In this document: positions 1 to 64,000 of the stretch, in pieces
Numbering within the stretch: position 1 is the stretch's first letter
Layout of the letters: the number at the start of each line of letters is the position of its first letter
Assembly: GCA_025041195.1 (NCBI GenBank)
Contig: JAKCFM010000003.1
Location: 62,001 to 126,000 of the forward strand
Direction of reading: 5' to 3'
Source: Halobacteriales archaeon YIM A00013
GTDB lineage: Archaea > Halobacteriota > Halobacteria > Halobacteriales > Haloarculaceae
Length of the DNA stretch: 64,000 bases
Program-made: the position numbers and the translations under genes
Notes under the pieces: model-generated
Seen by the model: only the letters and a program-made list of their open reading frames with translations
Databases searched by the model: none
Told to the model about the DNA's origin: nothing

Positions 1-961
1 CTGTCTCATCGTTTATCACCAGCTTCTCATTGTGTATTCCAAACTGCTCTTCCATCTCTGCGATCCGTTGGATCTCACCATCCCAATCGCCAACAGCATC
101 AGTATAGATATGAGAGAATGTGGGTACTGTATCAACCCCGAGTCGGTCTATTGTAGCTATAATCGCAGTGGAGTCGAGCCCACCGCTCAGCATCACTCCC
201 GGATTTGTTCTGGTTCTCAACCTGCACCTCGTTGCTCTTTCAAGCTTATTTAGGAATATCTCCTCTAGCTGCTCACAATCACCACGAAGCGTTCCCTCTA
301 GGTCCGAAGGATTCCAGTATCGATCATGTGTGATACCATCTTGTGTGATGGTTGTATACGTTCCTGGGAGGATGTACTGGATACCCTCATAGAAGGTTTC
401 TCCAACCGTCGAAATACTATCGAATACATGCTCAGCGAGTAGTCCTTCATTTATACAGACCTCCACTGAAGGGTGGCAAAGTATAGATTTGATATCGGAA
501 GCAGCAATGATTTCATTTCCAATGACTGTATAGTATAGTTGGCGAACTCCGACTCTATCACGCACTAGTATCACCTTCTCGTTATAGCTGTCGTAGAGTG
601 CAAACGCATAGACACCAACGAGATCAGTCAAAAAGGTACAGCCATCATGTTCTTTGTACAATTCCATAATGATTCTCGCATCGGACTCACTACCACTTAC
701 TGACTCCAATGTTTGGAGTATCTCTCTCCGATTATCGATTCGTCCATCGAATGTTAGAATATATCCATCGTCAACAAGAGGCTGTTGTTCACCAACCGCT
801 TCAGGAGTTGTGTAGAAGTGCTGATGGCCAAAACCGATATGTCCATCAATAACACTGTCCTGTCCGTCGTGCCCTCGATACTCCATAGTAGCTAAGAGAT
901 CCTGCAACAGATCGGAGGAAACGTACCCACCTCTATCGACTATTGCTACGAGACCGGACAT
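1..961 (-). CDS. AsnB-like asparagine synthetase / amidotransferase family protein (C-terminus outside window)
   Basis: Read on the minus strand from ATG at 961, the frame stays open to the window edge (320 codons). The N-terminal part matches a class II glutamine amidotransferase domain, with EYRGHDGQD near residue 30 and a GRIDNR segment. It is followed by the synthetase PP-loop, seen as MLSGGLDST near residue 255, which binds ATP to adenylate an aspartate-like carboxylate. The start reads MSGLVAIVDRGG: the catalytic Cys2 of true glutaminase domains is Ser here, so glutamine-dependent ammonia release may be lost. The divergent neighbour is a GT4 glycosyltransferase, and AsnB homologues of this kind are common in surface-glycan clusters. 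The substrate cannot be told from sequence. Confidence 0.85.
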   Translation of the reverse strand, partial: MSGLVAIVDRGGYVSSDLLQDLLATMEYRGHDGQDSVIDGHIGFGHQHFYTTPEAVGEQQPLVDDGYILTFDGRIDNRREILQTLESVSGSESDARIIMELYKEHDGCTFLTDLVGVYAFALYDSYNEKVILVRDRVGVRQLYYTVIGNEIIAASDIKSILCHPSVEVCINEGLLAEHVFDSISTVGETFYEGIQYILPGTYTTITQDGITHDRYWNPSDLEGTLRGDCEQLEEIFLNKLERATRCRLRTRTNPGVMLSGGLDSTAIIATIDRLGVDTVPTFSHIYTDAVGDWDGEIQRIAEMEEQFGIHNEKLVINDET

Positions 962-1061
962 ACACCTCAAAACTATATGCTTTGCATTGAAGTTTTCTAT
1001 ATATTCATACATAATTAAAGTATAGACAAAGATTATTTACAGTTGAATACATCCTCTATTC

Positions 1062-2225
1062 ATGGCTGATATTACGGTGATTCATCCATCAATGAGGATG
1101 AGTGGTTGTGAAGCCGTATGTATGGGTGTACTCGAAGCATTACAAGCTAATCATAGTATTACTCTTGTTACAATAAACGAATTCGATATTGATGAATTCA
1201 ATGATTTTTTCGGAATGAATGTCAACCAAGACGAAATAGAGCACAAAATAATTCCAAATAAGATAATATCGTCATTGTTGATAAACAATTTATCACACCA
1301 GACATATACAAGTTGTATTCGACGGCTGATCAAGCAAAGGATCGACGGTGAGGAGATCGTAATCTCCACTCAAAACGAGATATGTGGCGGAAAGAATAGC
1401 ATCGAATATATCCATTTCCCACAGCTTAATCAAGCAGATACCTACGAAAGCGCTGATATCGGCCAGTACAGATATCTCAAAAAGCGAGGGCACGATTTTG
1501 TATGCAACAAAATACTGGGCTATTCAAAGAATAAATTCATGAATGGGAAAATAATCGCTAATTCAGAGTGGACAGCAAATTATATCCACCAATTGCATGG
1601 ATTTCGCCCGAGTGTAATATATCCACCCGTGAATGCTCAACAGTTCGATCCCACTCGAGAGTGGCAAACTCGTGAAGAGGGATTTGCTATGGTCGGACGG
1701 ATTCATCCATCAAAAAATACACTACAGGGGATCAAGATCATCGATACACTAGTATCTCGAGGTCATGATATCCATTTACACATCGTTGGAGTGCCCGGTA
1801 ACGATACGGCATATGTTGATACCGTTCGTGAACACGCTGAATCGAAAGAGCACCTGTTTTTTGAAGAAGGTCTCTCACGAGAGAATTTGATTACCCTGCT
1901 GAATACGCATAAATTTGGGCTTCACACCATGCCCAGTGAGCACTTTGGAATTGCCGTGGGGGAAATGGTCGCGGCAGGAATGATACCGTTTATCCCCAAT
2001 AACGGGGGACAAAAAGAAATCATTGGAGATAATTCCGGCCTAGTATATAAGGACACAAAAGATGCGATACGCAAAATGGAAAAGATACTACAGGACTTCC
2101 ACTTGATGATGGAGGTTCGAAAAAATCTTCCCGATATCAAAGGGAGGTACGGAACAACCAGATTCAAACGAGAAATTCAGGCAGTTGTCGCGAAACAAAT
2201 CACGGACTCGCGAAACAAACAATAA
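1062..2225 (+). CDS. GT4-family glycosyltransferase (group 1)
   Basis: A 387-aa protein with a GT-B fold layout. It has an N-terminal acceptor-binding half and a C-terminal nucleotide-sugar half that starts near VGRIHPSKN. The family EX7E motif is visible as EHFGIAVGE (Glu293 and Glu301), followed by GGQKEIIG, where the donor phosphates bind. It has no signal peptide or membrane helix, so it is probably cytosolic or peripheral. It would move a sugar from an activated donor to a glycan or lipid carrier. It is transcribed away from the AsnB-like gene across a 100-bp AT-rich gap that can hold both promoters. Donor and acceptor are unknown. Confidence 0.85.
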   Translation: MADITVIHPSMRMSGCEAVCMGVLEALQANHSITLVTINEFDIDEFNDFFGMNVNQDEIEHKIIPNKIISSLLINNLSHQTYTSCIRRLIKQRIDGEEIVISTQNEICGGKNSIEYIHFPQLNQADTYESADIGQYRYLKKRGHDFVCNKILGYSKNKFMNGKIIANSEWTANYIHQLHGFRPSVIYPPVNAQQFDPTREWQTREEGFAMVGRIHPSKNTLQGIKIIDTLVSRGHDIHLHIVGVPGNDTAYVDTVREHAESKEHLFFEEGLSRENLITLLNTHKFGLHTMPSEHFGIAVGEMVAAGMIPFIPNNGGQKEIIGDNSGLVYKDTKDAIRKMEKILQDFHLMMEVRKNLPDIKGRYGTTRFKREIQAVVAKQITDSRNKQ

Positions 2226-2396
2226 ATCTCCCCCAGTTTCTCTGCTGCTGTCGCCCACGATCCATTACGGTTGGCCGGTCCTGATGATTAAGCACTGAAA
2301 GTTCGGCACTAAGGTTTACTGGAGAGAGGGAGAGTCTCTACCGACAGGTCAGAGGAGCACCTGGAGCATAGAATCTCACCCATCAAGGATACGAAA

Positions 2397-2600
2397 TCCA
2401 TGCATTGGAATCAACGTTCTCAACTTGGGGTGTCCCACCAGTTGAGAAGTTCTGTGTATCACTGTATTATTCACCTATCTAGTGTGCGAATCAAGTACTA
2501 ATATCGTAAATTTGGCATCGGGATACGGAGAAATAGCCGAGAATATTCCTCAATCGTACTATTTTGAAAAATGGAGATAGCCCAGCCGCTCTCTCTACCG
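2397..2600. repeat. Hairpin-bearing dispersed repeat, copy 1 (IS or MITE remnant)
   Basis: This 200-bp stretch recurs with clear similarity at 9876-10080, and its first 55 bp recur at 16323-16377. Near its left end is a perfect 9-bp inverted repeat, TTCTCAACT (2417-2425) and AGTTGAGAA (2440-2448). The right part shares the text ACTATTTTGAAAAATGGAGA with copy 2. Copy 2 is followed by a transposase fragment, so the repeat is probably the end of an IS; no coding sequence remains here. The rest of 2226-2705 shows no gene. Confidence 0.6.
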
Positions 2601-2705
2601 GCTGATGTCGGCTAGGTAGATTTCTAATGCACGATCAGTCTCGGAATATAGCGTGAAAGCCCAAATTCTCATGATACTGCACCTTAAAATCTCACCTGTC
2701 CAACT

Positions 2706-3388
2706 TCAGACAATCAATGACTGCATAATCTTCGCCTCTATTCGCCGGAGATGATCGCCAATCGTTCCTGGTGACAGTCCGAGTTCGGCGGCCAAATCAC
2801 GTTGGGTTGCACGCCGTGGGATGTCATAATATCCCGCAGCGATTGCTGCCCGCAAAATCTCTTTTTGACGATCAGTCAACTGCCCTGCTGGGTCACCCAA
2901 GTCTGGCTGATACTCGCCTGCCTGTTTCAGACGCAAATCTATTTCATCAGGGATACCAGCGACCATTCGCTGGAGGGCTGTATCCTCATCAAGGAGTGTG
3001 ACTTGCGTCCTTCAGCAGTCTCCAGCATTGGCTAGTCGATACTGATCGCTTCGGTATCAATAAGTTCAAGAAGGTTTTTATCAAACTTATTAGGATTGAA
3101 GTGCGTATACGCCAGCTATGTCTCTCCACCCGTTACTTTGCAAGATATGACTTCCGGAAATTCGCTCTCTATCGTTGCGAGTTGATTAGCATCGCCTCTG
3201 AACCGGGAGAGTCCAACAACGGTCCCATCATCGAGAAGATTGAGGTAATTGATTGCTTCCTGGGTCGCTACAAGTGTGTCATCGATCCAAATCTCACTCG
3301 GATCGTCGTCACTTCCCTGTATCTGTTGTTGACTACTCGACTACACTGCGTCATCGGATAGAGTCAGAACGACAGTTATGTATCTCAT
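2706..3388 (-). pseudogene. Bat-type HTH-10 transcription regulator, broken
   Basis: The last 86 codons form an open HTH-10 domain (LTDRQKEILRAAIAAGYYDIPR, then a helix-turn-helix with AELGLSPGT). Upstream on the same strand, pieces of one homologous protein appear in different frames: MRYITVVLTLSDD at the start, a middle block with YLNLLDDGTVVGLSRFRGD, then stops. The intact gene at 15549-16196 aligns along the whole length and gives the expected layout. At least one frameshift and several stops separate the pieces. The family acts as DNA-binding activators in haloarchaea. The isolated HTH piece could still be translated but would lack its sensor half. Confidence 0.75.
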
Positions 3389-3470
3389 TGTACGATAGTT
3401 TCAATTCCTCCGTCATACTACTCGCTCTGTCTCAACTCGTGTCTCGGAGCGAAGAGCTATTGACGCTATC

Positions 3471-4487
3471 ATGTATGAGTGTGAGAGTCAGCCTACAATA
3501 AAGATAGCGTGTATCCTAGGCGTCATCCCGAAGGACAAATGTCTACATTCTTTATGTGATGCAACAGAGAGAGACCATCAGGGAGGTAACGACGCCTCAA
3601 CTGCGATCACAGCGAGGAACGTCGAACTCACGTACGCGGACGGCACCCGAGCGGTGCGGGGCCTCGACATCTCCACAGGTGAGTTCTTCGGATTTTTAGG
3701 GCCGAACGGGGCAGGCAAGACGACCGCTATCAAGACGTTCGTGACGCTGTTGCACCCCACTTCTGGGACGGTGACGGTCAACGGGTTCGATGTCGTTGCC
3801 AATCTCCCGCGCTGTCCGCTCGTCCATCGGCTACATGGCCCAGGGGACAAGCATCGATAGAGAACTCACCGCCCGCGAGAACATCCGCTTCGCGTGCGAG
3901 ACGTACGGCGTCCCCCGGAGCGAGCGCTCAGGGCGGATCGACGACCTATTGGCCCTCGTTGATCTCGCGGATGTCGACGACAAGCAAGCGCAGGAGTTCT
4001 CTGGTGGAATGAAAAAGCGCCTTGACGTGGCGACCGCCCTGGTGCACGAGCCACCGCTCGTCTTTCTCGACGAGCCGACGACGGGGCTTGACCCCCGGGC
4101 GCGCGATCGCCTCTGGGAGTACTTCCGGGAAATCAACCAGCAGGGGACGACGGTGTTTCTGACGACCCAGTACCGGAAGAGGCCGACGAACTCTGCGACC
4201 GCCTGGCTATGATTCAGAGTGGCAAGCTCGTCGCCACCGGTTCGCCAGACACTCTCAAAGCGTAGGTCGGTGGCGACATCCTCGAAATCACGATTGAAAA
4301 CCCGACTGCCGAGAAGCGAGCGCACGCCCGAGAGGTCGCCGGCGAGTCGGGACTGGTCGAGGAAGACACAATCGAACCTACCGACGGGGGCATTGCTATC
4401 GCTTATGAACATGCGCGCCAGGTTGACACCGATCTCCTCGTCGCGCTGCGGGATGCAGGCTTCACAGTAACAGGGTTCGACGTTCTG
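3471..4487 (+). pseudogene. ABC transporter ATP-binding protein (DrrA/CcmA type), broken
   Basis: Three frames together encode one ATPase. Frame one has GFLGPNGAGKTT (Walker A). After a one-base shift near 3812 comes EFSGGMKKRLDVA (signature) and VFLDEPTTGLDPRA (Walker B). After a second shift near 4170 comes DELCDRLAMIQSGKLVATGSPDTLKA, broken by a TAG where a Glu codon is expected, then the usual C-terminal regulatory segment. The reading ends where transposase sequence begins, near 4488, so an IS cut the tail. No permease partner is nearby. The product would have energised export of a drug or lipid. Codon use here is GC-rich compared with the AT-rich flanks. Confidence 0.85.
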
Positions 4488-5992
4488 GAGGGCGTGGAAC
4501 CATCGGTGCAGCGAGGAACTGCGCGACGCCGTACAGGACTGTGCCAACGTGATCGTGAAAACTGCGCGTGCCTGCGATATTCCCCTCCCCGAGCGAGTCA
4601 CGGCCATTGACGCGGACGAGCTACACTCCGACGACCGTCCCGAACACCAACTGATCGCCGAAAAGACCGACGATGTGTGGCAGCAGGCCAAGCCGTTCGT
4701 CTGTGACGCGTTCGCGCTCAGGCGGGGACCGAACTGGCCGATCCACCAGAACGCCTTCTGGGAACAACACGCCTACATGGGGATATGCGAGGACATGTAT
4801 GCTCAGAGCGGTCCCGCCTCGTTTGTCCTTATACGACCCGCGAGCGCGTCCCATCGGGATCGACGCATCGCTACCAGATCGGCAAGCTCTCCGTCCCGGA
4901 GATCCGCTCGATGCTCCGGACTACCACGCGACAGCTCATTGCGCGCGTTCGCCAGCATGGTGAACTCGGCGGGAAGCTCTGGACGGCCATCGACGTGACC
5001 AAGGGCTTCCCATTCACCGGCGACGTAGAGACCACGAGGATGACATCCTCGGATACAAGGACGGCAGCGACTACTACCAGTGGGCGGTGCTCAAGATCGT
5101 CGGGATGGACGTTCCACTCGTCCTCGACGCTATCCCGCGCAAGCGCGGCCAGTCGAAGGACGAAATCGTCGAGCAGCTACTGGCGCAGACGACCGAGATA
5201 GCCGATCTCGATCTCGTGATGATGGACCGCGAGTTCGATAGCGAGTCGGTGAAGAACACTTGCGAGGAGTACGACATCCACTATCTCAACCCGACGCGCA
5301 TCTTCACCAATAGCGACGAGGCCGACACCATCGGGTGGATGTACCGCAACGGCAAGCGCTTCCATGTCACTGAGGACGAATCCGATGGTGACACGCCGAC
5401 ACGCAAGCAGGTCTACCTCCCGAAGCGATCGAACTCGAATGATGAAGGCGAAGACGACAATCTCTCAGAGGTATGGCAAGAGATGTGCGGCGAGTGGGAG
5501 TTCGAGGACGTGGAGGGTGAACCAAGCGAAGGAATGTCGTTCTCACGGCTGCTCGCGGACATCCAACGCGAAGAGGACATCGAAGAGCGTAAGCAGAAAG
5601 CGCAGCAGGGAGAGGTGGACACCGCTGATACCGTCGTCTTCGAGACGAATCATCCCTACGTGACCGCCAGTGACGCCGACGGTCAGCAGATGGACGCGAG
5701 AGCGTTCGTCCACATGATCGAACGGCTGATCCAGTGGTATCGTCACCGTTGGGGCATCGAGAACGGTTTCAAGAAGCAGAAACATTTCATGGTGCGAACC
5801 ACCTCCACCGAGCGCAACTATCGGTTCTTCAATTTCGCGTTCGCATGCGTGCTCTACAACGTCTGGCGGCTCGTCGATCTGTTGGTAAAACTCGCCATTG
5901 ACGGCGAGAACCGTACGTACGCACCGCGAGTGGACGCAAACCAGTTTCTGACCGTCGCCAAGCAGTACTACGGGCTCGACCCGCCTGACTGA
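4488..5992 (+). pseudogene. DDE transposase of the IS4 superfamily, frameshifted
   Basis: From EELRDAVQDCANVIVKTARACD to the stop at 5992 one transposase can be read across several frames. The last 301 codons (from 5087) are open and hold the catalytic core pieces: VMMDREFDSES for the second Asp, and RHRWGIENGFKKQK for the Y/R..E..K motif. The first Asp block, TAIDVTKGFPFTGD, lies upstream in another frame. It interrupts the ABC ATPase gene. A related copy lies at 14263-14863. Terminal inverted repeats were not found by eye. It is probably immobile without help in trans. Confidence 0.8.
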
Positions 5993-6730
5993 GGCTCGGT
6001 CATCCCCTGTGACGCCCGTTCGTGAGCGACAGCCCTATTGAGCAGTTATTTGTTTCGCGCTTTGATGCGATGATTCTGAAATTGCGCTTCGACTCCATCC
6101 ACAGCTCATTTGGAACACCAAGAAAACGGCTGGAATGAACGCCCAGTCTGTGCATTCAGCGACCACCTAGCCGACTTCAGGTACTCAAAAATTGCCAGGG
6201 GAAGAATACAACATAAAAACCTATTTATTTTAATGAATGATGTACGTATGGTAATTAATGCTTGTGCTCGGGAAGAATACTGGTATAGGACATTGTTGAT
6301 CCTCCTGAACACTATGGGACGGTGGAGAGATTCACGATGAGTACAATTATGTGGATCATTGAATAGTCCGATTGACGGGAGAATATCGATGGAAATTATA
6401 TATCGACATAGAATTTATGTTCGGATATGCCGGAAGACTGTGATTGGAGGACCTATCTGTAATCTCAAATTCCAAGGTTTGCCCAGTGTAGATACGTTCT
6501 CTTTGGAATGTGACCCCATTTGTTGAGATAGCCATTTAATATCCTAACTCATATGGCATATTTGGACTGTATACGATACTAAGTTATAATTTAACAGCAA
6601 CTACTATGTGATATCATCTGGTAAAAGGTACCGTGAAACTCTCCAACGATTGGAACCTGCGGAGAGTTTCACACCAGTACAATGTCAAGGAACGACATCC
6701 GCGGTAAAAAAGGTACCGGAGGTATCACTG
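5993..6730. other. Gene-poor gap
   Basis: No convincing gene on either strand. The sequence is AT-rich with scattered short open frames lacking family features. An ORF starting at 6608 runs into the zinc protein below, but its upstream part looks like untranslated leader. Confidence 0.5.
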
Positions 6731-6868
6731 ATGGGTGAACCATCAGAATGTGAACGGTCGGGATGCGATTCGACTAGCTTCAAGGCCATCAAACTAACAG
6801 ACGAGACAGGGTTTACCTGGACAGAGGCCTGGAGATGCAAAGAGTGCGGGAACCATCATCCCGTGTAG
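6731..6868 (+). CDS. Small CPxCG-like zinc protein, copy A (45 aa)
   Basis: The frame from ATG 6731 encodes 45 residues with two cysteine pairs, CERSGC and CKEC, and central aromatic residues (FTWTEAWR). This is the pattern of the tiny zinc-finger proteins common in haloarchaea. I chose this start because a GGAGGT Shine-Dalgarno sits seven bases before the ATG; a longer frame starts at 6608 without such a signal. It converges with the 233-aa gene at 6944-7645. The same convergent pair occurs again at 8765-9715, so the two genes travel as a cassette. Function unknown. Confidence 0.6.
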   Translation: MGEPSECERSGCDSTSFKAIKLTDETGFTWTEAWRCKECGNHHPV

Positions 6869-6943
6869 GCCCGGCCATTCCGGATTGATTCAGTCGCCGA
6901 TGAAATAGTTGGTTCGTGACGGTCCGTCGGTGACGGACCCTTT

Positions 6944-7645
6944 TCACAGCCACTGATACTTGAGAGAGCTTGCACTGAACTTCTTTACTGTGCTTCGATG
7001 GATCCATCGTAGATAGTCCGCCAGCTCGGGGAGTTCCCATCGATCAGCGTACCGAGACAGGAGCGACCAGATCTCTCTCCCAGTTTGTATAACACGTTCA
7101 TAGTCCTCGATCGAATCGGCATGGCGTTGAGGAACGAATTTGGTGTACGCTATCTGTGCCGGGGTAAACGCTCCTTCCTCGATATACACCGACGGAGGAG
7201 TGTCTTCATCAGGGTCCGAATATAGATAATGTTCGATATCAGACCTGGGATAGCCATGGAAGATTCCCGATCGTCGAGCTATCGAATCAGACCACTCATC
7301 CGGATAGCCCATCAACCCAAGCCACCACTCGGTTCGGGCTACGTTCACTGAGTGATCTTCTTCTACGTAATTCAAGTCGAATGCTCTTGCAAGATCAGTT
7401 ACGGTGAGGTCCGGCTCGTAATCCATTGAACTGGGAGCTTTGAGTGGGGATAGTGATACCCCAGGTTTGTGACGAACGAGCAGGCGGGCAAACGATATCG
7501 GTTCCTGTACGTTGAGGCGGATCTTACGGCGAGCCGCGAGAAATTCGCGAAAGATTGCTCGCTGTTCGGTCGTCATCCGCTCGAGGGGGAATGTGGTGGC
7601 GTGATCTATTGGAGGATTATGGCGCTGAGGGTAGGCTGAGGACAT
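6944..7645 (-). CDS. Conserved protein of unknown function, paralogue A (233 aa)
   Basis: It shares blocks along its whole length with the protein at 9011-9715: MTTEQRAIF against LTDEQREIL, GIFHGYPRSDIEHYL against GTFYGYSKEDIDYFI, and IAYTKFVPQRHADSIEDYE against VAYTTFLPQGHEASIDGYE. It is soluble and acidic, with no signal peptide. I do not recognise a named domain. The repeated block VARNEW/VARTEW before the middle and the WELPEL block near the C-terminus are the most conserved parts. It pairs with a convergent zinc microprotein. Confidence 0.65.
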   Translation of the reverse strand: MSSAYPQRHNPPIDHATTFPLERMTTEQRAIFREFLAARRKIRLNVQEPISFARLLVRHKPGVSLSPLKAPSSMDYEPDLTVTDLARAFDLNYVEEDHSVNVARTEWWLGLMGYPDEWSDSIARRSGIFHGYPRSDIEHYLYSDPDEDTPPSVYIEEGAFTPAQIAYTKFVPQRHADSIEDYERVIQTGREIWSLLSRYADRWELPELADYLRWIHRSTVKKFSASSLKYQWL

Positions 7646-7689
7646 ACTATCAGCAACTACACCATAGTATAAATTATATGTGGCCTCAT

Positions 7690-8533
7690 GACCCGTTTCG
7701 TCGGAGGACTGGTTTTCGAGTCGTCTGCTGTGATGTGTCCTCGAGTTTACCGAGCCACCACCCAGCTCGGGATTGGATCAGGGCCTCGCCGACCTGGAGG
7801 CCCATCAAATCACCAGACGAGCGGCTGCTGGACGGCGATCGACGTGGACACCCGCTGGTCTTCCGGATCTGCACCGGACGAGAGCGACTGTCGTTCCATT
7901 TCGTAGCGACCAATCCCGGAGAGCACCAGATCCGCTGTCTCCATGTCGCTCAATCTGAAGGCGGCTCGATTCGGGCAGTTGGTCCAGAGTGATTTAGCCA
8001 GGTCGCCGTACCGAGCCTCGATCTGGTGGAGATCCTGCGCGACGAGCACCCCAACGACGCCGGCGGAGCGGCCAGCACTCGCGAGCCCAGGAAGGTTTTC
8101 GGTCCTCGGCAGCTTGTCGAACTCGTTGTCGGTATCTGCCTCCGACAGGGCGCGCGCGATAACAGCACCGTCGAAATCCATTTGTCTATTCGCTCCTTCA
8201 CAAACGTAGTTTTCCCGCTTCTGGTTTGACCGAGTATCATGTACGAGAAATCATCGTGCAGCGTGTGTGTCGCGGGCCCGTTGGGTCACGCTTATCGATC
8301 TGCACGATCGGTATATCGATTTCCGAGAGGTGGGCCTGTACGGACTCTCGCACGTCTCGGCTTTCGTACTGTTCACGATCCGAGGCAGCTGTGGGGGCAG
8401 CCTCCCCGTCGACCGGATGGACGGTGCTGGGGGAGAGTTCGTCGAGCCCTAGAATCCCAGTTTGAGATGGGTCGCGTCGGGGGGCCGATCGGCAAGATGG
8501 GCGGCGAGGCTGTCGGTCGGCACCATGTCGAAG
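7690..8533 (-). pseudogene. VirD4/TraG-like or HerA-like conjugation ATPase, deleted and frameshifted
   Basis: Minus-strand pieces in different frames belong to one ATPase. MILGQTRSGKTTFVKERID is a Walker A segment (about 8183-8240). It is joined directly to a late segment, FDKLPRTENLPGLASAGRSA, then GVVGVLVAQDLHQIEARYGD, AKSLWTNCPNRAAFRLSD and METADLVLSGIGRYE, as in coupling or DNA-pumping ATPases. The several hundred residues normally lying between them are missing. The upstream linker piece (LDELSPSTVHPVDGEAA) is in yet another frame. It suggests that this DNA once carried conjugation genes. Confidence 0.65.
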
Positions 8534-8764
8534 ACGGAGGGATATATATAGTAATTTATATATCTCAGATAAATAAGTTTGATTGTGGTTATTTACCAAC
8601 AAAAACCTGCGTAAGCAGGAAAGGTATGGCGCGCTGCCAACGAATATGATGAATTGAGAACTTATAAATCTTTTCCGAATATTTTGCAAATAACTTAAAT
8701 ATAATGGGATTGTTTGATATTTTGGATTCGATCCTGTGGTAAAAGGATGAGTCCAAAAAAAGGT

Positions 8765-8890
8765 ATGGCAAAGTACTGCCCACGCTGCGACACAAAGATG
8801 AACAAGGAGAAAAAGATGGAGGATGAATTCGAATGGACCTGGTACTACCAATGTCCCAACTCTGACTGTCTCCGACAGGAGCCGGTTTGA
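8765..8890 (+). CDS. Small zinc-ribbon protein, copy B (41 aa)
   Basis: The frame MAKYCPRCDTKMNKE has CPRC near the N-terminus and CPNSDC near the C-terminus, with EFEWTWYYQ between: a four-cysteine zinc ribbon. An in-frame ATG six codons upstream (8747, MSPKKG) is an alternative start; AAAGGT lies directly before 8765. It converges with the 234-aa gene at 9011-9715 in the same arrangement as copy A. The two zinc proteins differ a lot, but both keep the paired-cysteine and aromatic pattern. Confidence 0.5.
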   Translation: MAKYCPRCDTKMNKEKKMEDEFEWTWYYQCPNSDCLRQEPV

Positions 8891-9010
8891 ATTCCTCCAC
8901 ACAGCCGATTACGGCCCGATGATAACGTGGGAACTCCCCCGTCGATATAGCAGCGCCGCGCAGGTTTGATGAAATAGTTGGAAGAAGAGATTGGTCGGAG
9001 ACGGCCAATT

Positions 9011-9715
9011 TTACGACGAATCAATAAATGCATCGGCAATTGCCTCGTGATATATTATATCAGCATACGCAGAAAGTTCTGGCAGTTCCCACAGTTCAGC
9101 GCATTTAGAAATTGTCGCACGATATTCTTTACCCAGCTCAATTGCCTTTTCGTATCCATCAATCGAGGCTTCGTGACCTTGGGGCAGAAAGGTTGTGTAC
9201 GCCACCTCTTCAACGTCAAATGCACCATCTGCAACAATATCACCTGGTGTTGTATCGTTCTCTAATCCATGAATGAAGTAGTCAATATCCTCTTTGGAGT
9301 ATCCATAGAACGTACCGAACCGTTTGTGGTGAGCCTCTGTGAAGGTAGTATTTGATGGAAGTAGTTCAAACCGCCACTCATTACGAGCAACATCGATCGA
9401 GACGTTCTCTGTCCATCGATAGCTAAGTCCGAAGCTCTCAGCTACATCTTCTGGTGTCAACTCTTTATCATCTCGTTCTGGTGGACCAAAAACCGTTATT
9501 TCTGTAGCAGGTCGAACTCCTGCAAGGACAAGGGCGAACCAAAGTGGTTCCTTACTGTTCAACCGGTCTTCTTTCCGTTTCTGGATGAATATAGAGAGTA
9601 TTTCCCTCTGCTCATCGGTTAACGATTCGACGGGAAATCTTCTGTCTTCTTCAACGTCCACAGAGGGGGGCATGGTATTATGCTTCGATCGCATCATATT
9701 TAATTCATACACCAT
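9011..9715 (-). CDS. Conserved protein of unknown function, paralogue B (234 aa)
   Basis: Homologue of the 233-aa protein at 6944-7645 (shared blocks given there). The conserved C-terminal half reads GTFYGYSKEDIDYF, VEEVAYTTFLPQGHEAS, ELGKEYRA and WELPELSAYADIIY. The first 14 residues are uncertain; a start at the internal Met before PPSVDVEEDRRFP would match paralogue A better. Both copies share a short downstream sequence, GATGAAATAGTTGG, and similar DNA upstream of the start. The duplicated unit is therefore larger than the gene. No domain recognised. Confidence 0.65.
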   Translation of the reverse strand: MVYELNMMRSKHNTMPPSVDVEEDRRFPVESLTDEQREILSIFIQKRKEDRLNSKEPLWFALVLAGVRPATEITVFGPPERDDKELTPEDVAESFGLSYRWTENVSIDVARNEWRFELLPSNTTFTEAHHKRFGTFYGYSKEDIDYFIHGLENDTTPGDIVADGAFDVEEVAYTTFLPQGHEASIDGYEKAIELGKEYRATISKCAELWELPELSAYADIIYHEAIADAFIDSS

Positions 9716-9875
9716 TATGAACCGTTTCGTTTGAGTACTGGCTTACGTGTAGGTGATTCAGATGTGTCTTCGAGATTCCCGAGCCACTACCCGTTTCGTG
9801 TTCGCTTAGCTGCGCGCACAGACACGATCATTCCCGCAACTTCCAAAACCTTGCGGAAGATGTGAATATATCGTA

Positions 9876-10080
9876 TCCATGCATTGGAACTGACCTTCTC
9901 AACTTGAGTCGCCTACATGTGTTGAGAACTTCTGTGATTCACTGTATTTTTCACTCTTTTAGTGTATGAATCATCCACTAATTTCCCCAATTGATATCGA
10001 GTCGCGGATGAATAGCTGAGAATATTCCCCAATTGTACTATTTTGAAAAATGGAGATGGCACAGCCGCTATCTCTACCAG
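9876..10080. repeat. Hairpin-bearing dispersed repeat, copy 2
   Basis: Matches copy 1 (2397-2600) over its full length. The hairpin is kept as TTCTCAAC (9896-9903) and GTTGAGAA (9921-9928), although the loop has changed. The end of a transposase reading frame follows immediately at 10104. The repeat therefore probably includes the 3' non-coding end of that element. Confidence 0.6.
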
Positions 10081-10103
10081 GAAATCACGGAACGAACGGG
10101 ACG

Positions 10104-10346
10104 CTAACCTACTCCAGTGCGCTTTTTCAGTGATGTAAGCACATCGTGCATCGTCACCCACGGATCATCGCCATAGGTGTCCGAGAAGAACACCTGCACC
10201 AGGTGATCGATCAGTCGCCACAGCGAGTATAGCAAGCAGGCGAACGCAAAGTAGAAAAACCGCAGCACAAGGTCCTTCGAAGTCGCTTTCGCCATGAACC
10301 GCTTGATCTGTTTATATCCAACTTCGGTCTCCAGACGGTCACTCAT
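10104..10346 (-). pseudogene. Transposase C-terminal fragment (IS4 superfamily)
   Basis: About 80 residues remain: TEVGYKQIKRFMAKATSKD, then RFFYFAFACLLYSLWRLIDHLVQ. This is the C-terminal E-motif region of a DDE transposase, similar to GIENGFKKQKHFMVRTTS in the copy at 4488-5992 but from a different element. Upstream sequence to 10430 has no further transposase. The N-terminal catalytic part is missing, so it is inactive. Confidence 0.7.
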
Positions 10347-10485
10347 TCTGGATCATCCATAGTGGAATCACCGAAGTCAAAATTCCTTCAACCGAATTTT
10401 AGCACGCTATAGAAAGAAAGTCAAGAACTAGATCCTTTCAAATCATTCACAGACATTTAAGCCATTACGAATCAATTGTATAAAC

Positions 10486-10737
10486 ATGGCTACGGACCTC
10501 ACTGAACGGGTTCAAGAAATAGCAAAAGAGCGAGACGTCCCCGAGTCGAAAATCCTTGAGCAGGCACTGGAACGTGGTGTGGAAGATCTCTGGATAGACC
10601 TTGTCCTCTCCAGATACATAAACGACGAAATCAATCGAGAAGCAGCAATTGGCCTTATCGGGCGGGACCGTGTCAAGCGTGCAGAACGCGAACTACAGGC
10701 TGTCGAAGACGATATACAGTGGGGATTAGATGCGTGA
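10486..10737 (+). CDS. Antitoxin of a PIN-type toxin-antitoxin pair (UPF0175/ribbon-helix-like)
   Basis: An 83-aa acidic protein. TDLTERVQEIAKERDVPESKILEQALERGVEDLW looks like the short DNA-binding helix pair of VapB-like or UPF0175 antitoxins, and the C-terminal half should wrap the toxin. The stop overlaps the toxin start by four bases (GTGA at 10734-10737), the classic TA coupling. The pair is alone, flanked by non-coding DNA. It would neutralise the PIN ribonuclease and repress its own promoter. Confidence 0.75.
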   Translation: MATDLTERVQEIAKERDVPESKILEQALERGVEDLWIDLVLSRYINDEINREAAIGLIGRDRVKRAERELQAVEDDIQWGLDA

Positions 10738-11204
10738 TTGTTGCAGTCGCTGATACAGGCCCGATAATCCACCTTGATGAAATTGACGCGCTTGATTTAC
10801 TGTCTGTAGTTGATGAGCTAATCGTTCCGAAGACAGTGTATGAAGAGCTCAAAGTGGGTACGGTCCCGTCTGCGCTTACTCATATTGAATATGATGTCGT
10901 TGAGAGTGAAGTAGATGAAGGGGTTCCCATTGATTTGGATCCGGGCGAAACAGCCGCTCTTGCGGTAGCAGCTGAACGCTCAGCTGTACTACTATCTGAT
11001 GATCTCGCAGCGAGAGACGCTGGCGAATCCCTTGGTGTCGAAGTTCACGGATCAATTGGCGTTATTGTCCTCGCACACACTCGCGGAGAGGTGGAGAAAT
11101 CAGTAGCAATAGAACAGATGAAGGCTCTTCAAACAGAGACAACTCTGTTCATCACCGAAGCAATTGTAGAACAAGGCATCACACTGCTTGATGAAGTTGA
11201 GTGA
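10734..11204 (+). CDS. PIN-domain toxin (DUF3368 type)
   Basis: VAVADTGPIIHLDEI carries the first catalytic Asp of a PIN nuclease. PGETAALAVAAE carries the middle acid and LLSDDLAARDAGESLGV the third cluster, with GSIGVIVLAH typical of the DUF3368 subgroup. I place the start at GTG 10734, because it overlaps the antitoxin stop and begins right at the PIN strand; an upstream GTG at 10719 adds five residues. PIN toxins cleave tRNA or rRNA. Here the pair may help keep this accessory DNA. Confidence 0.8.
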   Translation: MIVAVADTGPIIHLDEIDALDLLSVVDELIVPKTVYEELKVGTVPSALTHIEYDVVESEVDEGVPIDLDPGETAALAVAAERSAVLLSDDLAARDAGESLGVEVHGSIGVIVLAHTRGEVEKSVAIEQMKALQTETTLFITEAIVEQGITLLDEVE

Positions 11205-11488
11205 TAATGAAAATCATATTCACAAACCAATATAATAAATACCAAGATCAAAGGATGTCTGAAGAAATGCGCCAAAAATATTTATAGGGTCATTTTTCTT
11301 CTAAGTAGAAGCATCTTCCGATTTAGGAATATTTGTTAGGATATCAATAAGCGAATCTCTATTCTGGACTAGGCGAGCGTCACGCATCACCCGTGGCCCT
11401 CGGGTAACGGGTGCGCGAAGTCAGGTTGCCGATCCGAGCCATCTGTTCGTACGACATTACTTTATGAGAGTTCGTAGTAGACGTTCTC
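11205..11488. other. Intergenic region upstream of the nitrile hydratase operon
   Basis: Composition changes here from AT-rich to GC-rich near 11370. A short imperfect inverted repeat is visible around CACCCGTGGCC and TAACGGGTG (11385-11412). No gene seen. A promoter for the downstream operon should lie here, but I cannot fix its TATA box. Confidence 0.4.
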
Positions 11489-12160
11489 ATGAACGGGATA
11501 CACGATCTCGGCGGGATGGACGGCATGGGTCCCGTCGAGCGAGAGGAGGACGAGCCGATCTTTCACGAGGTGTGGGAGAAGCGGGTGTTCGCGATGCAGT
11601 TCGCGGATAGCGAGTACAACGTCGACGAATTCCGGCATGCGATCGAACGCATGGATCCGGCCTACTACCTCGAGTAGAGCTACTACGAGCACTGGCTCGT
11701 CGCCATGGAGAAACTCTTCACGGAGAAAGGGACCGTCGACGCCGACGAATTACGCGAGCGGATCGACGCGCTGGGCACGGCCCAGGAGTTCGACGACGAC
11801 CTGCCCGAACGGTGCGACTCCGATGTCGTCGAAGCGATGCGTGCGTCCCACGAGAATCGCTCAGCAAGGCGAGACGAGTCGGTCACACCGTCCTTCGAAG
11901 CGGGCGACAACGTGGTCGTGAAGAACAGCCACCCTGGGGGACACACCAGATGTCCGAGGTACGTCCGCCGCGCCCAGGGAACCGTCGCACGCGTGGATGG
12001 AGGCTTCTCGCTGCCCAATGCGAGCCCCCACGGGGAAGGGAAGATCGTGGAACCCGTCTACCACGTCAGATTCGACGCTGCTGAACTCTGGGGCGCCGAT
12101 GCCGAAAGAAACAATGCGGTGTACGTCGACCTCTGGGAAAGCTACCTGGTGCCCCCATGA
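11489..12160 (+). pseudogene. nthB: Nitrile hydratase beta subunit, with an in-frame TAG codon
   Basis: The frame starts MNGIHDLGGMDGMGPV, the usual beta-subunit N-terminus, and runs to a TAG at 11675-11677. It continues in the same frame with SYYEHWLVAMEKLFTEKG and the SH3-like C-terminal domain: HPGGHTRCPRYVRRAQG, YHVRFDAAELWG and VYVDLWESYL. Without the TAG it is a normal-length beta subunit (223 codons). The TAG stands where a Ser codon is expected. Either the gene is freshly inactivated, or two fragments assemble, or the stop is read through. It is first in a tightly overlapped operon with the alpha and activator genes. Confidence 0.85.
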
Positions 12161-12450
12161 ACGATCCCGCCTTCGAGCCACGGGATAGGGTTGTGGTAGG
12201 AGAGGTTTCCCAGGGCTACAAACGTCGACCCGATTACGCCCAAAATGCGAGTGGCATCGTTGAGTGTGTCCACGGAGAATACTTCCCGCCGGACACGGCC
12301 GAGTCGGAGTTCCTGTACTCCGTCCGGTTCGACCCCAGCGAGCTCTGGGAGGACTCCGAATCGAACCAGGCAGTCTACATCGACCTCTGGGAGAGTGCGC
12401 TCAAGCCCGACGACATGCGAGACGTCGAGAACGAACGACTACAACCATGA
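12157..12450 (+). CDS. Nitrile hydratase beta-type C-terminal (SH3-like) domain protein
   Basis: A 97-aa protein equal to only the second half of a beta subunit: [24 protein letters not shown], then [16 protein letters not shown] and [13 protein letters not shown]. It overlaps the beta gene stop and the alpha gene start by four bases each (ATGA). It is a tandem duplicate of the domain ending the preceding gene. Split beta subunits occur in the related thiocyanate hydrolase. It could act as an extra subunit or replace the damaged beta protein in part. Confidence 0.75.
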
Positions 12451-13094
12451 GCCAAGACCAGCCCCCGGACGAGAACGGGAACGAACATCCAGTACCGAGA
12501 GACGCCGATCCGCAGGCACGGGCACGTGCCCTCCAGTCGTATCTGATCGAGGAGGAACTGCTCACAACCGATCAGATCGACGAGGTCATGAGCCTCTACG
12601 AGGACGAGATCGGTCCACAGAACGGCGCAGAGGTCGTCGCCAGAGAGTGGGTCGACGCCGAGTACCGCGAATGGCTACTTGAGGACGGCTCGGCCGCGAT
12701 CGCCGAGGCGTTCGGTTACACGGGCCCAGAAGGGACCGATATCGTCGTCCTGGAGAACACCGACGATGTTCACAATGTCGTCGTTTGCACACTCTGCTCA
12801 TGCTATCCGTGGCCCGTGCTCGGGCTACCACCGACGTGGTACAAGTCACCGCCGTATCGCTCGAAGATCGTCAAATCGCCACGGCAGACGTTGCGCAAGG
12901 CGTTTGGCGTCGACATCGACGCCGACGTGGAGATACGGGTCCGTGACACGAGCGCCGAGGTTCGCTACATGGTGCTCCCCCTCCGACCAGTGGGGACGGA
13001 CGGGATGAGCGAATCCGACCTCGCGGCGCTCGTCACGCGGGATTCGATGATCGGGGTCGAACGGCTGGGTACCAAGCATGTGGAGGAGCTATGA
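12447..13094 (+). CDS. nthA: Nitrile hydratase alpha subunit, cobalt type
   Basis: The 215-aa protein holds the metal-binding motif CTLCSC at residues 114-119 (in [11 protein letters not shown]). This motif coordinates non-corrin Co(III) through oxidised cysteines; Thr at the second place points to cobalt rather than iron. Upstream [14 protein letters not shown] and the [19 protein letters not shown] stretch are typical of the family. The enzyme hydrates nitriles to amides in the cytosol. I place the start at 12447, where ATGA overlaps the previous stop, although the frame is open further upstream. It overlaps the activator by four bases. Confidence 0.92.
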
Positions 13095-13486
13095 CCGATC
13101 TCGACGAGATCATTGCTGACCTGCGGGGACGCGAAGAGTTTCCCGAGCGTGGAGGTGACCTCTCGTTCAACGCGCCGTGGCAGGCGCGTGCGTTCGCGAC
13201 CGTGGTGACACTCTACCGGCAGGGATTCTTCGAGTGGAATGAGTTCCAGGCGCGGCTGATCGAGACAATCGAATCGGCAGATACCACGGACGATAAGGAC
13301 ATCGAAGATGTCTACTACCGCCACTGGCTTGAGGCGGCGGAACAGCTGTTGTACGACAAGGGCGTGTTGCGTGGAAATGTACTCGACCGTCGGATAGGGG
13401 AATTCGAGTCGGGCGAACGCGACGCCTCAGAGTTCGTCGTCGGCGTCGATCACGCCCACACACATACCCACAATCACGACCACTAA
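13091..13486 (+). CDS. Nitrile hydratase activator / cobalt chaperone
   Basis: A 131-aa protein related to the N-terminal half of beta subunits, as in the P14K-type activators that insert cobalt into alpha. [17 protein letters not shown] and [13 protein letters not shown] are the family blocks. The C-terminus is a histidine string ([11 protein letters not shown]), a plausible metal store for cobalt delivery. It is last in the four-gene operon, and the four-base overlap with alpha suggests translational coupling. Sequence quality drops just after the stop, where a PHP fragment runs in the opposite direction. Confidence 0.85.
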
Positions 13487-13487
13487 T

Positions 13488-13745
13488 CAAGTCCAATCCT
13501 TCATCAAGGAAAGAATCCACTAACTCATTGGCAGAAATGTCAGCATTATAGTCGTGCGAACCGGGCGGGTGAACATGAAGGTCGGCTTTGAAATACATAG
13601 CACCGTCAATACTACGTTCTATTTCTTCCATTGGAAGAGAATATTTAGTAGACGGATCAACGATATTTGCATATTCAGCCATTTCTATAAATAATTCAGG
13701 AAGTAGTATTACGAGAGAATTTTGGACAGAGTACAAGAACATCAC
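13488..13745 (-). pseudogene. PHP-domain phosphoesterase, N-terminal fragment
   Basis: MEEIERSIDGAMYFKADLHVHPPGS shows the metal-binding DLHVH motif of PHP phosphoesterases, followed by [18 protein letters not shown]. The sequence then runs into the antisense of the activator gene, so only about 60 residues remain. This is one of several truncated ends meeting at junctions in this region. Confidence 0.65.
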
Positions 13746-13986
13746 TCATCATATCACATAGTTTCATATATGCTACAATGGTAACTGATAGTGCAAATTC
13801 TGTATTATGCTCTATAATCTGTTTGTTGTCTCTCTCATCCTCCAGACGGTCACTTGTTCCAAGAAATACTTTGGGCATCCGCTTCACGTGCTCTACGAGT
13901 GCGCCTCAAGTTGCGAATGTTGATATCGATGCATGGATTTGGCATCGTCGTTTGGGATCGGGTTGCGAGTAACACATCCAATCAGC
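13746..13986 (-). other. Unidentified gene remnant
   Basis: A minus-strand frame reads GALVEHVKRMPKVFLGTSD, then RLEDERDNKQIIEHNTEFALSV, before a stop. It looks coding but is short and has no start, and I do not recognise it. The remaining sequence up to 13986 shows nothing else. Confidence 0.3.
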
Positions 13987-14262
13987 TTAGTAATGGGATG
14001 TGTTAATTACCGTGTCTGTCTCACCGAGTGTGAGTTCGAGCATCTCGTTGTCGCATGATACCACGACTCGCCCACGAAGTGAGTCCTCAGATATGCGTTT
14101 GACGTATTGCTCATCGAAACAGAAGTCAAGCTCCCATCGCGGCACTGATCGAAGATCGAGCCCGTGGTTGTGGAACAGCGAAACAACAGCTGGATGATCA
14201 AGGACGACTTCACCGAGTGTTGCGTGGAGATGAAATTCGCACAGAGCGCACCTCAACTTGAG
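13987..14262 (-). pseudogene. C-terminal fragment of a haloarchaeal ArsR-like regulator
   Basis: After the junction near 14262 the frame reads LRCALCEFHLHATLGEVVLDHPAVV, then VPRWELDFCFDEQYVKRIS and RVVVSCDNEMLELTL. This pattern is known from the C-terminal domain of haloarchaeal winged-helix regulators. The DNA-binding N-terminus is absent, and transposase sequence takes its place in the same frame. The fragment therefore reports an IS insertion or deletion in the regulator gene. Confidence 0.55.
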
Positions 14263-14863
14263 AACTTGCTCTCCGGTGAATGGGAAGCCCTTGATTACGC
14301 CGATGGTCGCAAAGACCGACCCATCGAGCTTGCCGTTCTGGCGGGCACGAGCGATCAACATCCGCGTAGTGTCTTGCAGCATCGAGCGAATCTCCGACAC
14401 GGAGAGCCTCCCGACCTGGTAGCGGTGGATCGATCCGGTCGGGAAGCGGAACCTTGCAGGCACGCGCGGCCATCACAATCACGTCAGTACACTCCTGTAC
14501 GGCATCGCGGAGTTTCTCGCTGAAGCGTTCGGTTCCATGCACGCCAGAACGTTGATTGGTTCGGGAGCGTCTTGAGACCGGGATTCTGACGCAGCAAAGG
14601 TGTTCTCTGAGGTAGTTGTAGAGGGCGGTTTCATCCTAGCCGTTGATCTCCGCGAGCAGGCCGGCTCGAACGTGGACCGCCATTGGGTACGGTCCCGCGT
14701 ACGGAGCGGACACATCGTATGGAGCGAACGTGAGATGATCGATCGGGAGATGGCAGATCAGCATCTCGATGTCGTCGTATCTCTCCCACCGCTCGCACTG
14801 TGACTGCGCTATGGTCGTGACATCCACAACGAATCCGTCGAGATGATCATCTGCTCCTCCCAT
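14263..14863 (-). pseudogene. DDE transposase fragment (same family as 4488-5992), broken
   Basis: Readable in pieces on the minus strand. The N-terminal block is VVDVTTIAQSQCERWERYDD and CHLPIDHLTFAPYDV. After a TAG within AEING-DETALYNYLREH comes ERFSEKLRDAVQECTDVIVMAARAC, then STHRYQVGRLSVSEIRSML-like text and VIKGFPFTGE. It gives an N-terminal region missing from the copy at 4488. It stops at the first Asp block and is fused to a regulator fragment. Inactive. Confidence 0.7.
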
Positions 14864-14880
14864 TCTCACGTGAGACACTC

Positions 14881-15417
14881 CTATCCCTTGGGCCAGATCG
14901 TGTAGCTGAATGACCAGATAAAATCGATCGCAAGGATGACACTCCACAATTTTGCCATCTCCGTTAACACTCTCGTCCTGTCAAAATTACCTACGAGTGC
15001 AACAGCCCCGAGAAGCAGAGTGCAGCCGATTATCCAAGCGAGAAAGTGCCGTACCCACTGATGGCGTTCATGTTGAGCGTGCGCTCGACCCGTCTTCGGT
15101 GGTTTTGTGGGTGGTGGACCATCAGCGAACCAGTAGGAGAATCGTTCATCGGCCCAGCGGATTAGGCGATGGCCAAAAGCGACAGAAAATCCGATATATA
15201 TCGCGGCTAACCCATGGGCAGAGGTTGCAGTTTCCCCATTACTGAGGTCGATTACAGTAAACATCAGTAAAAGCAAATCAACAAGCGGGACGCCTGCCAG
15301 TAGCACTGTACTCAGCCGTTGCTGACCGAGGAAATATCGAGTGGAGAGCCCTGCAAGAAGCACGACCCAGAACCCAATCTCACAGCCGATGATAGCGAGG
15401 TAAATCAGATCGTTCAT
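14881..15417 (-). CDS. Conserved haloarchaeal membrane protein (178 aa)
   Basis: Four to five hydrophobic helices: LIYLAIIGCEIGFWVVLLAGLS, VLLAGVPLVDLLLLMFTVID, HGLAAIYIGFSVAFG and FLAWIIGCTLLLGAVALVG, plus a last one near the C-terminus. A conserved polar loop between them reads RWADERFSYWFADGPPPTKPP. It is intact, and its 3' end reaches the IS remnant. The function of this family is not known to me; it may be a small transporter or a membrane stress protein. Confidence 0.7.
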   Translation of the reverse strand: MNDLIYLAIIGCEIGFWVVLLAGLSTRYFLGQQRLSTVLLAGVPLVDLLLLMFTVIDLSNGETATSAHGLAAIYIGFSVAFGHRLIRWADERFSYWFADGPPPTKPPKTGRAHAQHERHQWVRHFLAWIIGCTLLLGAVALVGNFDRTRVLTEMAKLWSVILAIDFIWSFSYTIWPKG

Positions 15418-15548
15418 ACCTAACTAATGCGGACGGGAGTGTGTGGAGTTACTGCCATGCATGCTCGGCAAGTTTAACAGTATATGTCCTGCAATATCGA
15501 GTGAGATATGAGATACGCTGCTTTACACACATCATTGAGAGTTAATTT

Positions 15549-16196
15549 ATGAGATATGTGACCCTGGTCATCGACCCAAGTGACGCTCACCAGACATTCA
15601 ACGAACTGAGACAAGTACAGGTAGATGAAGAAGTGATCGCAACATATGAAGAAATCTATGATCTCAATCCGCTCGATGATGGAACTGCTGTCGAGTTGGT
15701 CCGACTCACTGGCGATATCGAGCGGTTTACGAGATGCACGTCAGATCTGGGAGATGTGTCGGTCATACCCACGAGCGAAACAGGGTTTGTATACATACAC
15801 TTGAATCCCGGAGCCCTCGACACGGCGCTCATCGACATCATCGATACTCATAAGATTACTGTGGACTGGCCAGTCAGATATACCGATCGGGGGTTTCAAC
15901 TTACGCTCCTCGGTGAGGACATATCTCTCCAACACGTCGTCGCGGATCTCTCCGAAATTGTAGACGTGACGATTGAAAAAACGGGGGACTACCATCCCGG
16001 AATGCGCGATCCCGCATGGCACCTGACAGACCGTCAAATTGAGGTCGTGCGCGCTGCAATCAATGAAGGATATTATGATCTCCCTCGGAAGGCTGGTCAG
16101 CGTGATCTCGCGGCCAAACTCGAACTCTCGCGAGGTACAGTCGCCGAGCATCTCCGAAAGGCCGAAGCAAGGGTGATGCAGGAAGTGGTGAAGTGA
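15549..16196 (+). CDS. Bat-type HTH-10 transcription regulator (215 aa)
   Basis: The N-terminal 150 residues form the sensor-like domain of bacterio-opsin activator relatives (MRYVTLVIDPSDAHQ, DDGTAVELVRLTGDIERF). The C-terminal HTH-10 domain reads LTDRQIEVVRAAINEGYYDLPR, then GQRDLAAKLELSRGTVAEHLRKAE. It binds DNA and probably activates neighbouring or remote genes. A decayed copy lies at 2706-3388 on the other strand. The start ATG is preceded by an AT-rich stretch, and the gene stands alone. Target and signal unknown. Confidence 0.85.
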   Translation: MRYVTLVIDPSDAHQTFNELRQVQVDEEVIATYEEIYDLNPLDDGTAVELVRLTGDIERFTRCTSDLGDVSVIPTSETGFVYIHLNPGALDTALIDIIDTHKITVDWPVRYTDRGFQLTLLGEDISLQHVVADLSEIVDVTIEKTGDYHPGMRDPAWHLTDRQIEVVRAAINEGYYDLPRKAGQRDLAAKLELSRGTVAEHLRKAEARVMQEVVK

Positions 16197-16322
16197 AAGC
16201 ACTCGCATACTGTTTTAGAAGTCGGGCAGGTAGATTGCTCATGCACGGCTTGGCTCGAAATCTATACCGATAGTCTAAATTTCTCTGATGGTTATGCATG
16301 ACAAATCTAACTAGCCGACCTC

Positions 16323-16377
16323 TGATGCATTGGAATCAACATTCGCAACTTGAGGGCGTGGAAGAAGTTGAGAATCG
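16323..16377. repeat. Hairpin-bearing dispersed repeat, copy 3 (short)
   Basis: It starts with TGATGCATTGGAATCAAC, nearly as in copies 1 and 2. The stem CAACTT (16346-16351) and AAGTTG (16365-16370) is kept around a new loop. Similarity ends after the hairpin. No transposase is nearby. Confidence 0.5.
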
Positions 16378-16382
16378 CCGTC

Positions 16383-16659
16383 TTATTTTGAAGCTTGTCT
16401 TATCCGTCTAACATCACGAAAGCTATCTATTCCACTATAAACAGCGGCTAAACCTAGTAGAATCTGGAAGATTAAAACAACCCACGGAAAGAGTGTGTTT
16501 ACTGGAATCCCTACGCTAGTAAGTGATTGGAGAAAGCCAGGTGTGACCCAACTTGACCGATTCCAAAAATTCTCTTGCTAGCAAGGCCTAATAGAACAAC
16601 TCCAATGATAAATTCCACCAGTCCTGTGAGGAGTGGATCCCAGATATCTGACTCACTCA
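16383..16659 (-). pseudogene. Small membrane protein, frameshifted
   Basis: MSESDIWDPLLTGLVEFIIGVVLLGLASKRIFGIGQ is open from 16659. After a shift near 16545 the same strand continues with VNTLFPWVVLIFQILLGLAAVY, then SGIDSFRDVRRI, to a stop at 16383. Together they would give a protein of about 90 residues with two membrane helices. It faces the bPH2 gene across 10 bp. Either a real frameshift or a sequence error explains the break. Confidence 0.45.
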
Positions 16660-16669
16660 TAACGTTGGC

Positions 16670-17191
16670 ATGAAGGGGTATTACGAAGTAGTTATCCATT
16701 TGGAAAGCGCAAACATCGACATAGAACAGCATAATCTACGTGTGCAAGTTATCTGGTTTGGGATCGTGATCGCTATAGCACTAGTAGCAGGTGTATCGGT
16801 GGGAATCCCCTATCCTCCGTGGTTCGGTGAGGATATTTGGACTGGTCTGTGCGTGTTCCTACTAGCTACTATGTTCGGGGCTGCCTACACGCATAGATGG
16901 TATCATATCTGGCAATTTGGCATCGAAGCAGATGCAGTGACGCTTGCACATGGAGTGATTACTCGTGTGAATCCAGTCGTTCCGTTTGTCCGAATTCAGC
17001 ATATCGATACGCAGCGCGATCCGGTTGAATTTCTCGCTGGATTGTCGAGGGTCATAGTTTATACCGCTGGTTCACGCGGTTCCGACATTACTAGTTCCGG
17101 ATTGATACTTGAGCGTGCACGTTCAGTTCAGACACAACTCCGCCAGCTCACTATCAAAAGTGAGTCAAGAGCTTTTGAGGATGCAGTATGA
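16670..17191 (+). CDS. bPH2 (YdbS-like, DUF304) membrane protein
   Basis: The 173-aa protein has two hydrophobic helices (VQVIWFGIVIAIALVAGVSVGI and LCVFLLATMFGAA). A bacterial PH domain follows: WYHIWQFGIEADAVTLAHGVI, then VPFVRIQHIDTQRDPVEFLAGLS and VIVYTAGS. YdbS/YdbT pairs are membrane proteins that support antimicrobial-peptide resistance in some bacteria. The next gene, a broken YdbT-like gene, overlaps its stop by four bases, as is usual for the pair. The first 15 residues are uncertain. Confidence 0.8.
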   Translation: MKGYYEVVIHLESANIDIEQHNLRVQVIWFGIVIAIALVAGVSVGIPYPPWFGEDIWTGLCVFLLATMFGAAYTHRWYHIWQFGIEADAVTLAHGVITRVNPVVPFVRIQHIDTQRDPVEFLAGLSRVIVYTAGSRGSDITSSGLILERARSVQTQLRQLTIKSESRAFEDAV

Positions 17192-17660
17192 AGCTACACC
17201 GTTATTCGCTAGCCTTTCGTGCACTCTCACGCGGTGTTGAGGGCGCTTTGGTCGGTACCCTCATTGGTCTATCCCAATCACAGAGATCGGAATTCTTTCA
17301 TTCAATCTCGTGTTTTCATCCGGAGCTGGTTTGATAACCGGATTTCTTCTTGGAGTTGGTTACGAGATTGCCTACTACCATCGATACACCTACGAGCTAA
17401 CTGATGATACTCTTGACATCGTTTCAGGTGTGTTCTCACGACGCCATCGAGAGACCCCCCTCCACAGAATTCAAAATATCGATGTTTCTCGCGGGGTCCT
17501 ACAGCGTCTGGTCAATATTGCAGCCGTTGATATTGAGACCGCGGGTGGCGGCGAAACTGAAGCGACTCTGCAATACGTCGGGTACAACGAGGCTAAACAC
17601 CTCCAGCGTGGCGTTCGACGCAGCAAGCCGACAGACACAACAGATACAGCAGACCCGTGA
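17188..17660 (+). pseudogene. YdbT-like bPH2 protein, frameshifted and truncated
   Basis: It begins MKLHRYSLAFRALSRGVEGALVGTLIG and shifts frame near 17270. It continues VFSSGAGLITGFLLGVGYEIAYYH, then TYELTDDTLDIVSGVFSRRHRETPL and RIQNIDVSRGVLQRLVNIAAV, a full bPH2 block. YdbT proteins normally have about 450-500 residues with three bPH2 units; here the sequence ends after one. The right end meets the truncated xseA at about 17655, a recombination joint. Confidence 0.75.
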
Positions 17661-18652
17661 CGAATCTGCTGTTCGCGAGCCTGATACGCATGATCGAGGG
17701 TTGTTTCCAGATCAGTGAGTTCGCTCCTTACATGCTGGGTGTTGTCGTGATCCAGTCGCTGTTGCAGAGTCGCTAACTGGGTAGTCACAGTCTGGGTATA
17801 GGCCGTGTCAAGCTGGTCTTGTTGTTGGGAGAGATGGTCAGTGAGGGCTTCGTAGTCTGGGACAATGTCACCGACTTGCGTTGGTGTCATGACACGGTGA
17901 TCAGCCACTTCTTCAGCGAGCGTTCGATCGGATTCATGGCCCACCCCAACAACGATCGGCGTCTGAGTGTTGTGAATCACTCGACAGAGCGCTGTTTCGT
18001 TAAAGACACGGAGGTGAGTGTCGGAACCACCACCTCGAGTGAGGACAATCACATCAATGCGTGCGTTCGTATCAAGCGCTCCGATCGCTTGCATCATCGA
18101 TTGGCCTGCCCTCTTGCCTTGGACAGACGTGTCCTGAATGACGATATCTACACCAGGATGGCGGGTATGAATGCTCGTCACTGCATCTTCACGAGCATTA
18201 CTTTCTGCACTGGTAGCGATCCCAATACATTGAGGATATTCCGGGAGCGTCTGTTTCGTAGACGCATCAAGCACACCATCCTCAACCATGATCGAGCAAT
18301 AGTTATCAGCGGTGTAAAACGAGAGCTCACCTTTGATAGCGACCTGGAGTCCGTCTTCAAGATCAACACTGAAATCGCTTCGCCGAAACTGGAGAATTAC
18401 ACAGTGGAGGTGAGTCCCATTGTGGGCAAGATCGAAGTGGACGTGATCATTTGACGAGACACCATAGTTAGTCACCTCGCCAATCACGTACTCATAGCGG
18501 TGAAGGTTGCTGCTCTCTGCGATCACTGACTCGATGTCACTGACAAGCGTGTCGACGAACGTGATCTGTTCGCTACCAAGTGTGTCTTGCAGTGATGACA
18601 GTTCCTCCCCACCCTGATTCTCTGTCGGCGACTCGACACCCATTAATATCAT
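17471..18652 (-). pseudogene. xseA: Exodeoxyribonuclease VII large subunit, C-terminally truncated
   Basis: An N-terminal OB domain (YVIGEVTNYGVSSNDHVHFDL, LQVAIKGELSFYTADNYCSI) is followed by the catalytic domain with PQCIGIATSAESNAREDAV, VIVLTRGGGSDTHLRVFNE and PIVVGVGHESDRTLAEEVADHR. Only the first part of the coiled-coil tail remains (to about 17655). The rest of the open frame is antisense to the bPH2 gene and not native. The small subunit gene expected beside it is missing. The enzyme degrades single-stranded DNA, but without tail and small subunit it is probably inactive. The real start is probably Met4. Confidence 0.8.
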
Positions 18653-18791
18653 AGGTTATAGTGGTGTGTGAAAAAATTATGGGAATTAACTGGCCAACAA
18701 GGCGAGGGAGTTGCAAATATTGACCAAGATATCGTGGACGTTCAACAAAGATCCTTCAATTACTAGTGGTCCGTTTACGTATAGCAAGTCA

Positions 18792-20339
18792 ATGAACGCT
18801 ATCGATGAACAAGCGGCCGTTCTAAACGATCCAGTGATACGACATCCATGTGGATCACGGGAAAGTAACCGTGTTGCATTCTATTGGAATCCTTTGCGGA
18901 GGCGAGGACTCTATTTTCACGACATTGACACAGGAGTCACAAAGAAAGTCACCGATCAAGGACTACGTATTCGGTCTTTCCCAGAGGATTTTCTCTGGGG
19001 ACGCAACGGACAGCGGCTCTTCTACATTCGCCCGCGCGGCCGCGGAGATTTTGACGGACCATTCGATCTCCTACAGACGAACATTGATACAGACATGGAC
19101 GCAACTACCATCTTCTCTGATACCAACTTCTTTGTCCTGGAGGATATGCACCCCGAACAGGACGAGCTCTTGTTCAGTTATCGTCGGGGAAGCAGTCAAC
19201 TCTACCGGCTTACACTCTCGTCAGGGGACCTTGAACGTGTGGGAGATCACCTCTTGGTCCGGAAAGCACACTATAGTCCTGATGGACAGTGGATCGCTAT
19301 CAATTCGGCCTATTCTGAAGACAGTCCAGATGAACAACTGCATGTAACTATCGCAACAGAGTCGGGAAAGGTCCACAAGGAGCATCTGACAAGTGACCCT
19401 GTCGAATTTATTAGTTGGCATCCCTCGACCTCACAGATTTTGGTCAAAGCTGCAGATGACCAAAGCCGATTTGGATTCTACGAAGTGACAACCGACACTC
19501 TCCAATGGATAGACACAAATAACCCTGAGTGCGAGCCTGTTGACTTCTTGCCGTCTGGAAAGGGAATACTTGCACTCTGTGATGGAACCCTTCGAATATA
19601 TCCTATTGAAAAGGAAACCATCCCATCGGACGTTTACAGTATGGATACCTCCCCAGTTGTATCAGCTACAGTTACTGATCGTTCGATCGTAGTCCATCAG
19701 CACGATGCGAACGGGAATTCGATCCTCGTTCAATCATCAGGCGACACTAGTGAGTGGACAACCGTTCTCACTTCCAAGCCAGCCCCAGGCGCAACGTATC
19801 GGACACTGATTACGGATGTCGCAAAGCAACTCGCTCGAACACCTCGTATCGAAGACGACAACCGGATGGCCGTCGGAACGGTCCATTCGGCGGAGCGTAA
19901 AGTTCTGACTCCACTCCTTGATGAGGGATTCGAGATCATTGGGACAGGTCTCGGCCGTCTTGTCCTTCGCTTTCCTCAGTCCTCTGCTGTTTCGGACTAC
20001 GTGGTGAAACTGGCCCGTTTTGGTGACACCCCACTATATTCAGGAGCTATCCAAAACCAGTGGGAAGTAACTGTCTGGGAAGAGAATATTGATGAAAATA
20101 ACATTAAACTTTTGCCAATCCAGAATTTCCAGAATTTGAGTTATCGCTGGCTGATAATGCCATATGGAGAACCGATCACTGACTATTCACTGCACGAACA
20201 ATTAATGCTAGTTGAGGAATTGCAAACAGAACTAGCTGATCTTGAATATTTAAACACGTTCGACATCCACCGGAATAATATTGTCCGCTATCAGGACACC
20301 TACTATCTTGCAGATTACGGCCGCCCGCTGATGGATTGA
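18792..20339 (+). CDS. Beta-propeller protein with C-terminal kinase-like domain (515 aa)
   Basis: Residues 1 to about 330 read as TolB or prolyl-oligopeptidase type propeller blades: GLYFHDIDTGVTKKVTD, LFSYRRGSSQLYRLTLSSGDLERV and HYSPDGQWIAINS. No serine-hydrolase domain follows. The last 150 residues instead look like a kinase-fold domain: GTGLGRLVLRFPQSSAVSDYVVKLARFG, RWLIMPYGEPI, and FDIHRNNIV with YYLADYGRP as catalytic-loop and DYG-like pieces. A TTG at 18711 could add 27 residues. It sits next to the lanthipeptide genes and may sense or modify, but a link is only inferred from position. Confidence 0.6.
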   Translation: MNAIDEQAAVLNDPVIRHPCGSRESNRVAFYWNPLRRRGLYFHDIDTGVTKKVTDQGLRIRSFPEDFLWGRNGQRLFYIRPRGRGDFDGPFDLLQTNIDTDMDATTIFSDTNFFVLEDMHPEQDELLFSYRRGSSQLYRLTLSSGDLERVGDHLLVRKAHYSPDGQWIAINSAYSEDSPDEQLHVTIATESGKVHKEHLTSDPVEFISWHPSTSQILVKAADDQSRFGFYEVTTDTLQWIDTNNPECEPVDFLPSGKGILALCDGTLRIYPIEKETIPSDVYSMDTSPVVSATVTDRSIVVHQHDANGNSILVQSSGDTSEWTTVLTSKPAPGATYRTLITDVAKQLARTPRIEDDNRMAVGTVHSAERKVLTPLLDEGFEIIGTGLGRLVLRFPQSSAVSDYVVKLARFGDTPLYSGAIQNQWEVTVWEENIDENNIKLLPIQNFQNLSYRWLIMPYGEPITDYSLHEQLMLVEELQTELADLEYLNTFDIHRNNIVRYQDTYYLADYGRPLMD

Positions 20340-20428
20340 AATAGGCCCAAGCTGTCTCTGTCAAAAAACGCCATTCAATGACTGCAAGAATATTGCCTAT
20401 CAGAGTGATCAGACTCGAAATCCTTCAC

Positions 20429-20689
20429 TCAATGGCAGGACTTTCCACCGCATGCAGTCGACTTACACGTCGATGAAGAATCAGCTCTTCTGTCGATTTT
20501 CCCATCAATGTCGTGGTCTGGGAGATCTGCTTCAACGAACTCTTTGATCTCGGCTTCAAGTTCGTCAATATTAGCCTTATAGTCCTCTTTATTGGCGACT
20601 TCTATAATGCCGTGATTCTCGACTGCCGTTTGAAGACGGGGGTCCACTGATAAGGACTGAACAAATGTTTGCGTGTCTGGTTGCGACAT
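20429..20689 (-). CDS. lanA: Lanthipeptide precursor peptide (86 aa)
   Basis: The acidic leader of about 68 residues (SQPDTQTFVQSLSVDPRLQTA, ELEAEIKEFVEADLPDHDIDG) ends in a short core rich in Ser, Thr and Cys: SSSTCKSTACGGKSCH. Seven Ser/Thr and three Cys allow up to three (methyl)lanthionine rings after dehydration and Michael addition. The gene is divergent from lanM across 132 bp. No GG double-glycine site is visible; RRAD just before the core could be a processing point. The composition change between leader and core and the neighbouring LanM make the call strong. Activity unknown. Confidence 0.88.
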   Translation of the reverse strand: MSQPDTQTFVQSLSVDPRLQTAVENHGIIEVANKEDYKANIDELEAEIKEFVEADLPDHDIDGKIDRRADSSSTCKSTACGGKSCH

Positions 20690-20821
20690 TACAACTTATT
20701 CTATTATAACATCAATTAAAAACTTTTCTATATAATAAATATATTTAAATATTGGTTATGTAGATTCTATATAATATAATGGGGCATAAACTTAATCAGA
20801 GATAGGTTGATATATAATATA
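20690..20821. promoter_or_regulatory. Divergent promoter region of lanA and lanM with a 15-nt direct repeat
   Basis: Very AT-rich, 132 bp. TATATAATATAATGG occurs perfectly at 20768-20782 and again at 20811-20825, the second copy including the lanM start codon. The first copy opens a mini-ORF (ATG at 20779, eight codons, then TAG) ahead of lanM. TATA-like sequences occur for both directions. The repeated start region may be a duplication or a control element. Confidence 0.5.
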
Positions 20822-23800
20822 ATGGTAGATAATGGACCACTTGAGAAAGTCCAACAACGACGCATCGCCTGGCAATCACTAACCCTCTTTGAACGGATTG
20901 GAGTATATGACGGATTAGATGGCACCTCATTTGATCTGAAAAAGGGCAACACTGTTGAAATGCAGGAATTTTTCACTGAATGGGATGAGATTATTGCCGG
21001 AGGGGATCGAGAGATCCATGAGAAACGTCTTGCAGACGAAGGAATCTCTAAACGCACTTGTCAAACAAGTCTCCTCACAGAATCATGGCCAGAAAATGTT
21101 GAACTCCCCGAGTGGATCAATGAACTCAATGATCTTGTCATACACAGTTGTGAATCCGAAGCAGATATTAGATATAAAGGAGATGAGCATCCATTTATAG
21201 AAATATTAGCTCCATTTGCTAGCTATGGTTATGAACGCCTATTGTCTAAAGTGGACCTGATTCGGTTGTCAGAGAAGGCACTTAAATCTATAAAAAAGTG
21301 GTTAACAACACGCCTTATAGGACTCTCTGTCGAAGCTCTTTATGTCGAATTTAGCACATTCAGAATGCTTCAGAAGCCAAGCTTACTTGATGAAGATAAC
21401 CTCGATAGCCAAGTTGGAGCTACGGATCTCTATACCGACTTTGTGGGAAAAATGCGCACGGTTGAGGGTCTACAATCCTTTTTAGCTGAGTATCCTGTCT
21501 TAGCACGGCTTATTATAACAACAATACGTCAATGGATAGACGCCATTTCAGAGTTCCATCGGCGGCTCAACCAAGATTGGTCCGACATTCGGACAACATT
21601 CACTTGTTCTAATGAAATAACCTGTATCTCTGATCTCAATGTACTTACTGACGACCGGCATCATAATGGACGGGCAGTCATCAAAGTCGCTTTATCACAA
21701 AGTTCGAGTGTATTATATAAACCGAGAAGCATCGAGACTGAGGAAAAATATGCAGTTCTCGTTAATAATATCGCGAACGCTACTGACTTCGAGTTTAAAA
21801 CCCCACTCACTCTCCCGAAGGAAACATACGGCTGGGTTGAATGGATCCCTTATAAAGAATGTACAACAGTGGATGATGTGAAACAGTATTATAACCGTGC
21901 AGGAGCAATTCTTGGAATATCATACACTTCTTATCTTAATGACTGCCACTTTGAAAACATTGTCACACATGGGGCACATCCAATCATTGTTGATACAGAG
22001 ACAATACTGCATCCATTGACGCATAGTAGAGAGGGGCTATCACTAGTTGAAGATGAAACGGTTGATAGCGTAATGTGGACTGGACTTCTCCCACGAAGAC
22101 TTGACTCGCCAACAGGAAAAGGTGAAGTGAATATTAGTGGGTTTCAGGTCCCGATACTTCCTGAGACGGAAGATCTCAGCAGTCCGATGTGGTGGGAGAA
22201 TATGAATCAGGATACGATGGCCATAGCCAACCGAGAGACATCGTTTATCGAAATTAGCGATTCAAATAATGTGCCGAGATTAAACGGGACTTTCGAAGGG
22301 CCAGGAGCTTATGTAGATGAAATTAAGGCTGGTTTTGAGCAGATGTACACTTTCATTAAGGACAAGCCCAATATCCTTTCACCGCTTGATAACGTAGAAA
22401 CCCGAGTTTTGTTCGGACAAACGTATACTTATACATCCATCCTTGATGCGATCACTGCTCCAGCAGCACTTCGGAGTGGAAAAAATGTGACGTTGCACCT
22501 TGAACATCTTATCGCGGATCGCTCTTTTGATGGCGACTATACCGGTATTAGACAGAAAATATACCAAGCAGAACGAACTGCGATAGTTCGATTAGATGTG
22601 CCACGCTTTGTGGTGACTGATAATAAGATCTACTGGGATGGAGAGTATCTTGGTGAACCAACGGGGATTTCAGGATGGGAACGGGCCTTCAAGAAGGTGC
22701 AGTCGCTCAACGACGACGACCTGACGAAACAACAGGATTATATCCAAACTGCATGTGTGCCAGAGACCTCCCCTGCTGTAACTGGCCACACTATCCAATC
22801 CGCGAATAAGGGACCGTTTCCAGCCAACGTCGGCCCTGACTGGTCAATGGAAGACCTGGTGCAGAGGATCGGTTCACATATTAGGGGACACGCAAGCACC
22901 GATCAATCAGGGAACGTAAGTTGGATCGTTAGGGAATACAGCGACAACCGCTGTTTGGACATAAACAAATCTGACAATGGTATATATACTGGCCGTACAG
23001 GCATTGCAATCTTTCTCGCACTGCTTTCTAAATATACAAACAGTCCCGAGAGTCGAACGATAGCACTCAAAGCTCTCTCCCCACTTCGAAGCAAGCTAAA
23101 CAATGATGAATTATCTAATATCCATCTTGGAAATAGCGATGGGTTAGGATCACATATATATTCACTGAGTAAAGTCGGTCAGATCGTCGATCGGCCACAA
23201 CTCGTCAATGATGCCGAGTTGGCGGCACAGAAGATTACAGAAGAACGTATAAAAAATGAAGAAAAGTTCGATGTTATGAATGGATGTGCAGGAGGACTAC
23301 TTTCTCTTGTAGAATTGTATAACTATCGCAAGGACGACTGGCTCTTACGAAAAGCAATTATGTGTGGTGAGCACCTTCTTCAAAGCCGTTGTAAAACGAA
23401 TACACGCTATCGAGCTTGGCCAAGTAATCTTAGTACTCAACCGTTGATAGGCTTTTCTCACGGAACTTCTGGTATTGCTTATGCCCTCTATCGACTGTTT
23501 AACGCATGCGACGATGACCGATTTAGACGAGCGGGTGAGGAGGCCCTCCGATATGAACGGGCAATGTATTCGAGTAAGCACCAGAACTGGCCAGATGTAC
23601 GAGGTGAGTCTTCTACATATCTCGATGCATGGTGCTATGGCCGCTCTGGAATTGGCCTATCTCGCCTAGGAATTGCAGAGATTGCAGAGACGCAGCTTGT
23701 AAAGGAAGATATCACCAACGCACTGAAACACACAAAAAATACAGGTGGTGGTCTTCCTGATCAGCTATGCTGTGGCAACGCTGGACGAATCGAATTTCTT

Positions 23801-24025
23801 CTTCAGGCAGCCGAATACACGAATGATAGTACGTATGCGGAGACAGCAAATCGTTTATTGAGCAATGTCCTCCAGCGTACAGCGGAGAATCAGTGTTTCG
23901 CATTGCCTGGACATACGCAAACATTATACAATCCCACTTTGTTCATGGGCACCGCTGGAATCGGGTATACGTTGCTCCATTCTCAGTATCAAACAGAAAT
24001 TCCTAGTTTGCTTCTCTGGGAGTAG
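20822..24025 (+). CDS. lanM: Class II lanthipeptide synthetase LanM (1067 aa)
   Basis: The N-terminal two thirds form the LanM dehydratase, which phosphorylates and eliminates core Ser/Thr. The kinase-like active site is seen in NDCHFENIVTHG (around residue 374) and IIVDTETILHP (Asp391). The C-terminal third is a LanC-like cyclase with GFSHGTSGIAYAL (His880), WCYGRSG (Cys938) and LCCGNAGRI (Cys983, Cys984). The zinc site therefore has Cys-Cys-Cys rather than Cys-Cys-His ligands, as in the promiscuous ProcM group. I chose the ATG at 20822 over the TTG at 20807. The partners are the divergent precursor and the downstream phosphotransferase. No LanT exporter or protease gene is adjacent. Confidence 0.96.
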   Translation: MVDNGPLEKVQQRRIAWQSLTLFERIGVYDGLDGTSFDLKKGNTVEMQEFFTEWDEIIAGGDREIHEKRLADEGISKRTCQTSLLTESWPENVELPEWINELNDLVIHSCESEADIRYKGDEHPFIEILAPFASYGYERLLSKVDLIRLSEKALKSIKKWLTTRLIGLSVEALYVEFSTFRMLQKPSLLDEDNLDSQVGATDLYTDFVGKMRTVEGLQSFLAEYPVLARLIITTIRQWIDAISEFHRRLNQDWSDIRTTFTCSNEITCISDLNVLTDDRHHNGRAVIKVALSQSSSVLYKPRSIETEEKYAVLVNNIANATDFEFKTPLTLPKETYGWVEWIPYKECTTVDDVKQYYNRAGAILGISYTSYLNDCHFENIVTHGAHPIIVDTETILHPLTHSREGLSLVEDETVDSVMWTGLLPRRLDSPTGKGEVNISGFQVPILPETEDLSSPMWWENMNQDTMAIANRETSFIEISDSNNVPRLNGTFEGPGAYVDEIKAGFEQMYTFIKDKPNILSPLDNVETRVLFGQTYTYTSILDAITAPAALRSGKNVTLHLEHLIADRSFDGDYTGIRQKIYQAERTAIVRLDVPRFVVTDNKIYWDGEYLGEPTGISGWERAFKKVQSLNDDDLTKQQDYIQTACVPETSPAVTGHTIQSANKGPFPANVGPDWSMEDLVQRIGSHIRGHASTDQSGNVSWIVREYSDNRCLDINKSDNGIYTGRTGIAIFLALLSKYTNSPESRTIALKALSPLRSKLNNDELSNIHLGNSDGLGSHIYSLSKVGQIVDRPQLVNDAELAAQKITEERIKNEEKFDVMNGCAGGLLSLVELYNYRKDDWLLRKAIMCGEHLLQSRCKTNTRYRAWPSNLSTQPLIGFSHGTSGIAYALYRLFNACDDDRFRRAGEEALRYERAMYSSKHQNWPDVRGESSTYLDAWCYGRSGIGLSRLGIAEIAETQLVKEDITNALKHTKNTGGGLPDQLCCGNAGRIEFLLQAAEYTNDSTYAETANRLLSNVLQRTAENQCFALPGHTQTLYNPTLFMGTAGIGYTLLHSQYQTEIPSLLLWE

Positions 24026-24081
24026 TATATCATTAGGATCCATCCCTATTATCTTGGCTGATCTGCAATATAGGTAAGAAG

Positions 24082-25125
24082 ATGACCACAAACAATCGTA
24101 TTTCAACTCTAATCTCCACCCTCTTCCCAGAAACATCCTCCGTCTCATATGAAGTAGCAGATGGGTCGACATTAGGATACACGTACTTCATTGAGAAAGA
24201 TGGGGAACAGACGCAATACGTGTTGAAACTTGCTAAGACAGATGCTGAGAGCAACTTACGGTTCTACCGCACCGACCACACTGGTCAGGCCGCTGTAGAC
24301 GCAATGGTGGTCGAGGCAACCCTTCTCGACTGTATCGCTCAGCAGACAGCAGTGCCAGTCCCCCGGGTACTTCAGGTCAAATCATCCCCAGAAGAAGGGA
24401 TCCCTCCATACCTACTTCTTGAACGGATCCCTGGGACTCCATTGAATATCAAGACAAATATGACATCTGATGCCTGGCAAAGATGTCTTACCGAAATTGG
24501 ACGATATCTCGCAGAGCTCGGCAATGCATTTCAGTTTGATGGGTTCGGATCACTCTGCGACCGTGATGGTACAATTGTTGTGGCGGACGACCAAGGAACT
24601 TGGCCATGCTGGATGGATGCGCAGTACAATAAATACCTTGCGCGGTTAGGATCAACTCCACTCGCAGATCTAGTACCAGAGATCAATTCATTGTATCAAG
24701 ACCGACGTGATCACCTTCCATATCGCCCCGATCCGGTATTGATTCATGACGATTTACACTTAGCGAATATATTGGTTGCCCCAGCGGCCAATGACGGGAC
24801 AATAACAGCGGTATTGGACTGGGAAGAGGCAATAGCCGCTCCACGAGAGTTCCAAGCTGCACGAATGGAATACTCATTGTTCGTAGCTGGAGACACCACC
24901 ACAAAAGCAGGATTACAAGCGAAAGAGTGGTTCCAGAACAGCTACTGGGACTATTCATATGGGCAGCAAAGCCAAGAATATGATATATGCCGAACTCTCT
25001 ATCATCTTCTAATCTGGCTTCGGATGGCCGGTAATTTACAATATAAAGATGGTGTTAATAAGGAGACGAAGATGACAATTGAACAGGCGCTACGTGAAGA
25101 GCTCAATGATATACTTACGACATGA
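24082..25125 (+). CDS. APH-family phosphotransferase (347 aa)
   Basis: Aminoglycoside/choline kinase fold. YVLKLAKTDAES carries the ATP Lys and VVEATLLDCIAQ a helix C Glu. PPYLLLERIPGTPL is the hinge. HDDLHLANIL (His222, Asp224, Asn229) is the catalytic loop, and AVLDWEEA the metal-binding Asp. It starts 57 bp after lanM on the same strand and is probably co-transcribed. It could modify the lanthipeptide, give self-protection, or be a bystander. No known resistance substrate can be deduced. Confidence 0.85.
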   Translation: MTTNNRISTLISTLFPETSSVSYEVADGSTLGYTYFIEKDGEQTQYVLKLAKTDAESNLRFYRTDHTGQAAVDAMVVEATLLDCIAQQTAVPVPRVLQVKSSPEEGIPPYLLLERIPGTPLNIKTNMTSDAWQRCLTEIGRYLAELGNAFQFDGFGSLCDRDGTIVVADDQGTWPCWMDAQYNKYLARLGSTPLADLVPEINSLYQDRRDHLPYRPDPVLIHDDLHLANILVAPAANDGTITAVLDWEEAIAAPREFQAARMEYSLFVAGDTTTKAGLQAKEWFQNSYWDYSYGQQSQEYDICRTLYHLLIWLRMAGNLQYKDGVNKETKMTIEQALREELNDILTT

Positions 25126-25389
25126 CTACTGAGAAGATTCAATCCCATAATATCGATAGCTCGTAGAGACGATTCGTGACTTATCCCATCGTAAAATTTA
25201 GGCTTTACACCCTGAGTGTTGGGACTCGAACTGTGTATTCACTATACGGAAGGGGTCGTATGCTCCGTCTCGGCGGAGAGAGCCCAAAATATGTCCAGTG
25301 TTACTCCCCGTCTTCTACGAGAATCGGTTGGTGCTAGTCACACCGTATCTGGCACTCGCAGTCGCTCGAACTCTTGCCACCTCCGAACC

Positions 25390-25690
25390 CGATCTTGGGT
25401 GGACCGAGTCAGCTGCAATTCCTACGTAGCGCGACGATCGGGATTTTGCCTCGTTGCCAGAGCGTTTAGTGTAAACCGCCGCTCGATGTAGTCACGGTGG
25501 TCCGGATCAAATTCTTCTAGGAATGCCCCCATATTATCGAGATCGTCAAGGAGTCCCAAAATTCTCCCGGGGAGGCGTGTGGATCCAGCTCGATCGTGTC
25601 GAATACTGCTTCCTCTGGAACGCCACGGATGAGAAGTCCGTAATCACAGCGATTGAATCACTGTAATACACAGCATCATCGTGAATGGAT
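25390..25690 (-). pseudogene. Unidentified gene remnant
   Basis: Reading the minus strand with one frame change gives DYGLLIRGVPEEAVFDTIELD, then GRILGLLDDLDNMGAFLEEFD and RDYIERRFTLNALATRQNPD before a stop. It looks like real coding sequence but has no start, and I do not recognise the family. The rest of 25126-25702 contains no other gene. Confidence 0.35.
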
Positions 25691-25702
25691 CATCCAGACG
25701 AG

Positions 25703-27670
25703 TCACTTTTGACTCACGACGACACGTGCAGGTCGAAGGACCTGCTGATTCATTAGATAGCCAGGACACTCAACAGAGATAACCGTACGTGCAGGAACGT
25801 CACTCTCGGCAGTTGCAACTACCTGATGTCGATGCGGATCAACTGTATCGCCAAGAGCGGGAGAGAATACCGTCACGTTCATCACTTCGAACACATCATC
25901 GAGTTGTCTCGCTATAGCTTCAATCCCGCTGCGAACGTTGCTGTTGATATCGTGTGTGAGTGCTTGTGCAATTGAGTCACGAACAGGAATAAGCTGTTTG
26001 ATATATTTTTTCCTCGCTTCAACCTGCTCGTAGGAGGATGAGGAATCAACTGCACGGGTGACGGATTCCCCTTGTCGTTCGGGAGGGGGAGTCCGACTGC
26101 GCTCTTTCTCTCCAACCAACTGACTATGCGTCGACACCGATGAAACAGTTCTAGATGCCAGTGGTACGAGCCGTCGAACACGCGCAATCACTTCTGGAGC
26201 AACCTGACGAGTGGATTCGTGGTCGTATACGAATTCTTCCCGAGAAATATGCTCGCTTACCGTTGCACTATCTGCATGGAGATCGACTTTGAATTGCCCG
26301 TACGGGTCAAGAGAAACCGTTATCTCAATTTCTTGTTCTCCTACGTTCGCAGGAGGGAGATCTGTTAGAGTTAGTTCTCCACAGTACTCGTTTTCGGCTG
26401 CTATGCTGTTCTCTCCCTGGAATATCGGTATACGTAACGATGTTTGATTATCTATGCGAGTAACGAATGTCTTTGTTTCTTTGATTGGGATAGTAGTATT
26501 TCTTTCAACAATTGGTTCGAATCGGCCACAATACGTTTCAGTACCTATTGAGCGTGTGATATGAGAGAGAAGGATACTATCGTCGATGTCTCCATGTATT
26601 ATTCCACTTTTCACAGTTGCCCCCAGTGCAACGATTTCTGTCCCATTGGCCGCTGGCGTAACAGGCCGTCCCACCGTCTGTGAAATGGTTCTCTGGACAT
26701 CTGGTAATTGGGAGCCCCCACCGATGAGCACAATGTCGTCAATCGTAGCGGGATCAAAGCCACAGCTTGCAAGGACATTCGCAATCGGTTCGACAAGGCG
26801 AGCAGCAAGATCCTGCGTGATGCGTTCAAATGTCGAACTGGACAATGTCGTCTGCAACCCCAAAGATCCTGTCGATGTTGTCAATAGTGATGGAAGCGTG
26901 ATCTCCGTCTCGGATGTCTCTGATAGTTCTTTCTTCGCCGTCTCGGCCGTGTGGTAGAGTCGATCAAGCGAGTGGGGATTGTTGCGAACGCTATTAGCAG
27001 ACGAAGTACCGTGCTGTTCTGCGAATTCAGCGAGAAGCCATTCAACGATCTCCCAGGTCCAATCGTCACCACCGAGAGCTAGATCACCGTCTGTGGCGAG
27101 TGGCTGGTATACACCCCCACCGATTCGCATGAGTGCGACATCGAATGTAGCAGCACCAAGATCGCAGATAAGCACAAGACGATCTGCATCATTGCTGATT
27201 GACCAGCCAAATCCGAGCCCCGCAAAACACGCATCTCCACCGACGAGAGCACATTCAATGTCGGCGAGTTCGCAGGCTTGACGGATTCCAGACCGATATC
27301 GATTTGATGCCAAAGAAGGTACAGCCATAACGGCTCGATCAACCGACTCCCCTCCTGTGTGTTGCGTGAGTTTGCGAAGCAACACCGCTAGTAACGATTC
27401 GGGACTCTGGTCAGAATCAACGAGAGCAACAGTAATAGGCTCACCAAGATGTGGCTTAAGCATTCGAACAGAGCGATCTGGATGGTTGCGTGCGAACTGC
27501 TTTATATCCCTGCCTGCGGTCAGTTCTCCATCAGCAGAAAGAGCCACAATAGACGGAATCGTTGTCATATCGTTCCGGGTTGTGACTATTTCGGGACCGT
27601 CTTTTCCAATTACGCCAACAGTGCTATTCATCGCCCCAAGGTCAATCCCAAGATCCACTCTATTAGACAT
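25703..27670 (-). CDS. Hsp70-family protein with fused GrpE-like C-terminal domain (655 aa)
   Basis: The N-terminal 380 residues are an Hsp70 ATPase: GIDLGAMNSTVGV (phosphate 1), VLICDLGAATFDVALM (phosphate 2) and DDIVLIGGGSQLPDVQ (adenosine). A short substrate-binding beta domain follows (TFVTRIDNQTSLRIPIFQGE), then a linker rich in Ser, Glu and Arg. Residues 550-655 read like the end of GrpE: LIPVRDSIAQAL, GIEAIARQLDDVFEVMNV, GDTVDPHRHQVVAT, and PGYLMNQQVLRPARVVVS. A chaperone and its own nucleotide exchange factor would thus be one chain. Phosphate motifs deviate from canonical DnaK, so it is a specialised Hsp70. No dnaJ nearby. Confidence 0.85.
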   Translation of the reverse strand: MSNRVDLGIDLGAMNSTVGVIGKDGPEIVTTRNDMTTIPSIVALSADGELTAGRDIKQFARNHPDRSVRMLKPHLGEPITVALVDSDQSPESLLAVLLRKLTQHTGGESVDRAVMAVPSLASNRYRSGIRQACELADIECALVGGDACFAGLGFGWSISNDADRLVLICDLGAATFDVALMRIGGGVYQPLATDGDLALGGDDWTWEIVEWLLAEFAEQHGTSSANSVRNNPHSLDRLYHTAETAKKELSETSETEITLPSLLTTSTGSLGLQTTLSSSTFERITQDLAARLVEPIANVLASCGFDPATIDDIVLIGGGSQLPDVQRTISQTVGRPVTPAANGTEIVALGATVKSGIIHGDIDDSILLSHITRSIGTETYCGRFEPIVERNTTIPIKETKTFVTRIDNQTSLRIPIFQGENSIAAENEYCGELTLTDLPPANVGEQEIEITVSLDPYGQFKVDLHADSATVSEHISREEFVYDHESTRQVAPEVIARVRRLVPLASRTVSSVSTHSQLVGEKERSRTPPPERQGESVTRAVDSSSSYEQVEARKKYIKQLIPVRDSIAQALTHDINSNVRSGIEAIARQLDDVFEVMNVTVFSPALGDTVDPHRHQVVATAESDVPARTVISVECPGYLMNQQVLRPARVVVSQK

Positions 27671-27997
27671 AACTCTGTTAGCTATACTATTCTACCGCCC
27701 CTAATACTAGTAATTATTTCTCAGTTTTCCTTATAATAACCCAAATATAAATTTATATATCATATTTGAGGCGGCAGCGGATATGTATGTTTTAAGTCGA
27801 CAAGTGCTTGGGCACTAGGCACCGTTTCTCAACTAGAGAGCAATTAAACCTACATATTAGTATATTTAAAATGTGGCGATCTACTACCACATTCAAACAA
27901 TAGACTACCTGGCGAATATTTGTACGATCATATGAAAAATCCCCAACTAATTTAATATCAATGGATTTTTCCTGTTCACAGGATAGATGAAAATGAA
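27671..27997. other. AT-rich intergenic region
   Basis: A 327-bp gap between divergent genes, with several TATA-like stretches such as TAAATTTATATATC near 27748. It should hold promoters for the Hsp70-like gene and the nuclease gene. No RNA gene or repeat recognised. Confidence 0.4.
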
Positions 27998-29146
27998 ATG
28001 GCTGATATTACCATTCTTCCAGGAGTCAATGACACACAAAGTGAACTGAAGCAGGCACTGATCGTATGCGTCTACCTATTCATTGCTGCACCAATCGTAC
28101 TCATTGGAGGACTGTTCGTACTATTCATCTCACCCATCATCGTGCCGTTGCTCATCGGATTCAATGTCCGAGGTACGCACGACCGCCTGATGGGAGTCAA
28201 AGGCATTGATGATCGTCGACTCCGATCAGCACTGATCGGTGGGGGATATGCGTTTATGATAATGATCATTACATTTGGAGCACTGGGAGCAGTAACCCCG
28301 GAAGAAGAATCATCAACCACAGGTGGAACACCAACACCCAGTAATCCATCTGCTGATAATTCGCCCACAGCAACAACACTAGACGGGACAGACAGTCCGA
28401 TAAAAGGAGGTACAGCCTATCAGGTGACGGTCTCAAAAGTAGTAGATGGAGACACCATCAATGTAACATTCGAAAACGGATCTGTCGAAACAGTTCGATT
28501 CCTAGGCATCGATACTCCTGAGACGGTGGCTAGCAATGAAAATACACAGGAATTTGACGTACCAGACACCTCCCATGGTCGTAATTTCCTCTTGCAGTGG
28601 GGCAGCAAATCAGAGACTCGTGTAAAGGACGCTATTGGGAATAAGACAGTAAGAATAGTCGTTGATCCACAGTCTGACACCAGAGGCTCACATGGCCGCC
28701 TCTTGGCCTATGTGTACACAGACGGATCAAATCTCAATCAGCAACTAATCAAACAAGGACTTGCACGTCGGTATGACGATTCATCCTACACTCTAAAGAA
28801 AAAATTTGGTGAAAAGGAAACATCTGCGCAAGATGCAAATCGGCGAGTGTGGTCGTACACTGCTCCGAAGACAGATACACCAACGGATACACCCACATCC
28901 ACTCCTGAACCCGTAACCCCAACGTCAACGCCCGAGCCTGATACTCCAACACCAACTCCAGAGCCAGACACACCAACTCCTACGCCAACACCTGAAGAAG
29001 ATACCCCACGGAATCCGGATGGCGATCTCGACTGTAGTGACTTCGATTCACACCAAGAGGCACAGGAGTTCTTTGAGGCTAATAATCCATCCGAAGATCC
29101 ACATCGACTCGATGGAGATAATGACGGTTTGGCGTGTGAGCCGTAG
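27998..29146 (+). CDS. Membrane-anchored thermonuclease (SNase) with excalibur domain
   Basis: Two N-terminal membrane helices (ALIVCVYLFIAAPIVLIGGL and YAFMIMIITFGALGA) precede a Thr/Ser/Pro stalk. The staphylococcal nuclease domain at about residues 140-285 shows VVDGDTINV, RFLGIDTPET and RGSHGRLLAYVY. A proline-threonine linker built of TPTPEPDTP-like repeats follows, then a calcium-binding excalibur motif, LDGDNDGLACE, at the C-terminus. It should cut DNA or RNA outside the membrane with calcium. Another SNase gene lies at 29903, so extracellular nucleic acid breakdown is a theme here. Confidence 0.88.
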   Translation: MADITILPGVNDTQSELKQALIVCVYLFIAAPIVLIGGLFVLFISPIIVPLLIGFNVRGTHDRLMGVKGIDDRRLRSALIGGGYAFMIMIITFGALGAVTPEEESSTTGGTPTPSNPSADNSPTATTLDGTDSPIKGGTAYQVTVSKVVDGDTINVTFENGSVETVRFLGIDTPETVASNENTQEFDVPDTSHGRNFLLQWGSKSETRVKDAIGNKTVRIVVDPQSDTRGSHGRLLAYVYTDGSNLNQQLIKQGLARRYDDSSYTLKKKFGEKETSAQDANRRVWSYTAPKTDTPTDTPTSTPEPVTPTSTPEPDTPTPTPEPDTPTPTPTPEEDTPRNPDGDLDCSDFDSHQEAQEFFEANNPSEDPHRLDGDNDGLACEP

Positions 29147-29175
29147 ATGGATTCCTACATTTACTAGCTAAGTCG

Positions 29176-29712
29176 TTAATCGACTCGCAAACAAGCAGGA
29201 ACCTCTGAAGAGCGCTTAATCAGCTGCTCGATGTGTGATTGCAAAGGAGGGGGTGCTCCATCCAAGGCACCCTTAATTCGTACCCATCTCGCAATTCCTA
29301 GGTCACCTGGGTCTGCTGCATCCATCAGCATTTGTGAGAGAACCATTGGATGACTTCCCTCTGTAGCTGGCGAAAACGCAAGAACACACACGTCTGAGGG
29401 ATCTGGAGCGTTAATGCTCACAACGTCATTCGAGCGTGAGACCCTAAGCTTGACAAGTGACTCTTCGAATCCCTTGGTTGGCTCCCCAATCGATTCAACG
29501 GCGTGGTCGGAGCATCGAGCAGCATCGCTGACCCAGCCATCGGGCCACTCCTCAAGACGAAGTTGTGGATGGTCGATCAGACGAATCACTTCGACTAACA
29601 CTTCATCCTTGGATATTGTTTTTGGACGATCGTGATAGTCACAAGCTATATCCTCCTCAAAGGACAGCGCATGCAGCTCTTCAGAGATACTTTGGCGGAT
29701 AGGATCCGACAT
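29176..29712 (-). CDS. Hypothetical acidic protein (178 aa)
   Basis: MSDPIRQSISEELHALSFEEDIACDYH opens a soluble protein without recognised motifs. ISKDEVLVEVIRLIDHPQLRLEEWPDGW and SVNAPD-like strands suggest a mixed alpha/beta fold. I prefer Met at 29712 to the frame start at 29748. It converges with the thermonuclease gene and is divergent from the next nuclease. Function unknown. Confidence 0.55.
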   Translation of the reverse strand: MSDPIRQSISEELHALSFEEDIACDYHDRPKTISKDEVLVEVIRLIDHPQLRLEEWPDGWVSDAARCSDHAVESIGEPTKGFEESLVKLRVSRSNDVVSINAPDPSDVCVLAFSPATEGSHPMVLSQMLMDAADPGDLGIARWVRIKGALDGAPPPLQSHIEQLIKRSSEVPACLRVD

Positions 29713-29902
29713 ATTCTGGTTAACTTCAGGTTGTAAGTTAAATCCCAAGGTAGCCTGTCGAAATTTGATAGATTACTCACGAGAGCACGGCGCCCAATCG
29801 TGAAATGGTCGCTCCCGGAATTTTCTTGAAAATGCCCCCTGCAGACCAGTTCCACACAGTACCGACAATACTAGCCAATAACTCTATATTATTCTAATAG
29901 AA

Positions 29903-30814
29903 ATGATTAAAATAATAGGTTCTAAAAGAAGTATTGTGATGCGTTTAGGAACTATAGTCGGAATTGTAGCAGTAATTCTCGTTAGCGTTGCCGTGCCAGC
30001 AACAGCACCTACGACAACCGATACGATCTCAGCAACCGTGACGGAGGTTGTTGACGGGGACACAGTTGATATTGAGTATACAAACGGTACAGCCGACACT
30101 GTGCGGCTGTTGGGTGTTGACACACCAGAGGTCTTTGGATCAAACGATCCAACTGAGTTTGAGGGAGTTCCTGATACCCCAGCTGGAGAGGCATGTCTGG
30201 CAGATGCGGGAGATGCCGCAAGCTCATATATGAAATCCGAGTTATCTGTCGGAGAGCAAATTTCACTAGAATTGGACCCAGAAAGCGATGGTCGGGGTGA
30301 CTACGGTCGGTTGCTAGCCTATATCCATGATGATGGACAGAATCTCAATTACAATCTCGTCGACACCGGCCAAGCGCGCGTGTACGACAGTCAATTCAGT
30401 CTTAGCGATAGTTTCTATGCCGCTGAATCTGACGCCCAAGCAGCCGAACGAGGGCTTTGGCACTGCCGGGACACAGGAAATAGTGGAAGTCTGTCGATCA
30501 CTGAGATCCATGCTGACGCGGCTGGCAATGACAACTACAACTTAAACGATGAATACGTAGTCTTCACGAATTCAGGCTCTGAGACGATTGATCTGTCTGG
30601 ATGGGGTGTGTCAGATGCAGCTGGACATACGTATAGCTTCCCGAGTGATGCCTCGATCGCGCCAGGATCAACCGTAACGCTCCACACAGGAAGCGGATCG
30701 GACACCTCCAGTGATCGCTACTGGGGAGCTACTGGTGCCATATGGAACAATGGCGGAGATACCGTGACGGTGAGGGATAGCTCAGGAACAGTCGTCGCGA
30801 CAAAATCCTATTAA
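29903..30814 (+). CDS. Secreted thermonuclease (SNase) with C-terminal lamin-tail domain
   Basis: A hydrophobic signal (GTIVGIVAVILVSVAVPATA) is followed by an SNase domain: VVDGDTVDI, RLLGVDTPEV and RGDYGRLLAYIHDDG. The C-terminal 110 residues form a lamin-tail (LTD) domain: LSITEIHADAAG, EYVVFTNSGSETIDLSGW and VTLHTGSGSD. An almost parallel LTD ends the metallo-beta-lactamase at 34112-35485. A start at 29939 (MRLGTIVG) would also give a signal peptide. LTD domains bind DNA or anchor nucleases at the surface. Confidence 0.87.
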   Translation: MIKIIGSKRSIVMRLGTIVGIVAVILVSVAVPATAPTTTDTISATVTEVVDGDTVDIEYTNGTADTVRLLGVDTPEVFGSNDPTEFEGVPDTPAGEACLADAGDAASSYMKSELSVGEQISLELDPESDGRGDYGRLLAYIHDDGQNLNYNLVDTGQARVYDSQFSLSDSFYAAESDAQAAERGLWHCRDTGNSGSLSITEIHADAAGNDNYNLNDEYVVFTNSGSETIDLSGWGVSDAAGHTYSFPSDASIAPGSTVTLHTGSGSDTSSDRYWGATGAIWNNGGDTVTVRDSSGTVVATKSY

Positions 30815-30919
30815 GCAAAATTCGCATACTTTTCAGGAGCCAAATCATATAGAGTCAGAAGATTTCTTGCATCCAGCAAATTGCGTGGCAACTTGCTGAA
30901 TCTCGAGGGGCCCTGCCTG

Positions 30920-31055
30920 TATCCATCGGGAGTTAGGTACGAAGATCCCTTCCTCAAGGAGTCGTTCGAAAGACCTCTGGTCTTTCGTGATGACGAGAGA
31001 GCTTTGCTCTCTCGGACCACGACCGGAGGGAGTGAGTAGGTCGGAGGAGTTCACA
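30920..31055. repeat. IS200/IS605-like 3' end remnant with two tandem perfect hairpins
   Basis: AAGATCCCTTCCTCAAGGAG and GTGAGTAGGTCGG with AGTTCAC also occur, in the same order, at 39112-39180. Between them lie two perfect 9-bp hairpins: CGAAAGACC/GGTCTTTCG (30967-30975 and 30979-30987, loop TCT) and CGAGAGAGC/GCTCTCTCG (30994-31002 and 31006-31014, loop TTT). I recall similar sequences at the ends of haloarchaeal tnpB elements, where a guide-like RNA is made. No tnpB gene is left here. The rest of 30815-31207 has no gene. Confidence 0.5.
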
Positions 31056-31207
31056 ACTACGAAATTCAGCGAATTACCCTGCGAAGTCGCTGTGAACTGA
31101 CGCAAGGATTTGAATTCACCAATGTGAGTTGTCAAGCAAAAACCTTGTTCGAAACAGTGTGTTCATAGGAACGTGCTCTCTAGATCAAAAAATTAGCTTG
31201 AGAGATA

Positions 31208-31525
31208 TTAGCTGTTCGTCTCAGCGACCACAACCACGCTCACTTGCCCAGAGAAGACATCGTCCGGACCGGGGTGCCCTTCCAAGTTGGCGAAATCAGC
31301 GCTTACTTTGACTGTTGCCGATTTTTCCCTCGTATCATCAATTCTCGTATCAGCCATCACTTTGTTAATTGTGTATGTTTCTCCTCCATCGTAGTAGAGT
31401 TCAAATCCAGTAAGCGCAGCGAAGATATCATCTTCATTGATATATCCATCAAATTCGACCTCTTTGACATCTTCGTACTTTTCCTTTTTCGCATGAATCT
31501 CGAACTGTCTCCGTTCTATTTCCAT
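31208..31525 (-). CDS. Hypothetical protein (105 aa)
   Basis: MEIERRQFEIHAKKEKYEDVKEVEF opens a small protein with alternating strands (GYINEDDIFAALTGFELYYDGGET, SATVKVSADFANLEG, FSGQVSVVVVAETNS). It looks like a compact beta fold. An AT-rich promoter-like stretch lies upstream (31540-31575). No family recognised. The gap from 31526 to 31830 shows no other gene. Confidence 0.55.
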   Translation of the reverse strand: MEIERRQFEIHAKKEKYEDVKEVEFDGYINEDDIFAALTGFELYYDGGETYTINKVMADTRIDDTREKSATVKVSADFANLEGHPGPDDVFSGQVSVVVVAETNS

Positions 31526-31830
31526 TGCCATCGTACTACATATGAATAAAATAAATATTAATATAATATATTATCGACTATTGTCAACGAATGCGAAGCT
31601 TGTCAGGAGTATCCTTAGCTCTCTAAGTCAGGATCAATGGAGAAAACAAGGAGATCGAACCAGGAAACGGTGATTCGCATGACGATGGGGATACCCCCAG
31701 AACTCCGTCTATATCTCCATCTTATCGCCAGAATCACCTAACTGAAATGTTCCAGTCGAATCCAAACTTCAACACTGTCAGTGAGTTCAACCCGATCTCA
31801 TTAGTGTTCTGTATGATGTACGTACTTGGA

Positions 31831-32130
31831 TTATTCTGATTGTGGCTCAAATTCATCAATAAATTCATTCACTTCTTCAACCGTCCAATCAGGCTTGAGC
31901 GTGAACCAAAGAGTACCCCGAAATTGTTCCATAATAAGGGGCGAATCATCGTCTTCGGATAGTTTTCGAATCCCGATCGCAAGGGGAACACCGGGCTCAG
32001 TGCTCTTGATATCCATTCTTTTTGCCAATTCAGTACCTGACCACCTCTGTGGTAAAAATGTACCAGTCGCAAGCATTGCACGCATTGCCTGAGTGCAAAC
32101 CTTCCGTTCTACTTTGGTGTATTTCACCAT
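31831..32130 (-). CDS. Hypothetical protein (99 aa)
   Basis: VERKVCTQAMRAMLATGTFLPQRWSGTELAKRMDI suggests a helical, possibly DNA-binding N-terminus. The C-terminal half, LWFTLKPDWTVEEVNEFIDEFEPQ, is acidic. I chose Met 32130 over the longer frame. It is divergent from the winged-helix gene at 32239. Function unknown. Confidence 0.5.
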   Translation of the reverse strand: MVKYTKVERKVCTQAMRAMLATGTFLPQRWSGTELAKRMDIKSTEPGVPLAIGIRKLSEDDDSPLIMEQFRGTLWFTLKPDWTVEEVNEFIDEFEPQSE

Positions 32131-32238
32131 CCGTATTAGTTTCAAAAGACCATATACTTATAAACCCTTTAGATTGAGGTCAGTTAGTTACTCGGATCAA
32201 GGCCAAGAGTTTATATTCAAAGGGGATGACATGGTAAT

Positions 32239-32742
32239 ATGGCCCAGCGAAAATACCAAAGTCACATGGACCGGCTCGCAGAGATTGAAGCCGAATTAGG
32301 AGCGAGCGACAGTAGTGACGAAATGAATTTTGAAGAGGCGATGAAAGAAGTAGCGCAAGGGGCAGATCCTATCCCTGAAGAAGAAGAGCAATTTCTCATT
32401 GAGGGAGTTGAGGACCTTCCTGCCATTGAGCTCATGACGCCCCCTGCCAGAGCGAAGATTCTCACCAGTCTAGTTGGCGTTCAGGGACTGCGGACAGCTT
32501 CTGAGGTAGCCGATCTGGCTGAAATAGACATTACAACATTCTATGATCACAAAGATCTGCTAATGGAGTACGAGATTCTTGAGTCCCCGCGTCGAATCGG
32601 AAACTCAGATATGTACCACCTCAATCCAGATTCTGAACTCGTCAATGCATTCAAAAAATTCGTCCAGACGGCTGGAGTGACGCACAGCCAAACTGTCGCG
32701 CCAAAACGACTGTCCGGGCAAGAAGACGACAACATCGAGTGA
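32239..32742 (+). CDS. Winged-helix transcription regulator (167 aa)
   Basis: An acidic N-terminal 60 residues precede a winged helix: PPARAKILTSLVGVQGLRTASEVADLAEI, TTFYDHKDLLMEYEILESPRR and SDMYHLNPDSELVNAFKKF. The layout (acidic N-terminus, then HTH, then wing) is the same as in the protein at 45899-46336, and both are typical haloarchaeal regulators. Transcription is toward the lipoprotein gene. Target unknown. Confidence 0.75.
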   Translation: MAQRKYQSHMDRLAEIEAELGASDSSDEMNFEEAMKEVAQGADPIPEEEEQFLIEGVEDLPAIELMTPPARAKILTSLVGVQGLRTASEVADLAEIDITTFYDHKDLLMEYEILESPRRIGNSDMYHLNPDSELVNAFKKFVQTAGVTHSQTVAPKRLSGQEDDNIE

Positions 32743-32902
32743 ACGGCTCAGCATTGGTCCTATTGACTGCTATATTGAGCCCATCATCTATGAGCAGTGA
32801 ATCATTTCTGTATCAAGACATCATGAAACCACACTTGATAATGTCAAAATACATCTTGCGCTTAGGATAGACTGAATATCACTGTCTAGAAAAGCGAAAC
32901 AC

Positions 32903-33817
32903 ATGAAACGCAGAACGCTGCTCGGTGTGATCGGTCTCAGCATCGGCCCAATCACGGGATGTCTCTCACAAGTAGAATCCAGTGAGAAGACATCCAGCAA
33001 ATCCTCAGTTACCAACCAACCATCATCACCCACGGAAACGACCACGTCCGGCAGAGAACACGTCCCGGAAGATGAATCAATTCGTAAGAGCCTCGGAAAC
33101 GGAATGCTCACCGACGGTGAATCCCGAAAACCACACGGTATCGTCCTCACGAATTCGACCGCCGATATCCAGACTAGCAGACTCACCATCCGAAAACCTG
33201 ACAATTCGGTAGTTCACAACAAAATCTACGAACTAGGACCGGAAGCGGAGATTGTCGTCTCGCTAACTGATCCTCTGAGATACTCGATAACAGCAAATCT
33301 TTACGGGGCTGACGTGTCCGAGACTATCGAAATCGCACTAGAGCGTTTTGACTGTAACAGTTCGTCGGCAACGTTTGACATCGTGGCGGATAACCGAATT
33401 GAGGTCAGGGGGATAACCACAGCGATGCTCTGTGCGGTCCTCCAATCCGAGTACATCAACGCGGGAAAGGAACACTCGCAGTCTCTCGGGGAGGGTTCTT
33501 CCCCCAACATTGGCTGGAAGCCACACCACGTGACGATTACGAATCCAACAGACGATACGTGGACAGTCCGCTTGTTGATCGAACGTAATGGAACGATTCT
33601 CCTTGACGGCATCTACACACTAGAATCGAAAGCTACAGCCGAGGTAACGCTCACCGAGAGGGGCGACTACCAGGGAACTGTGTCCGTTCCGATCAGTGGT
33701 ACTACCGAGATATTCGAACCCGATTCGTTTGATTGTAACGGTGCTTCGACAAATGCAACGATCGCGTCAGATGGCAAATTAGATGTGGAAATGATAACGA
33801 CAGATATCGACTGTTAG
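32903..33817 (+). CDS. Tat-type lipoprotein with two repeated domains (304 aa)
   Basis: MKRRTLLGVIGLSIGPITGC combines a twin-arginine signal with a lipobox, so it should be exported folded and lipid-anchored. A Ser/Thr-rich spacer follows. Then two similar units of about 100 residues appear: VLTNSTADIQTSRLTI to IEVRGITTAMLC, and VTITNPTDDTWTVRLLI to LDVEMITTDIDC, each with an immunoglobulin-like strand pattern and an FDCN segment. Role unknown; the repeats suggest binding. Confidence 0.75.
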   Translation: MKRRTLLGVIGLSIGPITGCLSQVESSEKTSSKSSVTNQPSSPTETTTSGREHVPEDESIRKSLGNGMLTDGESRKPHGIVLTNSTADIQTSRLTIRKPDNSVVHNKIYELGPEAEIVVSLTDPLRYSITANLYGADVSETIEIALERFDCNSSSATFDIVADNRIEVRGITTAMLCAVLQSEYINAGKEHSQSLGEGSSPNIGWKPHHVTITNPTDDTWTVRLLIERNGTILLDGIYTLESKATAEVTLTERGDYQGTVSVPISGTTEIFEPDSFDCNGASTNATIASDGKLDVEMITTDIDC

Positions 33818-34111
33818 AACGATCGCAACGAAATACCGGCTAGAAAAATGTACAAACGCTCTTGGGGTATCCTATTTTCTTTGTTCAGAACAACCACTCA
33901 AACGGAGATTATGTTGTTCGTGTCATGCGAAAGTACGTGCTATTCTCCCTCCCATCACTGTGTACTTCGATATCGTACAGAATCCCACTCTCGATATTAC
34001 AATGATGTTATTAATAGTTTCATTAATCCAATGTAACGATACCTTTTGATTGGTTGCCTATCGATTTTCATCGCCATTATTATGCCCACTGAATTGATTG
34101 AAAGGAATAGG
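33818..34111. other. Intergenic region
   Basis: A short plus-strand frame at 33848-34036 has no family features. Nothing else is seen before the lipoprotein start at 34112. Confidence 0.35.
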
Positions 34112-35485
34112 ATGAAAAGACAGCAGCTTCTCGCACTTACGCTCGTTCTCTTTCTCGTACTCGCGGGCTGTACGAACGGTTCTTTAGATTCATCTTCACC
34201 CTCCCCAAACCAACCGTCATCTCCAGATAGTCTCTCAATTCATTACATTAATACCGGATTGGGGACCAGTACTCTCATCGAGGGGGCAAACGAGACGATT
34301 CTGATCGATTCAGGAGATTGGCAGGACGATGGGGAACATGTCCTCAATTATCTTCAGGCGAACGACATAAATCGGATCGATCATCTGGTGTCGACGCATC
34401 CAGATGCGGATCATATCGGTGGACAGGCCACAATCATCGAGTACTTCGAGAACGAAGCTAATGGTATCGGCGCAGTGTACGATCCAGGGATTACAGCGAC
34501 GACACAAACGTACGAACGCTATCTTGATGCGATCGAGCAATATGATATCCAACTGTACGAAACCCGGGCTGGCGATGAACTTCCCTTCGACGGCGCTGAG
34601 GTGCAAGTCCTTAGCCCACCCGAGCCGTATCTCGCCAACGAGGATCCCAATGAAAATAGCATCGTCCTCCAGGTTACCCACGGCAACGCTGGATTGCTCT
34701 TCCCAGGAGATGTGGCTGACGCCGGCGAAGAATATCTTGTGGACGAATACGGGGCTACGATGAATGTTTCCACCCTACTAGCTGCCCATCACGGGAGCCG
34801 ATCAAGCTCGAGTGACGCAGTACTTGATACGACAACACCAGCTGTCACCGTTATCTCCAGTCCATATGACTCTCAGTATGGACATCCACACGATGAAGTG
34901 TTAAATCGACTGGCAACACGTGACATTCCAGCGTATTGGACGGGGACACATGGGGATATAGTCATGTACAGCAATAAATCCGCGATGACCATCGCCACCC
35001 AGCGGGAGGCTCCAACGGATCCAATGCGCCTTCGAGACGGCGAACCAGTTGAGCCAGAGATGGATGATCCAGTTAAAAACCGCACAGTTATTACACTCTC
35101 AGCAGACGAGAAGAATCCACCAGATAGCGAAACTCAAACCGAAGCTGAACCCGGGGAACTATCAATATCAGAAATCAACGCCGATGCAGAGGGTGACGAC
35201 CGAGAAAACTTGAACGGCGAGTTCATTACCTTTGAGAACACGGGCACCGAACCGCTTGATCTCTCTGAGTGGACAGTAGCCGACGCTGCCGGTGCGACAT
35301 ATATATTCCCAGACGGAACCATACTTGATTCGAACCAAGAGCTGACTTTGCACACCGGTAGCGGCTCAAACTCTCCAACCGACCAATATTGGGGCTCAAA
35401 CCAGCCGGTGTGGAACAACGCCGGTGATACCGTAATCGTACGAGATTCAACAGGGACAATGATTCTTGAGGAAAATTACTCATGA
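34112..35485 (+). CDS. ComEC/Rec2-type metallo-beta-lactamase lipoprotein with lamin-tail domain
   Basis: The start at 34112 gives MKRQQLLALTLVLFLVLAGC, a lipoprotein signal with lipobox. The metallo-hydrolase domain shows STHPDADHIGGQ (HxDxDH zinc motif), LLFPGDVADAG and LLAAHHGSRSS, as in the beta-lactamase-like part of ComEC. The C-terminal lamin-tail (ELSISEINADAEGDD, EFITFENTGTEPLDLSEW, LTLHTGSGSN) parallels that of the nuclease at 29903. It would be anchored outside the cell and probably hydrolyses nucleic acid. The stop overlaps a DUF3006 gene by four bases. Confidence 0.88.
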   Translation: MKRQQLLALTLVLFLVLAGCTNGSLDSSSPSPNQPSSPDSLSIHYINTGLGTSTLIEGANETILIDSGDWQDDGEHVLNYLQANDINRIDHLVSTHPDADHIGGQATIIEYFENEANGIGAVYDPGITATTQTYERYLDAIEQYDIQLYETRAGDELPFDGAEVQVLSPPEPYLANEDPNENSIVLQVTHGNAGLLFPGDVADAGEEYLVDEYGATMNVSTLLAAHHGSRSSSSDAVLDTTTPAVTVISSPYDSQYGHPHDEVLNRLATRDIPAYWTGTHGDIVMYSNKSAMTIATQREAPTDPMRLRDGEPVEPEMDDPVKNRTVITLSADEKNPPDSETQTEAEPGELSISEINADAEGDDRENLNGEFITFENTGTEPLDLSEWTVADAAGATYIFPDGTILDSNQELTLHTGSGSNSPTDQYWGSNQPVWNNAGDTVIVRDSTGTMILEENYS

Positions 35486-35778
35486 CACAACTCGACGATG
35501 GTACATACACAGCAGTGATCGATCGTTTCGAAGCCGACCAGGCTGTCCTACTCGTTGAGAACGAAGAGGATTCGCCCCATGTCGAACTCGTTGTTGATCG
35601 AGGTATGCTACCAGAAGCAGGCAAGCACGTTGATGCTGTGCTCACGGTTGAGCTCAAAGCGGGGGAGCTACACGACACGATATATGAGGAGGTAGAAACG
35701 GAAAAGCGAACCAAACAGGTCCGTGACCGATTTTCCAAACTTTCCGAGCGTCTTTCTGATGAAGAAGACGTAGATTAA
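35482..35778 (+). CDS. DUF3006 domain protein
   Basis: DGTYTAVIDRFEADQAVLLVE and VDRGMLPEAGKHVDAVLTVEL are the DUF3006 pattern: a small beta barrel often encoded right after ComEC-like metallo-hydrolases. The ATGA overlap with the preceding gene suggests coupled translation. The C-terminal third is a charged helix. It is probably a partner of the hydrolase; the role is not established. Confidence 0.8.
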   Translation: MTQLDDGTYTAVIDRFEADQAVLLVENEEDSPHVELVVDRGMLPEAGKHVDAVLTVELKAGELHDTIYEEVETEKRTKQVRDRFSKLSERLSDEEDVD

Positions 35779-35894
35779 ATCATACCTGGCTAGGTGACAT
35801 TCAGAGGGAGAATTTATATGGACTTTGCTATTGGCCTCAACGTCTCACTCTAGGAACCAGGACTAGTAGATTCAAATAACGAGGATTATAAGTT

Positions 35895-36248
35895 GTGTCC
35901 GTATCAGTGTTGGACATGGCAACTATAAGCAAAAGACGTATTCAATTGATAGCGAGCTTCCTAGCTATTAATCTTGGTATCCTATCTATAATAATTGCTA
36001 TTTATTCTGTTATAGAGAATATATTCAACCAAATCCTTATTATCTTGATTCTATTAATACTAGGGATGTTTATAATCGGGATGGGGGCGCACTTATTCAG
36101 AGATGCTTTACAACAGTTGCCATTGAAGACTAAACGACGTATTAACCAAATGAACGACGGAGAATTTCAAGACTTTATTCAAGCTCTTGAAGAAGCTGAA
36201 TGGTATGAAGACGTGGAAATATGTAAAAAATATAGAAGATCAAGATGA
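35895..36248 (+). CDS. Small membrane protein (117 aa)
   Basis: Two adjacent hydrophobic helices (LIASFLAINLGILSIIIAIYSV and IFNQILIILILLILGMFIIGMG) are followed by a basic and then acidic cytoplasmic tail (NQMNDGEFQDFIQALEEAEWY). The GTG at 35895 or the ATG at 35916 could start it. The codons are AT-rich. No family recognised. Confidence 0.55.
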   Translation: MSVSVLDMATISKRRIQLIASFLAINLGILSIIIAIYSVIENIFNQILIILILLILGMFIIGMGAHLFRDALQQLPLKTKRRINQMNDGEFQDFIQALEEAEWYEDVEICKKYRRSR

Positions 36249-36314
36249 TATTGTTGACAGTATCAATACGGAAATTGGAACCGAAAGTCATTCGATCTCG
36301 TGTTTAGGGAGATA

Positions 36315-37136
36315 TCAAGCTCTGACATTATGCATCCAATCGTCGAGGGCCTCACGATAGCCGGACTTGTTGGGTTTGGGGAGTGCATCAAGATTATTGA
36401 ACTGTTCGACGATAGCCGCTCGGGCTCGCTCTTCAAGTGGCGAAGTAACTACCGAATCCCCAGCCTCACGCTTGTGGGAAATCAGTTCATCAACAAGCTG
36501 TGGATCGCCACCGTCAACCTCGGTGGCCAACGTTCGGATATCCGCCTCAATATCTTCATATAGAAGGACGTACTTCGCACCGAGGAGCCCTCGATAAACA
36601 TAGAGGAATTTCTTCGGTTGGGGGTCATATCCCTTTGATTTCTCGGGATCCAGGTATTTGTAGTAGTTCGATTTCGCCATTCCAAGATAGGCGTGGGGGA
36701 CGTTCATAGGAAGATACTCTCGAATGAGTGCCTCAAGGGCATCCATCTCTAAGGGAATCCCATTCATCACCGTCGGTGCCTCGAACACCAACTCAATGAC
36801 ATTGTAGTTGGCCTTCGCCAACAAGGATCCGAACTTTTTGAGTTCGTAGCTTCGGAGATCGATTTCGGCGTATTCCTCAAATTCCTCTGTCGTACCATCC
36901 ATGTTGATTGTTATTTCTTCGACCGGTGTTTGGAGATATGCGTATTCTTCTGCTGAAGCAAGATGAACGCCTCGAACATCGATATCACTGTCCGGACTGT
37001 CAAACCCGTACACGTGACTGCCGGTCACAGCATAAAATCGTGGCTGCTGGCGAGTGTCCGTTTGAGCAACAGCTGACTCGATAAATTCACGAATCTCTTC
37101 GTCATTGTACTGCAGATCAAGATTTTCAGTTGGCAT
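36315..37136 (-). CDS. Nucleotidyltransferase-fold protein, RlaP-like (273 aa)
   Basis: GSHVYGFDSPDSDIDVRGV is the catalytic GS and DxD motif of the Pol-beta type family that includes RNA-ligase-associated RlaP proteins. NVIELVFEAPTVMNG, and SNYYKYLDPEKSKGYDPQPKKFLYVYRGLL, match the family's helical C-terminal part. It probably transfers a nucleotide to RNA or protein. No ligase or toxin partner is adjacent. It is transcribed away from the ParA operon. Confidence 0.8.
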   Translation of the reverse strand: MPTENLDLQYNDEEIREFIESAVAQTDTRQQPRFYAVTGSHVYGFDSPDSDIDVRGVHLASAEEYAYLQTPVEEITINMDGTTEEFEEYAEIDLRSYELKKFGSLLAKANYNVIELVFEAPTVMNGIPLEMDALEALIREYLPMNVPHAYLGMAKSNYYKYLDPEKSKGYDPQPKKFLYVYRGLLGAKYVLLYEDIEADIRTLATEVDGGDPQLVDELISHKREAGDSVVTSPLEERARAAIVEQFNNLDALPKPNKSGYREALDDWMHNVRA

Positions 37137-37373
37137 ACATTGATTCTCCTATTATGGTATGCCAAGTATAAATGGTCGGTATCGGACTACAAATATTGAT
37201 GTCCACACAGGCAAAACTAGCAGATAAATATAATATACAATTATAATTCAGTACCCATTTAAACATTTGAAGCACTAATAAAACGTATATTTGCTAATAT
37301 ACAAAATCATTGCAATATATACTCCCATCAACATATAATCACTGCCATGAATGACTCCATCTTTCCATCCCCT

Positions 37374-37433
37374 CAGATATCTGCTTAGATATCTAACTGA
37401 ATATCTACACAGATACGCTCATATCTGTGCGTA
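37374..37433. promoter_or_regulatory. Cluster of palindromes upstream of parA (candidate partition site or operator)
   Basis: The 60 bp hold AGATATCT (37375-37382), the 12-bp palindrome TTAGATATCTAA (37385-37396), a half site GAATATCT, and the inverted pair CACAGATA (37408-37415) and TATCTGTG (37422-37429). They share the core AGATATCT. Such clusters serve as centromeres or autoregulatory sites for ParA systems. The remainder of 37137-37531 is AT-rich without a gene. Confidence 0.55.
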
Positions 37434-37558
37434 TAGCTCTCCAACAAGGGTGGCGTACACATTGACACCATTCATTGAAGCCATATTTATCCTCTTATTG
37501 TAGTGTAGTAACCAACGTCTGACGCAATTATATGTGTGAGCGTACCTATGCGTGTTAC

Positions 37559-38497
37559 ATGGTCCGTACTGTAGCCATGACCAGTGAATCTGGTGGGGAG
37601 GGGAAAACCTTCATTGCCACCAATCTATCGGCAGCATTGGCTCGCCGAGGAAATGATGTGCTCGCGATTGATTGCGATCCACAGAATGGATCACTCACAT
37701 CGCACATCGGTGGAGGTGAGTGGGAGAATCTCAAAACACACGATGGCATCAATATCGTTGATTGTCTTACTGGTGATGAAGCAATAACGAACTGCATCTA
37801 CGAAGGGCCAGGATTCGATTTTATTCCGGGACACGAAGCACTGGCCAATCTCGAGCAAATAGCTGCCACAGATCGCAGCATCCAAATGCCACAGTCTTTG
37901 CTCCGTAACCAGATCGAGCAATTGGCTAATGACTATGACTATTTCATTATCGATCCACCCGCGACGCTCTCACTACCGCTAGACAACGCACTATTCGCTT
38001 CTCGAAACGTTCTCGCACCCGTAGAGTTGTCCCAAAAAGGAATCGACAACATTCGTGGGTTGGAACGAACCCTTGACTCCATGGAGAATGGTCTCGAAAA
38101 AGCCGGCATCAATATCGACATCAACATCCTCAGCATTATTCCGAATCTGATCGGTGACGCGAACATCTACGATGCAATTCGCGACGAACTCAAAGACGAG
38201 GGGGCCTTGCTTACACCATTCTCGTTCAGAAACAGAGACGTACTGAAATACGCATGGAGAGAGCGTGTAGACCTTTTCACGTACAACCAAATGGACGCTT
38301 CGGAGTTTACACACGATGAGTGTCGGCCAATGTATGACTACGAAGCAGATCTACTCGTCAAAATCGATCGATTAGCACAACTAATCGAAGAAGAGTGGGT
38401 ACCAAGTGACGGCTATGACGATACGAACATTGTTGATCAGTGGGACGCAATCGTCGAGGAGAACCCGGGCTATGAAGACCGAATAGCAGTGAACTAA
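37559..38497 (+). CDS. parA: ParA-family partition ATPase
   Basis: MVRTVAMTSESGGEGKTFIATNLSAAL holds the deviant Walker A. LAIDCDPQNGSLTSHIGG is the Walker A' block, and YDYFIIDPPATLSLPLDNAL the Walker B. The 312-residue length fits haloarchaeal plasmid ParA. I start at Met 37559, next to the ATPase core; GTG 37532 would add nine residues. It would move plasmid or megaplasmid copies apart on the nucleoid. The next gene starts two bases after its stop. Confidence 0.9.
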   Translation: MVRTVAMTSESGGEGKTFIATNLSAALARRGNDVLAIDCDPQNGSLTSHIGGGEWENLKTHDGINIVDCLTGDEAITNCIYEGPGFDFIPGHEALANLEQIAATDRSIQMPQSLLRNQIEQLANDYDYFIIDPPATLSLPLDNALFASRNVLAPVELSQKGIDNIRGLERTLDSMENGLEKAGINIDINILSIIPNLIGDANIYDAIRDELKDEGALLTPFSFRNRDVLKYAWRERVDLFTYNQMDASEFTHDECRPMYDYEADLLVKIDRLAQLIEEEWVPSDGYDDTNIVDQWDAIVEENPGYEDRIAVN

Positions 38498-38499
38498 CC

Positions 38500-38892
38500 A
38501 TGGGTAAAAACGATCGCTACAATATCGAATCAGCAGACGACGGACTGGGAAAACGCAATACCGACAGCGAGGAGCAATCTGTAGATTCAAGCTCTGATTC
38601 GACTACACAATCGCAGAGTGTAGAGCAGGATACCAGCCAATCACTCTCTCGTGACAATCTTCCATATGCACTTCGTCGCAACAGTCCCAGTGACGATCGC
38701 GAGCAGCTCAGTGTGAAAGTCCGGGATGACATTCGGTGGCGCATCCAAGATTTCGAACAAGCAGCAAAACGAGAATTCGATAACGATAGCGTGTATGATA
38801 TTGATGCCCGCGAATATCTCATCAAAGCCGGGCTGAAAAATACGGAAGACGCACTCGAAGCCATGCGAGAAGACGGCTTCGGGATAAAGTGA
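38500..38892 (+). CDS. Small partner protein of ParA (DNA-binding adaptor, 130 aa)
   Basis: A disordered Ser/Asp/Gln-rich N-terminal half (SVDSSSDSTTQSQSVEQDTSQ) is followed by LSVKVRDDIRWRIQDFEQAAKREF, then DIDAREYLIKAGLKNTEDALEAM, a possible ribbon-helix-helix or short helical DNA-binding domain. Its position after parA, spaced two bases, makes it the likely centromere-binding partner. Confidence 0.65.
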   Translation: MGKNDRYNIESADDGLGKRNTDSEEQSVDSSSDSTTQSQSVEQDTSQSLSRDNLPYALRRNSPSDDREQLSVKVRDDIRWRIQDFEQAAKREFDNDSVYDIDAREYLIKAGLKNTEDALEAMREDGFGIK

Positions 38893-39104
38893 CAGCCCTA
38901 TCAAATACTCTAGTTAGGGCCAAGATCACGTAGCAGTTCTCACGAAATTTGACCGATTATCAAGATACTCGACTGTGCGGTAGCCCGGAGTCCCCATTCT
39001 CTCAAGGAAGATGTAACTTTGAGAACGATATCAAGAGTTGCGACTACCAATGACTGAACGGTTCTGGGTGTCGACCTCAAAATTAAACAGCGTCATTATC
39101 AGAA

Positions 39105-39185
39105 GATAGGCGCTAAGATCCCCTTCCTCAAGGAACTAGCCGTGTCAGCGGTGAGTGAGTAGGTCGGGGTAGTTCACCATCGAAG
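39105..39185. repeat. IS200/IS605-like 3' end remnant, second copy
   Basis: AAGATCCCCTTCCTCAAGGA, then GTGAGTGAGTAGGTCGG and AGTTCAC, repeat the flanks seen at 30920-31055, without the two hairpins. No transposase or tnpB is next to it. The gap from 38893 to 39325 holds nothing else recognised. Confidence 0.45.
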
Positions 39186-39325
39186 ATACTGTTCACAGAT
39201 CTTCTCCAAAGAGATCAGATCTCTGCGAATTTTTCTGGCACCCGATAAATAGACGTGAATATCTGCCCTCATTGGATCGTTCGATCAGAAATTTCATTGT
39301 TGATAGCATACTCTTTTTGGGCAGA

Positions 39326-39805
39326 ATGACTACACTGATACTTAAGTATCCGAGAGGTGGGACCAAGGAATTAGTTAAATCATCATTCGAGTCGACAAAG
39401 GGAATCAAACAGTACAATGATGGTGGTTCCCGAATCGTAGGAAAGACAGGGATGAGTCTTTGGAGTTATGGCGAATCAGTTACCGTAGAGATTCCAATTA
39501 ACCAAACTAGTGAAACCGAGACGATGATTTCTGTTACGGCAGACAAAGAAGTCGCAATGAACATCACTGCTAATCCCGATAAGTACAAATCTCGATTCTT
39601 ATCTGAATTGGAAAATATTCGTGAGTATAGTACAGGAAACACACATAATATCGAAAGAAAGCATACCAGATCAGTAAACACCAAAGAGGTAAGTAGTGCC
39701 AACGAACTTCGGGATGGAACATTAAGTGCCATCATTGTCATATCTATAACATTAATTTTATGCTTTATATTCGCCAATATAATTATAATTGCCGTGATGC
39801 CCTAG
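39326..39805 (+). CDS. Hypothetical protein with C-terminal membrane anchor (159 aa)
   Basis: MTTLILKYPRGGTKELVKSSFES opens a soluble domain with a beta-rich centre (GKTGMSLWSYGESVTVEIPI, ETMISVTADKEVAMNI). One C-terminal helix follows: AIIVISITLILCFIFANIIIIAV. The track-independent ATG at 39326 is preferred to TTG 39272. Function unknown. The gap to the first CRISPR array holds no gene. Confidence 0.5.
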   Translation: MTTLILKYPRGGTKELVKSSFESTKGIKQYNDGGSRIVGKTGMSLWSYGESVTVEIPINQTSETETMISVTADKEVAMNITANPDKYKSRFLSELENIREYSTGNTHNIERKHTRSVNTKEVSSANELRDGTLSAIIVISITLILCFIFANIIIIAVMP

Positions 39806-40099
39806 AATACAGTCTGGAGTGCCGGCATTAATTTTCATTCATTTATATCATTCTTCACAAAGCTGCATCCTCATCTATCCAATAACAATAACCATGCGAT
39901 CGGCCCCGGGATAGCCAACACAGTGCTCCGGAAGGTAGTCTTCAAATTAAGAGGATTCACCCCTAAATCGTGTCGATTGCCGCAGCAGTAAGCTTGTTTT
40001 GTGCGACAAGACGGAGAAGGATGCTGACCAGCCAGTCAATGAAATTCGGTCATTGTCGTGGACTCAAACCTGTCGGACGTCAGTGGCAAACAATCCTGT

Positions 40100-40326
40100 G
40101 ATTCAACCCTACAACGGTTCGTCTGAAACTCGATCTGTGGTCAAGGACGCGAAGCTCGACGAGATGGCTTCAACCCTGCAAGGGTTCGTCTGAAACCCGT
40201 TCCACGGTAATGAGCAGTGGCCAACTCCTCACGCTTCAACCCTACAAGGGTTCGTCTGAAACCGCGCCTAGTTTCCGATTCCTTCGAAAAACGTTCGCTT
40301 CAACCCTACAAGGGTTCGTCTGAAAC
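40100..40326 (-). CRISPR. CRISPR array 1 (4 repeats, 3 spacers), transcribed leftward
   Basis: Repeats of 30 nt start at 40100, 40167, 40233 and 40297. On the plus strand they read GCTTCAACCC...CGTCTGAAAC, so the transcribed strand is minus. The two leftmost, leader-distal repeats have changes. Spacers are 34-37 nt. The leader is on the right (40327 onward). It belongs to the collapsed CRISPR locus. Confidence 0.95.
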
Positions 40327-40527
40327 CATAGCCGATTCGTAGGCTATAGAGGTCGATGTATCCGAATTCACATCAGAATTTCCATCGACCCTCGGTAGCC
40401 TCCCTTCCCCAGGGGGTCGATGGATCTGGATACAAGAACTGCTGGTCATCTATCGTAGTCCCTCACAGTTGCTCGCCTGTTGTAGATGCTTCTCTGGATA
40501 ATCTTTCCTACGGGTGACTGCCGCCGC
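40327..40527 (-). promoter_or_regulatory. Leader of array 1 with 44-nt inverted repeat
   Basis: ATAGCC/GGCTAT forms a hairpin directly at the repeat border (40328-40349). The inverted repeat TCCATCGACCC...GGTCGATGGA lies at 40381-40424. The rest, including ACAAGAACTGCTG and ATCGTAGT, matches the leader of array 3. Confidence 0.75.
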
Positions 40528-40799
40528 TCCTCACCACAGGTCCGATCGATTGACTATGCGAGTTCGTCATCACCTTCACCAGAGTGATCCTCAGCGTGGA
40601 CAGCATCATAATAGCACTATGACTGTGCGACTAATCATCGTCTGTTCGGACAGCACCGGCTGGATACACTGCCCGTAGGATCCTTCTCCTCGCGTACTGT
40701 AAGTACGCTCCACTCCGTATACCGTCCGTGATGGTGGACAGTCACTCTCCTCGGACTCTAATGCCAGAGAACCAGCGCCAGAAGTACCACCGTATGATC
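40528..40799 (-). pseudogene. cas3 fragment, relic of a second type I-B locus
   Basis: This stretch aligns with the intact cas3 gene at about 48490-48785, sharing GCGTGGACAGCATCATAATA, GACTAATCATCGT, CACTGCCCGTAGG and GGTGGACAGTCACT, with small deletions and frameshifts. It keeps the same orientation. Directly after it the sequence jumps to leader DNA of the next array. The rest of cas3 and all of cas6-cas5 are therefore deleted. Confidence 0.85.
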
Positions 40800-40915
40800 A
40801 CCATATTCGTAGCCTTATCCATCAACCCTGGGGGGAGACTACCCTACTGAGGGTCGATGGAGAGGGGGCGACAAAATCGGTATACACAAAGCCCAGCTTC
40901 CACCAGTTGGGCATG
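40800..40915 (+). promoter_or_regulatory. Leader of array 2 with 44-nt inverted repeat
   Basis: CCATATTCGTAGCCTTATCC resembles the array 4 leader at 56496-56514. TCCATCAACCC...GGGTCGATGGA (40818-40861) is the same inverted repeat found in the other leaders. A different hairpin, GCCCA/TGGGC, lies just before the first repeat. Confidence 0.7.
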
Positions 40916-41205
40916 GTTTCAGACGAACCCTTGTAGGGTTGAAGCACTGTTACCCTGATTATGCCCAAAGGAGACCCCATGTTTCAGACGAACCCTTGTA
41001 GGGTTGAAGCGATTGGTACTCGGGACCGGAAGACTGCGACAACTGGTTTCAGACGAACCCTTGTAGGGTTGAAGCTGGAATTCCCAGCTGTCCGCTCACT
41101 CGGACTAGCCAGTTTCAGACGAACCTTTGTAGGGTTGAAGCATGTCGTCGTCGTCCACGGACCACGACACGGCCAGTTACAGACGAACTCTTGTAAGGTT
41201 GAAGC
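40916..41205 (+). CRISPR. CRISPR array 2 (5 repeats, 4 spacers), transcribed rightward
   Basis: The repeats begin GTTTCAGACG and end GGGTTGAAGC (30 nt). The first starts at 40916 and the last, degenerate one covers 41176-41205. Spacers are 34-36 nt. A further partial repeat, CAGACGACCTGTTT, is visible at about 41245-41258. The repeats equal those of array 1 and differ from arrays 3 and 4. Confidence 0.95.
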
Positions 41206-41242
41206 GGGACGATTCTCGACAAGGGAACGGACGCAGACAGGA

Positions 41243-41510
41243 TCAGACGACCTGTTTGCTGAGCAGTCGCCGTTCTTCTTCGGCTACTCCTGCCGAGAGC
41301 TCCGCAGTCAGCTCTCGGAGCTGCTCGCGACTCCACTCCCAGGTTGATACGGTGACCATCTTCTCAGAACAGATTTCCGGACAGGATTGGTGGAGTCTGG
41401 AGACTTCCCTCGATTCAGTGGCGAACGTGAGATCTCCCCGTACGCGATCGAAGAAAGCAGCGCTGTGCTGGTCTTCGCACCGACAGGCGAAGACGCCTGA
41501 GTCTACTTAG
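41243..41510 (-). pseudogene. Relics of two flanking genes (unknown gene and TRAM gene)
   Basis: From ATG 41359 leftward, MVTVSTWEWSREQLRELTAEL resembles MVTKSARGWSREQFRELIADL at 57337, and it is cut at the array end. To the right, DLTFATESREVSRLHQS (41390-41430) resembles the C-terminus VAFASIVDLDSRLH of the TRAM protein at 57364. The two loci therefore share their flanking genes. Confidence 0.7.
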
Positions 41511-42564
41511 AATCAAGCAATGCGTCGACATCGAGATGCTCCGTGAGCAGCGATTGCATCCGTTCGACGGTATCAGCACTCCGTGCTGGACCAGAGTCGA
41601 TGGCGTCTTCGGCACGGTCGACAGCCGTGATCGTATCGGAGGGGACGAGTAGTACCGGCACGCCGGCCTCCTCGGCGCGTCCGAGAACGGCCTGTGGAGG
41701 GCTATGTCCACCGGTGAGGAGCAAGCAGGTGACGCCGGACGCTTGTAATGCTGCGGTCTGAATTTCGGGCCGGTCGCCGCCGGTGATCATTGCGGTCGAG
41801 CGTGTGCGACGGAACTGCCCGAGCGCAGCTTCGGGACCCATCGCACCGACGGTGATCCGTTCGAGGAGTCCATCCAGGGGAGCTTCGTTAGTAAGGATTC
41901 GTGCTCCGAGTTCGTCGGCGAGGTCTGCAACCGTGATGCCCGCAAGCGCACGCTGGTGAGGCACCACGCCAAGGATCGGTATCCCCCGGTCTTCGAGGAA
42001 GGGGATGGCGTCGGTCATCACGTCATCATAGTTATCGTCCGACACACCGTTGAACAGTACGCCATCAACCTCACCGAGCTGCTGGATCGCCGCGAGAAGA
42101 TCGTCCACATCGCCGGGCTCGTCGAAGTGTGTGATGAGTACCACCCGCGCGTCAAATAGATCTGCGACTGCTCGGTCGGTGAGGTCGATAATCTCTCCCG
42201 TCGAGAGTCGGTTGCCCCCCTCCACCACTATCAGATCACGATTGTCGGCGAGCCCACGGTAGCTCTCCGTGACGCGCTCACGCAGTTCTTCGGGATCGGC
42301 TTGGCCCCGGAGTGCGCTCTCGATGAGCGTCTGTGAGTACACCACCGGTTCCAATTCGTGAACCTCGGCGTTGAGGTCAAGTAGTTCGCGTGCGAGTAGC
42401 GGGTCCTCGTCGAGGGTCTTCCCGACGTTGCTTTGCAGGCGCGTGCCTTTCGGTTTCATGTAGCCAGTCTTCACTCCGCGCTCGTCGGCGATGCGCGCGA
42501 GCGCGAGTGCGATGGCCGTCTTACCAGTGCCTTCGTCGGTCGAGGTGAACAGTATCGGGTTCAT
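41503..42564 (-). CDS. BioD-like P-loop protein with DRTGG domain (phosphotransacetylase N-terminal type)
   Basis: MNPILFTSTDEGTGKTAIALALARI holds the P-loop of the dethiobiotin-synthetase-like fold, and DNRDLIVVEGGNRLSTG is a central block. The last 130 residues form a DRTGG domain (MITGGDRPEIQTAALQ, LLLTGGHSPPQAVL, VPVLLVPSDTITAVD). This pairing is found at the N-terminus of some phosphotransacetylases, but no acetyltransferase part follows. It overlaps acd by four bases and is probably a regulator or partner in acetyl-CoA metabolism. Confidence 0.85.
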   Translation of the reverse strand: MNPILFTSTDEGTGKTAIALALARIADERGVKTGYMKPKGTRLQSNVGKTLDEDPLLARELLDLNAEVHELEPVVYSQTLIESALRGQADPEELRERVTESYRGLADNRDLIVVEGGNRLSTGEIIDLTDRAVADLFDARVVLITHFDEPGDVDDLLAAIQQLGEVDGVLFNGVSDDNYDDVMTDAIPFLEDRGIPILGVVPHQRALAGITVADLADELGARILTNEAPLDGLLERITVGAMGPEAALGQFRRTRSTAMITGGDRPEIQTAALQASGVTCLLLTGGHSPPQAVLGRAEEAGVPVLLVPSDTITAVDRAEDAIDSGPARSADTVERMQSLLTEHLDVDALLDSK

Positions 42565-44657
42565 TGGTCGAATTCCTCCGGGTCGATGGTTGCCGCGAGA
42601 TCCACCGCCACGACTCCCTCAGGCGTGGCAACGAGCGGGTTGATGTCGAGTTCGAGGAGAGCAGAGAAATCAGTGACCAACTGCGAGATGCGCTGGAGCG
42701 TTTCAATGAGTGCTGTCTCATCGACCGGATTGCGCCCCCGAGCCCCGCGGAGCAACGGTGCGGCATCGACTTCATCGACCATATCTGTAGCCATCGATTC
42801 GCTTACCGGTGCGACCCTGACGGCGACGTCTTCGAGTATCTCGACAAAGATTCCCCCGAGTCCGAACAACAGCAAGGGACCGAACTGTGGGTCGCGGTTT
42901 ATTCCCACGATGGTTTCGATTCCGGTGTCAAGGTCGATCTGTTCCTGGAGTTGGACACCGAGCACGGTAGCGCTCGGCTGGTAGTTCTTCGCGCGAGCAA
43001 CGAGATCTTCATAGGCGTCAGCCACCTCACTGTCAGAGACACCGACACGGACGCCGCCGATGTCGGATTTGTGTTGAATATCCGCAGCGATCTTCGCAAC
43101 GTCGCCATCGATGTCGGTCGCGAGACGCTCAGCCTCGGTCGGAGTATCCACGACTGCCCCTTGTGGCGTCGGAATACCATAGGCATCGAGCAGATCCATC
43201 GCTTCGACGCCGAGAGATTTCGAGGGACGTTCAGCCGCCTTCTGGATGATATCTCGGGCGCGCTCGCGATCAACGTCGAACGACGCTGGAGCTTCGTACT
43301 CGCGGGTCGAAATTTCTTGGTAGCGCGCAAGTGAAGCGAGACCCGTAACTGCCCGCGACGGGTCGAAATAGGTCGGAATGCCAGCGTCGTCGAGGATGTC
43401 GCGTGCTTCGTGCGTTGACTCCCCGCCCATCAGACAGGCAGCCACCGGAAGGTCATGCTCGGCCTGTGTCGTGCTCGTGATTTCAGCGAGTTCTTCGAAG
43501 GAGAGTACCGCCGTCGGACAAGCGAGCACGAGTGCTGCGCCGACGTTTGCATCGGAGAGCGCCATATCGAGCGCGTCGCTGAAGCGGTCAGCTGCTGCGT
43601 CACCAAGGACATCCACTGGATTGTAGATGTTCGCTTCTTCTGGGAGGACCTCCTGGAACGACCTGAGCGTGTCGTCAGCGAATGAGGCCAACTCCAGCCG
43701 AGAGTCACCGACCGCATCGGTGGCCAGCACCCCCGGTCCCCCCGCGTTTGTGATGACAGCGACCGCCTCGTTCTCCGGGAGAGGCTGACCGTCGAGCATA
43801 CTCGCGGCGTCGAACAGTTCTTCGACTGTCTCCGCGCGGATGACGCCCGCCTGTTCGAGACCTGCCTCGTACGCGCGCTCGCTACCAGCGATCGCCCCCG
43901 TGTGCGAGGAGGCTGCTTGTGCGCCCGCCTCCGTCCTACCAGATTTCACTACCACGATTGGCGTTTCCTGAGTAATCTCCTGTGCTGTCTCGATGAATGC
44001 ACCGCCGTCGGAGATATCTTCTAGATATCCGATGATGACGTCGGTGTCGTCGCTCTCGCCCCAGGCCTCGACGAAATTGCGTTCGTCGAGGACGGCCTTG
44101 TTGCCGAGCGACACCACGTCACGAAAGCCGATATCGCGGTCGTTTGCCCAGTCCAGCACTGCGGTGATGAACGCACCCGACTGGCTCATGAAAGAGATCG
44201 AGCCGTCTTGAGCACCTTCGGGGCCGAATGTCGCGTTCATGTTTACCGAGGTGCTCATAACGCCGACGCTGTTCGGTCCAACGAGATTCAGGCCGTACTC
44301 GCTGGCCGTCTCGCGGAGTTTACGCTCGCGAGTGGCTCCCTCGCTGCCCGCCTCACCGAAGCCAGCAGTGAGCACGACGACGTTCTCGATGTCAGCCGCC
44401 CCCGCATCGTGGACGACTTCGACAGCGACAGCAGCTGGTACGACCACTACTGCGAGGTCCACAGGATCGGGAACCGAGCCGAGATCGGGATAGCACTCGC
44501 GGTCGAACACCGTTTCCTTGCTCGGATTGACGGGCACCACTTCGCCGTCGAACTCGAGTAAATTAGCGGTGACCGCCCGCCCAACTGAGTCTTCACGCTC
44601 GGTTGCACCGACGACGGCCACAGTCGAGGGCGCGAACAGCTCCGAGAGATCACCCAT
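42561..44657 (-). CDS. acd: Acetate-CoA ligase (ADP-forming), fused alpha and beta subunits
   Basis: The 698-aa chain has a CoA-binding domain first (SELFAPSTVAVVGATEREDSVG), then succinyl-CoA-synthetase-like ligase domains with AASSHTGAIAGSE (phosphorylated His near residue 257). The ATP-grasp beta part follows (GVRVGVSDSEVADAYEDL, GPLLLFGLGGIFVE, LLELDINPLVA). It converts acetyl-CoA, ADP and phosphate to acetate and ATP, the normal archaeal route. It forms an operon with the DRTGG gene. The GC-rich codons resemble chromosomal genes. Confidence 0.93.
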   Translation of the reverse strand: MGDLSELFAPSTVAVVGATEREDSVGRAVTANLLEFDGEVVPVNPSKETVFDRECYPDLGSVPDPVDLAVVVVPAAVAVEVVHDAGAADIENVVVLTAGFGEAGSEGATRERKLRETASEYGLNLVGPNSVGVMSTSVNMNATFGPEGAQDGSISFMSQSGAFITAVLDWANDRDIGFRDVVSLGNKAVLDERNFVEAWGESDDTDVIIGYLEDISDGGAFIETAQEITQETPIVVVKSGRTEAGAQAASSHTGAIAGSERAYEAGLEQAGVIRAETVEELFDAASMLDGQPLPENEAVAVITNAGGPGVLATDAVGDSRLELASFADDTLRSFQEVLPEEANIYNPVDVLGDAAADRFSDALDMALSDANVGAALVLACPTAVLSFEELAEITSTTQAEHDLPVAACLMGGESTHEARDILDDAGIPTYFDPSRAVTGLASLARYQEISTREYEAPASFDVDRERARDIIQKAAERPSKSLGVEAMDLLDAYGIPTPQGAVVDTPTEAERLATDIDGDVAKIAADIQHKSDIGGVRVGVSDSEVADAYEDLVARAKNYQPSATVLGVQLQEQIDLDTGIETIVGINRDPQFGPLLLFGLGGIFVEILEDVAVRVAPVSESMATDMVDEVDAAPLLRGARGRNPVDETALIETLQRISQLVTDFSALLELDINPLVATPEGVVAVDLAATIDPEEFDQ

Positions 44658-45225
44658 CAGTCGTGTATTTGTTGGGGGATGTAATAATGCATGGGGCAGT
44701 GAACCAGTGTGATTTACTCGATGGACCGTCCATTGCCGAGACAGTCGCCGACTCCTGGGAAGAGATAGCCTCCATATAGTGCCATCAGACCGTTAGGACC
44801 GGAATATTGCTCGTTCTGACGGTACGCGCGGTCACGCTACCGATGAGGGCGAGGATCACCTTCTAAATGGGCAGAGACGCTCGAATACTCTGCCAAGGAG
44901 GTATCTCGGAATATTGAGAAAGCAAAGCGGAAACTTCGGAACACCTTTGGTGAGAGCTCCTACGACAAAATTTGACGATTTCGAGAAGATAGTACTACTG
45001 AGGTTGTCAACTTATCAACCATCCACAGTTGAAGTTAGAAGCTTGATCCACCTAGTTGGTCGTCTCGTCAAGAAGCCGCCTTACGAGTGCATCAAACGAT
45101 TCCTCCGACTCTTTGCGCTCAGTGAGGCGCTCTATGGTCTCAGATCAAAGCGTAGACTGCGGTGCTGGAGTGTTTGATCACAGACTGTTGGGAAGGCGTC
45201 ACAGAGTCAAATTGAGTAGCCGTAA
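44658..45225. other. Decayed region with antitoxin remnant
   Basis: On the minus strand at 45052-45148 a piece reads ETIERLTERKESEESFDALVRRLLDE. This is typical of short haloarchaeal VapB-like antitoxins, but it has no start and no toxin gene follows. From about 45190 the DNA is duplicated at 57860 beside the second integrase. Nothing else recognised. Confidence 0.45.
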
Positions 45226-45890
45226 TCACATCATTCCAGCTTCCTCGAAGGCTTGGTTAACGACTTCTGGTGTTGGAGCGTTCAGATAGGGTTCGATGGC
45301 CTGGAATGAGTCCCAGCCCCCGACCTGCATGACGACCCGAGGATTCATTTGACGATCAACGAGGAGCCGTTGAGCAAATCGTCGCCGGAGATCGTGCGAG
45401 GACACATGCTGATAGTCAGGATCGCCAGTTTCCTCAGCTGCTCGCTCAGCCGTTCGCTTTACGACCGCGCGTACGCCACGCGTGGAAAGATCGACAAGCG
45501 GTTCGTCAGGAGCAGTCGTCTCGGCAGTAGTATACCGATGGATATCACTCTCGACGTCGGGTGGGAGATAGGCATCGCGAGGCTTCCCACCTGAGCCAGT
45601 GGTATCCTTCCCTCGAGGGACACGCAGCCGATAGTGATTCCCGTCGGTTGTCCGTTTCACGTGTTTCGGACACACCTGGGGAATCTCGAACGCCCGTAAC
45701 CCGACATACCCACCGAGCTGGAGAATGAGATCGTCGCGATGACTGGTAGCAGCTCGCTGGAGCTGTTCCAATTCGTTGTCGGTCATCCACACATTGTATT
45801 CGTCCGATTTCGCGGTCAATTCCAGCCGCATGTGGACTACTATAACAAGTTGCAGTATAGTCTTGGCGATTGTACAGGAAGGGGAGGCGA
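45190..45890 (-). repeat. Direct repeat, left copy (integrase block)
   Basis: Similarity to 57860-58560 covers the integrase gene and reaches past both ends: GAAGGCGTCACAGA downstream, and ACTACTATAACAAGTTGCAG upstream. The two copies have the same orientation and enclose the intact CRISPR-Cas locus. Confidence 0.8.
45226..45831 (-). CDS. Tyrosine recombinase / integrase, copy 1 (201 aa)
   Basis: Catalytic residues are readable: Arg46 (YVGLRAFEI), Lys75 (RVPRGKDT), His146 and Arg149 (SSHDLRRRFAQ), Trp173 (VGGWDSFQA) and Tyr182 (IEPYLN). The protein is only the catalytic domain; the usual N-terminal core-binding domain is missing. I chose Met 45831, which matches copy 2 exactly in length. It is about 94 % identical to the copy at 57897-58502 in the same orientation. 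Such short integrases act on plasmids or islands. Confidence 0.9.
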   Translation of the reverse strand: MRLELTAKSDEYNVWMTDNELEQLQRAATSHRDDLILQLGGYVGLRAFEIPQVCPKHVKRTTDGNHYRLRVPRGKDTTGSGGKPRDAYLPPDVESDIHRYTTAETTAPDEPLVDLSTRGVRAVVKRTAERAAEETGDPDYQHVSSHDLRRRFAQRLLVDRQMNPRVVMQVGGWDSFQAIEPYLNAPTPEVVNQAFEEAGMM

Positions 45891-45898
45891 TTTGATTG

Positions 45899-46336
45899 TC
45901 ATCGGTTATAGACACGCACGTCCTCCGGTCGGTCCGGTCGGCGCATCGTGATCTGTCGCATCAGATTTTTGTAGGCCTCTACCCACGCACCACCGTCGTG
46001 AGTGTAGTATTTTGCGTTACCGTGAGTGCGATCGAGCGTGATCAATTCCCATTCGAGCAAATCGTTGCGGTGTCGCCTGAATGTTTCTGTGTCGATCTCA
46101 GCGCGATCACAGATCTCATTCACGGACAGCGCCCGCGCACTGGACACGAGCACATTTATGATCTTCATGCGCGCACCGGCCTGGAACGCCTTGACGAGCG
46201 CGGCGTTCCCGATCGTTGGGTCTACGGGGTCAAAATCATCAGGCTCGTGCTCACGAATATCCACTCCCATATCGTTGGCAATATCCGAGGGAGTAGGACG
46301 CTCGGGGTCGGAATCTGAGTCATCAGCTGATGCCAT
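45899..46336 (-). CDS. Winged-helix regulator (145 aa)
   Basis: An acidic N-terminus (DDSDSDPERPTPSDIANDMG) precedes NAALVKAFQAGARMKIINVL, then SVNEICDRAEIDTETFRRHRNDLLEWELI and GNAKYYTHDGGAWVEAYKNL, a winged helix. The layout resembles the protein at 32239. It lies 67 bp upstream of the integrase gene on the same strand and might control it. Confidence 0.75.
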   Translation of the reverse strand: MASADDSDSDPERPTPSDIANDMGVDIREHEPDDFDPVDPTIGNAALVKAFQAGARMKIINVLVSSARALSVNEICDRAEIDTETFRRHRNDLLEWELITLDRTHGNAKYYTHDGGAWVEAYKNLMRQITMRRPDRPEDVRVYNR

Positions 46337-46440
46337 ATCTCAATGTACGTGGGAATCATCTTAAACCCACTGCAATGCGGGCTATACCCCACATTAGAAT
46401 GGGTAAGATTATATGAGTATAGATACCACTCTCATATGCA

Positions 46441-46746
46441 ATGGCTAACGAAAATGTAGTCATCGAGGAATTGCCTGCTGTTGTTGACGCCATGGACGAA
46501 CACGGCGTGATCAACAGTGTGAGCATCGAATTCGATGATTTAACGGACGCTGCCAGTATTCAGCCGGCAGACAGAGATGCATTGGTCGAAGTGTTATTTA
46601 TGCTGGCTAGCCGTAATGAATGTCCGCTAGAGGCTGGAATAGTAGACACAGATCTGTATTTCACCCGTATGGGTGATGATCTAGAGCAGGTGCGCAGAGA
46701 CATGAATTGGCACGTCGCCCAACTCCAGAAAGAGTTGGCCGAATAA
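46441..46746 (+). CDS. Hypothetical acidic protein (101 aa)
   Basis: VIEELPAVVDAMDEHGVINSVSIEFDDL, DRDALVEVLFMLASRNECPLEAGIVD and DDLEQVRRDMNWHVAQLQKELAE give a soluble alpha/beta protein. It is divergent from the winged-helix gene with a TATA-like stretch between them. No family recognised. Confidence 0.6.
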   Translation: MANENVVIEELPAVVDAMDEHGVINSVSIEFDDLTDAASIQPADRDALVEVLFMLASRNECPLEAGIVDTDLYFTRMGDDLEQVRRDMNWHVAQLQKELAE

Positions 46747-47116
46747 CGGTACTACTCCAGTTCGTCGACGGCCATTGCACACTTTTTGCGAGCATCTACA
46801 CTGCAATTCGATCGGTGACCGTGGTCAGGATCGAACCAGAGTGTTTGAGGTCACTGGATTGATCCTCAGCTCGTTGAGCCAGAAGAGCGGCCACAGGTGC
46901 AATCGTCAATACTTGCCTGGCAGTGGTTCCCGCAGCTCCTGGTCGTCGCGAGCAGCGGACTCTCCATGGTCTCTCGCGAAGTCACCCTGATCGACTAATC
47001 CGACCACCTGATTTCTCAGCACACTACGACTCGAGTTGCTAGTTCCTACCATGGTGTAAAACTATAGTTTCTCGCCAGACTGGCGAAAATGGGGTGGCTT
47101 TATCTACGAGTCGTGG
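46747..47116. other. Gap with small remnants
   Basis: A minus-strand frame of 48 codons starts at 47052 (MVGTSNSSRSVLRNQVVGLVD) but has no support from family features. CTCGCCAGACTGGCGA near 47070 is a short palindrome and might end transcription. No other gene seen. Confidence 0.3.
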
Positions 47117-47369
47117 TTACGTCTGCAATCGGTAGAGGGTAGCAATTCCAACAAGGATAGCAACTCCCGCCACGATGGCCCCCCAGCTCGGTCCTGATGG
47201 ATCGTTCACTTCGAGGATGAGAGCGATGACACCCAGTCCAATAGCCACGAACGCACTGACCCATGCTCGTTGCCCATCGAATTCCCCATCTGTGTTACAC
47301 TGAGCCGTCCTGTTTTTATTATTCTGTCTGTAACTCGTGGTCGATTTATATGATCGCGGATGGGATGAC
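47117..47369 (-). pseudogene. Small membrane protein gene cut by CRISPR array 3
   Basis: The frame reads FDGQRAWVSAFVAIGLGVIALILEV and WGAIVAGVAILVGIATLYR, two membrane helices. Its only Met lies inside the first repeat of the array, so the native start appears lost. It could start at another codon, but the upstream residues (SSHPRSYKSTTSYRQNN) look non-native. Confidence 0.45.
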
Positions 47370-47922
47370 GCTTCAATCCCACTAGGGTTCGTCTGTAACG
47401 ACATTACGACAAAGGTCGCGGCATCGTTATATGTGCTTCAATCCCACTAGGGTTCGTCTGTAACACTGACCCGAACTCTCGGGCCGGATCGTTCGACGCG
47501 CTTCAACCCCACTAGGGTTCGTCTGTAACGGGCCGCTCCGTCATGATCTGGATCTAGCTCCAGGCTTCAATCCCACTAGGGTTCGTCTGTAACCCGGATG
47601 TGTCCCATCCCTTCCATCCAATCCATGTGCTTCAATCCCACTAGGGTTCGTCTGTAACTGTCTTTCACGATAATTCACTCACGCAGTACGTGAGGCTTCA
47701 ATCCCACTAGGGTTCGTCTGTAACGCCGCTCTGATGGAGTTAGATACACAGTCGGAGTAGGCTTCAATCCCACTAGGGTTCGTCTGTAACCAACTGGATA
47801 ACAGTGAGGAGAAGTTGAAGAGTGCAGCTTCAATCCCACTAGGGTTCGTCTGTAACACGCGTTTCATCAACTGATTCGTTGCAGTAGGCCAGGCTTCAAT
47901 CCCACTAGGGTTCGTCTGTAAC
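47370..47922 (-). CRISPR. CRISPR array 3 (9 repeats, 8 spacers), transcribed leftward
   Basis: 30-nt repeats read GCTTCAATCC...CGTCTGTAAC on the plus strand, so transcription is leftward from the leader at 47923. The first repeat is at 47370 and the last at 47893-47922. One repeat has CAACCCC instead of CAATCCC. Spacers are 34-36 nt and all different. It belongs to the intact cas locus. Confidence 0.97.
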
Positions 47923-48181
47923 CATAGCCGAAACGGGGGCTATAGCGTTCAGAGTAGCCGAATCCCCATCAAGATTTCCATCGACCCTCGGTACCCGCAG
48001 TCCCCCGGGGGGTTGATGGATTTGGCTACAAGAACTGCTGATCGTCCATCGTAGTACCTCACATTTGCTCGCATGTTGTGGAGACTTCCTTGGATGAACT
48101 TTCGCGCGATTGACTACCGTCGATTGGGGGTGTCGTAGGCACGACCCTGCTCGACAAGCGTCTGGTGCTATCTATTACCAA
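47923..48181 (-). promoter_or_regulatory. Leader of array 3
   Basis: ATAGCC/GGCTAT hairpin at the repeat border (47924-47943), then TCCATCGACCC...GGGTTGATGGA (47977-48020). The 57 bp next to the repeat equal the array 4 leader with one difference. AAGAACTGCTGATCGTCCATC follows distally. It abuts the 3' end of cas3. Confidence 0.75.
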
Positions 48182-50887
48182 CTACTCCGTCAGCACGGGC
48201 GGCATGACCCCACGCCCATGAACAAGGGAATACTTCTCAACCGAGACGAGCACAGAGAGTGGCTCTTCCGTGTCAATCGCAAGCTCATCAAGGGCTGGCT
48301 GTGTCGTTCTGGTCTTCGGGATCGACACGAGGGTCTGTTTGAGTGCAGAAAACAGTGCGTTTGCCGCCTCAAACTCGCGGGCGTTCTTCAACGCGTGGAA
48401 GCGCTCAAGATACTCGGTTTCATGCCCGACAGGAATCAGGATCTCCTCCGTCTCGTAGTCCTGCTCGATAAGCGATGCTTGTCGTAGCTTCTCGCCACAG
48501 GCCCGATCGACGTACCGTGAGAGTTCGTCATCGCGTTCACCAGAGCGATCCTGAGCGTGGACAGCATCATAATAGTACTTGACAGCACGACTAATCATCG
48601 TATGTTCAGGCAGCGACGTCTCAGCAGGAGAGCCGTCTGGACACACTGCCCGTAGGGCCGTTCTCGTCGGGCCCAGTAAGTCCCGCTCCAATCCGTATAC
48701 CGCCCGCGATGGTGGACAGTCACTATCCTCTGCCCCCAATCGCCAGAGAACCACCGTGCCATCAGCACCATCGTATGATCGATTACACCGCCCAGCTGCC
48801 TGCACAAGCGACGGAAGAGGCGCAACATCACGATACAGTCGATCCACACTCATGTCAACACCCGCTTCGACAAGTTGCGTCGATGTTATCATGATTGAAA
48901 CATCATCGAACGGTGTTGTCTGCTCCGCTGCAAGTAGGCGTCGCACACAGGCGATAAGAATCGTGCGATCAATCGGGCGCACCCGTGTTGTTAGTGTTGC
49001 CAGCAGGTAGTCAGCGCCAGTGTCTGCTGCAGCGAGATAGTCAAGGTACACTGCCGCCGCCTGGTCGATGACATCTGCCGATGACTCAGCAGCCACCGTC
49101 TCTTCTTCGATATCGGCTATCTCTCTGGCACGTCCAACATTCGTGGTGGCCTCGTAGATCCGAGCAAGCCAGTTTGTCTCCTCATAGAATGCAAGCAGGT
49201 GCGCACCGAGATGTGTTGTTGGCACCTCGCGTGTCTCAAAGCGCGCGTCAATCCGCTCGCTCAATCCGCAGGCACTCCGAACAGTATTACAGATCGCAAG
49301 CACTGTCTCACGCTCTTCGGTTGCAGTGATGTCTTCGATGAGTCGATCGGTCGCACTCGCTGGTGAGCGAGGAGGAACTGTCCCATCCGTTAGGTACTCT
49401 CCGAGTGAGTCGTCGAGGAGATAGTCGACACGGGGGTTGTCTTCGAGGAACGAGAGATACGGTGACTGGTCCGGAATAAGCTGACTGGGGGAGAGATCGT
49501 CGTTAATTTGATCGATAATCCGTGGTTGTGTCGCAGTCATGAATATGACTGTCGCGTTGTACTCCTCAACGACGATCGAGATGAGGCGGCTGATAAGATG
49601 CCACCACTCCATCGAGAGCGCTTGTGGCTCATCAAGGACGATGATGCTGTCTTGCAAAGCGGGTAATTTGATCGATTGAGTGTTTGCTGGGCCAGCAACA
49701 GACTCAAACAACTGAACGAATGTGGTCAGGACGAGCGAGGCTAGCCATGTTTCGCCGTAGAGTACCTCATCACCCGTATTCGGATGGTCTTTGATTTCGA
49801 TTGCATCAGTACGTGTCTGAAGTTGCTTAAGATGGTGGTGGATAGTGTACTGGGGAGATCCGCTCTGCACATTGAAGACGGTCTGAATGTCATCGTCAAT
49901 CTGATCGATCACAGATGTGTACGGAAGGGCGTAGATGACGCGTCCATCTTTTTCCTCGGCGAGTGTGAGGGCAGCCTCAAGCCCCGTGAATGTCTTTCCG
50001 AAGCCAGTCGGGAGAGTAAGTGTACAGACGTTTTCACCACTTCGATACTGCTCCAGGAGGCGCTTCCGAGCCGTCGTCCGCGCCTGATCGCGAAGATCGT
50101 TAAGCTGGCGTTTGATCCCACGACGGTCCGGAAACGAGTCGATCTCTTCCTGAATGGCACTAGGATCGAATGCGACAGGTGATCCGCTTGGAGCGGTCAT
50201 CCCCGCTGCATTCAGTTTGTCCGCACACGTGAGGAGTGACCAGAGGCTGAGTACCGTCGTATAGAAGTCATCGCTCGGACTGGTGTTGCCCGTCATCAAG
50301 AGGTTGGAATACTGTTCAGGATCGTCAGATGGGATATCCGACCAGGTGAGGTGCCCATCGGTAGCCTCCGCTAGGAGTTCAGTGCCAAGAGATGCAGTAT
50401 GTGTGTCGATATCCGTCAGCTGTGCGCCAACACGATCGAATCGCTGGGAGCGATACCCATTGACTCCCTTCGGATCAACCTCTCCTAAGTGGTCGTTCTC
50501 GTAATTCGGAATCGTCAGGTGGTGTTTTGCGACCGCATAGAAGGCGGCGGTTCGGAGGGTACCGGATATCTCCGGGTAATCAGGATGGGAATCCAGACAG
50601 TGGAGTGCATGTACCGTCACAAATGCACTACTGAGGCTATGATAGCGATACCGGTCCTGTGGGTCTCTCGAATCATCCTCGTGGATGTATTGTTGGAAGT
50701 ACTGGGTTAGCTTTCCAATATCGTGGAGACGAGCGATTGTGCGTGCAGTCACGCGGAAGGCCGCGTCATCGCCAAGTGCGGTGGTTGAAAGGAGCGTATC
50801 AATATTCTCTCTAACGCCAGCGAGGTGCTCGGAGAGTGGCTGGCCAGGGCGGGCAATAATCTCTGCGTTCGTGGTATACGTCGTCAT
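48182..50887 (-). CDS. cas3: Cas3 nuclease-helicase (type I-B)
   Basis: The N-terminal HD nuclease shows His21, RLHDIGK (His55, Asp56) and YHSLSSAFV. The helicase part has CTLTLPTGFGKTFTGLEAA (Walker A), IIVLDEPQALSMEWW (DExH-like) and VIFMTATQPR, then MITSTQLVEAGVDMSVDRL and AGRCNRS (motif VI). Length 901 aa, intact. After Cascade binds a target with the right PAM, Cas3 nicks and degrades the DNA. Here it is divergent from the cas6-8b-7-5 operon; in most haloarchaeal loci it follows cas5. Its start is 180 bp from the putative creT promoter. Confidence 0.96.
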   Translation of the reverse strand: MTTYTTNAEIIARPGQPLSEHLAGVRENIDTLLSTTALGDDAAFRVTARTIARLHDIGKLTQYFQQYIHEDDSRDPQDRYRYHSLSSAFVTVHALHCLDSHPDYPEISGTLRTAAFYAVAKHHLTIPNYENDHLGEVDPKGVNGYRSQRFDRVGAQLTDIDTHTASLGTELLAEATDGHLTWSDIPSDDPEQYSNLLMTGNTSPSDDFYTTVLSLWSLLTCADKLNAAGMTAPSGSPVAFDPSAIQEEIDSFPDRRGIKRQLNDLRDQARTTARKRLLEQYRSGENVCTLTLPTGFGKTFTGLEAALTLAEEKDGRVIYALPYTSVIDQIDDDIQTVFNVQSGSPQYTIHHHLKQLQTRTDAIEIKDHPNTGDEVLYGETWLASLVLTTFVQLFESVAGPANTQSIKLPALQDSIIVLDEPQALSMEWWHLISRLISIVVEEYNATVIFMTATQPRIIDQINDDLSPSQLIPDQSPYLSFLEDNPRVDYLLDDSLGEYLTDGTVPPRSPASATDRLIEDITATEERETVLAICNTVRSACGLSERIDARFETREVPTTHLGAHLLAFYEETNWLARIYEATTNVGRAREIADIEEETVAAESSADVIDQAAAVYLDYLAAADTGADYLLATLTTRVRPIDRTILIACVRRLLAAEQTTPFDDVSIMITSTQLVEAGVDMSVDRLYRDVAPLPSLVQAAGRCNRSYDGADGTVVLWRLGAEDSDCPPSRAVYGLERDLLGPTRTALRAVCPDGSPAETSLPEHTMISRAVKYYYDAVHAQDRSGERDDELSRYVDRACGEKLRQASLIEQDYETEEILIPVGHETEYLERFHALKNAREFEAANALFSALKQTLVSIPKTRTTQPALDELAIDTEEPLSVLVSVEKYSLVHGRGVMPPVLTE

Positions 50888-51010
50888 TATGAGGAATAGC
50901 CTCGATGCTGGTATGTCGTTACGGCTGTTCGGGAATCATGAATGTGTCGCCTATCTCATCCGTTCACTGAGTTGTGTGAAGATGCCACTACCACTGAGAC
51001 ACATACTTTC

Positions 51011-51120
51011 TATTTGTAGGAAGCCATAGCCACAAAGCTTATGATCCACTCGCGACCTGTTTCTGATGCGTATATCAAATGGATATAGAATACTTATGAA
51101 CGTATCCACCACGATGCAAG
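51011..51120 (+). ncRNA. creT: Candidate creT: small RNA toxin gene with CreA target in its promoter
   Basis: TTC at 51008-51010 is a haloarchaeal I-B PAM. The next 16 bases, from 51011, match the CreA pseudo-spacer except at position 12. A TATA-like CTTATGAT (51038-51045) lies about 25 bp ahead of an ATG at 51066, suggesting a leaderless transcript. The frame from there has many Arg codons, among them AGA and ATA early on and a tandem AGA-AGA near 51144. CreT RNAs of other haloarchaea act by trapping rare tRNAs. The exact toxin end is not defined. Confidence 0.6.
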
Positions 51121-51244
51121 CACGACACCGACGTGGTCTAAGAAGAGCGATCACAAAGCGGCTACGTCTCAGCGACTCACAGCGAAAACGGAGCTTTTTG
51201 GTAGGCTCCCCCAATAGTAGGAACTACCCTACAACAGTCCTACA

Positions 51245-51316
51245 TCGGACAGCAGACCTAGATTGGATTGAAGATATTTGTAGGACGCCACTGGTAGGGA
51301 CTCTTTCAGTTGATCC
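51245..51316 (+). ncRNA. creA: Candidate creA: crRNA-like antitoxin (degenerate repeat, pseudo-spacer, degenerate repeat)
   Basis: 51245-51274 is a degenerate 30-nt repeat ending GGATTGAAGA, like GGATTGAAGC of array 4. The pseudo-spacer starts at 51275 with TATTTGTAGGACGCCA and matches the creT promoter site at 51011. From 51303, CTTTCAG followed by GA and CC resembles the start of the array 1/2 repeat (GTTTCAGACGAACC). This gives a pseudo-spacer of about 28 nt. In known CreTA modules the CreA-Cascade complex represses creT without cutting. It lies 113 bp before cas6 on the same strand. Confidence 0.75.
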
Positions 51317-51411
51317 ACGATTGGGCCATTTCCGGGCGCCCACGATCGAACAGGCGACAGTCATGCTAAGGAGTGGCAGCAATGCTGAGTGATACGAATC
51401 GTCTGTCATGG

Positions 51412-51419
51412 GGAGGTGA
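51412..51419 (+). promoter_or_regulatory. Strong Shine-Dalgarno before cas6
   Basis: GGAGGTGA sits nine bases before ATG 51429 and fixes the cas6 start. Such strong sites are uncommon in this window. Confidence 0.8.
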
Positions 51420-51428
51420 CCGATAAAA

Positions 51429-52205
51429 ATGCGTCTGCTCGTTGATTTGGTTGCCAAAGCAGACGCAGCCCCCGATCCGACGTACCACCACAAACTTCGG
51501 GGCCGGATCTGGCAGGCCCTCCGAGGAACTCCCTTTGACGAGGAACACGGCAATGGTGAACCGAACGGATTTGCCTATTCGAATATCTTCCCGTGGGGAG
51601 CGATGGCTGCCGGTGATGAACGGCAGGTATTGATCGCCTCCCCTCGCGAGGAACTCCTCACAGTCATTGCCGAAGATTTCAAGGCGAACCGCACATTCAA
51701 TATCGGCGATCGGCCATTCGAGATCAAGGATTTGCGGGTGCTTGATATCGATGTTGGTGAGCCGACGACCAAAGGGACTCTCGAAACAGCAACAGGCGTG
51801 GTCGTTCGTCTCTTTGACACCCATCGTGAGGAGTTTGGGATCGAGGGCGACCACGACTCACCCACGTATTGGCGGCCAGAACACACGATTCAGCCGTTCC
51901 GACAGGCCATTGCTGATAACCTCCAGTACAAACACGAGCGCTTTCTGCCGGAGTATCTCCCGGGACCGACCGATGCTGATGGACACCTGTTCACCGACTA
52001 TGAGTTGCTCAAAACATACTCACTCCCGGTGACAGTGACAACTGATGTCGAAATTGATCTTGTGCTGAGTAAATGGCGCTTCGAGTATTGCGTACGCGAT
52101 GACGATCATCGACGCCATCTTAATTTCGCACTCGACACTGGTATTGGCGGTCGCAATGGACTCGGCTTCGGGTTCCTCAACCGGAGGCAATCCGATGCCC
52201 ACTGA
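51429..52205 (+). CDS. cas6: Cas6 crRNA-processing endoribonuclease
   Basis: A 258-aa RAMP protein. The N-terminal ferredoxin-like fold begins MRLLVDLVAKADAAPDPTYHHKLRGRIW, where His residues may be catalytic. The C-terminal glycine-rich loop reads TGIGGRNGLGFGFLN. It cuts the pre-crRNA within each repeat, leaving an 8-nt 5' handle, here ATTGAAGC. It is the first gene of the operon and overlaps cas8b by 11 bases. It would also be expected to process CreA. Confidence 0.93.
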   Translation: MRLLVDLVAKADAAPDPTYHHKLRGRIWQALRGTPFDEEHGNGEPNGFAYSNIFPWGAMAAGDERQVLIASPREELLTVIAEDFKANRTFNIGDRPFEIKDLRVLDIDVGEPTTKGTLETATGVVVRLFDTHREEFGIEGDHDSPTYWRPEHTIQPFRQAIADNLQYKHERFLPEYLPGPTDADGHLFTDYELLKTYSLPVTVTTDVEIDLVLSKWRFEYCVRDDDHRRHLNFALDTGIGGRNGLGFGFLNRRQSDAH

Positions 52206-54456
52206 TCGCACAACGGCCACGTCCACGGACAACGAGGATCACGGGCAAGCCCAGTCGCCAGAAGCGCAATTTCTTGCCCAACTGCCACAGCGGCGGCCAG
52301 CAACGATGTATGACGTCGGTATGCAGTACGCCCTGTTGGACTGGTATGAGTCAGTCATAGCCGCAAACGGAGAGCTCCAGATTGACCCCGAGCATATGAT
52401 GGCGATGACACCAACGGCAAAACGGGACCTATTCGGGGAACCGGACAGCCTCATCGCTGTCACGGTCGATCTCACCGATCCCGAGCAGCCCCAGCTCGAT
52501 ACAGAGCAGCCCGTCACAATCGAGACGATGGCTGCTGACCTCCGGTATCGAGTGGGACACTCGTATCCGACAAGTAAGACGAGTAGCATGACTGATTACT
52601 CGATTACTACCCACAAGAGCGCGGATGCCCACCATCTGGCTGGACGCCGCGAGGATGCCTGGGGAACGAATAACGTCTGTGACCGGTTTACCAACTGGGC
52701 GACCAGCGACGCTGCCCAGCGTGTCCTTGAGGATGAAACGATCGAGGATCGTTGGATTCTGGAAGCACTCATTGAGATTGGTAAGGACGAGGCAGAGATG
52801 GACCGTCTCAGTACTGCGTTCATCGATGCCGCAGGTGGAGATGAGGATGCAGAGTACGAGGCACTCATCACCATTCGTGTGCGACTCCCTAATGAGGAGA
52901 CCGAACGGTATCCCGGCGAGATTCCGGTGTTAAACGAGGTGATGTTTACACAGAAGGCTGACCGCCTGACAAGCATCAGTGTTGATGACGGAACCGGGGA
53001 CGGTGTCGGTTTTCTTACCAACACTGACGGGACTGTCACAGGCGGCTCATCTGGTCTGTTCGGTGCCTACGGGAAAAAACAACGTGAGCACTTTCCAAAC
53101 CTCTCTCCTTCGGGGACTGAAAGTTGGCGCACCCGTCCGCTCTCAATCGACAGTGCCCTGGCGATCGCAACGGCAGATAGTGTTCTTGACGATTTCTATC
53201 GCCCGATGGGACAGAGCCGTCGGCTCTACGTGCTTCCTTATCTGGCACATCCACCCGAAACCCTCTCACCAGCGGATGTCGAGTGGTTCTTCGACACGGT
53301 CTTTACCCCCCTTCGCAAGGCGGATGGCCAAGCATTCGAGGAAACCATCGAACAACTGTACCACCAGTCAGCAATGGCTGCAGAGCGTGCTGAAAACGGG
53401 TCGGACCAACTGTTTGAGGATGTCGACACCGCCCAGGAGACGGGTGCTTGGGATGCGGTTCGCTTCGCAACGGTCTTCGCCGTGACCGGGAATCCCGATC
53501 GCATCTTCTTCGAGACACTAGATACAGACCTCTATCGACCAGCCTCGTTGCAGAATACGCATAATCAGATTGTTGGGGCGTCACTGTTCAGGTCTCCAGG
53601 AATCTTCAATTCGGTCACGTCACACGACGATGCCTTGCTCAATCCAGAAGCGTCGCTCCATCGGTCGATCCTGTTCGGGACGTATTTCGTGCAAACGACC
53701 GAGCCGACACGCACCAGTCGATCGGCAACAGACACACCAAAAGCAGGTGACATCGATGATACCCGGTTGCAACGACTTCGACGGTTCCTGACCGAAGAGC
53801 GCATTGCGCCAGACAAATTGCTCGAAGGATACGTCCACAATCTGGTCCAGGATCAGCGGCGGATGATGGATGAGGAGTATCGTGGAGTTGCATTCCCCCA
53901 CGTAAGCATCCTGAAACAGTACGCACAGTTGCGTGCATTGACGGACATCGACGCTCTTGAATCGACGCCTACAGCGGCAGATACCACACTTCTCACGACG
54001 CATATGAGTACAGACCCCACAGCAGACGCAACACCCGAATCGCGCGACGAACGACTCGAACAGTTTACCGAACAGCACGAGGTTATCAGGGAGAGCCCCG
54101 AGCGACAGGCTGTGTTCTTGCTGGGTGGCCTCGTCGGCCGCCTCAGTAGCTATCAGCGAAACAAGAACGTCTCATCAACGCTGGTCCGTCGGTATCCGAT
54201 CGACTATCTCACAAAGCAGAGCATTAAGGAAGTGACTAAAGAAGTCCTCCAGATGAATACGACATACATACAATCTGATAATCGCAGCATGCAGATGAAT
54301 GCGCGATATATCGATCCGCTCCCAGACCTGATGCTGGATGCAGATCCCGAAACCTGGACCTTCACACAAAACGAACTGCAGTGGCTCTATGGGTTGGGTA
54401 TTGGCTATGGTGTCGCCGACACGGACGAGTTCACTGAGGATGAGACGGCCGAATAG
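52195..54456 (+). CDS. cas8b: Cas8b (Csh1-like) Cascade large subunit
   Basis: A 753-aa acidic protein between cas6 and cas7, the position and size of haloarchaeal Cas8b. Readable blocks are AQLPQRRPATMYDVGMQYALLDWYE, YVLPYLAHPPETLSPADVEWFF, FFETLDTDLYRPASLQNTHNQIV and AVFLLGGLVGRLSSYQRNKNVSSTL. Large subunits recognise the PAM and recruit Cas3. Low sequence conservation is normal for this family, so the call leans on context. I start at ATG 52195, although the frame is open into cas6. Confidence 0.9.
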   Translation: MPTDRTTATSTDNEDHGQAQSPEAQFLAQLPQRRPATMYDVGMQYALLDWYESVIAANGELQIDPEHMMAMTPTAKRDLFGEPDSLIAVTVDLTDPEQPQLDTEQPVTIETMAADLRYRVGHSYPTSKTSSMTDYSITTHKSADAHHLAGRREDAWGTNNVCDRFTNWATSDAAQRVLEDETIEDRWILEALIEIGKDEAEMDRLSTAFIDAAGGDEDAEYEALITIRVRLPNEETERYPGEIPVLNEVMFTQKADRLTSISVDDGTGDGVGFLTNTDGTVTGGSSGLFGAYGKKQREHFPNLSPSGTESWRTRPLSIDSALAIATADSVLDDFYRPMGQSRRLYVLPYLAHPPETLSPADVEWFFDTVFTPLRKADGQAFEETIEQLYHQSAMAAERAENGSDQLFEDVDTAQETGAWDAVRFATVFAVTGNPDRIFFETLDTDLYRPASLQNTHNQIVGASLFRSPGIFNSVTSHDDALLNPEASLHRSILFGTYFVQTTEPTRTSRSATDTPKAGDIDDTRLQRLRRFLTEERIAPDKLLEGYVHNLVQDQRRMMDEEYRGVAFPHVSILKQYAQLRALTDIDALESTPTAADTTLLTTHMSTDPTADATPESRDERLEQFTEQHEVIRESPERQAVFLLGGLVGRLSSYQRNKNVSSTLVRRYPIDYLTKQSIKEVTKEVLQMNTTYIQSDNRSMQMNARYIDPLPDLMLDADPETWTFTQNELQWLYGLGIGYGVADTDEFTEDETAE

Positions 54457-54487
54457 CACGATAACCACACCATCACTATACAGACCA

Positions 54488-55528
54488 ATGTCAGAGACAG
54501 ATACAACCTCCGTTTCGAACCGATCAGAAATCATCTTCCTGTACGATGCAGAAGATTGCAATCCGAACGGCAATCCACTCTCAGCCAATAACAAGCCCCG
54601 CATCGACGAAACAACAGGCCAAGCGGTCGTCACCGATGTCCGTCTCAAACGCTATTTGCGAGATCAGCTTGATGACGATGGCGAGGGCATCTATGTCCGC
54701 AATCCTTCGAAAGCACCCTATGATAATGTTCCGACGCGGGACGAGCTGTTCCAACACGTCACCGGATTCGACGAAGACGAGGTTGACGAGAGAGATGGTG
54801 AGACGGTGACCGACGCGTTTCTTACAACCGCGACCGACGTTCGCTACTTTGGGGCCACATGCTCGTTCTCAGAGAGCTTCCAAAATGCCCTTGGCGAGGA
54901 GTTCCCTGGCCAGTTTATCGGTCCGGTACAGTTTGAACATGCCCGCAGCCTCCACACAGTCGCAACAAAAACCGAATCGAAGCAGCTCTCGACTGTCGTT
55001 GCCTCCAGTGAGGGTGATCAACAGGGAACGTTTGCGTCGGATAACCGGCTCGAATATGCGTTCATCCGTTTTCACGGGATCGTCAACGAGGTTGCCGCGG
55101 AGACAACCAATCTCAGTGCTACTGATGTCGAACGACTTGACTCACTGACGTGGCGGGCACTCAAAAATCAGACACTCACGCGATCGAAAGCCGGGCATCA
55201 TCCCCGACTCTATCTTCGGGTCGAATACGGCACCGATGAATATCATAACGGGCGACTCGATGATGGTATCAAACTGGACGAGACAGCTTCGAAGGCTGAT
55301 ACGGAATTACGCAATATCACAGACGCCGTGTTGAACGTCGACGAGCTTCTCGCGGAACTGGCCGACGACGCCGCCCACATCGAGACGGTGTATGTGAAGG
55401 CTGATCGCCATCTCAAGGTCGCTGTGGATGAGGAGGTCACAGGACCGGACACACTCATTACGGAGTTGCAGGGGGCTGTTGGCGAAGATGCCGTCACAGA
55501 GATTAACGTCTACGGGACTAGCGAGTGA
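54488..55528 (+). CDS. cas7: Cas7 (Csh2-like) Cascade backbone
   Basis: EIIFLYDAEDCNPNGNPLSANNKPR is the signature start of type I-B Cas7, followed by VVTDVRLKRYLRDQL, FGATCSFSESFQNALG and QFIGPVQFEHARSLHTV. Length 346 aa. Multiple copies wrap the crRNA spacer. The ATG at 54488 lies 31 bp after cas8b. Confidence 0.95.
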   Translation: MSETDTTSVSNRSEIIFLYDAEDCNPNGNPLSANNKPRIDETTGQAVVTDVRLKRYLRDQLDDDGEGIYVRNPSKAPYDNVPTRDELFQHVTGFDEDEVDERDGETVTDAFLTTATDVRYFGATCSFSESFQNALGEEFPGQFIGPVQFEHARSLHTVATKTESKQLSTVVASSEGDQQGTFASDNRLEYAFIRFHGIVNEVAAETTNLSATDVERLDSLTWRALKNQTLTRSKAGHHPRLYLRVEYGTDEYHNGRLDDGIKLDETASKADTELRNITDAVLNVDELLAELADDAAHIETVYVKADRHLKVAVDEEVTGPDTLITELQGAVGEDAVTEINVYGTSE

Positions 55529-55550
55529 CCCAGCACATACACAGGAATCT

Positions 55551-56339
55551 ATGACACACACGTCGCTTGATCCCGTTGGGAGGCAGTGTCTTTCGTTCAC
55601 CGTGAGCGGTCAGTGGGCACATTTTCGACGCATCGACACGACGACCGACAAACAGACCTACAGCGTGATCCCCCGGACGACAGTTGCAGGTCTCATTGGG
55701 GCGATACTTGGCAAGCCTCGCGATTCGTATTATCACCTGTTTGCCCCTGACACCTCGGCAATCGCCATCGAACCGCTGGAACCAGTCCGGACGATGCAGA
55801 TTCCGATGTTGACGCTGCCGACAAAACAGGGTAATATCAAACAAGCCGAGCATGTAAGCGGCAAAGTCGTCGTCGATCCTAAAGCGATCGAGGAGGAACG
55901 CAAGCGGCGGACATTCGAATACCTGCTGGATCCAGCCTATCGGATTGACGTTATCCTTGAGGATGCGGAGACGTATGAGAACCTCAAGACGGCCCTTGAA
56001 ACTGGCACGAGCGTATATACACCTGCGCTGGGCAAGACGGAATGTCTCGCGACCGTCGAATGTGGCGGCCCCAACAGTGAGACGGCTACCGCCGAATTCG
56101 ACGTTCACCAAGCGGCGGATGTCGAGACAATCGACTCGATCGTCCCAGAATCACAGCTGATCCCGCGACCAAACACGTCGTATACAATGGAACGGACTCC
56201 GGCCTATATGGAGCAAGACGGAGCCCATCGACGGACGACTGGCTTTCTCTCGTACGGATACTCGCCAGTTGCTGAGCCACTCCCCGTCCAAAACGTGTCC
56301 GCGACCACAGTCGACGGTCGCACAGTCTGTTTTGTGTGA
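55551..56339 (+). CDS. cas5: Cas5 (type I-B) Cascade subunit
   Basis: CLSFTVSGQWAHFRRIDTTTDKQTYSVIPRTTVAGLIGAILGKPRDSY is the Cas5 N-terminal ferredoxin fold; the rest completes a 262-aa protein. It holds the 5' handle of the crRNA. It is the last gene of the operon, 22 bp after cas7. cas3, cas4, cas1 and cas2 do not follow, and an array leader begins directly. Confidence 0.94.
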   Translation: MTHTSLDPVGRQCLSFTVSGQWAHFRRIDTTTDKQTYSVIPRTTVAGLIGAILGKPRDSYYHLFAPDTSAIAIEPLEPVRTMQIPMLTLPTKQGNIKQAEHVSGKVVVDPKAIEEERKRRTFEYLLDPAYRIDVILEDAETYENLKTALETGTSVYTPALGKTECLATVECGGPNSETATAEFDVHQAADVETIDSIVPESQLIPRPNTSYTMERTPAYMEQDGAHRRTTGFLSYGYSPVAEPLPVQNVSATTVDGRTVCFV

Positions 56340-56609
56340 GTGAGCGACGCTTCTAGTAAACTGGTGTAGTCAGCACGTTGCGGTCATATCGTCGGATAGA
56401 AATGCATCATCCCGATCCTCCACTGCTGAAACTAGATATCCATATTGCGAGTTCTCTCACGAGACGTCGGCCTGATCTGGTTTACCGATCAGTCCCATAT
56501 TCATGGCTCTATCCATCGACCCCCCGGGGTACTGCGGGTACTGAGGGTCGATGGAAATCTTGATGGGGATTCGGCTACTCTGAATGCTATAGCCCCCGTT
56601 TCGGCTATG
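56340..56609 (+). promoter_or_regulatory. Leader of array 4
   Basis: TCCATCGACCC...GGGTCGATGGA (56512-56555) is the 44-nt inverted repeat. ATAGCC...GGCTAT (56589-56608) is the hairpin at the repeat border. The proximal 57 bp equal the array 3 leader with one change. Distal sequence starts right after cas5. Confidence 0.75.
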
Positions 56610-57033
56610 GTTACAGACGAACCCTAGTAGGATTGAAGCGATCACGACACGGACGACGTGGCGATGATCCTCGGTTACAGACGAACCCTAGTAGGATTGA
56701 AGCCAGGATCAGTGTATAGTACTCATCATCGATAGCCGTCGTTACAGACGAACCCTAGTAGGATTGAAGCAATAAACGCTTCGTGCTTGGGACGATCGGG
56801 GCCGGGTTACAGACGAACCCTAGTAGGATTGAAGCGACATAGACCTCGGCGTACGACCCAGCGGACTTCGTGTTACAGACGAACCCTAGTAGGATTGAAG
56901 CGTCGTGCGCGCCCCTCTCCATCCAGTCTATCATGATGGTTACAGACGAACCCTAGTAGGATTGAAGCATACAATACGCACAGGCGGCACAGACGTGCTC
57001 TGTGGTTACAGACGACCTGTTTTGTGTTGAAGC
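56610..57033 (+). CRISPR. CRISPR array 4 (7 repeats, 6 spacers), transcribed rightward
   Basis: Repeats begin GTTACAGACG and end GGATTGAAGC. The first starts at 56610. The last, from 57005, is degenerate in its second half, with CCTGTTTTGTGTTGAAGC. A further partial repeat (GTTACAG) occurs at 57069. Spacers are 34-37 nt. Confidence 0.97.
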
Positions 57034-57069
57034 CGATTCATTGACAAGGTATGCTGTGTACATCTTTCG

Positions 57070-57337
57070 TTACAGCAGAACTCGACGAACCTTGAGATAG
57101 CTGTCCTCGCCAGCGCCTCGATCGGGATTGAGGAACACTTGGCGGTAGCCATCATCATCACTCTCGAATCTGAGTCAAACAGCGCCGAGCCACGTGCCCA
57201 GATCATGAGCGTGAGCCACCCAGCTTCCACCTGCTTGATGAGCTGTCGCCGCTCGTCTTCGCGACTACTGCCGAGAGATCCGCAATCAGCTCTCGGAACT
57301 GCTCGCGACTCCAGCCCCGAGCTGATTTGGTGACCAT
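57070..57337 (-). pseudogene. Unknown small gene, frameshifted
   Basis: MVTKSARGWSREQFRELIADLSA is open from 57337. After a frameshift it continues SREDERRQLIKQVEAGWLTLMIWARGSAL and SIPIEALARTAISRFVEF. A truncated homologue lies at 41243-41359 beside array 2. It follows the TRAM gene on the same strand. Confidence 0.6.
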
Positions 57338-57363
57338 CTATTCGACCATATTTTCGGACACGA

Positions 57364-57792
57364 TTAGTGCAGTCTGGAGTCCAGATCGACGATGCTGGCA
57401 AACGCAACATTCGGTTTGACCTGCTCAATTTTGACAGTCGGTTGGTCACCAGGATGCGCCCCAGGAACGATGACGACGTATCCTCTCTCTACTTTCGCGA
57501 TCCCGTCGCCTTTATCGCCACGTGCCTCGATCGTCACGTCACGAATCTCATTCTTTGTAACCGGTGGACTGGAACCCTCTGCTTGAGTCCCTTGGTGGCT
57601 CTCGTTGGAGTGATTGGTTCCGTCACTCTCGTTTGTTTCTGGTGACTCAAGTAGAGCCACTCGATACGTACCATGTGGAGTGATTGTTCCTTTCGTGATC
57701 TCTGTCGATGGGACCTCAATTACATAGTCGCCATCACGGCTGCGAATATTCGCACTAAACACACAATGCAATGAATCGGAAATATCGACCAT
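57364..57792 (-). CDS. TRAM-domain protein (142 aa)
   Basis: The C-terminal TRAM domain reads IRDVTIEARGDKGDGIAKVERGYVVIV, then GAHPGDQPTVKIEQVKPNVAFASIV, an OB-like fold that binds RNA. An N-terminal extension (MVDISDSLHCVFSANIRSRDGDYVIEVP) and a polar linker precede it. Small TRAM proteins serve as RNA chaperones in haloarchaea. A remnant of the same gene lies beside array 2. Confidence 0.85.
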   Translation of the reverse strand: MVDISDSLHCVFSANIRSRDGDYVIEVPSTEITKGTITPHGTYRVALLESPETNESDGTNHSNESHQGTQAEGSSPPVTKNEIRDVTIEARGDKGDGIAKVERGYVVIVPGAHPGDQPTVKIEQVKPNVAFASIVDLDSRLH

Positions 57793-57859
57793 TAGAGTGC
57801 TCACCACTCTGGGCGCGACAGCCTTAATTTTGCGGTGCAGGAATTTCGATTACAGCAAT

Positions 57860-58560
57860 TGCGAAGGCGTCACAGAACCAAGTTGAGTAGTCGTACTCAC
57901 GTCAGCCCAGCTTCTTCGAAGGCTTTGTTCACGACCTCTGGTGTTGGAGTATTGAGGTAGGGTTCGATGGCCTGGAACGAGTCCCAGCCGCCGACCTGCA
58001 TGACGACCCGTGGGTTCATCTGTCGATCGACGAGGAGCCGTTGAGCGAACCGGCGGCGGAGATCGTGCGAAGAGACATGCTGATAGTCGGGATCACCAGC
58101 TTCATCAGCTGCTCTTTCAGCCGTTCGTTTGACCACCGCGCGCACGCCGCGCGTGGAGAGGTCAACGAGCGGTTCGTCAGGTGCGATCGTCTCAGCAGTG
58201 GTATATCGATGGATATCACTCTCGACGGTGGGTGGAAGATATGCATCGCGAGGCTTCCCGCCAGAGCCACTGGTATCCTTCCCTCGAGGGACACGCAGCC
58301 GATAGTGGTCTCCATCAGTCGTCCGTTTCACGTGCTTGGGACACACCTGTGGGATCTCGAATGCCCGCAGACCAACGTACCCACCGAGCTGGAGGATGAG
58401 ATCGTCGCGATGACTGGCAGCTGCTCGTCGGAGCTGTTCCAATTCGTTGTCGGTCATCCACACGTTGTATTCGTCTGATTTTGCCGTCGATTCCAGCCGC
58501 ATATAGACTACTATAACAAGTTGCAGTATAATCTTGGCGATTGGACAGGAATTAGAGGGG
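57860..58560 (-). repeat. Direct repeat, right copy (integrase block)
   Basis: Counterpart of 45190-45890. Shared flanks are GAAGGCGTCACAGA and ACTACTATAACAAGTTGCAG. Recombination between the copies would excise about 12.7 kb carrying the whole cas locus and both its arrays. Confidence 0.8.
57897..58502 (-). CDS. Tyrosine recombinase / integrase, copy 2 (201 aa)
   Basis: Same length as copy 1, with about a dozen residue differences and all catalytic residues kept (YVGLRAFEI, VPRGKDTSG, SSHDLRRRFAQ, VGGWDSFQA, IEPYLN). Only the catalytic domain is present. Together with copy 1 it brackets the intact CRISPR-Cas locus in direct orientation. Confidence 0.9.
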   Translation of the reverse strand: MRLESTAKSDEYNVWMTDNELEQLRRAAASHRDDLILQLGGYVGLRAFEIPQVCPKHVKRTTDGDHYRLRVPRGKDTSGSGGKPRDAYLPPTVESDIHRYTTAETIAPDEPLVDLSTRGVRAVVKRTAERAADEAGDPDYQHVSSHDLRRRFAQRLLVDRQMNPRVVMQVGGWDSFQAIEPYLNTPTPEVVNKAFEEAGLT

Positions 58561-58735
58561 ATTTCGTGTGTAATTCGGGTGTTTGGGATGGTGATCGGTG
58601 TTTGAGTTTCCGATTAATAGAACAAAACGGCACTACTACCAACATCTAGATTCTGCAATAACTCTCCGAAATAATATAGCGACATACGATATATAAACCT
58701 GCGAGCTCGCAGCACTGGACCCCGAGCGTTCTTGA

Positions 58736-59194
58736 ATGTCTCTTCAGGTAGTCTGCCAGCTTACCGTGCCGACCGAAAACGAAGTCGAGGAGAGCGCCAA
58801 GCAGCGCGCCAGTGATCGACTCGATGGTGACGAATACCCGCGTTCCGTCCCCAGCGTCGTCGAGCCCACGGACATCGAGATGTTCGTCGATAAGCAGAGC
58901 GGGACGAACACCGATCGCGACGGTTACCGCGAGTTGATGACTGCGATCGAGGCGGGAGAGATCGACCAGGTAGTCGCGTCGGAGGTGTCGCGGATCTCAC
59001 GATCAGTACGGGATTTCTCTGCGGCCGTCGAGCGTATCGTCGACGAGAACGACGTCGGACTGCATATCCTTGATATGAGGATTGCGCTCGATCCCAACGA
59101 CTCCGATCCCTACACGCGCGCGTTTCTACGTATTGACAGAACTACTATTGAAATCTATTCGTCCTTAGTGGAGATCATTTCATTTTCAATCTGA
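58736..59194 (+). pseudogene. Serine recombinase (resolvase) N-terminal part, truncated
   Basis: SGTNTDRDGYRELMTAIEAGEIDQVVASEVSRISRSVRDF is the conserved core of serine recombinases, and DPNDSDPYTRAFL follows. The usual start with the catalytic Ser (Y.RVS) is replaced by VVCQLTVPTE. After ALRIDRT-like text the frame runs into a different gene near 59140, so the DNA-binding C-terminus is gone. It is inactive. Confidence 0.7.
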
Positions 59195-60678
59195 CTAACT
59201 ACCAATATAAATTCCTCCTGTCCCTCAAATGTGTAACTGATAAAATTGAGAACCCACGGTGAAGTTATTGGTATACCATCATCGTCCTCATTCATTTCGG
59301 CGGGTGTTTGGAGTTCGGATAGGGCGTTGTGAACTGCTGATTCGCCGCAATCATTTGTAGACTTGATCTCAGCAAGTCCAGATATGATTTGCCTTCGTGT
59401 CCTGTGATCATCCTTGAATCCCAAACCCACCTCAATCACCATCTTAGATAGTCTTTGTGCTAAGAACAGATTCTGGATTTTCGCGGCAGAGACTGCTACC
59501 TCCGAGAGTTCTTTTATTAACTCCCGCCGAAGCATGAGCATCCTAGCGGCAGGGATTTGTAGATCAGCGTTATGAGAGACGATGTTTCTAGATGTGATCT
59601 CGAAATTCCACTCAAAGAACCGGTACCACCGAAATTCGGAATTCTTGTCCACTCTGTCCTCCTTAGTGATGTGTTTACCGTGGTTAGCAACTAGGGTACT
59701 CCATCCTGTTAAAAAGCCAGATAATAGAATTTGTGCTATTACAATTTTCCGATCCTCAAATTCATTACTTTTCTCTATTGCAATATCGACTAGATCGCTT
59801 ACATTTGTTGTACCTGTGTACAGGATTTCTTCCATTCCATTCCTCGCAGCAGAGACCAGAATATCTTCCCAGATCAGCCACGCCTGTCGTACTAACTGGT
59901 CCCGTTTGATGACCTCCCTACTAATCTCGTAACACATCTGAATCCCATCCGAGGCAATAGTGTCCTGCTCTGCTTTAATTGACATTTCAATAATTGAATT
60001 CATATTTAGGAGTACATATTTAGTTATACCATCATATCTTCGCTCAATTGATTCTATCGCTAATGACTTTTCCTCTGAGAGTATCTGAATGAGGCCCATC
60101 TCTTCTTCGTCAGACGGGCATTTATCTAAATTATATATTTCTTCAAATAATGATGCAGTGCATTCACATAGTGCGACCACCAATTTATTAGCCGCATCCT
60201 TATCTTCTTCTCGGATAGCAGACCGCCCGGCTTCAAAGAAACTATAGAATGGATTTGTTGCCTTATCTTCTTCTACAACCATTTCAAAAGCATCTTTCTT
60301 GATCCCATCGCGAATAGCTGTAGCGACCGATTCTGTCGTTGCTAAAAGTTCATCTCTCAGATAAAAAAGCGACCTAAAGGTCAGAGATACTCCTAGCACA
60401 GCTAGAGAGAGGAGTAACCAGGTCAGCCACGCAGGAGAGATCTGATGAACTAAGAGAGCAAATATATCTAGAAAAATTGAACTGGTGAAAATCAGAATTG
60501 TTTGTCTATAAGATGAATTCGCTGCTACTGGGGAGATTACGCGAGTGGTAAATCTTTCCGCAGCTATTTGAGTACTAAGTGCATAAATGGCAACAATAAT
60601 GCTCAAAACAGTAGTTTGAATTATAGCAAGCGATTGGAAAAATGGCTGTAGCGATAATGACATAATCTCTGGAATCAC
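59155..60678 (-). CDS. Large membrane-anchored protein of unknown function (507 aa)
   Basis: Two N-terminal regions are hydrophobic: FFQSLAIIQTTVLSIIVAIYALST, and ILIFTSSIFLDIFALLV with WLTWLLLSLAVLGVSLTF. A helical cytoplasmic region of about 380 residues follows (AIRDGIKKDAFEMVVEEDKATNPF, KLVVALCECTASLFEEIYNL). The helix-anchor layout recalls DUF2254-like or defence-associated sensors, but I cannot name a family. A start at Met 60663 is also possible. Codons are AT-rich, unlike its neighbours. Confidence 0.7.
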   Translation of the reverse strand: MIPEIMSLSLQPFFQSLAIIQTTVLSIIVAIYALSTQIAAERFTTRVISPVAANSSYRQTILIFTSSIFLDIFALLVHQISPAWLTWLLLSLAVLGVSLTFRSLFYLRDELLATTESVATAIRDGIKKDAFEMVVEEDKATNPFYSFFEAGRSAIREEDKDAANKLVVALCECTASLFEEIYNLDKCPSDEEEMGLIQILSEEKSLAIESIERRYDGITKYVLLNMNSIIEMSIKAEQDTIASDGIQMCYEISREVIKRDQLVRQAWLIWEDILVSAARNGMEEILYTGTTNVSDLVDIAIEKSNEFEDRKIVIAQILLSGFLTGWSTLVANHGKHITKEDRVDKNSEFRWYRFFEWNFEITSRNIVSHNADLQIPAARMLMLRRELIKELSEVAVSAAKIQNLFLAQRLSKMVIEVGLGFKDDHRTRRQIISGLAEIKSTNDCGESAVHNALSELQTPAEMNEDDDGIPITSPWVLNFISYTFEGQEEFILVVSQIENEMISTKDE

Positions 60679-60803
60679 GGCATCAAGTTTTTACTACTCA
60701 CTATTCATTCTCCTCATTTGGTTTAGTAAAACAGTAGTGAAGAATATATCAAAAGGAAGAAATAGAATAATTCAGACGTGTCCATGTTCCGTTTTCTTGT
60801 GCT

Positions 60804-61055
60804 ATGACTTCGAGCTATAATTGCTCTCTACCCAAATATCAAGCCGTAGAGGAAGTTTCGCCGAAGGTTGTAGCATTACGATTCGATGGGATCGAGAGCA
60901 GCATCGACTCGTTCGGATTTGAGCTGCCGGAATTTGATCCCTCAGAAACGTCATTACGGATCGAAAACGAGGAACTCGCTGACCTTTCAGACCAAGAGTT
61001 AGATCGGCTTGAACGACCAGCTTCCGACAGAACTAGCGGCCACATTCCGGACTGA
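60804..61055 (+). CDS. Hypothetical small acidic protein (83 aa)
   Basis: VEEVSPKVVALRFDGIESSIDSFGFELPEFD, then DLSDQELDRLERPASD: acidic, soluble, without motif. It converges with the PIN gene. It may be a fragment. Confidence 0.4.
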   Translation: MTSSYNCSLPKYQAVEEVSPKVVALRFDGIESSIDSFGFELPEFDPSETSLRIENEELADLSDQELDRLERPASDRTSGHIPD

Positions 61056-61070
61056 AACAGGTTCTATTCT

Positions 61071-61868
61071 TCAGAAGGTCTCATGTGAATCTTGACCGAC
61101 TCGGGAGTGAGTATGAAATTCATCCAGGATATAGAGAATTGAAAGATCAAACAATGACATCAACCGTTGCTGATATCGGATAACGTCTTTCTTATCCCCG
61201 GTCACAACACGCTGAAGTACACCGCGTTCTGCAAGCCCTATTGCGTCAAGAAGCCACTGCAAGTCTACTGGGGGAATTCTGGACTCTCGAATCCCGATGT
61301 GCTCATCAACCAGACCGCGAGCCCGCTCCTGATCGTCATAAGTTGAAGACATAATGTGGACAGTATCCATTAGTGCGTCTTTCCGTTCCTTTGCGTCGTG
61401 GAGGACACGATCCCGGAGATCCTCGACACACCGTTTCGCATTTCGGGTGGTTACTTCGCGCGAGGAGAAGTAGCTCTGGAAGTGCCGAACAAAGTGTGGC
61501 TTGGCTTGACTGCGAACCTCAATATTGTCGAAGAAAATCTCTAAGATCCTCTCAAACGAAAGTCCATCGTAGCGCTCTAAATCGATTTCCCGATTGTACA
61601 TTGGGATATTGTCCTCGACATTCTCTTGAAAGTCTTCAAGAACGGTTCCGAACACGCCACCGGTATCGTCAGGGTTTACCTGAAGATGATCGGGATTGGG
61701 CACGACTCGCGGAGCGCCTTGCGGACGACTGCAGTACTCGTAGATCACAAACTCACTCGTGAAGAGCGTATTATGACCGTCTAGGATACGCTCTGCCTCT
61801 ACGGCCCACCGATCGTGGGAAAACGTGAGTCCAATGAGGACGTTTGTATCTACGAAGTATCGAGTCAT
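61071..61868 (-). CDS. PIN-domain nuclease (265 aa)
   Basis: MTRYFVDTNVLIGLTFSHDRW carries the first PIN Asp, LFTSEFVIYEYC an acidic residue after the first helix, and KERKDALMDTVHIMSST the central acids. It is longer than VapC toxins by an internal insert. The upstream gene overlaps its start by four bases (ATGA), suggesting a two-gene toxin-antitoxin or defence unit. Confidence 0.75.
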   Translation of the reverse strand: MTRYFVDTNVLIGLTFSHDRWAVEAERILDGHNTLFTSEFVIYEYCSRPQGAPRVVPNPDHLQVNPDDTGGVFGTVLEDFQENVEDNIPMYNREIDLERYDGLSFERILEIFFDNIEVRSQAKPHFVRHFQSYFSSREVTTRNAKRCVEDLRDRVLHDAKERKDALMDTVHIMSSTYDDQERARGLVDEHIGIRESRIPPVDLQWLLDAIGLAERGVLQRVVTGDKKDVIRYQQRLMSLFDLSILYILDEFHTHSRVGQDSHETF

Positions 61869-62719
61869 TGGCGCGGCTGACTATCCTCGTGAGCAATTCC
61901 TCGGCGTTCAAGAATCGGAGCCACAAGCTCATCGGCTGCACTCCGTTCAGATTCGAGTCCGGTCACCGACCCTGAAAATTTCGCATCAAGGTCTTCCTCT
62001 TCGAATTCATCAAGTTTCTGGATCGCAGAACTCCTAGCCTGCTCAAACGAGATTATACCGAGGTTCCCACGAACCTCTTCCGGAGACATTCCCTGTGTAT
62101 GCCGTTGGGCAAGCTCGAGAGAAAATATACGCCAGAACGTTACATTCACCGTCATCAATCTGGAGGGATCAGGAGAATGTGAGTGGAGCTCTCGTGTGAC
62201 CGCATTATACCACTTAATTAGTGATCGATCGTCCTCCGGAAATCGATCGTTTGGAAATGATTCAAAAGTTTCGTGAACCGAACTGAGAACTGATTCTCTG
62301 CTTGGATCAACCTCATAGAAATCGTGATACTCCGCATGTAACGTTCGTATTTTCTTATCCAACTCCCGAAACTCCCGCTGGACCTGATACGGCGCATCAT
62401 CATACATTCTGTCTGTAAGCCATTCTAACCCGTGTTCGTAATATTCAGAGAGAACCTCGGAGACAACAGAACGCAGGCGATCTTCAAGTTCAGGCTCATT
62501 AAGACCGGCTGAGGGGACAGTCGAGGGTGTGGCTGGTGAGACGGTACCAAAGAGATACCAATAATACGGGATCGAGATATCCAGATTTCGCTGGGAAGAT
62601 TTGACGTCAATACGATAGAGGAGCTTGTGAAGCGACTTTTTCGGCAACGCGTCAGCGGCCCCACATTCGTGATTGAGGAGACGCAGAGTCGTTCCCAAAT
62701 CCTCTCGGTTCATTATCAC
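61865..62719 (-). CDS. Partner protein of the PIN nuclease (284 aa)
   Basis: TLRLLNHECGAADALPKKSLHKLLYRIDV, then YYWYLFGTVSPATPS recalls the SocA/Panacea type antitoxin N-terminus, though weakly. A helical acidic remainder follows (REFRELDKKIRTLHAEYHDF, LELAQRHTQGMSPEEVRGN). It is first in the operon, as antitoxins usually are. The ATG at 62713 is an alternative start. Confidence 0.6.
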   Translation of the reverse strand: MIMNREDLGTTLRLLNHECGAADALPKKSLHKLLYRIDVKSSQRNLDISIPYYWYLFGTVSPATPSTVPSAGLNEPELEDRLRSVVSEVLSEYYEHGLEWLTDRMYDDAPYQVQREFRELDKKIRTLHAEYHDFYEVDPSRESVLSSVHETFESFPNDRFPEDDRSLIKWYNAVTRELHSHSPDPSRLMTVNVTFWRIFSLELAQRHTQGMSPEEVRGNLGIISFEQARSSAIQKLDEFEEEDLDAKFSGSVTGLESERSAADELVAPILERRGIAHEDSQPRQ

Positions 62720-62825
62720 CGATATATACCGCTCGGATTATAGAAGTACCGTCGGTTCCCAGTAAACCATCCAATGACTGAGGGAAAAGTAATTCATACG
62801 AGACTTCCTTGTAATAAGATACAAC

Positions 62826-64000
62826 GTGCCCATCTACAAACTATATAAAGAGCGGGAAGGGACGGCGCGACGCGGGGAGGACTATAAGGAAGTCGTCATT
62901 GAGTACATGGAAGGGCTGAATCACATGGTCGAACGGGATTCAGCCTTTCACTCTACGCTTGATGACATCCAATTTGTGAACAAAGCTACGGGCGACAAAG
63001 TGGTCGCTGAGGCCAAAGCATATTCCACAGGTCTCAGTCCGAACGATTTTAGAGACGAACTGGCCCGATATTTCCTCGAATACATCAACCAACCCCTGCC
63101 CCATCGTTTTGATTTCTATATTTTTACTGAGACACTCTCCAATGAGCAGCTCTGGAAAGCCCTGTTCGATCGTGATGTCACCGACAACCAGAAACTGGTC
63201 GACTTCTACGAAAAACTCAAAGACAGCGTCAACGATGAGGTCGTAGATCGGCTAGATGATACTGATGTAGAAGAGTTCCAGGATTTCGCTATTGATACCC
63301 ATGTTTTCGTAGGTACATACGATGACCTCGGTCAACAAGCTCATCAACTCGAGAAAACAGAACGGTTCCAGTACGAGCCATATCTTCATGCGTATGAACC
63401 AGTTTCTGAGGAAACAGATTATGCGACGAATCTGTTTCAGGTAACCCGCTACCCAGAGACACTGTACATCATAGAGACGACGGAAGAGGCCGAATCTGCT
63501 CGCGTCTATAATTACAACAATGAAGCGTTCCCCATCAGGCTTCACAAGCGGAAATTATATTCGCTCGTTCATCCGGACCATCTTCCGGGATCTACTCGTC
63601 ATTACATACACGAGGACCGTTTCGAAACCCGAGAGTTCGAGGAGTTCCTCCGAACGCGCGCTCAAGAAAAGCATGAAAACATCGTAAGATCCCTTCTCAG
63701 GGGAATTTTCACTCTCGTTGCGAGAGATAACGATTGTCTCATCGACCGTGAGAAAGGAACAACTGTATACCCAGAACTTGACCGCAGACAGCACGGTACC
63801 GAGCGAAAACTAGGTCGATCATGGGTTGCAAAGGAGTTAGACACCTACTCGAATGTCATCCACCGAGGTGTCAAAGTACGAGTGCGACGCTATGCGGGAG
63901 AGTACTATTACGTTCTGCTACCCACACAGGTCTTCACATCAGACGGCCGTCTGCCTGTAACAGGCGAGCATAAATCTCGGCTCCAAAACGACTTCTCACC
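62826..64000 (+). CDS. Nuclease-like protein, PD-(D/E)XK N-terminus (C-terminus outside window)
   Basis: Open from GTG 62826 to the window edge (391 codons). STLDDIQFVNKATGDKVVAEAKAYSTG, followed by FRDELARYFLEYI, fits an Mrr-like PD-(D/E)XK core (D...EAK). Further on, RGVKVRVRRYAGEYYYVLLPTQVFTSDGRLPVTGE resembles the strand pattern of prokaryotic Argonaute or APAZ regions, but this is a weak impression. It may be part of a defence system beyond the edge. Confidence 0.55.
   Translation, partial: MPIYKLYKEREGTARRGEDYKEVVIEYMEGLNHMVERDSAFHSTLDDIQFVNKATGDKVVAEAKAYSTGLSPNDFRDELARYFLEYINQPLPHRFDFYIFTETLSNEQLWKALFDRDVTDNQKLVDFYEKLKDSVNDEVVDRLDDTDVEEFQDFAIDTHVFVGTYDDLGQQAHQLEKTERFQYEPYLHAYEPVSEETDYATNLFQVTRYPETLYIIETTEEAESARVYNYNNEAFPIRLHKRKLYSLVHPDHLPGSTRHYIHEDRFETREFEEFLRTRAQEKHENIVRSLLRGIFTLVARDNDCLIDREKGTTVYPELDRRQHGTERKLGRSWVAKELDTYSNVIHRGVKVRVRRYAGEYYYVLLPTQVFTSDGRLPVTGEHKSRLQNDFS

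Follow-up and report, generated by a model that had tools for sequence, protein, structure and literature searches.

A probable four-gene cluster for a class II lanthipeptide in a haloarchaeon, with a remotely Nif11-like precursor leader

A window of 64,000 nucleotides from Halobacteriales archaeon YIM A00013 quite probably carries a cluster of four genes for making an archaeal class II lanthipeptide, which is the best explanation of the locus as judged from its sequence. The gene set, its conservation, the intact catalytic residues of the synthetase LanM, the remote Nif11 similarity of the precursor leader and the basal position of LanM can be read at this level, and the predicted product is probably a small ring-bridged peptide. 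Class II lanthipeptides of archaea, active against haloarchaea, are already established (PMC10105419, PMC12144867); an earlier note on this DNA had stated that some archaeal lanthipeptides are known. The combination of a Nif11-like leader with a basal LanM appears to be new, while the cluster itself or its relative may already stand, unstudied, in the LanM lists of archaeal surveys.

Gene organization and the LanM synthetase

The earlier note had described an 86-aa precursor beside a complete LanM, followed by an APH-type kinase, as a class II lanthipeptide cluster. All three genes were confirmed as members and the class II reading was supported by the completeness of LanM and by the conservation of the precursor together with LanM in a second genome, but a fourth conserved gene (18711–20339) had been missed. 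The lanM gene (20822–24025, forward strand) encodes a bifunctional class II synthetase of 1067 aa (TIGR03897, PF13575 and PF05147), which scored 737 bits against TIGR03897, compared with a cut-off of 304. On the same strand, the dehydratase (kinase/lyase) domain PF13575 occupies 21491–22615 (E 6e-87) and the CCG-type cyclase domain PF05147 occupies 22973–24016 (E 3e-65), with the zinc ligands C938, C983 and C984 assigned by alignment. The dehydratase residues D278, H280, K300, D374, H376, N379, D391, R528 and T534 are present, and the full set of residues important in CylM by mutation (PMC4550811) was found in this LanM. Next to the elimination residues, Gly stands in place of an almost invariant Arg (R532G), which counts against the lanthipeptide reading. 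The start given by the ORF caller was TTG 20807; we adopted ATG 20822, because it results in a protein of 1067 aa, as in the relative with 61% identity. With this start, lanA and lanM are divergent with their starts 132 bp apart, in agreement with the earlier description, and the intergenic region (20690–20821; 132 bp, 18% GC) presumably contains the promoters of both genes.

All four genes are kept together, in a rearranged order, in Halobacteriales archaeon YIM A00010 (L045), the only other genome found to carry this LanM. This relative cluster was found by an alignment query on genome contigs, an earlier single-sequence query having given no match. The identity between counterparts was 69% for the precursor, 61% for LanM, 59% for the APH-type kinase and 67% for the 542-aa propeller/kinase-like protein, and the comparison indicated purifying selection on all four genes (dN/dS 0.13–0.20; 0.18 for the precursor and 0.13 for the propeller/kinase-like protein). 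Since the precursor counterpart is full length (E 3e-45) and lies beside the homologous LanM, we judged the precursor to be real beyond chance. The precursor is present in only two of the seven genomes of the genus. The genus of the window's genome, to which genome G183 also belongs, contains hyphae- and spore-forming archaea.

In phylogenetic trees, LanM grouped with archaeal LanMs against bacterial ones (SH-aLRT 99 and 100), and together with its YIM A00010 counterpart it formed a pair that branches as the sister group of all the remaining archaeal LanMs in the sample. Its identity was at most 34% to these other archaeal LanMs and about 31% to the LanM of the cyanobacterial Nif11 system. The stem of the pair is long (0.89–0.97), and the basal position was retained in a mixture-model tree.

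The precursor LanA and its leader

The lanA gene (20429–20689, reverse strand, stop codon included) encodes the 86-aa precursor, with the C-terminal end ...RADSSSTCKSTACGGKSCH. We placed the putative leader/core boundary at aa 69, which gives a core of aa 69–86, ADSSSTCKSTACGGKSCH (20432–20485, reverse strand), with conserved S/T/C positions. Residues S71–S73, T74, C75, C80, G81, G82, S84, C85 and H86 are identical in the YIM A00010 counterpart, including all three core Cys and the CH ending to which the earlier note had drawn attention, while the counterpart has Thr in place of the Ser at position 77. The spacing C-x-[S/T]-x-x-C-G-G-x-x-C of this core also occurs in cyanobacterial Nif11-leader precursors, several of them from Nostoc; the Gly-Gly between the last two Cys, previously regarded as unusual, is therefore not so. 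A two-row precursor profile gave a single match in the own genome, with no second LanA, and no match to LanA was found in plasmid and viral collections. Candidate homologues among 391 Halobacteria genomes were matches with E > 0.001 within long frames and were judged spurious. A PDB sequence search with LanA gave nothing useful.

The leader part (aa 1–44; 20558–20689, reverse strand) matched PF07862 over its full length but below the curated cut-off of 23.8 bits, with 12.7 bits (E 0.16) for LanA and 16.4 bits (E 0.011) for the YIM A00010 precursor. Comparison of LanA with Nif11 precursors beside LanM by hhalign gave a probability of 84% (E 7e-6) and a score of 31.5, whereas composition-keeping shuffles reached at most 17.9 (0 of 200 as high). 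Small ORFs with Cys that neighbour archaeal LanMs, 556 in all, were ranked by Nif11 likeness; LanA and its counterpart took the first and second places and were the only two to look Nif11-like. TIGR03798 had no match in the precursors or in the whole own genome, and a Gly-Gly cleavage site was absent from aa 1–70 of both precursors. The known archaeal leader motif K-x-(Y/F)-(D/E)-x-x-(F/Y) was also absent from both; a relaxed form of it was present at 16 of 45 loci. By these profile comparisons the leader is remotely Nif11-like, and LanA appears closer in character to cyanobacterial precursors than to other archaeal ones.

Convergence or composition could also produce such likeness in an ordinary archaeal cluster, with an accidental cyanobacterial link and a LanM that is basal through its long branch. 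The PF07862 matches under the cut-offs, the lack of the Gly-Gly end typical of Nif11 leaders and the long stem of the LanM pair fit this explanation, as does the fact that the core pattern was picked after the similarity had been seen. We nevertheless consider it rather unlikely, in view of the separation of the hhalign score from all shuffles, the top two ranks among the 556 ORFs, the resemblance of leader and core alike to the same bacterial family, and the survival of the LanM position in the mixture-model tree.

Accessory genes, leader removal and export

The gene after lanM (24082–25125, forward strand) encodes an APH-family kinase of 347 aa (PF01636, E 7e-21), as the earlier note stated, and its counterpart also adjoins the homologous LanM. 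Relatives within the genus adjoin other LanM and Asn-synthase genes, which encode RiPP-type enzymes, and some copies have no RiPP neighbour. Among 28 loci of APH relatives from beyond the genus, not one had a LanM or Asn-synthase gene within 1.5 kb, indicating that the link between APH and RiPP genes is restricted to this genus. A PDB sequence search with the APH protein gave nothing useful. This kinase might phosphorylate the core Ser/Thr in the manner of the class V LanK, leaving elimination to LanM, or might leave stable phosphoserines: CaoK, an APH-like enzyme, is a kinase for Ser/Thr residues in a lanthipeptide precursor (PMC9486802), the APH gene is conserved along with the cluster, and R532G lies beside the elimination residues. 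However, the residue set for both phosphorylation and elimination is complete in LanM, and APH relatives adjoin Asn-synthase genes without LanM, and we regard such a role as improbable. Dehydration by LanM itself is the preferred reading.

The fourth gene (18711–20339, forward strand) encodes a 542-aa protein with an S9-type beta-propeller and a kinase-like C-terminal domain, counted from a TTG start, with ATG 18792 as a possible alternative. Structure comparison of the propeller gave Z 28.5 (rmsd 2.9, 310 aligned). The kinase-like domain modelled alone gave no confident fold (mean pLDDT 64.5); this low-confidence model had a weak best Foldseek match to kinases (E 0.016) and compared with kinases at Z 6.4 (rmsd 4.8, 134 aligned). 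The motifs G-x-G, VVKLAR and ADYG are kept, and the catalytic Asp is not kept in the paralogue.

No LanT, LanFEG or peptidase lies close to the cluster, as previously noted, and neither carrier genome contains a C39 peptidase for leader removal. This agrees with published archaeal clusters, in which generic proteases encoded away from the cluster are credited with at least part of the maturation (PMC12144867). A two-gene ABC exporter lies nearby at many archaeal LanM loci; near this cluster there is no intact ABC exporter, only ABC-ATPase fragments at 3399–4209, 16.6 kb away. A 645-aa ABC exporter near the YIM A00010 cluster was left out of the gene set, because an 80% orthologue of it is encoded at another site of the chromosome in the strain studied here.

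The fragments in place of an exporter would suit a relic that no longer produces or exports a peptide. So would the restriction of the precursor to two of seven genomes of the genus and the decay of other RiPP genes there, as seen in an APH remnant beside a second LanM, a split LanM in YIM A00010 and a truncated propeller/kinase gene in genome G338. Against this stand the four intact genes of the window, with their low dN/dS, and a published archaeal case in which LanA and LanM alone gave traces of product (PMC12144867), and we assign the relic explanation a low probability.

Proposed pathway and relation to known systems

We infer the chemistry, leader removal, export, accessory roles and biological function as follows. 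LanM would recognise the Nif11-like leader and phosphorylate and dehydrate part of the C-terminal core's seven Ser/Thr. Addition of the three Cys to dehydro-residues by LanM would then close at most three (methyl)lanthionine rings. Proteases whose genes lie outside the cluster would next cut off the leader, and export would use a transporter that is likewise not part of the cluster. As judged from gene neighbourhood, the APH and propeller/kinase-like proteins would most likely serve in immunity or act on the peptide itself, phosphorylating it either to tailor it or to protect the producer. The likeliest function of the product would be antagonism toward other haloarchaea. By analogy with Streptomyces SapB/SapT, there is a very slight chance that it is a developmental morphogen of hyphae- and spore-forming archaea; the other carrier, YIM A00010, is a described morphogenetic strain (PMC10067837), but the failure to find the precursor in congeneric G183 and its presence in only two of seven genomes count against this role.

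The cluster shares with the haloarchaeal archalans, medlans, larlans, sallans and ciblans (PMC10105419, PMC12144867) a CCG-type LanM of the same clade, a small Ser/Thr/Cys-rich core, the lack of a C39 transporter and a haloarchaeal host. It differs from them in its Nif11-like 86-aa precursor in place of the short motif-bearing leaders, in having APH and propeller/kinase genes and no two-gene ABC exporter nearby, and in the sister position and low identity of its LanM. Remote leader similarity, a CCG-type LanM and core spacing are shared with the cyanobacterial Nif11-leader class II systems (Nostoc, nostolysamides; PMC7268733, PMC13060382, PMC10027976), from which it is distinguished by the archaeal host, the single precursor, the lack of a Gly-Gly site and C39 peptidase-transporter, and a LanM of the archaeal clade. 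Prochlorosins and ProcM likewise have a CCG-type LanM and a Nif11-family type of leader, but with many precursors instead of one in the genome, and with a Gly-Gly site. Class V clusters (cacaoidin, lexapeptide) also contain an APH-like kinase, whereas here LanM is complete and no HopA1-type lyase was matched among the neighbours scanned.

Taken together, the basal archaeal LanM, the Nif11-like precursor and the cyanobacterial type of core spacing suggest that the system descends from a bacterial one of Nif11 type and lost its Gly-Gly site and C39 peptidase afterwards. Because a cyanobacteria-like precursor occurs with a LanM on the deepest archaeal branch sampled, the cluster may be a surviving link between bacterial and archaeal lanthipeptide chemistry. 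The repeated occurrence of APH kinases hints that peptide clusters of this genus have an accessory component that has escaped study, and the cluster as a whole bears on the origin of archaeal lanthipeptides and on their loss of the bacterial leader-cleaving transporter.

Cluster organization and a relative in YIM A00010

The earlier note proposed that this region is a class II lanthipeptide cluster of archaeal type, and that reading stands. The 86-aa precursor gene lanA (20429‒20689, minus strand; C-terminal end RADSSSTCKSTACGGKSCH) and the lanM gene for the lanthipeptide synthetase (ATG 20822 to 24025, plus strand; 1067 aa) lie on opposite strands, with starts measured, as previously described, at 132 bp apart and a spacer of 18% GC. 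The ORF list instead begins lanM at TTG 20807, but the ATG is favoured by the 61% identical LanM described below, which is also 1067 aa long from its own ATG. LanM matched TIGR03897 at 737 bits (cut-off 304) and carries the domains PF13575 and PF05147. The extent of the cluster was upheld for the precursor, LanM and the APH-family kinase (24082‒25125, plus strand; domain match), but a fourth gene was added, that for a 542-aa propeller protein (18711‒20339, plus strand). The GC content of the cluster is 45%, compared with 50% in the window.

By scanning public genomes with the LanM alignment as query, we identified one close LanM relative, in Halobacteriales archaeon YIM A00010, at a locus that holds all four genes. 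Identity between the two clusters was 69% for LanA (E 3e-45), 61% for LanM, 59% for the APH kinase and 67% for the propeller protein (543 aa in YIM A00010). The dN/dS values of 0.18, 0.13, 0.20 and 0.13, respectively, are rough because dS exceeds 1. The gene order is propeller(+), LanA(−), LanM(+), APH(+) in the window and LanA(+), propeller(−), LanM(+), APH(−) in YIM A00010, as if the propeller‒LanA block and APH had been inverted separately. The survival of the gene content through this rearrangement argues for the four genes as one functional unit.

The genome of YIM A00013 (3.73 Mb, three contigs, with the window on a 256-kb contig) falls in a genus group of seven genomes. Formation of hyphae and spores has been described for strain YIM A00010. 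The precursor is present in just two of the seven, and a general role of the peptide in differentiation is therefore unlikely.

Two neighbouring regions were also noted. At 16670‒18652 lie a bPH_2 protein, a type of protein that also adjoins the homologous cluster, and a second bPH-like ORF (17310‒17660) that looks frameshifted and is overlapped on the opposite strand by an exonuclease VII large-subunit gene (17471‒18652). Adjoining the APH gene, 25703‒27670 (minus strand) encodes a 655-aa protein with Hsp70 (PF00012, E 6e-92) and then GrpE (PF01025, E 1e-21) domains in one chain, an apparent DnaK‒GrpE fusion.

Properties and phylogeny of LanM

Alignment showed that D278, H280, K300, D374, H376, N379, D391, R528 and T534 are present in LanM. 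On paper, this set corresponds to the CylM residues required for phosphorylation and elimination (PMC4550811), and LanM is predicted to be active. A near-invariant Arg adjoining the elimination residues is replaced by Gly (R532G) in the LanMs of both the window and YIM A00010. The predicted zinc ligands C938, C983 and C984 are of the CCG type, as in most archaeal LanMs scanned; CCG LanMs have been noted in Halorussus (PMC10027976). Neither WC-x-G nor CCG/CHG zinc motifs were found in two other archaeal LanMs (L144:8073‒11396 and L146:8073‒11339, the same proteins as at L021 and L023), each with a Thr-rich candidate precursor upstream (TITTTTTVTVTTTTSAPFSCSC).

The best other match in 391 Halobacteria genomes was 34% identical. 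A tree built from 113 LanMs separated the 35 archaeal members, as a single group, from the sampled bacterial LanMs (SH-aLRT 99), with the window and YIM A00010 pair as sister to the remaining archaeal LanMs (SH-aLRT 97); a mixture-model tree of 45 rows gave the same topology with supports of 100 and 97. LanM thus appears basal among the archaeal LanMs sampled, with some long-branch risk because the stem of the pair is long (0.97).

Leader, core and processing of the precursor

The Pfam Nif11 model (PF07862) spans residues 1‒44 of LanA at full model length (E 0.16) and is the top match for the YIM A00010 precursor (E 0.011), both matches falling below the curated cut-off; TIGR03798 had no match in the window precursor or its genome. 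Against a Nif11 profile built from precursors in bacterial, mostly cyanobacterial, LanM neighbourhoods, the archaeal pair aligned by hhalign with a probability of 84% (E 7e-6) and a score of 31.5, compared with at most 17.9 for 200 column shuffles. Among 556 Cys-containing small ORFs adjoining archaeal LanMs, the YIM A00010 and window precursors ranked first and second for Nif11, with 54‒74 aligned columns against at most 27 for the next-ranked. Taken together, these sequence comparisons lead us to term the leader Nif11-like, outside the curated Nif11 family. The known archaeal leader motif, found in relaxed form beside 16 of 45 LanM loci, was absent from both precursors, and the searchable literature yielded no report of an archaeal lanthipeptide with a leader of Nif11 type. 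In one survey, Nif11-leader lanthipeptides pair solely with CCG-type LanM (PMC10027976).

In the core, S71, S72, S73, T74, C75, C80, G81, G82, S84, C85 and H86 are the same in both precursors, while position 77 is Ser or Thr. The Gly-Gly, previously regarded as unusual, is common to bacterial relatives: precursors of Nostoc and its relatives (C-terminal ends such as ADSAPKLCHTEGCGGGHC) share the Cys spacing and the Gly-Gly, and C-x-[ST]-x-x-C-G-G-x-x-C fits both archaeal cores and these Nostoc-type precursors. This pattern fitted 5 of 200,000 core shuffles, a figure that is indicative only, the pattern having been picked after the similarity was seen.

The absence of LanT, LanFEG or a peptidase close by was confirmed. 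The only ABC genes in the window are ATPase fragments 16.6 kb from the cluster, and a search of both carrier genomes for C39 peptidase domains gave none; a two-gene ABC exporter lies near many archaeal LanM loci. The leader contains no Gly-Gly. Processing of archaeal lanthipeptides has been attributed at least partly to generic proteases outside the clusters, and in H. volcanii traces of product were obtained with LanA and LanM alone (PMC12144867). By analogy, we infer that this is the likeliest course for the window peptide.

Kinase-like proteins and their neighbourhoods

The propeller protein contains an S9-peptidase-type beta-propeller (structure match Z 28.5, rmsd 2.9, 310 aligned), and its last 180 residues contain G-x-G, VVKLAR and ADYG motifs; weak structural matches of this C-terminal domain were mostly protein kinases. 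A stand-alone paralogue of the kinase-like domain lies near an Asn synthase and an S9 peptidase on the YIM A00013 chromosome (L178:5793‒10444, with a 41-codon ORF between genes at L178:6544) and in a genome of the same genus, G183 (L179:5548‒10202). Another genome of the genus, G338, retains a truncated, 60% identical remnant of the propeller/kinase protein (L177:8852‒9565), with neither LanM nor LanA nearby.

An APH remnant lies downstream of the second LanM of the YIM A00013 chromosome (L040:7214‒11794), which has a divergent M29-family metalloprotease (PF02073, E 8e-56); no precursor was identified there. In YIM A00010, an APH relative follows a LanM in two ORFs (L198:5141‒9375; dehydratase 645 aa, cyclase 394 aa), either a split gene or a pseudogene. 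APH relatives also adjoin two Asn-synthase genes in the genus (L199, L201), other copies (e.g. L200, L202) having neither a LanM nor an Asn-synthase neighbour; outside the genus, none of 28 APH loci had either within 1.5 kb. As Asn-synthase-like enzymes close bacterial lasso peptides, the APH‒Asn-synthase loci may be other peptide clusters. An Asn-synthase/GATase-like protein at window 1‒1012 (minus strand), incomplete at the edge, is 34% identical to the Asn synthases beside the APH kinases of L199 and L201; the contig of the cluster may thereby hold a further RiPP-type locus.

APH-like kinases phosphorylate RiPP precursors (PMC9486802), and the gene neighbourhood suggests that the kinases of the window cluster act on peptides. 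To the cluster first recognized, the analysis thus adds one more gene and a relative in which the cluster is conserved; its leader appears Nif11-like, and its LanM has a probable basal place among archaeal ones.

Follow-up and report, generated by a model that had tools for sequence, protein, structure and literature searches.

Hsp70 chaperones and the nucleotide exchange factor GrpE are normally separate proteins, with the GrpE dimer acting in trans and bearing a long helix. Does the gene at 25703..27670 (minus strand) of the window, by which we mean the whole 64,000-nucleotide stretch of a Halocatena genome analyzed here, truly place both in one chain, and is its product a chaperone that carries its own exchange factor? 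A sequence-only reading had proposed an Hsp70 with altered phosphate loops fused to a GrpE-like exchange factor, so that ADP release would become intramolecular, encoded among accessory genes away from the housekeeping dnaK operon. We found no published description of such a fusion by full-text search of the open-licence literature, and an earlier report elsewhere is possible.

A GrpE head replaces the Hsp70 lid

The gene (P0001) is an uninterrupted ORF with an ATG start that encodes 655 residues, and all features given below lie, like the gene, on the minus strand. Pfam HSP70 matched residues 7-512 (E = 5.8e-92, 309 bits against a cut-off of 20.6). Together with the alignment to DnaK, this match placed the nucleotide-binding domain (NBD) at residues ~1-365 (26576..27670), and the HSP70 profile and the strands of the AF2 model placed SBDβ at residues ~366-490 (26201..26575). 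Both phosphate loops are altered, as had been proposed: loop 1, GIDLGAMNS (residues 8-16, 27623..27649), has alanine and methionine in place of T11 and T12 of DnaK, and loop 2, DLGAATFD (residues 170-177, 27140..27163), has alanine in place of both G197 and G198 with D194 and T199 kept. The interdomain linker that follows the NBD is degenerate, with DDSILLS replacing KDVLLLD of DnaK in the alignment. The HSP70 match stops at residue 512, which is position 510 of the 599 in the profile; no Pfam HSP70 match to the α-helical lid (SBDα) was found past this residue, and the C-terminus is a GrpE head.

This head, composed of two helices and a β-wing (residues ~549-655, 25706..26026; Pfam GrpE, AF2 and PDB comparison), is reached through a variable, probably disordered linker of ~60 residues (residues ~491-548, 26027..26200; pLDDT <50, dN/dS 0.57-0.64). 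Pfam GrpE matched residues 537-654 of the whole chain (E = 1.4e-21) and the tail scanned alone (4.2e-23), with scores of 77-82 bits against a cut-off of 25.8; NCBIfam GrpE models matched down to 4.7e-24, and a sequence search matched the solved GrpE chains 4ani (2.8e-8) and 1dkg (7.5e-8). The tail motifs on which the sequence-only reading had relied (VRDSIAQAL, MNV, DPHRHQVV and PGYLMNQQVLRPARVVV) are all present, as are the two loop motifs. Because the match covers only positions 44-165 of the 165 in the GrpE profile, leaving positions 1-43 unmatched, we conclude that the GrpE part of the fusion has no long N-terminal helix.

The predicted structure of the tail gave the same assignment. AlphaFold modeled a confident two-helix and β-wing head, with pLDDT >90 across most of it and residues 1-38 of the modeled tail disordered. 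The 14 best PDB chains retrieved with this model by Foldseek all came from GrpE or DnaK-GrpE entries, and VIA-align superposed it on E. coli GrpE (1dkg_B) with Z 15.2 and rmsd 2.1 over 117 aligned residues, compared with Z 7.5 and less for unrelated helical rows. The full-length AF2 model resembles DnaK over the NBD and SBDβ and is poor past residue ~470; its C-terminal part is weak and does not position the GrpE head against the NBD with confidence. These results show that the protein is a divergent haloarchaeal Hsp70 (NBD and SBDβ) in which a flexible linker and a GrpE head replace the lid, so that the proposal of both partners in one chain held in profile and structure comparison alike.

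Relatives, selection and genomic setting

A plasmid tblastn search found the same fusion on plasmids of two further Halocatena species, H. salina (75%) and H. marina (two assemblies, 74%), and this recurrence of the architecture shows that the fusion was not created by faulty assembly. An intact fusion was present in only two of the seven Halocatena genomes examined. In the H. salina copy ~24 residues are deleted from SBDβ, and H. marina also has short copies that comprise only the end of SBDβ, the linker and the GrpE head (a 246-aa ORF in QDMS1, disrupted in DFN5). All of the H. salina and H. marina fusions are annotated "nucleotide exchange factor GrpE", a label that conceals such fusions in present annotation.

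A survey of ~390 haloarchaeal genomes revealed, in further species, a rare form that extends into a Ser/Thr kinase and that the sequence-only reading had not foreseen. In Halomicrobium mukohataei, LC1Hm and katesii, a chain of ~1160 aa runs from an extra N-terminal SBDβ-like piece through Hsp70 and the GrpE head to the kinase, and its plasmid records annotate it only as "GrpE". Two further haloarchaeal lineages, G051 (1042 aa) and G370, which belongs to another family (1217 aa), also have Hsp70–GrpE–kinase chains, and HSP70, GrpE and Pkinase all score above the Pfam cut-offs in every kinase-bearing chain. The window protein stops after GrpE with no C-terminal Ser/Thr kinase, and a Pfam scan of its genome yielded no Hanks-type kinase that reached the cut-off. 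The protein is shown to be a plasmid-borne member of a small haloarchaeal Hsp70–GrpE set, some chains of which extend into a Ser/Thr kinase.

No further fused frames were recognised in the phylum survey. Other long GrpE frames, from nine haloarchaeal genomes, proved to be stand-alone GrpEs whose reading frames stay open over a long upstream stretch, and the sole Hsp70-motif flag among such frames was the product of a loose pattern. Candidates for a bacterial-type plasmid fusion, namely the Legionella and Natrinema matches, carry grpE and dnaK as separate genes, and a Propionibacteriaceae match has no GrpE-like frame. A viral origin was likewise rejected, as viral contigs held no close relative and the matches in phage collections were DnaK-like. 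PADLOC returned no match that would make the fusion part of a known defence system, and we took its kinase-model matches (PD-T4-6 and similar) to the kinase-bearing relatives as generic kinase similarity.

Several features near the relatives were recorded in passing. In the three Halomicrobium species, the Hsp70–GrpE–kinase gene is followed, at most ~150 bp downstream, by the start of a large CRISPR array (at L080 15210, L081 15504 and L104 6391), of which the sequence examined contains 42-59 exact repeats. On NC_013201.1, a plasmid on which the kinase query found 12 related places, genes for two protein kinases, an AAA ATPase, a vWA protein and HEAT-repeat proteins cluster at 41675-54768, with the Hsp70–GrpE–kinase gene ~10 kb away. 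In genome G044, the genes for a second, short Hsp70 (610-aa frame, L250 18-1850, plus strand) and for a GrpE-like protein of 552 aa (L250 1860-3518, minus strand) lie tail to tail; the two are perhaps a dedicated unfused pair.

The ancestry of the fusions was approached with trees of their parts. In the tree of NBD and SBDβ, the Halocatena, Halomicrobium and G370 proteins form a group (support 97/94) that lies next to haloarchaeal DnaK and apart from the lidless Hsp70s, and all eight fusions lie on one side of a weakly supported branch (32/60); the window NBD is 38% identical to that of the genome's own DnaK. In the tree of GrpE heads, the fused heads stand apart from stand-alone GrpEs yet are not united. 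By these alignments a single origin is plausible, on trees whose long branches could pull fast-evolving rows together.

We estimated selection on each domain with NG86 dN/dS, comparing the window gene with its H. salina and H. marina counterparts. Ratios against H. salina were 0.25 for the NBD, 0.15 for SBDβ, 0.64 for the linker and 0.32 for the GrpE head; those against H. marina were 0.28, 0.26, 0.57 and 0.19, respectively. For the whole fusion the ratio was ~0.27 compared with 0.065 for the housekeeping DnaK of the window genome and H. salina, which indicates that the fusion is under purifying selection while its protein evolves faster than DnaK. Such faster evolution, along with the SBDβ deletion in H. 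salina, the remnant copies in H. marina and the scarcity of intact copies among Halocatena genomes, could mean that an accessory Hsp70–GrpE(–kinase) gene has lost its kinase and is now drifting as a decaying relic. We consider this distinctly improbable, as full-length ORFs persist in three species, dN/dS is clearly below 1 in the NBD, SBDβ and GrpE head, and all three have the same changed loops, AMNS and AATFD. Between the same two genomes, dS was 0.45 for the fusion and 1.03 for DnaK; this low dS suggests from sequence divergence that the fusion may have been transferred between species after their split, with differing codon pressure (GC3 0.43 compared with 0.73) as an alternative account.

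Conservation within the fusion is highest in the GrpE head (83-85% identity), and the 246-aa H. marina ORF implies that a head may function with no NBD attached. Both observations would fit a regulator acting in trans, either through the GrpE head on the chromosomal DnaK or through an NBD that competes for J-proteins or GrpE, with host proteostasis retuned as a result. However, the NBD is likewise under purifying selection (dN/dS ~0.25), which argues against a function that resides in the head by itself; in H. marina DFN5 the short copy is disrupted, and the long helix is missing from the head. We judge this account improbable.

The fusion lies on C3, a plasmid-sized replicon or contig (255,819 bp) of the Halocatena genome, whereas the housekeeping GrpE and DnaK are on C1, the main contig, in keeping with the accessory, mobile-looking site that had been proposed. 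Its window neighbours include a LanM-like lanthionine synthetase, an APH-family kinase and nucleases, with a CRISPR-cas locus 20 kb off, and none of the window's neighbours is conserved beside the H. salina or H. marina copies. No dnaJ was found among the annotated or scanned neighbours of the Halocatena fusions; the genome as a whole has seven J-domain matches.

The window also holds several features of separate interest. A class II lanthionine synthetase-like protein (DUF4135 and LANC_like) followed by an APH-family kinase, found here in an archaeon, is encoded at 20807-25125, and a propeller-like protein at 18711-20339 has a C-terminus that resembles a small kinase fold (FDIHRNNIVRY...LADYG) with no Pfam kinase match. 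Type I-B-like cas genes (cas3, cas6, TM1802-type, cas7 and cas5) occupy 48182-56339, flanked by two very short arrays of ~2.5 units each (repeats at 47369-47530 and 56741-56902). Elsewhere in the genome, C1 carries three short lidless Hsp70s (681749, 712555 and 1301611), each adjoining a J-domain gene with a membrane-protein-like product; the three Hsp70s form a single clade with similar proteins from other Halocatena genomes.

Residues of the nucleotide cycle

We next asked which residues of the Hsp70 nucleotide cycle the fusion retains, with positions numbered on the E. coli DnaK sequence. At the scored positions this row matches the DnaK of the window genome and five further haloarchaeal DnaKs, so the contrast between the Halocatena fusions and DnaK is independent of it. 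P0001 keeps the nucleotide-binding residues D8, K70, D194 and T199 and the proline switch residues P143 and R151. All three Halocatena fusions carry T11→A, T12→M, G197→A, G198→A and E171→D, the position of D393 is occupied by S, S and H, and the linker VLLL of DnaK is replaced by SILLS, IANLS and IIPLH. The kinase-bearing relatives retain T11 and the linker aspartate, and judged by these residues their ATP cycle may be normal.

Published mutants indicate what such changes could mean. T11 and K70 of DnaK sense the gamma-phosphate, and their exchange for residues without polar groups incapacitates allostery; D393A is unable to attain the ATP state, E171D is tolerated and still responsive, and T11G is among the mutants described while T11A is not (PMC12406271). 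In Mycobacterium tuberculosis (Mtb), the long N-terminal helix of GrpE makes essential contacts with DnaK and is needed for binding (PMC10803776); tethering could compensate for its absence in the fusion.

Could the fusion nevertheless be a self-sufficient chaperone, in which the tethered head accelerates the loss of ADP from the NBD of its own chain, and clients are folded with host DnaJ and no need of host GrpE? Its complete and conserved GrpE head, the nucleotide-binding and proline-switch residues, the J-domain proteins of the genome and the fit of a mobile stress function to a plasmid-sized replicon all speak for this account. Nevertheless, T11A, D393S/H and the degenerate linker predict that ATP coupling is lost, the fusion has no lid, its GrpE lacks the helix that Mtb DnaK binding needs, the H. 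salina copy has shed part of SBDβ, and no dnaJ accompanies the gene; we therefore hold it to be unlikely. For the intramolecular ADP release proposed by the sequence-only reading, the retained nucleotide-binding residues are favourable, while the changed ATP-client coupling residues and the missing GrpE helix are not, and cis exchange in a working chaperone is possible but less likely.

Our preferred reading, held tentatively, is that the fusion is an allosterically altered, largely ATP-uncoupled Hsp70–GrpE module for client binding, sensing or regulation and not a self-sufficient foldase. The NBD would still bind nucleotide, and the tethered GrpE head would dock on the NBD of its own or a partner chain and favour the open state. 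With both the interdomain linker and the gamma-phosphate sensor altered, ATP would no longer open and close the client site in the normal way, and the protein would act as a binding, sensing or regulatory module instead of in folding.

A possible sensory cassette and known systems

In Halomicrobium and the two other lineages, the Hsp70–GrpE module may serve as the input domain of the attached kinase, whereas in Halocatena it stands alone. On a more speculative reading, which we regard as doubtful, Hsp70 and its exchange factor were fused as a sensory cassette in which the nucleotide and client state of the pair gates a Hanks-type kinase, yielding a direct protein-folding sensor kinase of which Halocatena would be the kinase-free branch, an ATP-uncoupled regulator. 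The kinase-bearing relatives suggest that in archaea a chaperone cycle can be coupled directly to phosphorylation signalling, and that the Hsp70–GrpE pair was taken over as a sensor or regulatory module in preference to a usual folding role. A lidless single chain without the long helix would, moreover, reveal which contacts are dispensable once the partners are tethered, and would offer a clean test of nucleotide exchange in cis.

Compared with DnaK (Hsp70, PF00012), the fusion is alike in the fold of its NBD and SBDβ, in its nucleotide-binding residues and in its proline switch, and it differs by the absent lid, the changed ATP-coupling residues and the C-terminal GrpE head. It shares with GrpE (PF01025) the short helices and the β-wing with its DP..H and GY...R.A.V.VS motifs, but it has neither the long N-terminal helix nor the tail and sits behind an Hsp70. 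The haloarchaeal Hsp70–GrpE–kinase chains are likewise lidless, with Hsp70 followed by the GrpE head; unlike the fusion, they continue into a C-terminal Ser/Thr kinase and sometimes include a second SBDβ, and their phosphate loop 1 and linker are closer to DnaK than those of the Halocatena fusion.

The closest published associations are the neighbourhoods of GAP1-N2 GTPases and the Hsp70-like proteins of CoCoNuT systems. In conflict systems centred on GAP1-N2 GTPases, ~14% of neighbourhoods contain HSP70 and GrpE genes (Kaur et al. 2020, PMC7159879), and other such neighbourhoods contain protein kinases and vWA proteins (PMC7159879). There, however, HSP70 and GrpE are separate genes around a GTPase, whereas here they form one chain, and no GTPase (GAP1-N2 included) was found among the Pfam matches of the scanned window ORFs. 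CoCoNuT CnuD likewise reuses an Hsp70-like NBD and SBD in a larger system, with very low ATPase activity predicted (PMC11090510); unlike the fusion, it is fused to or encoded with McrB/McrC parts and has no GrpE.
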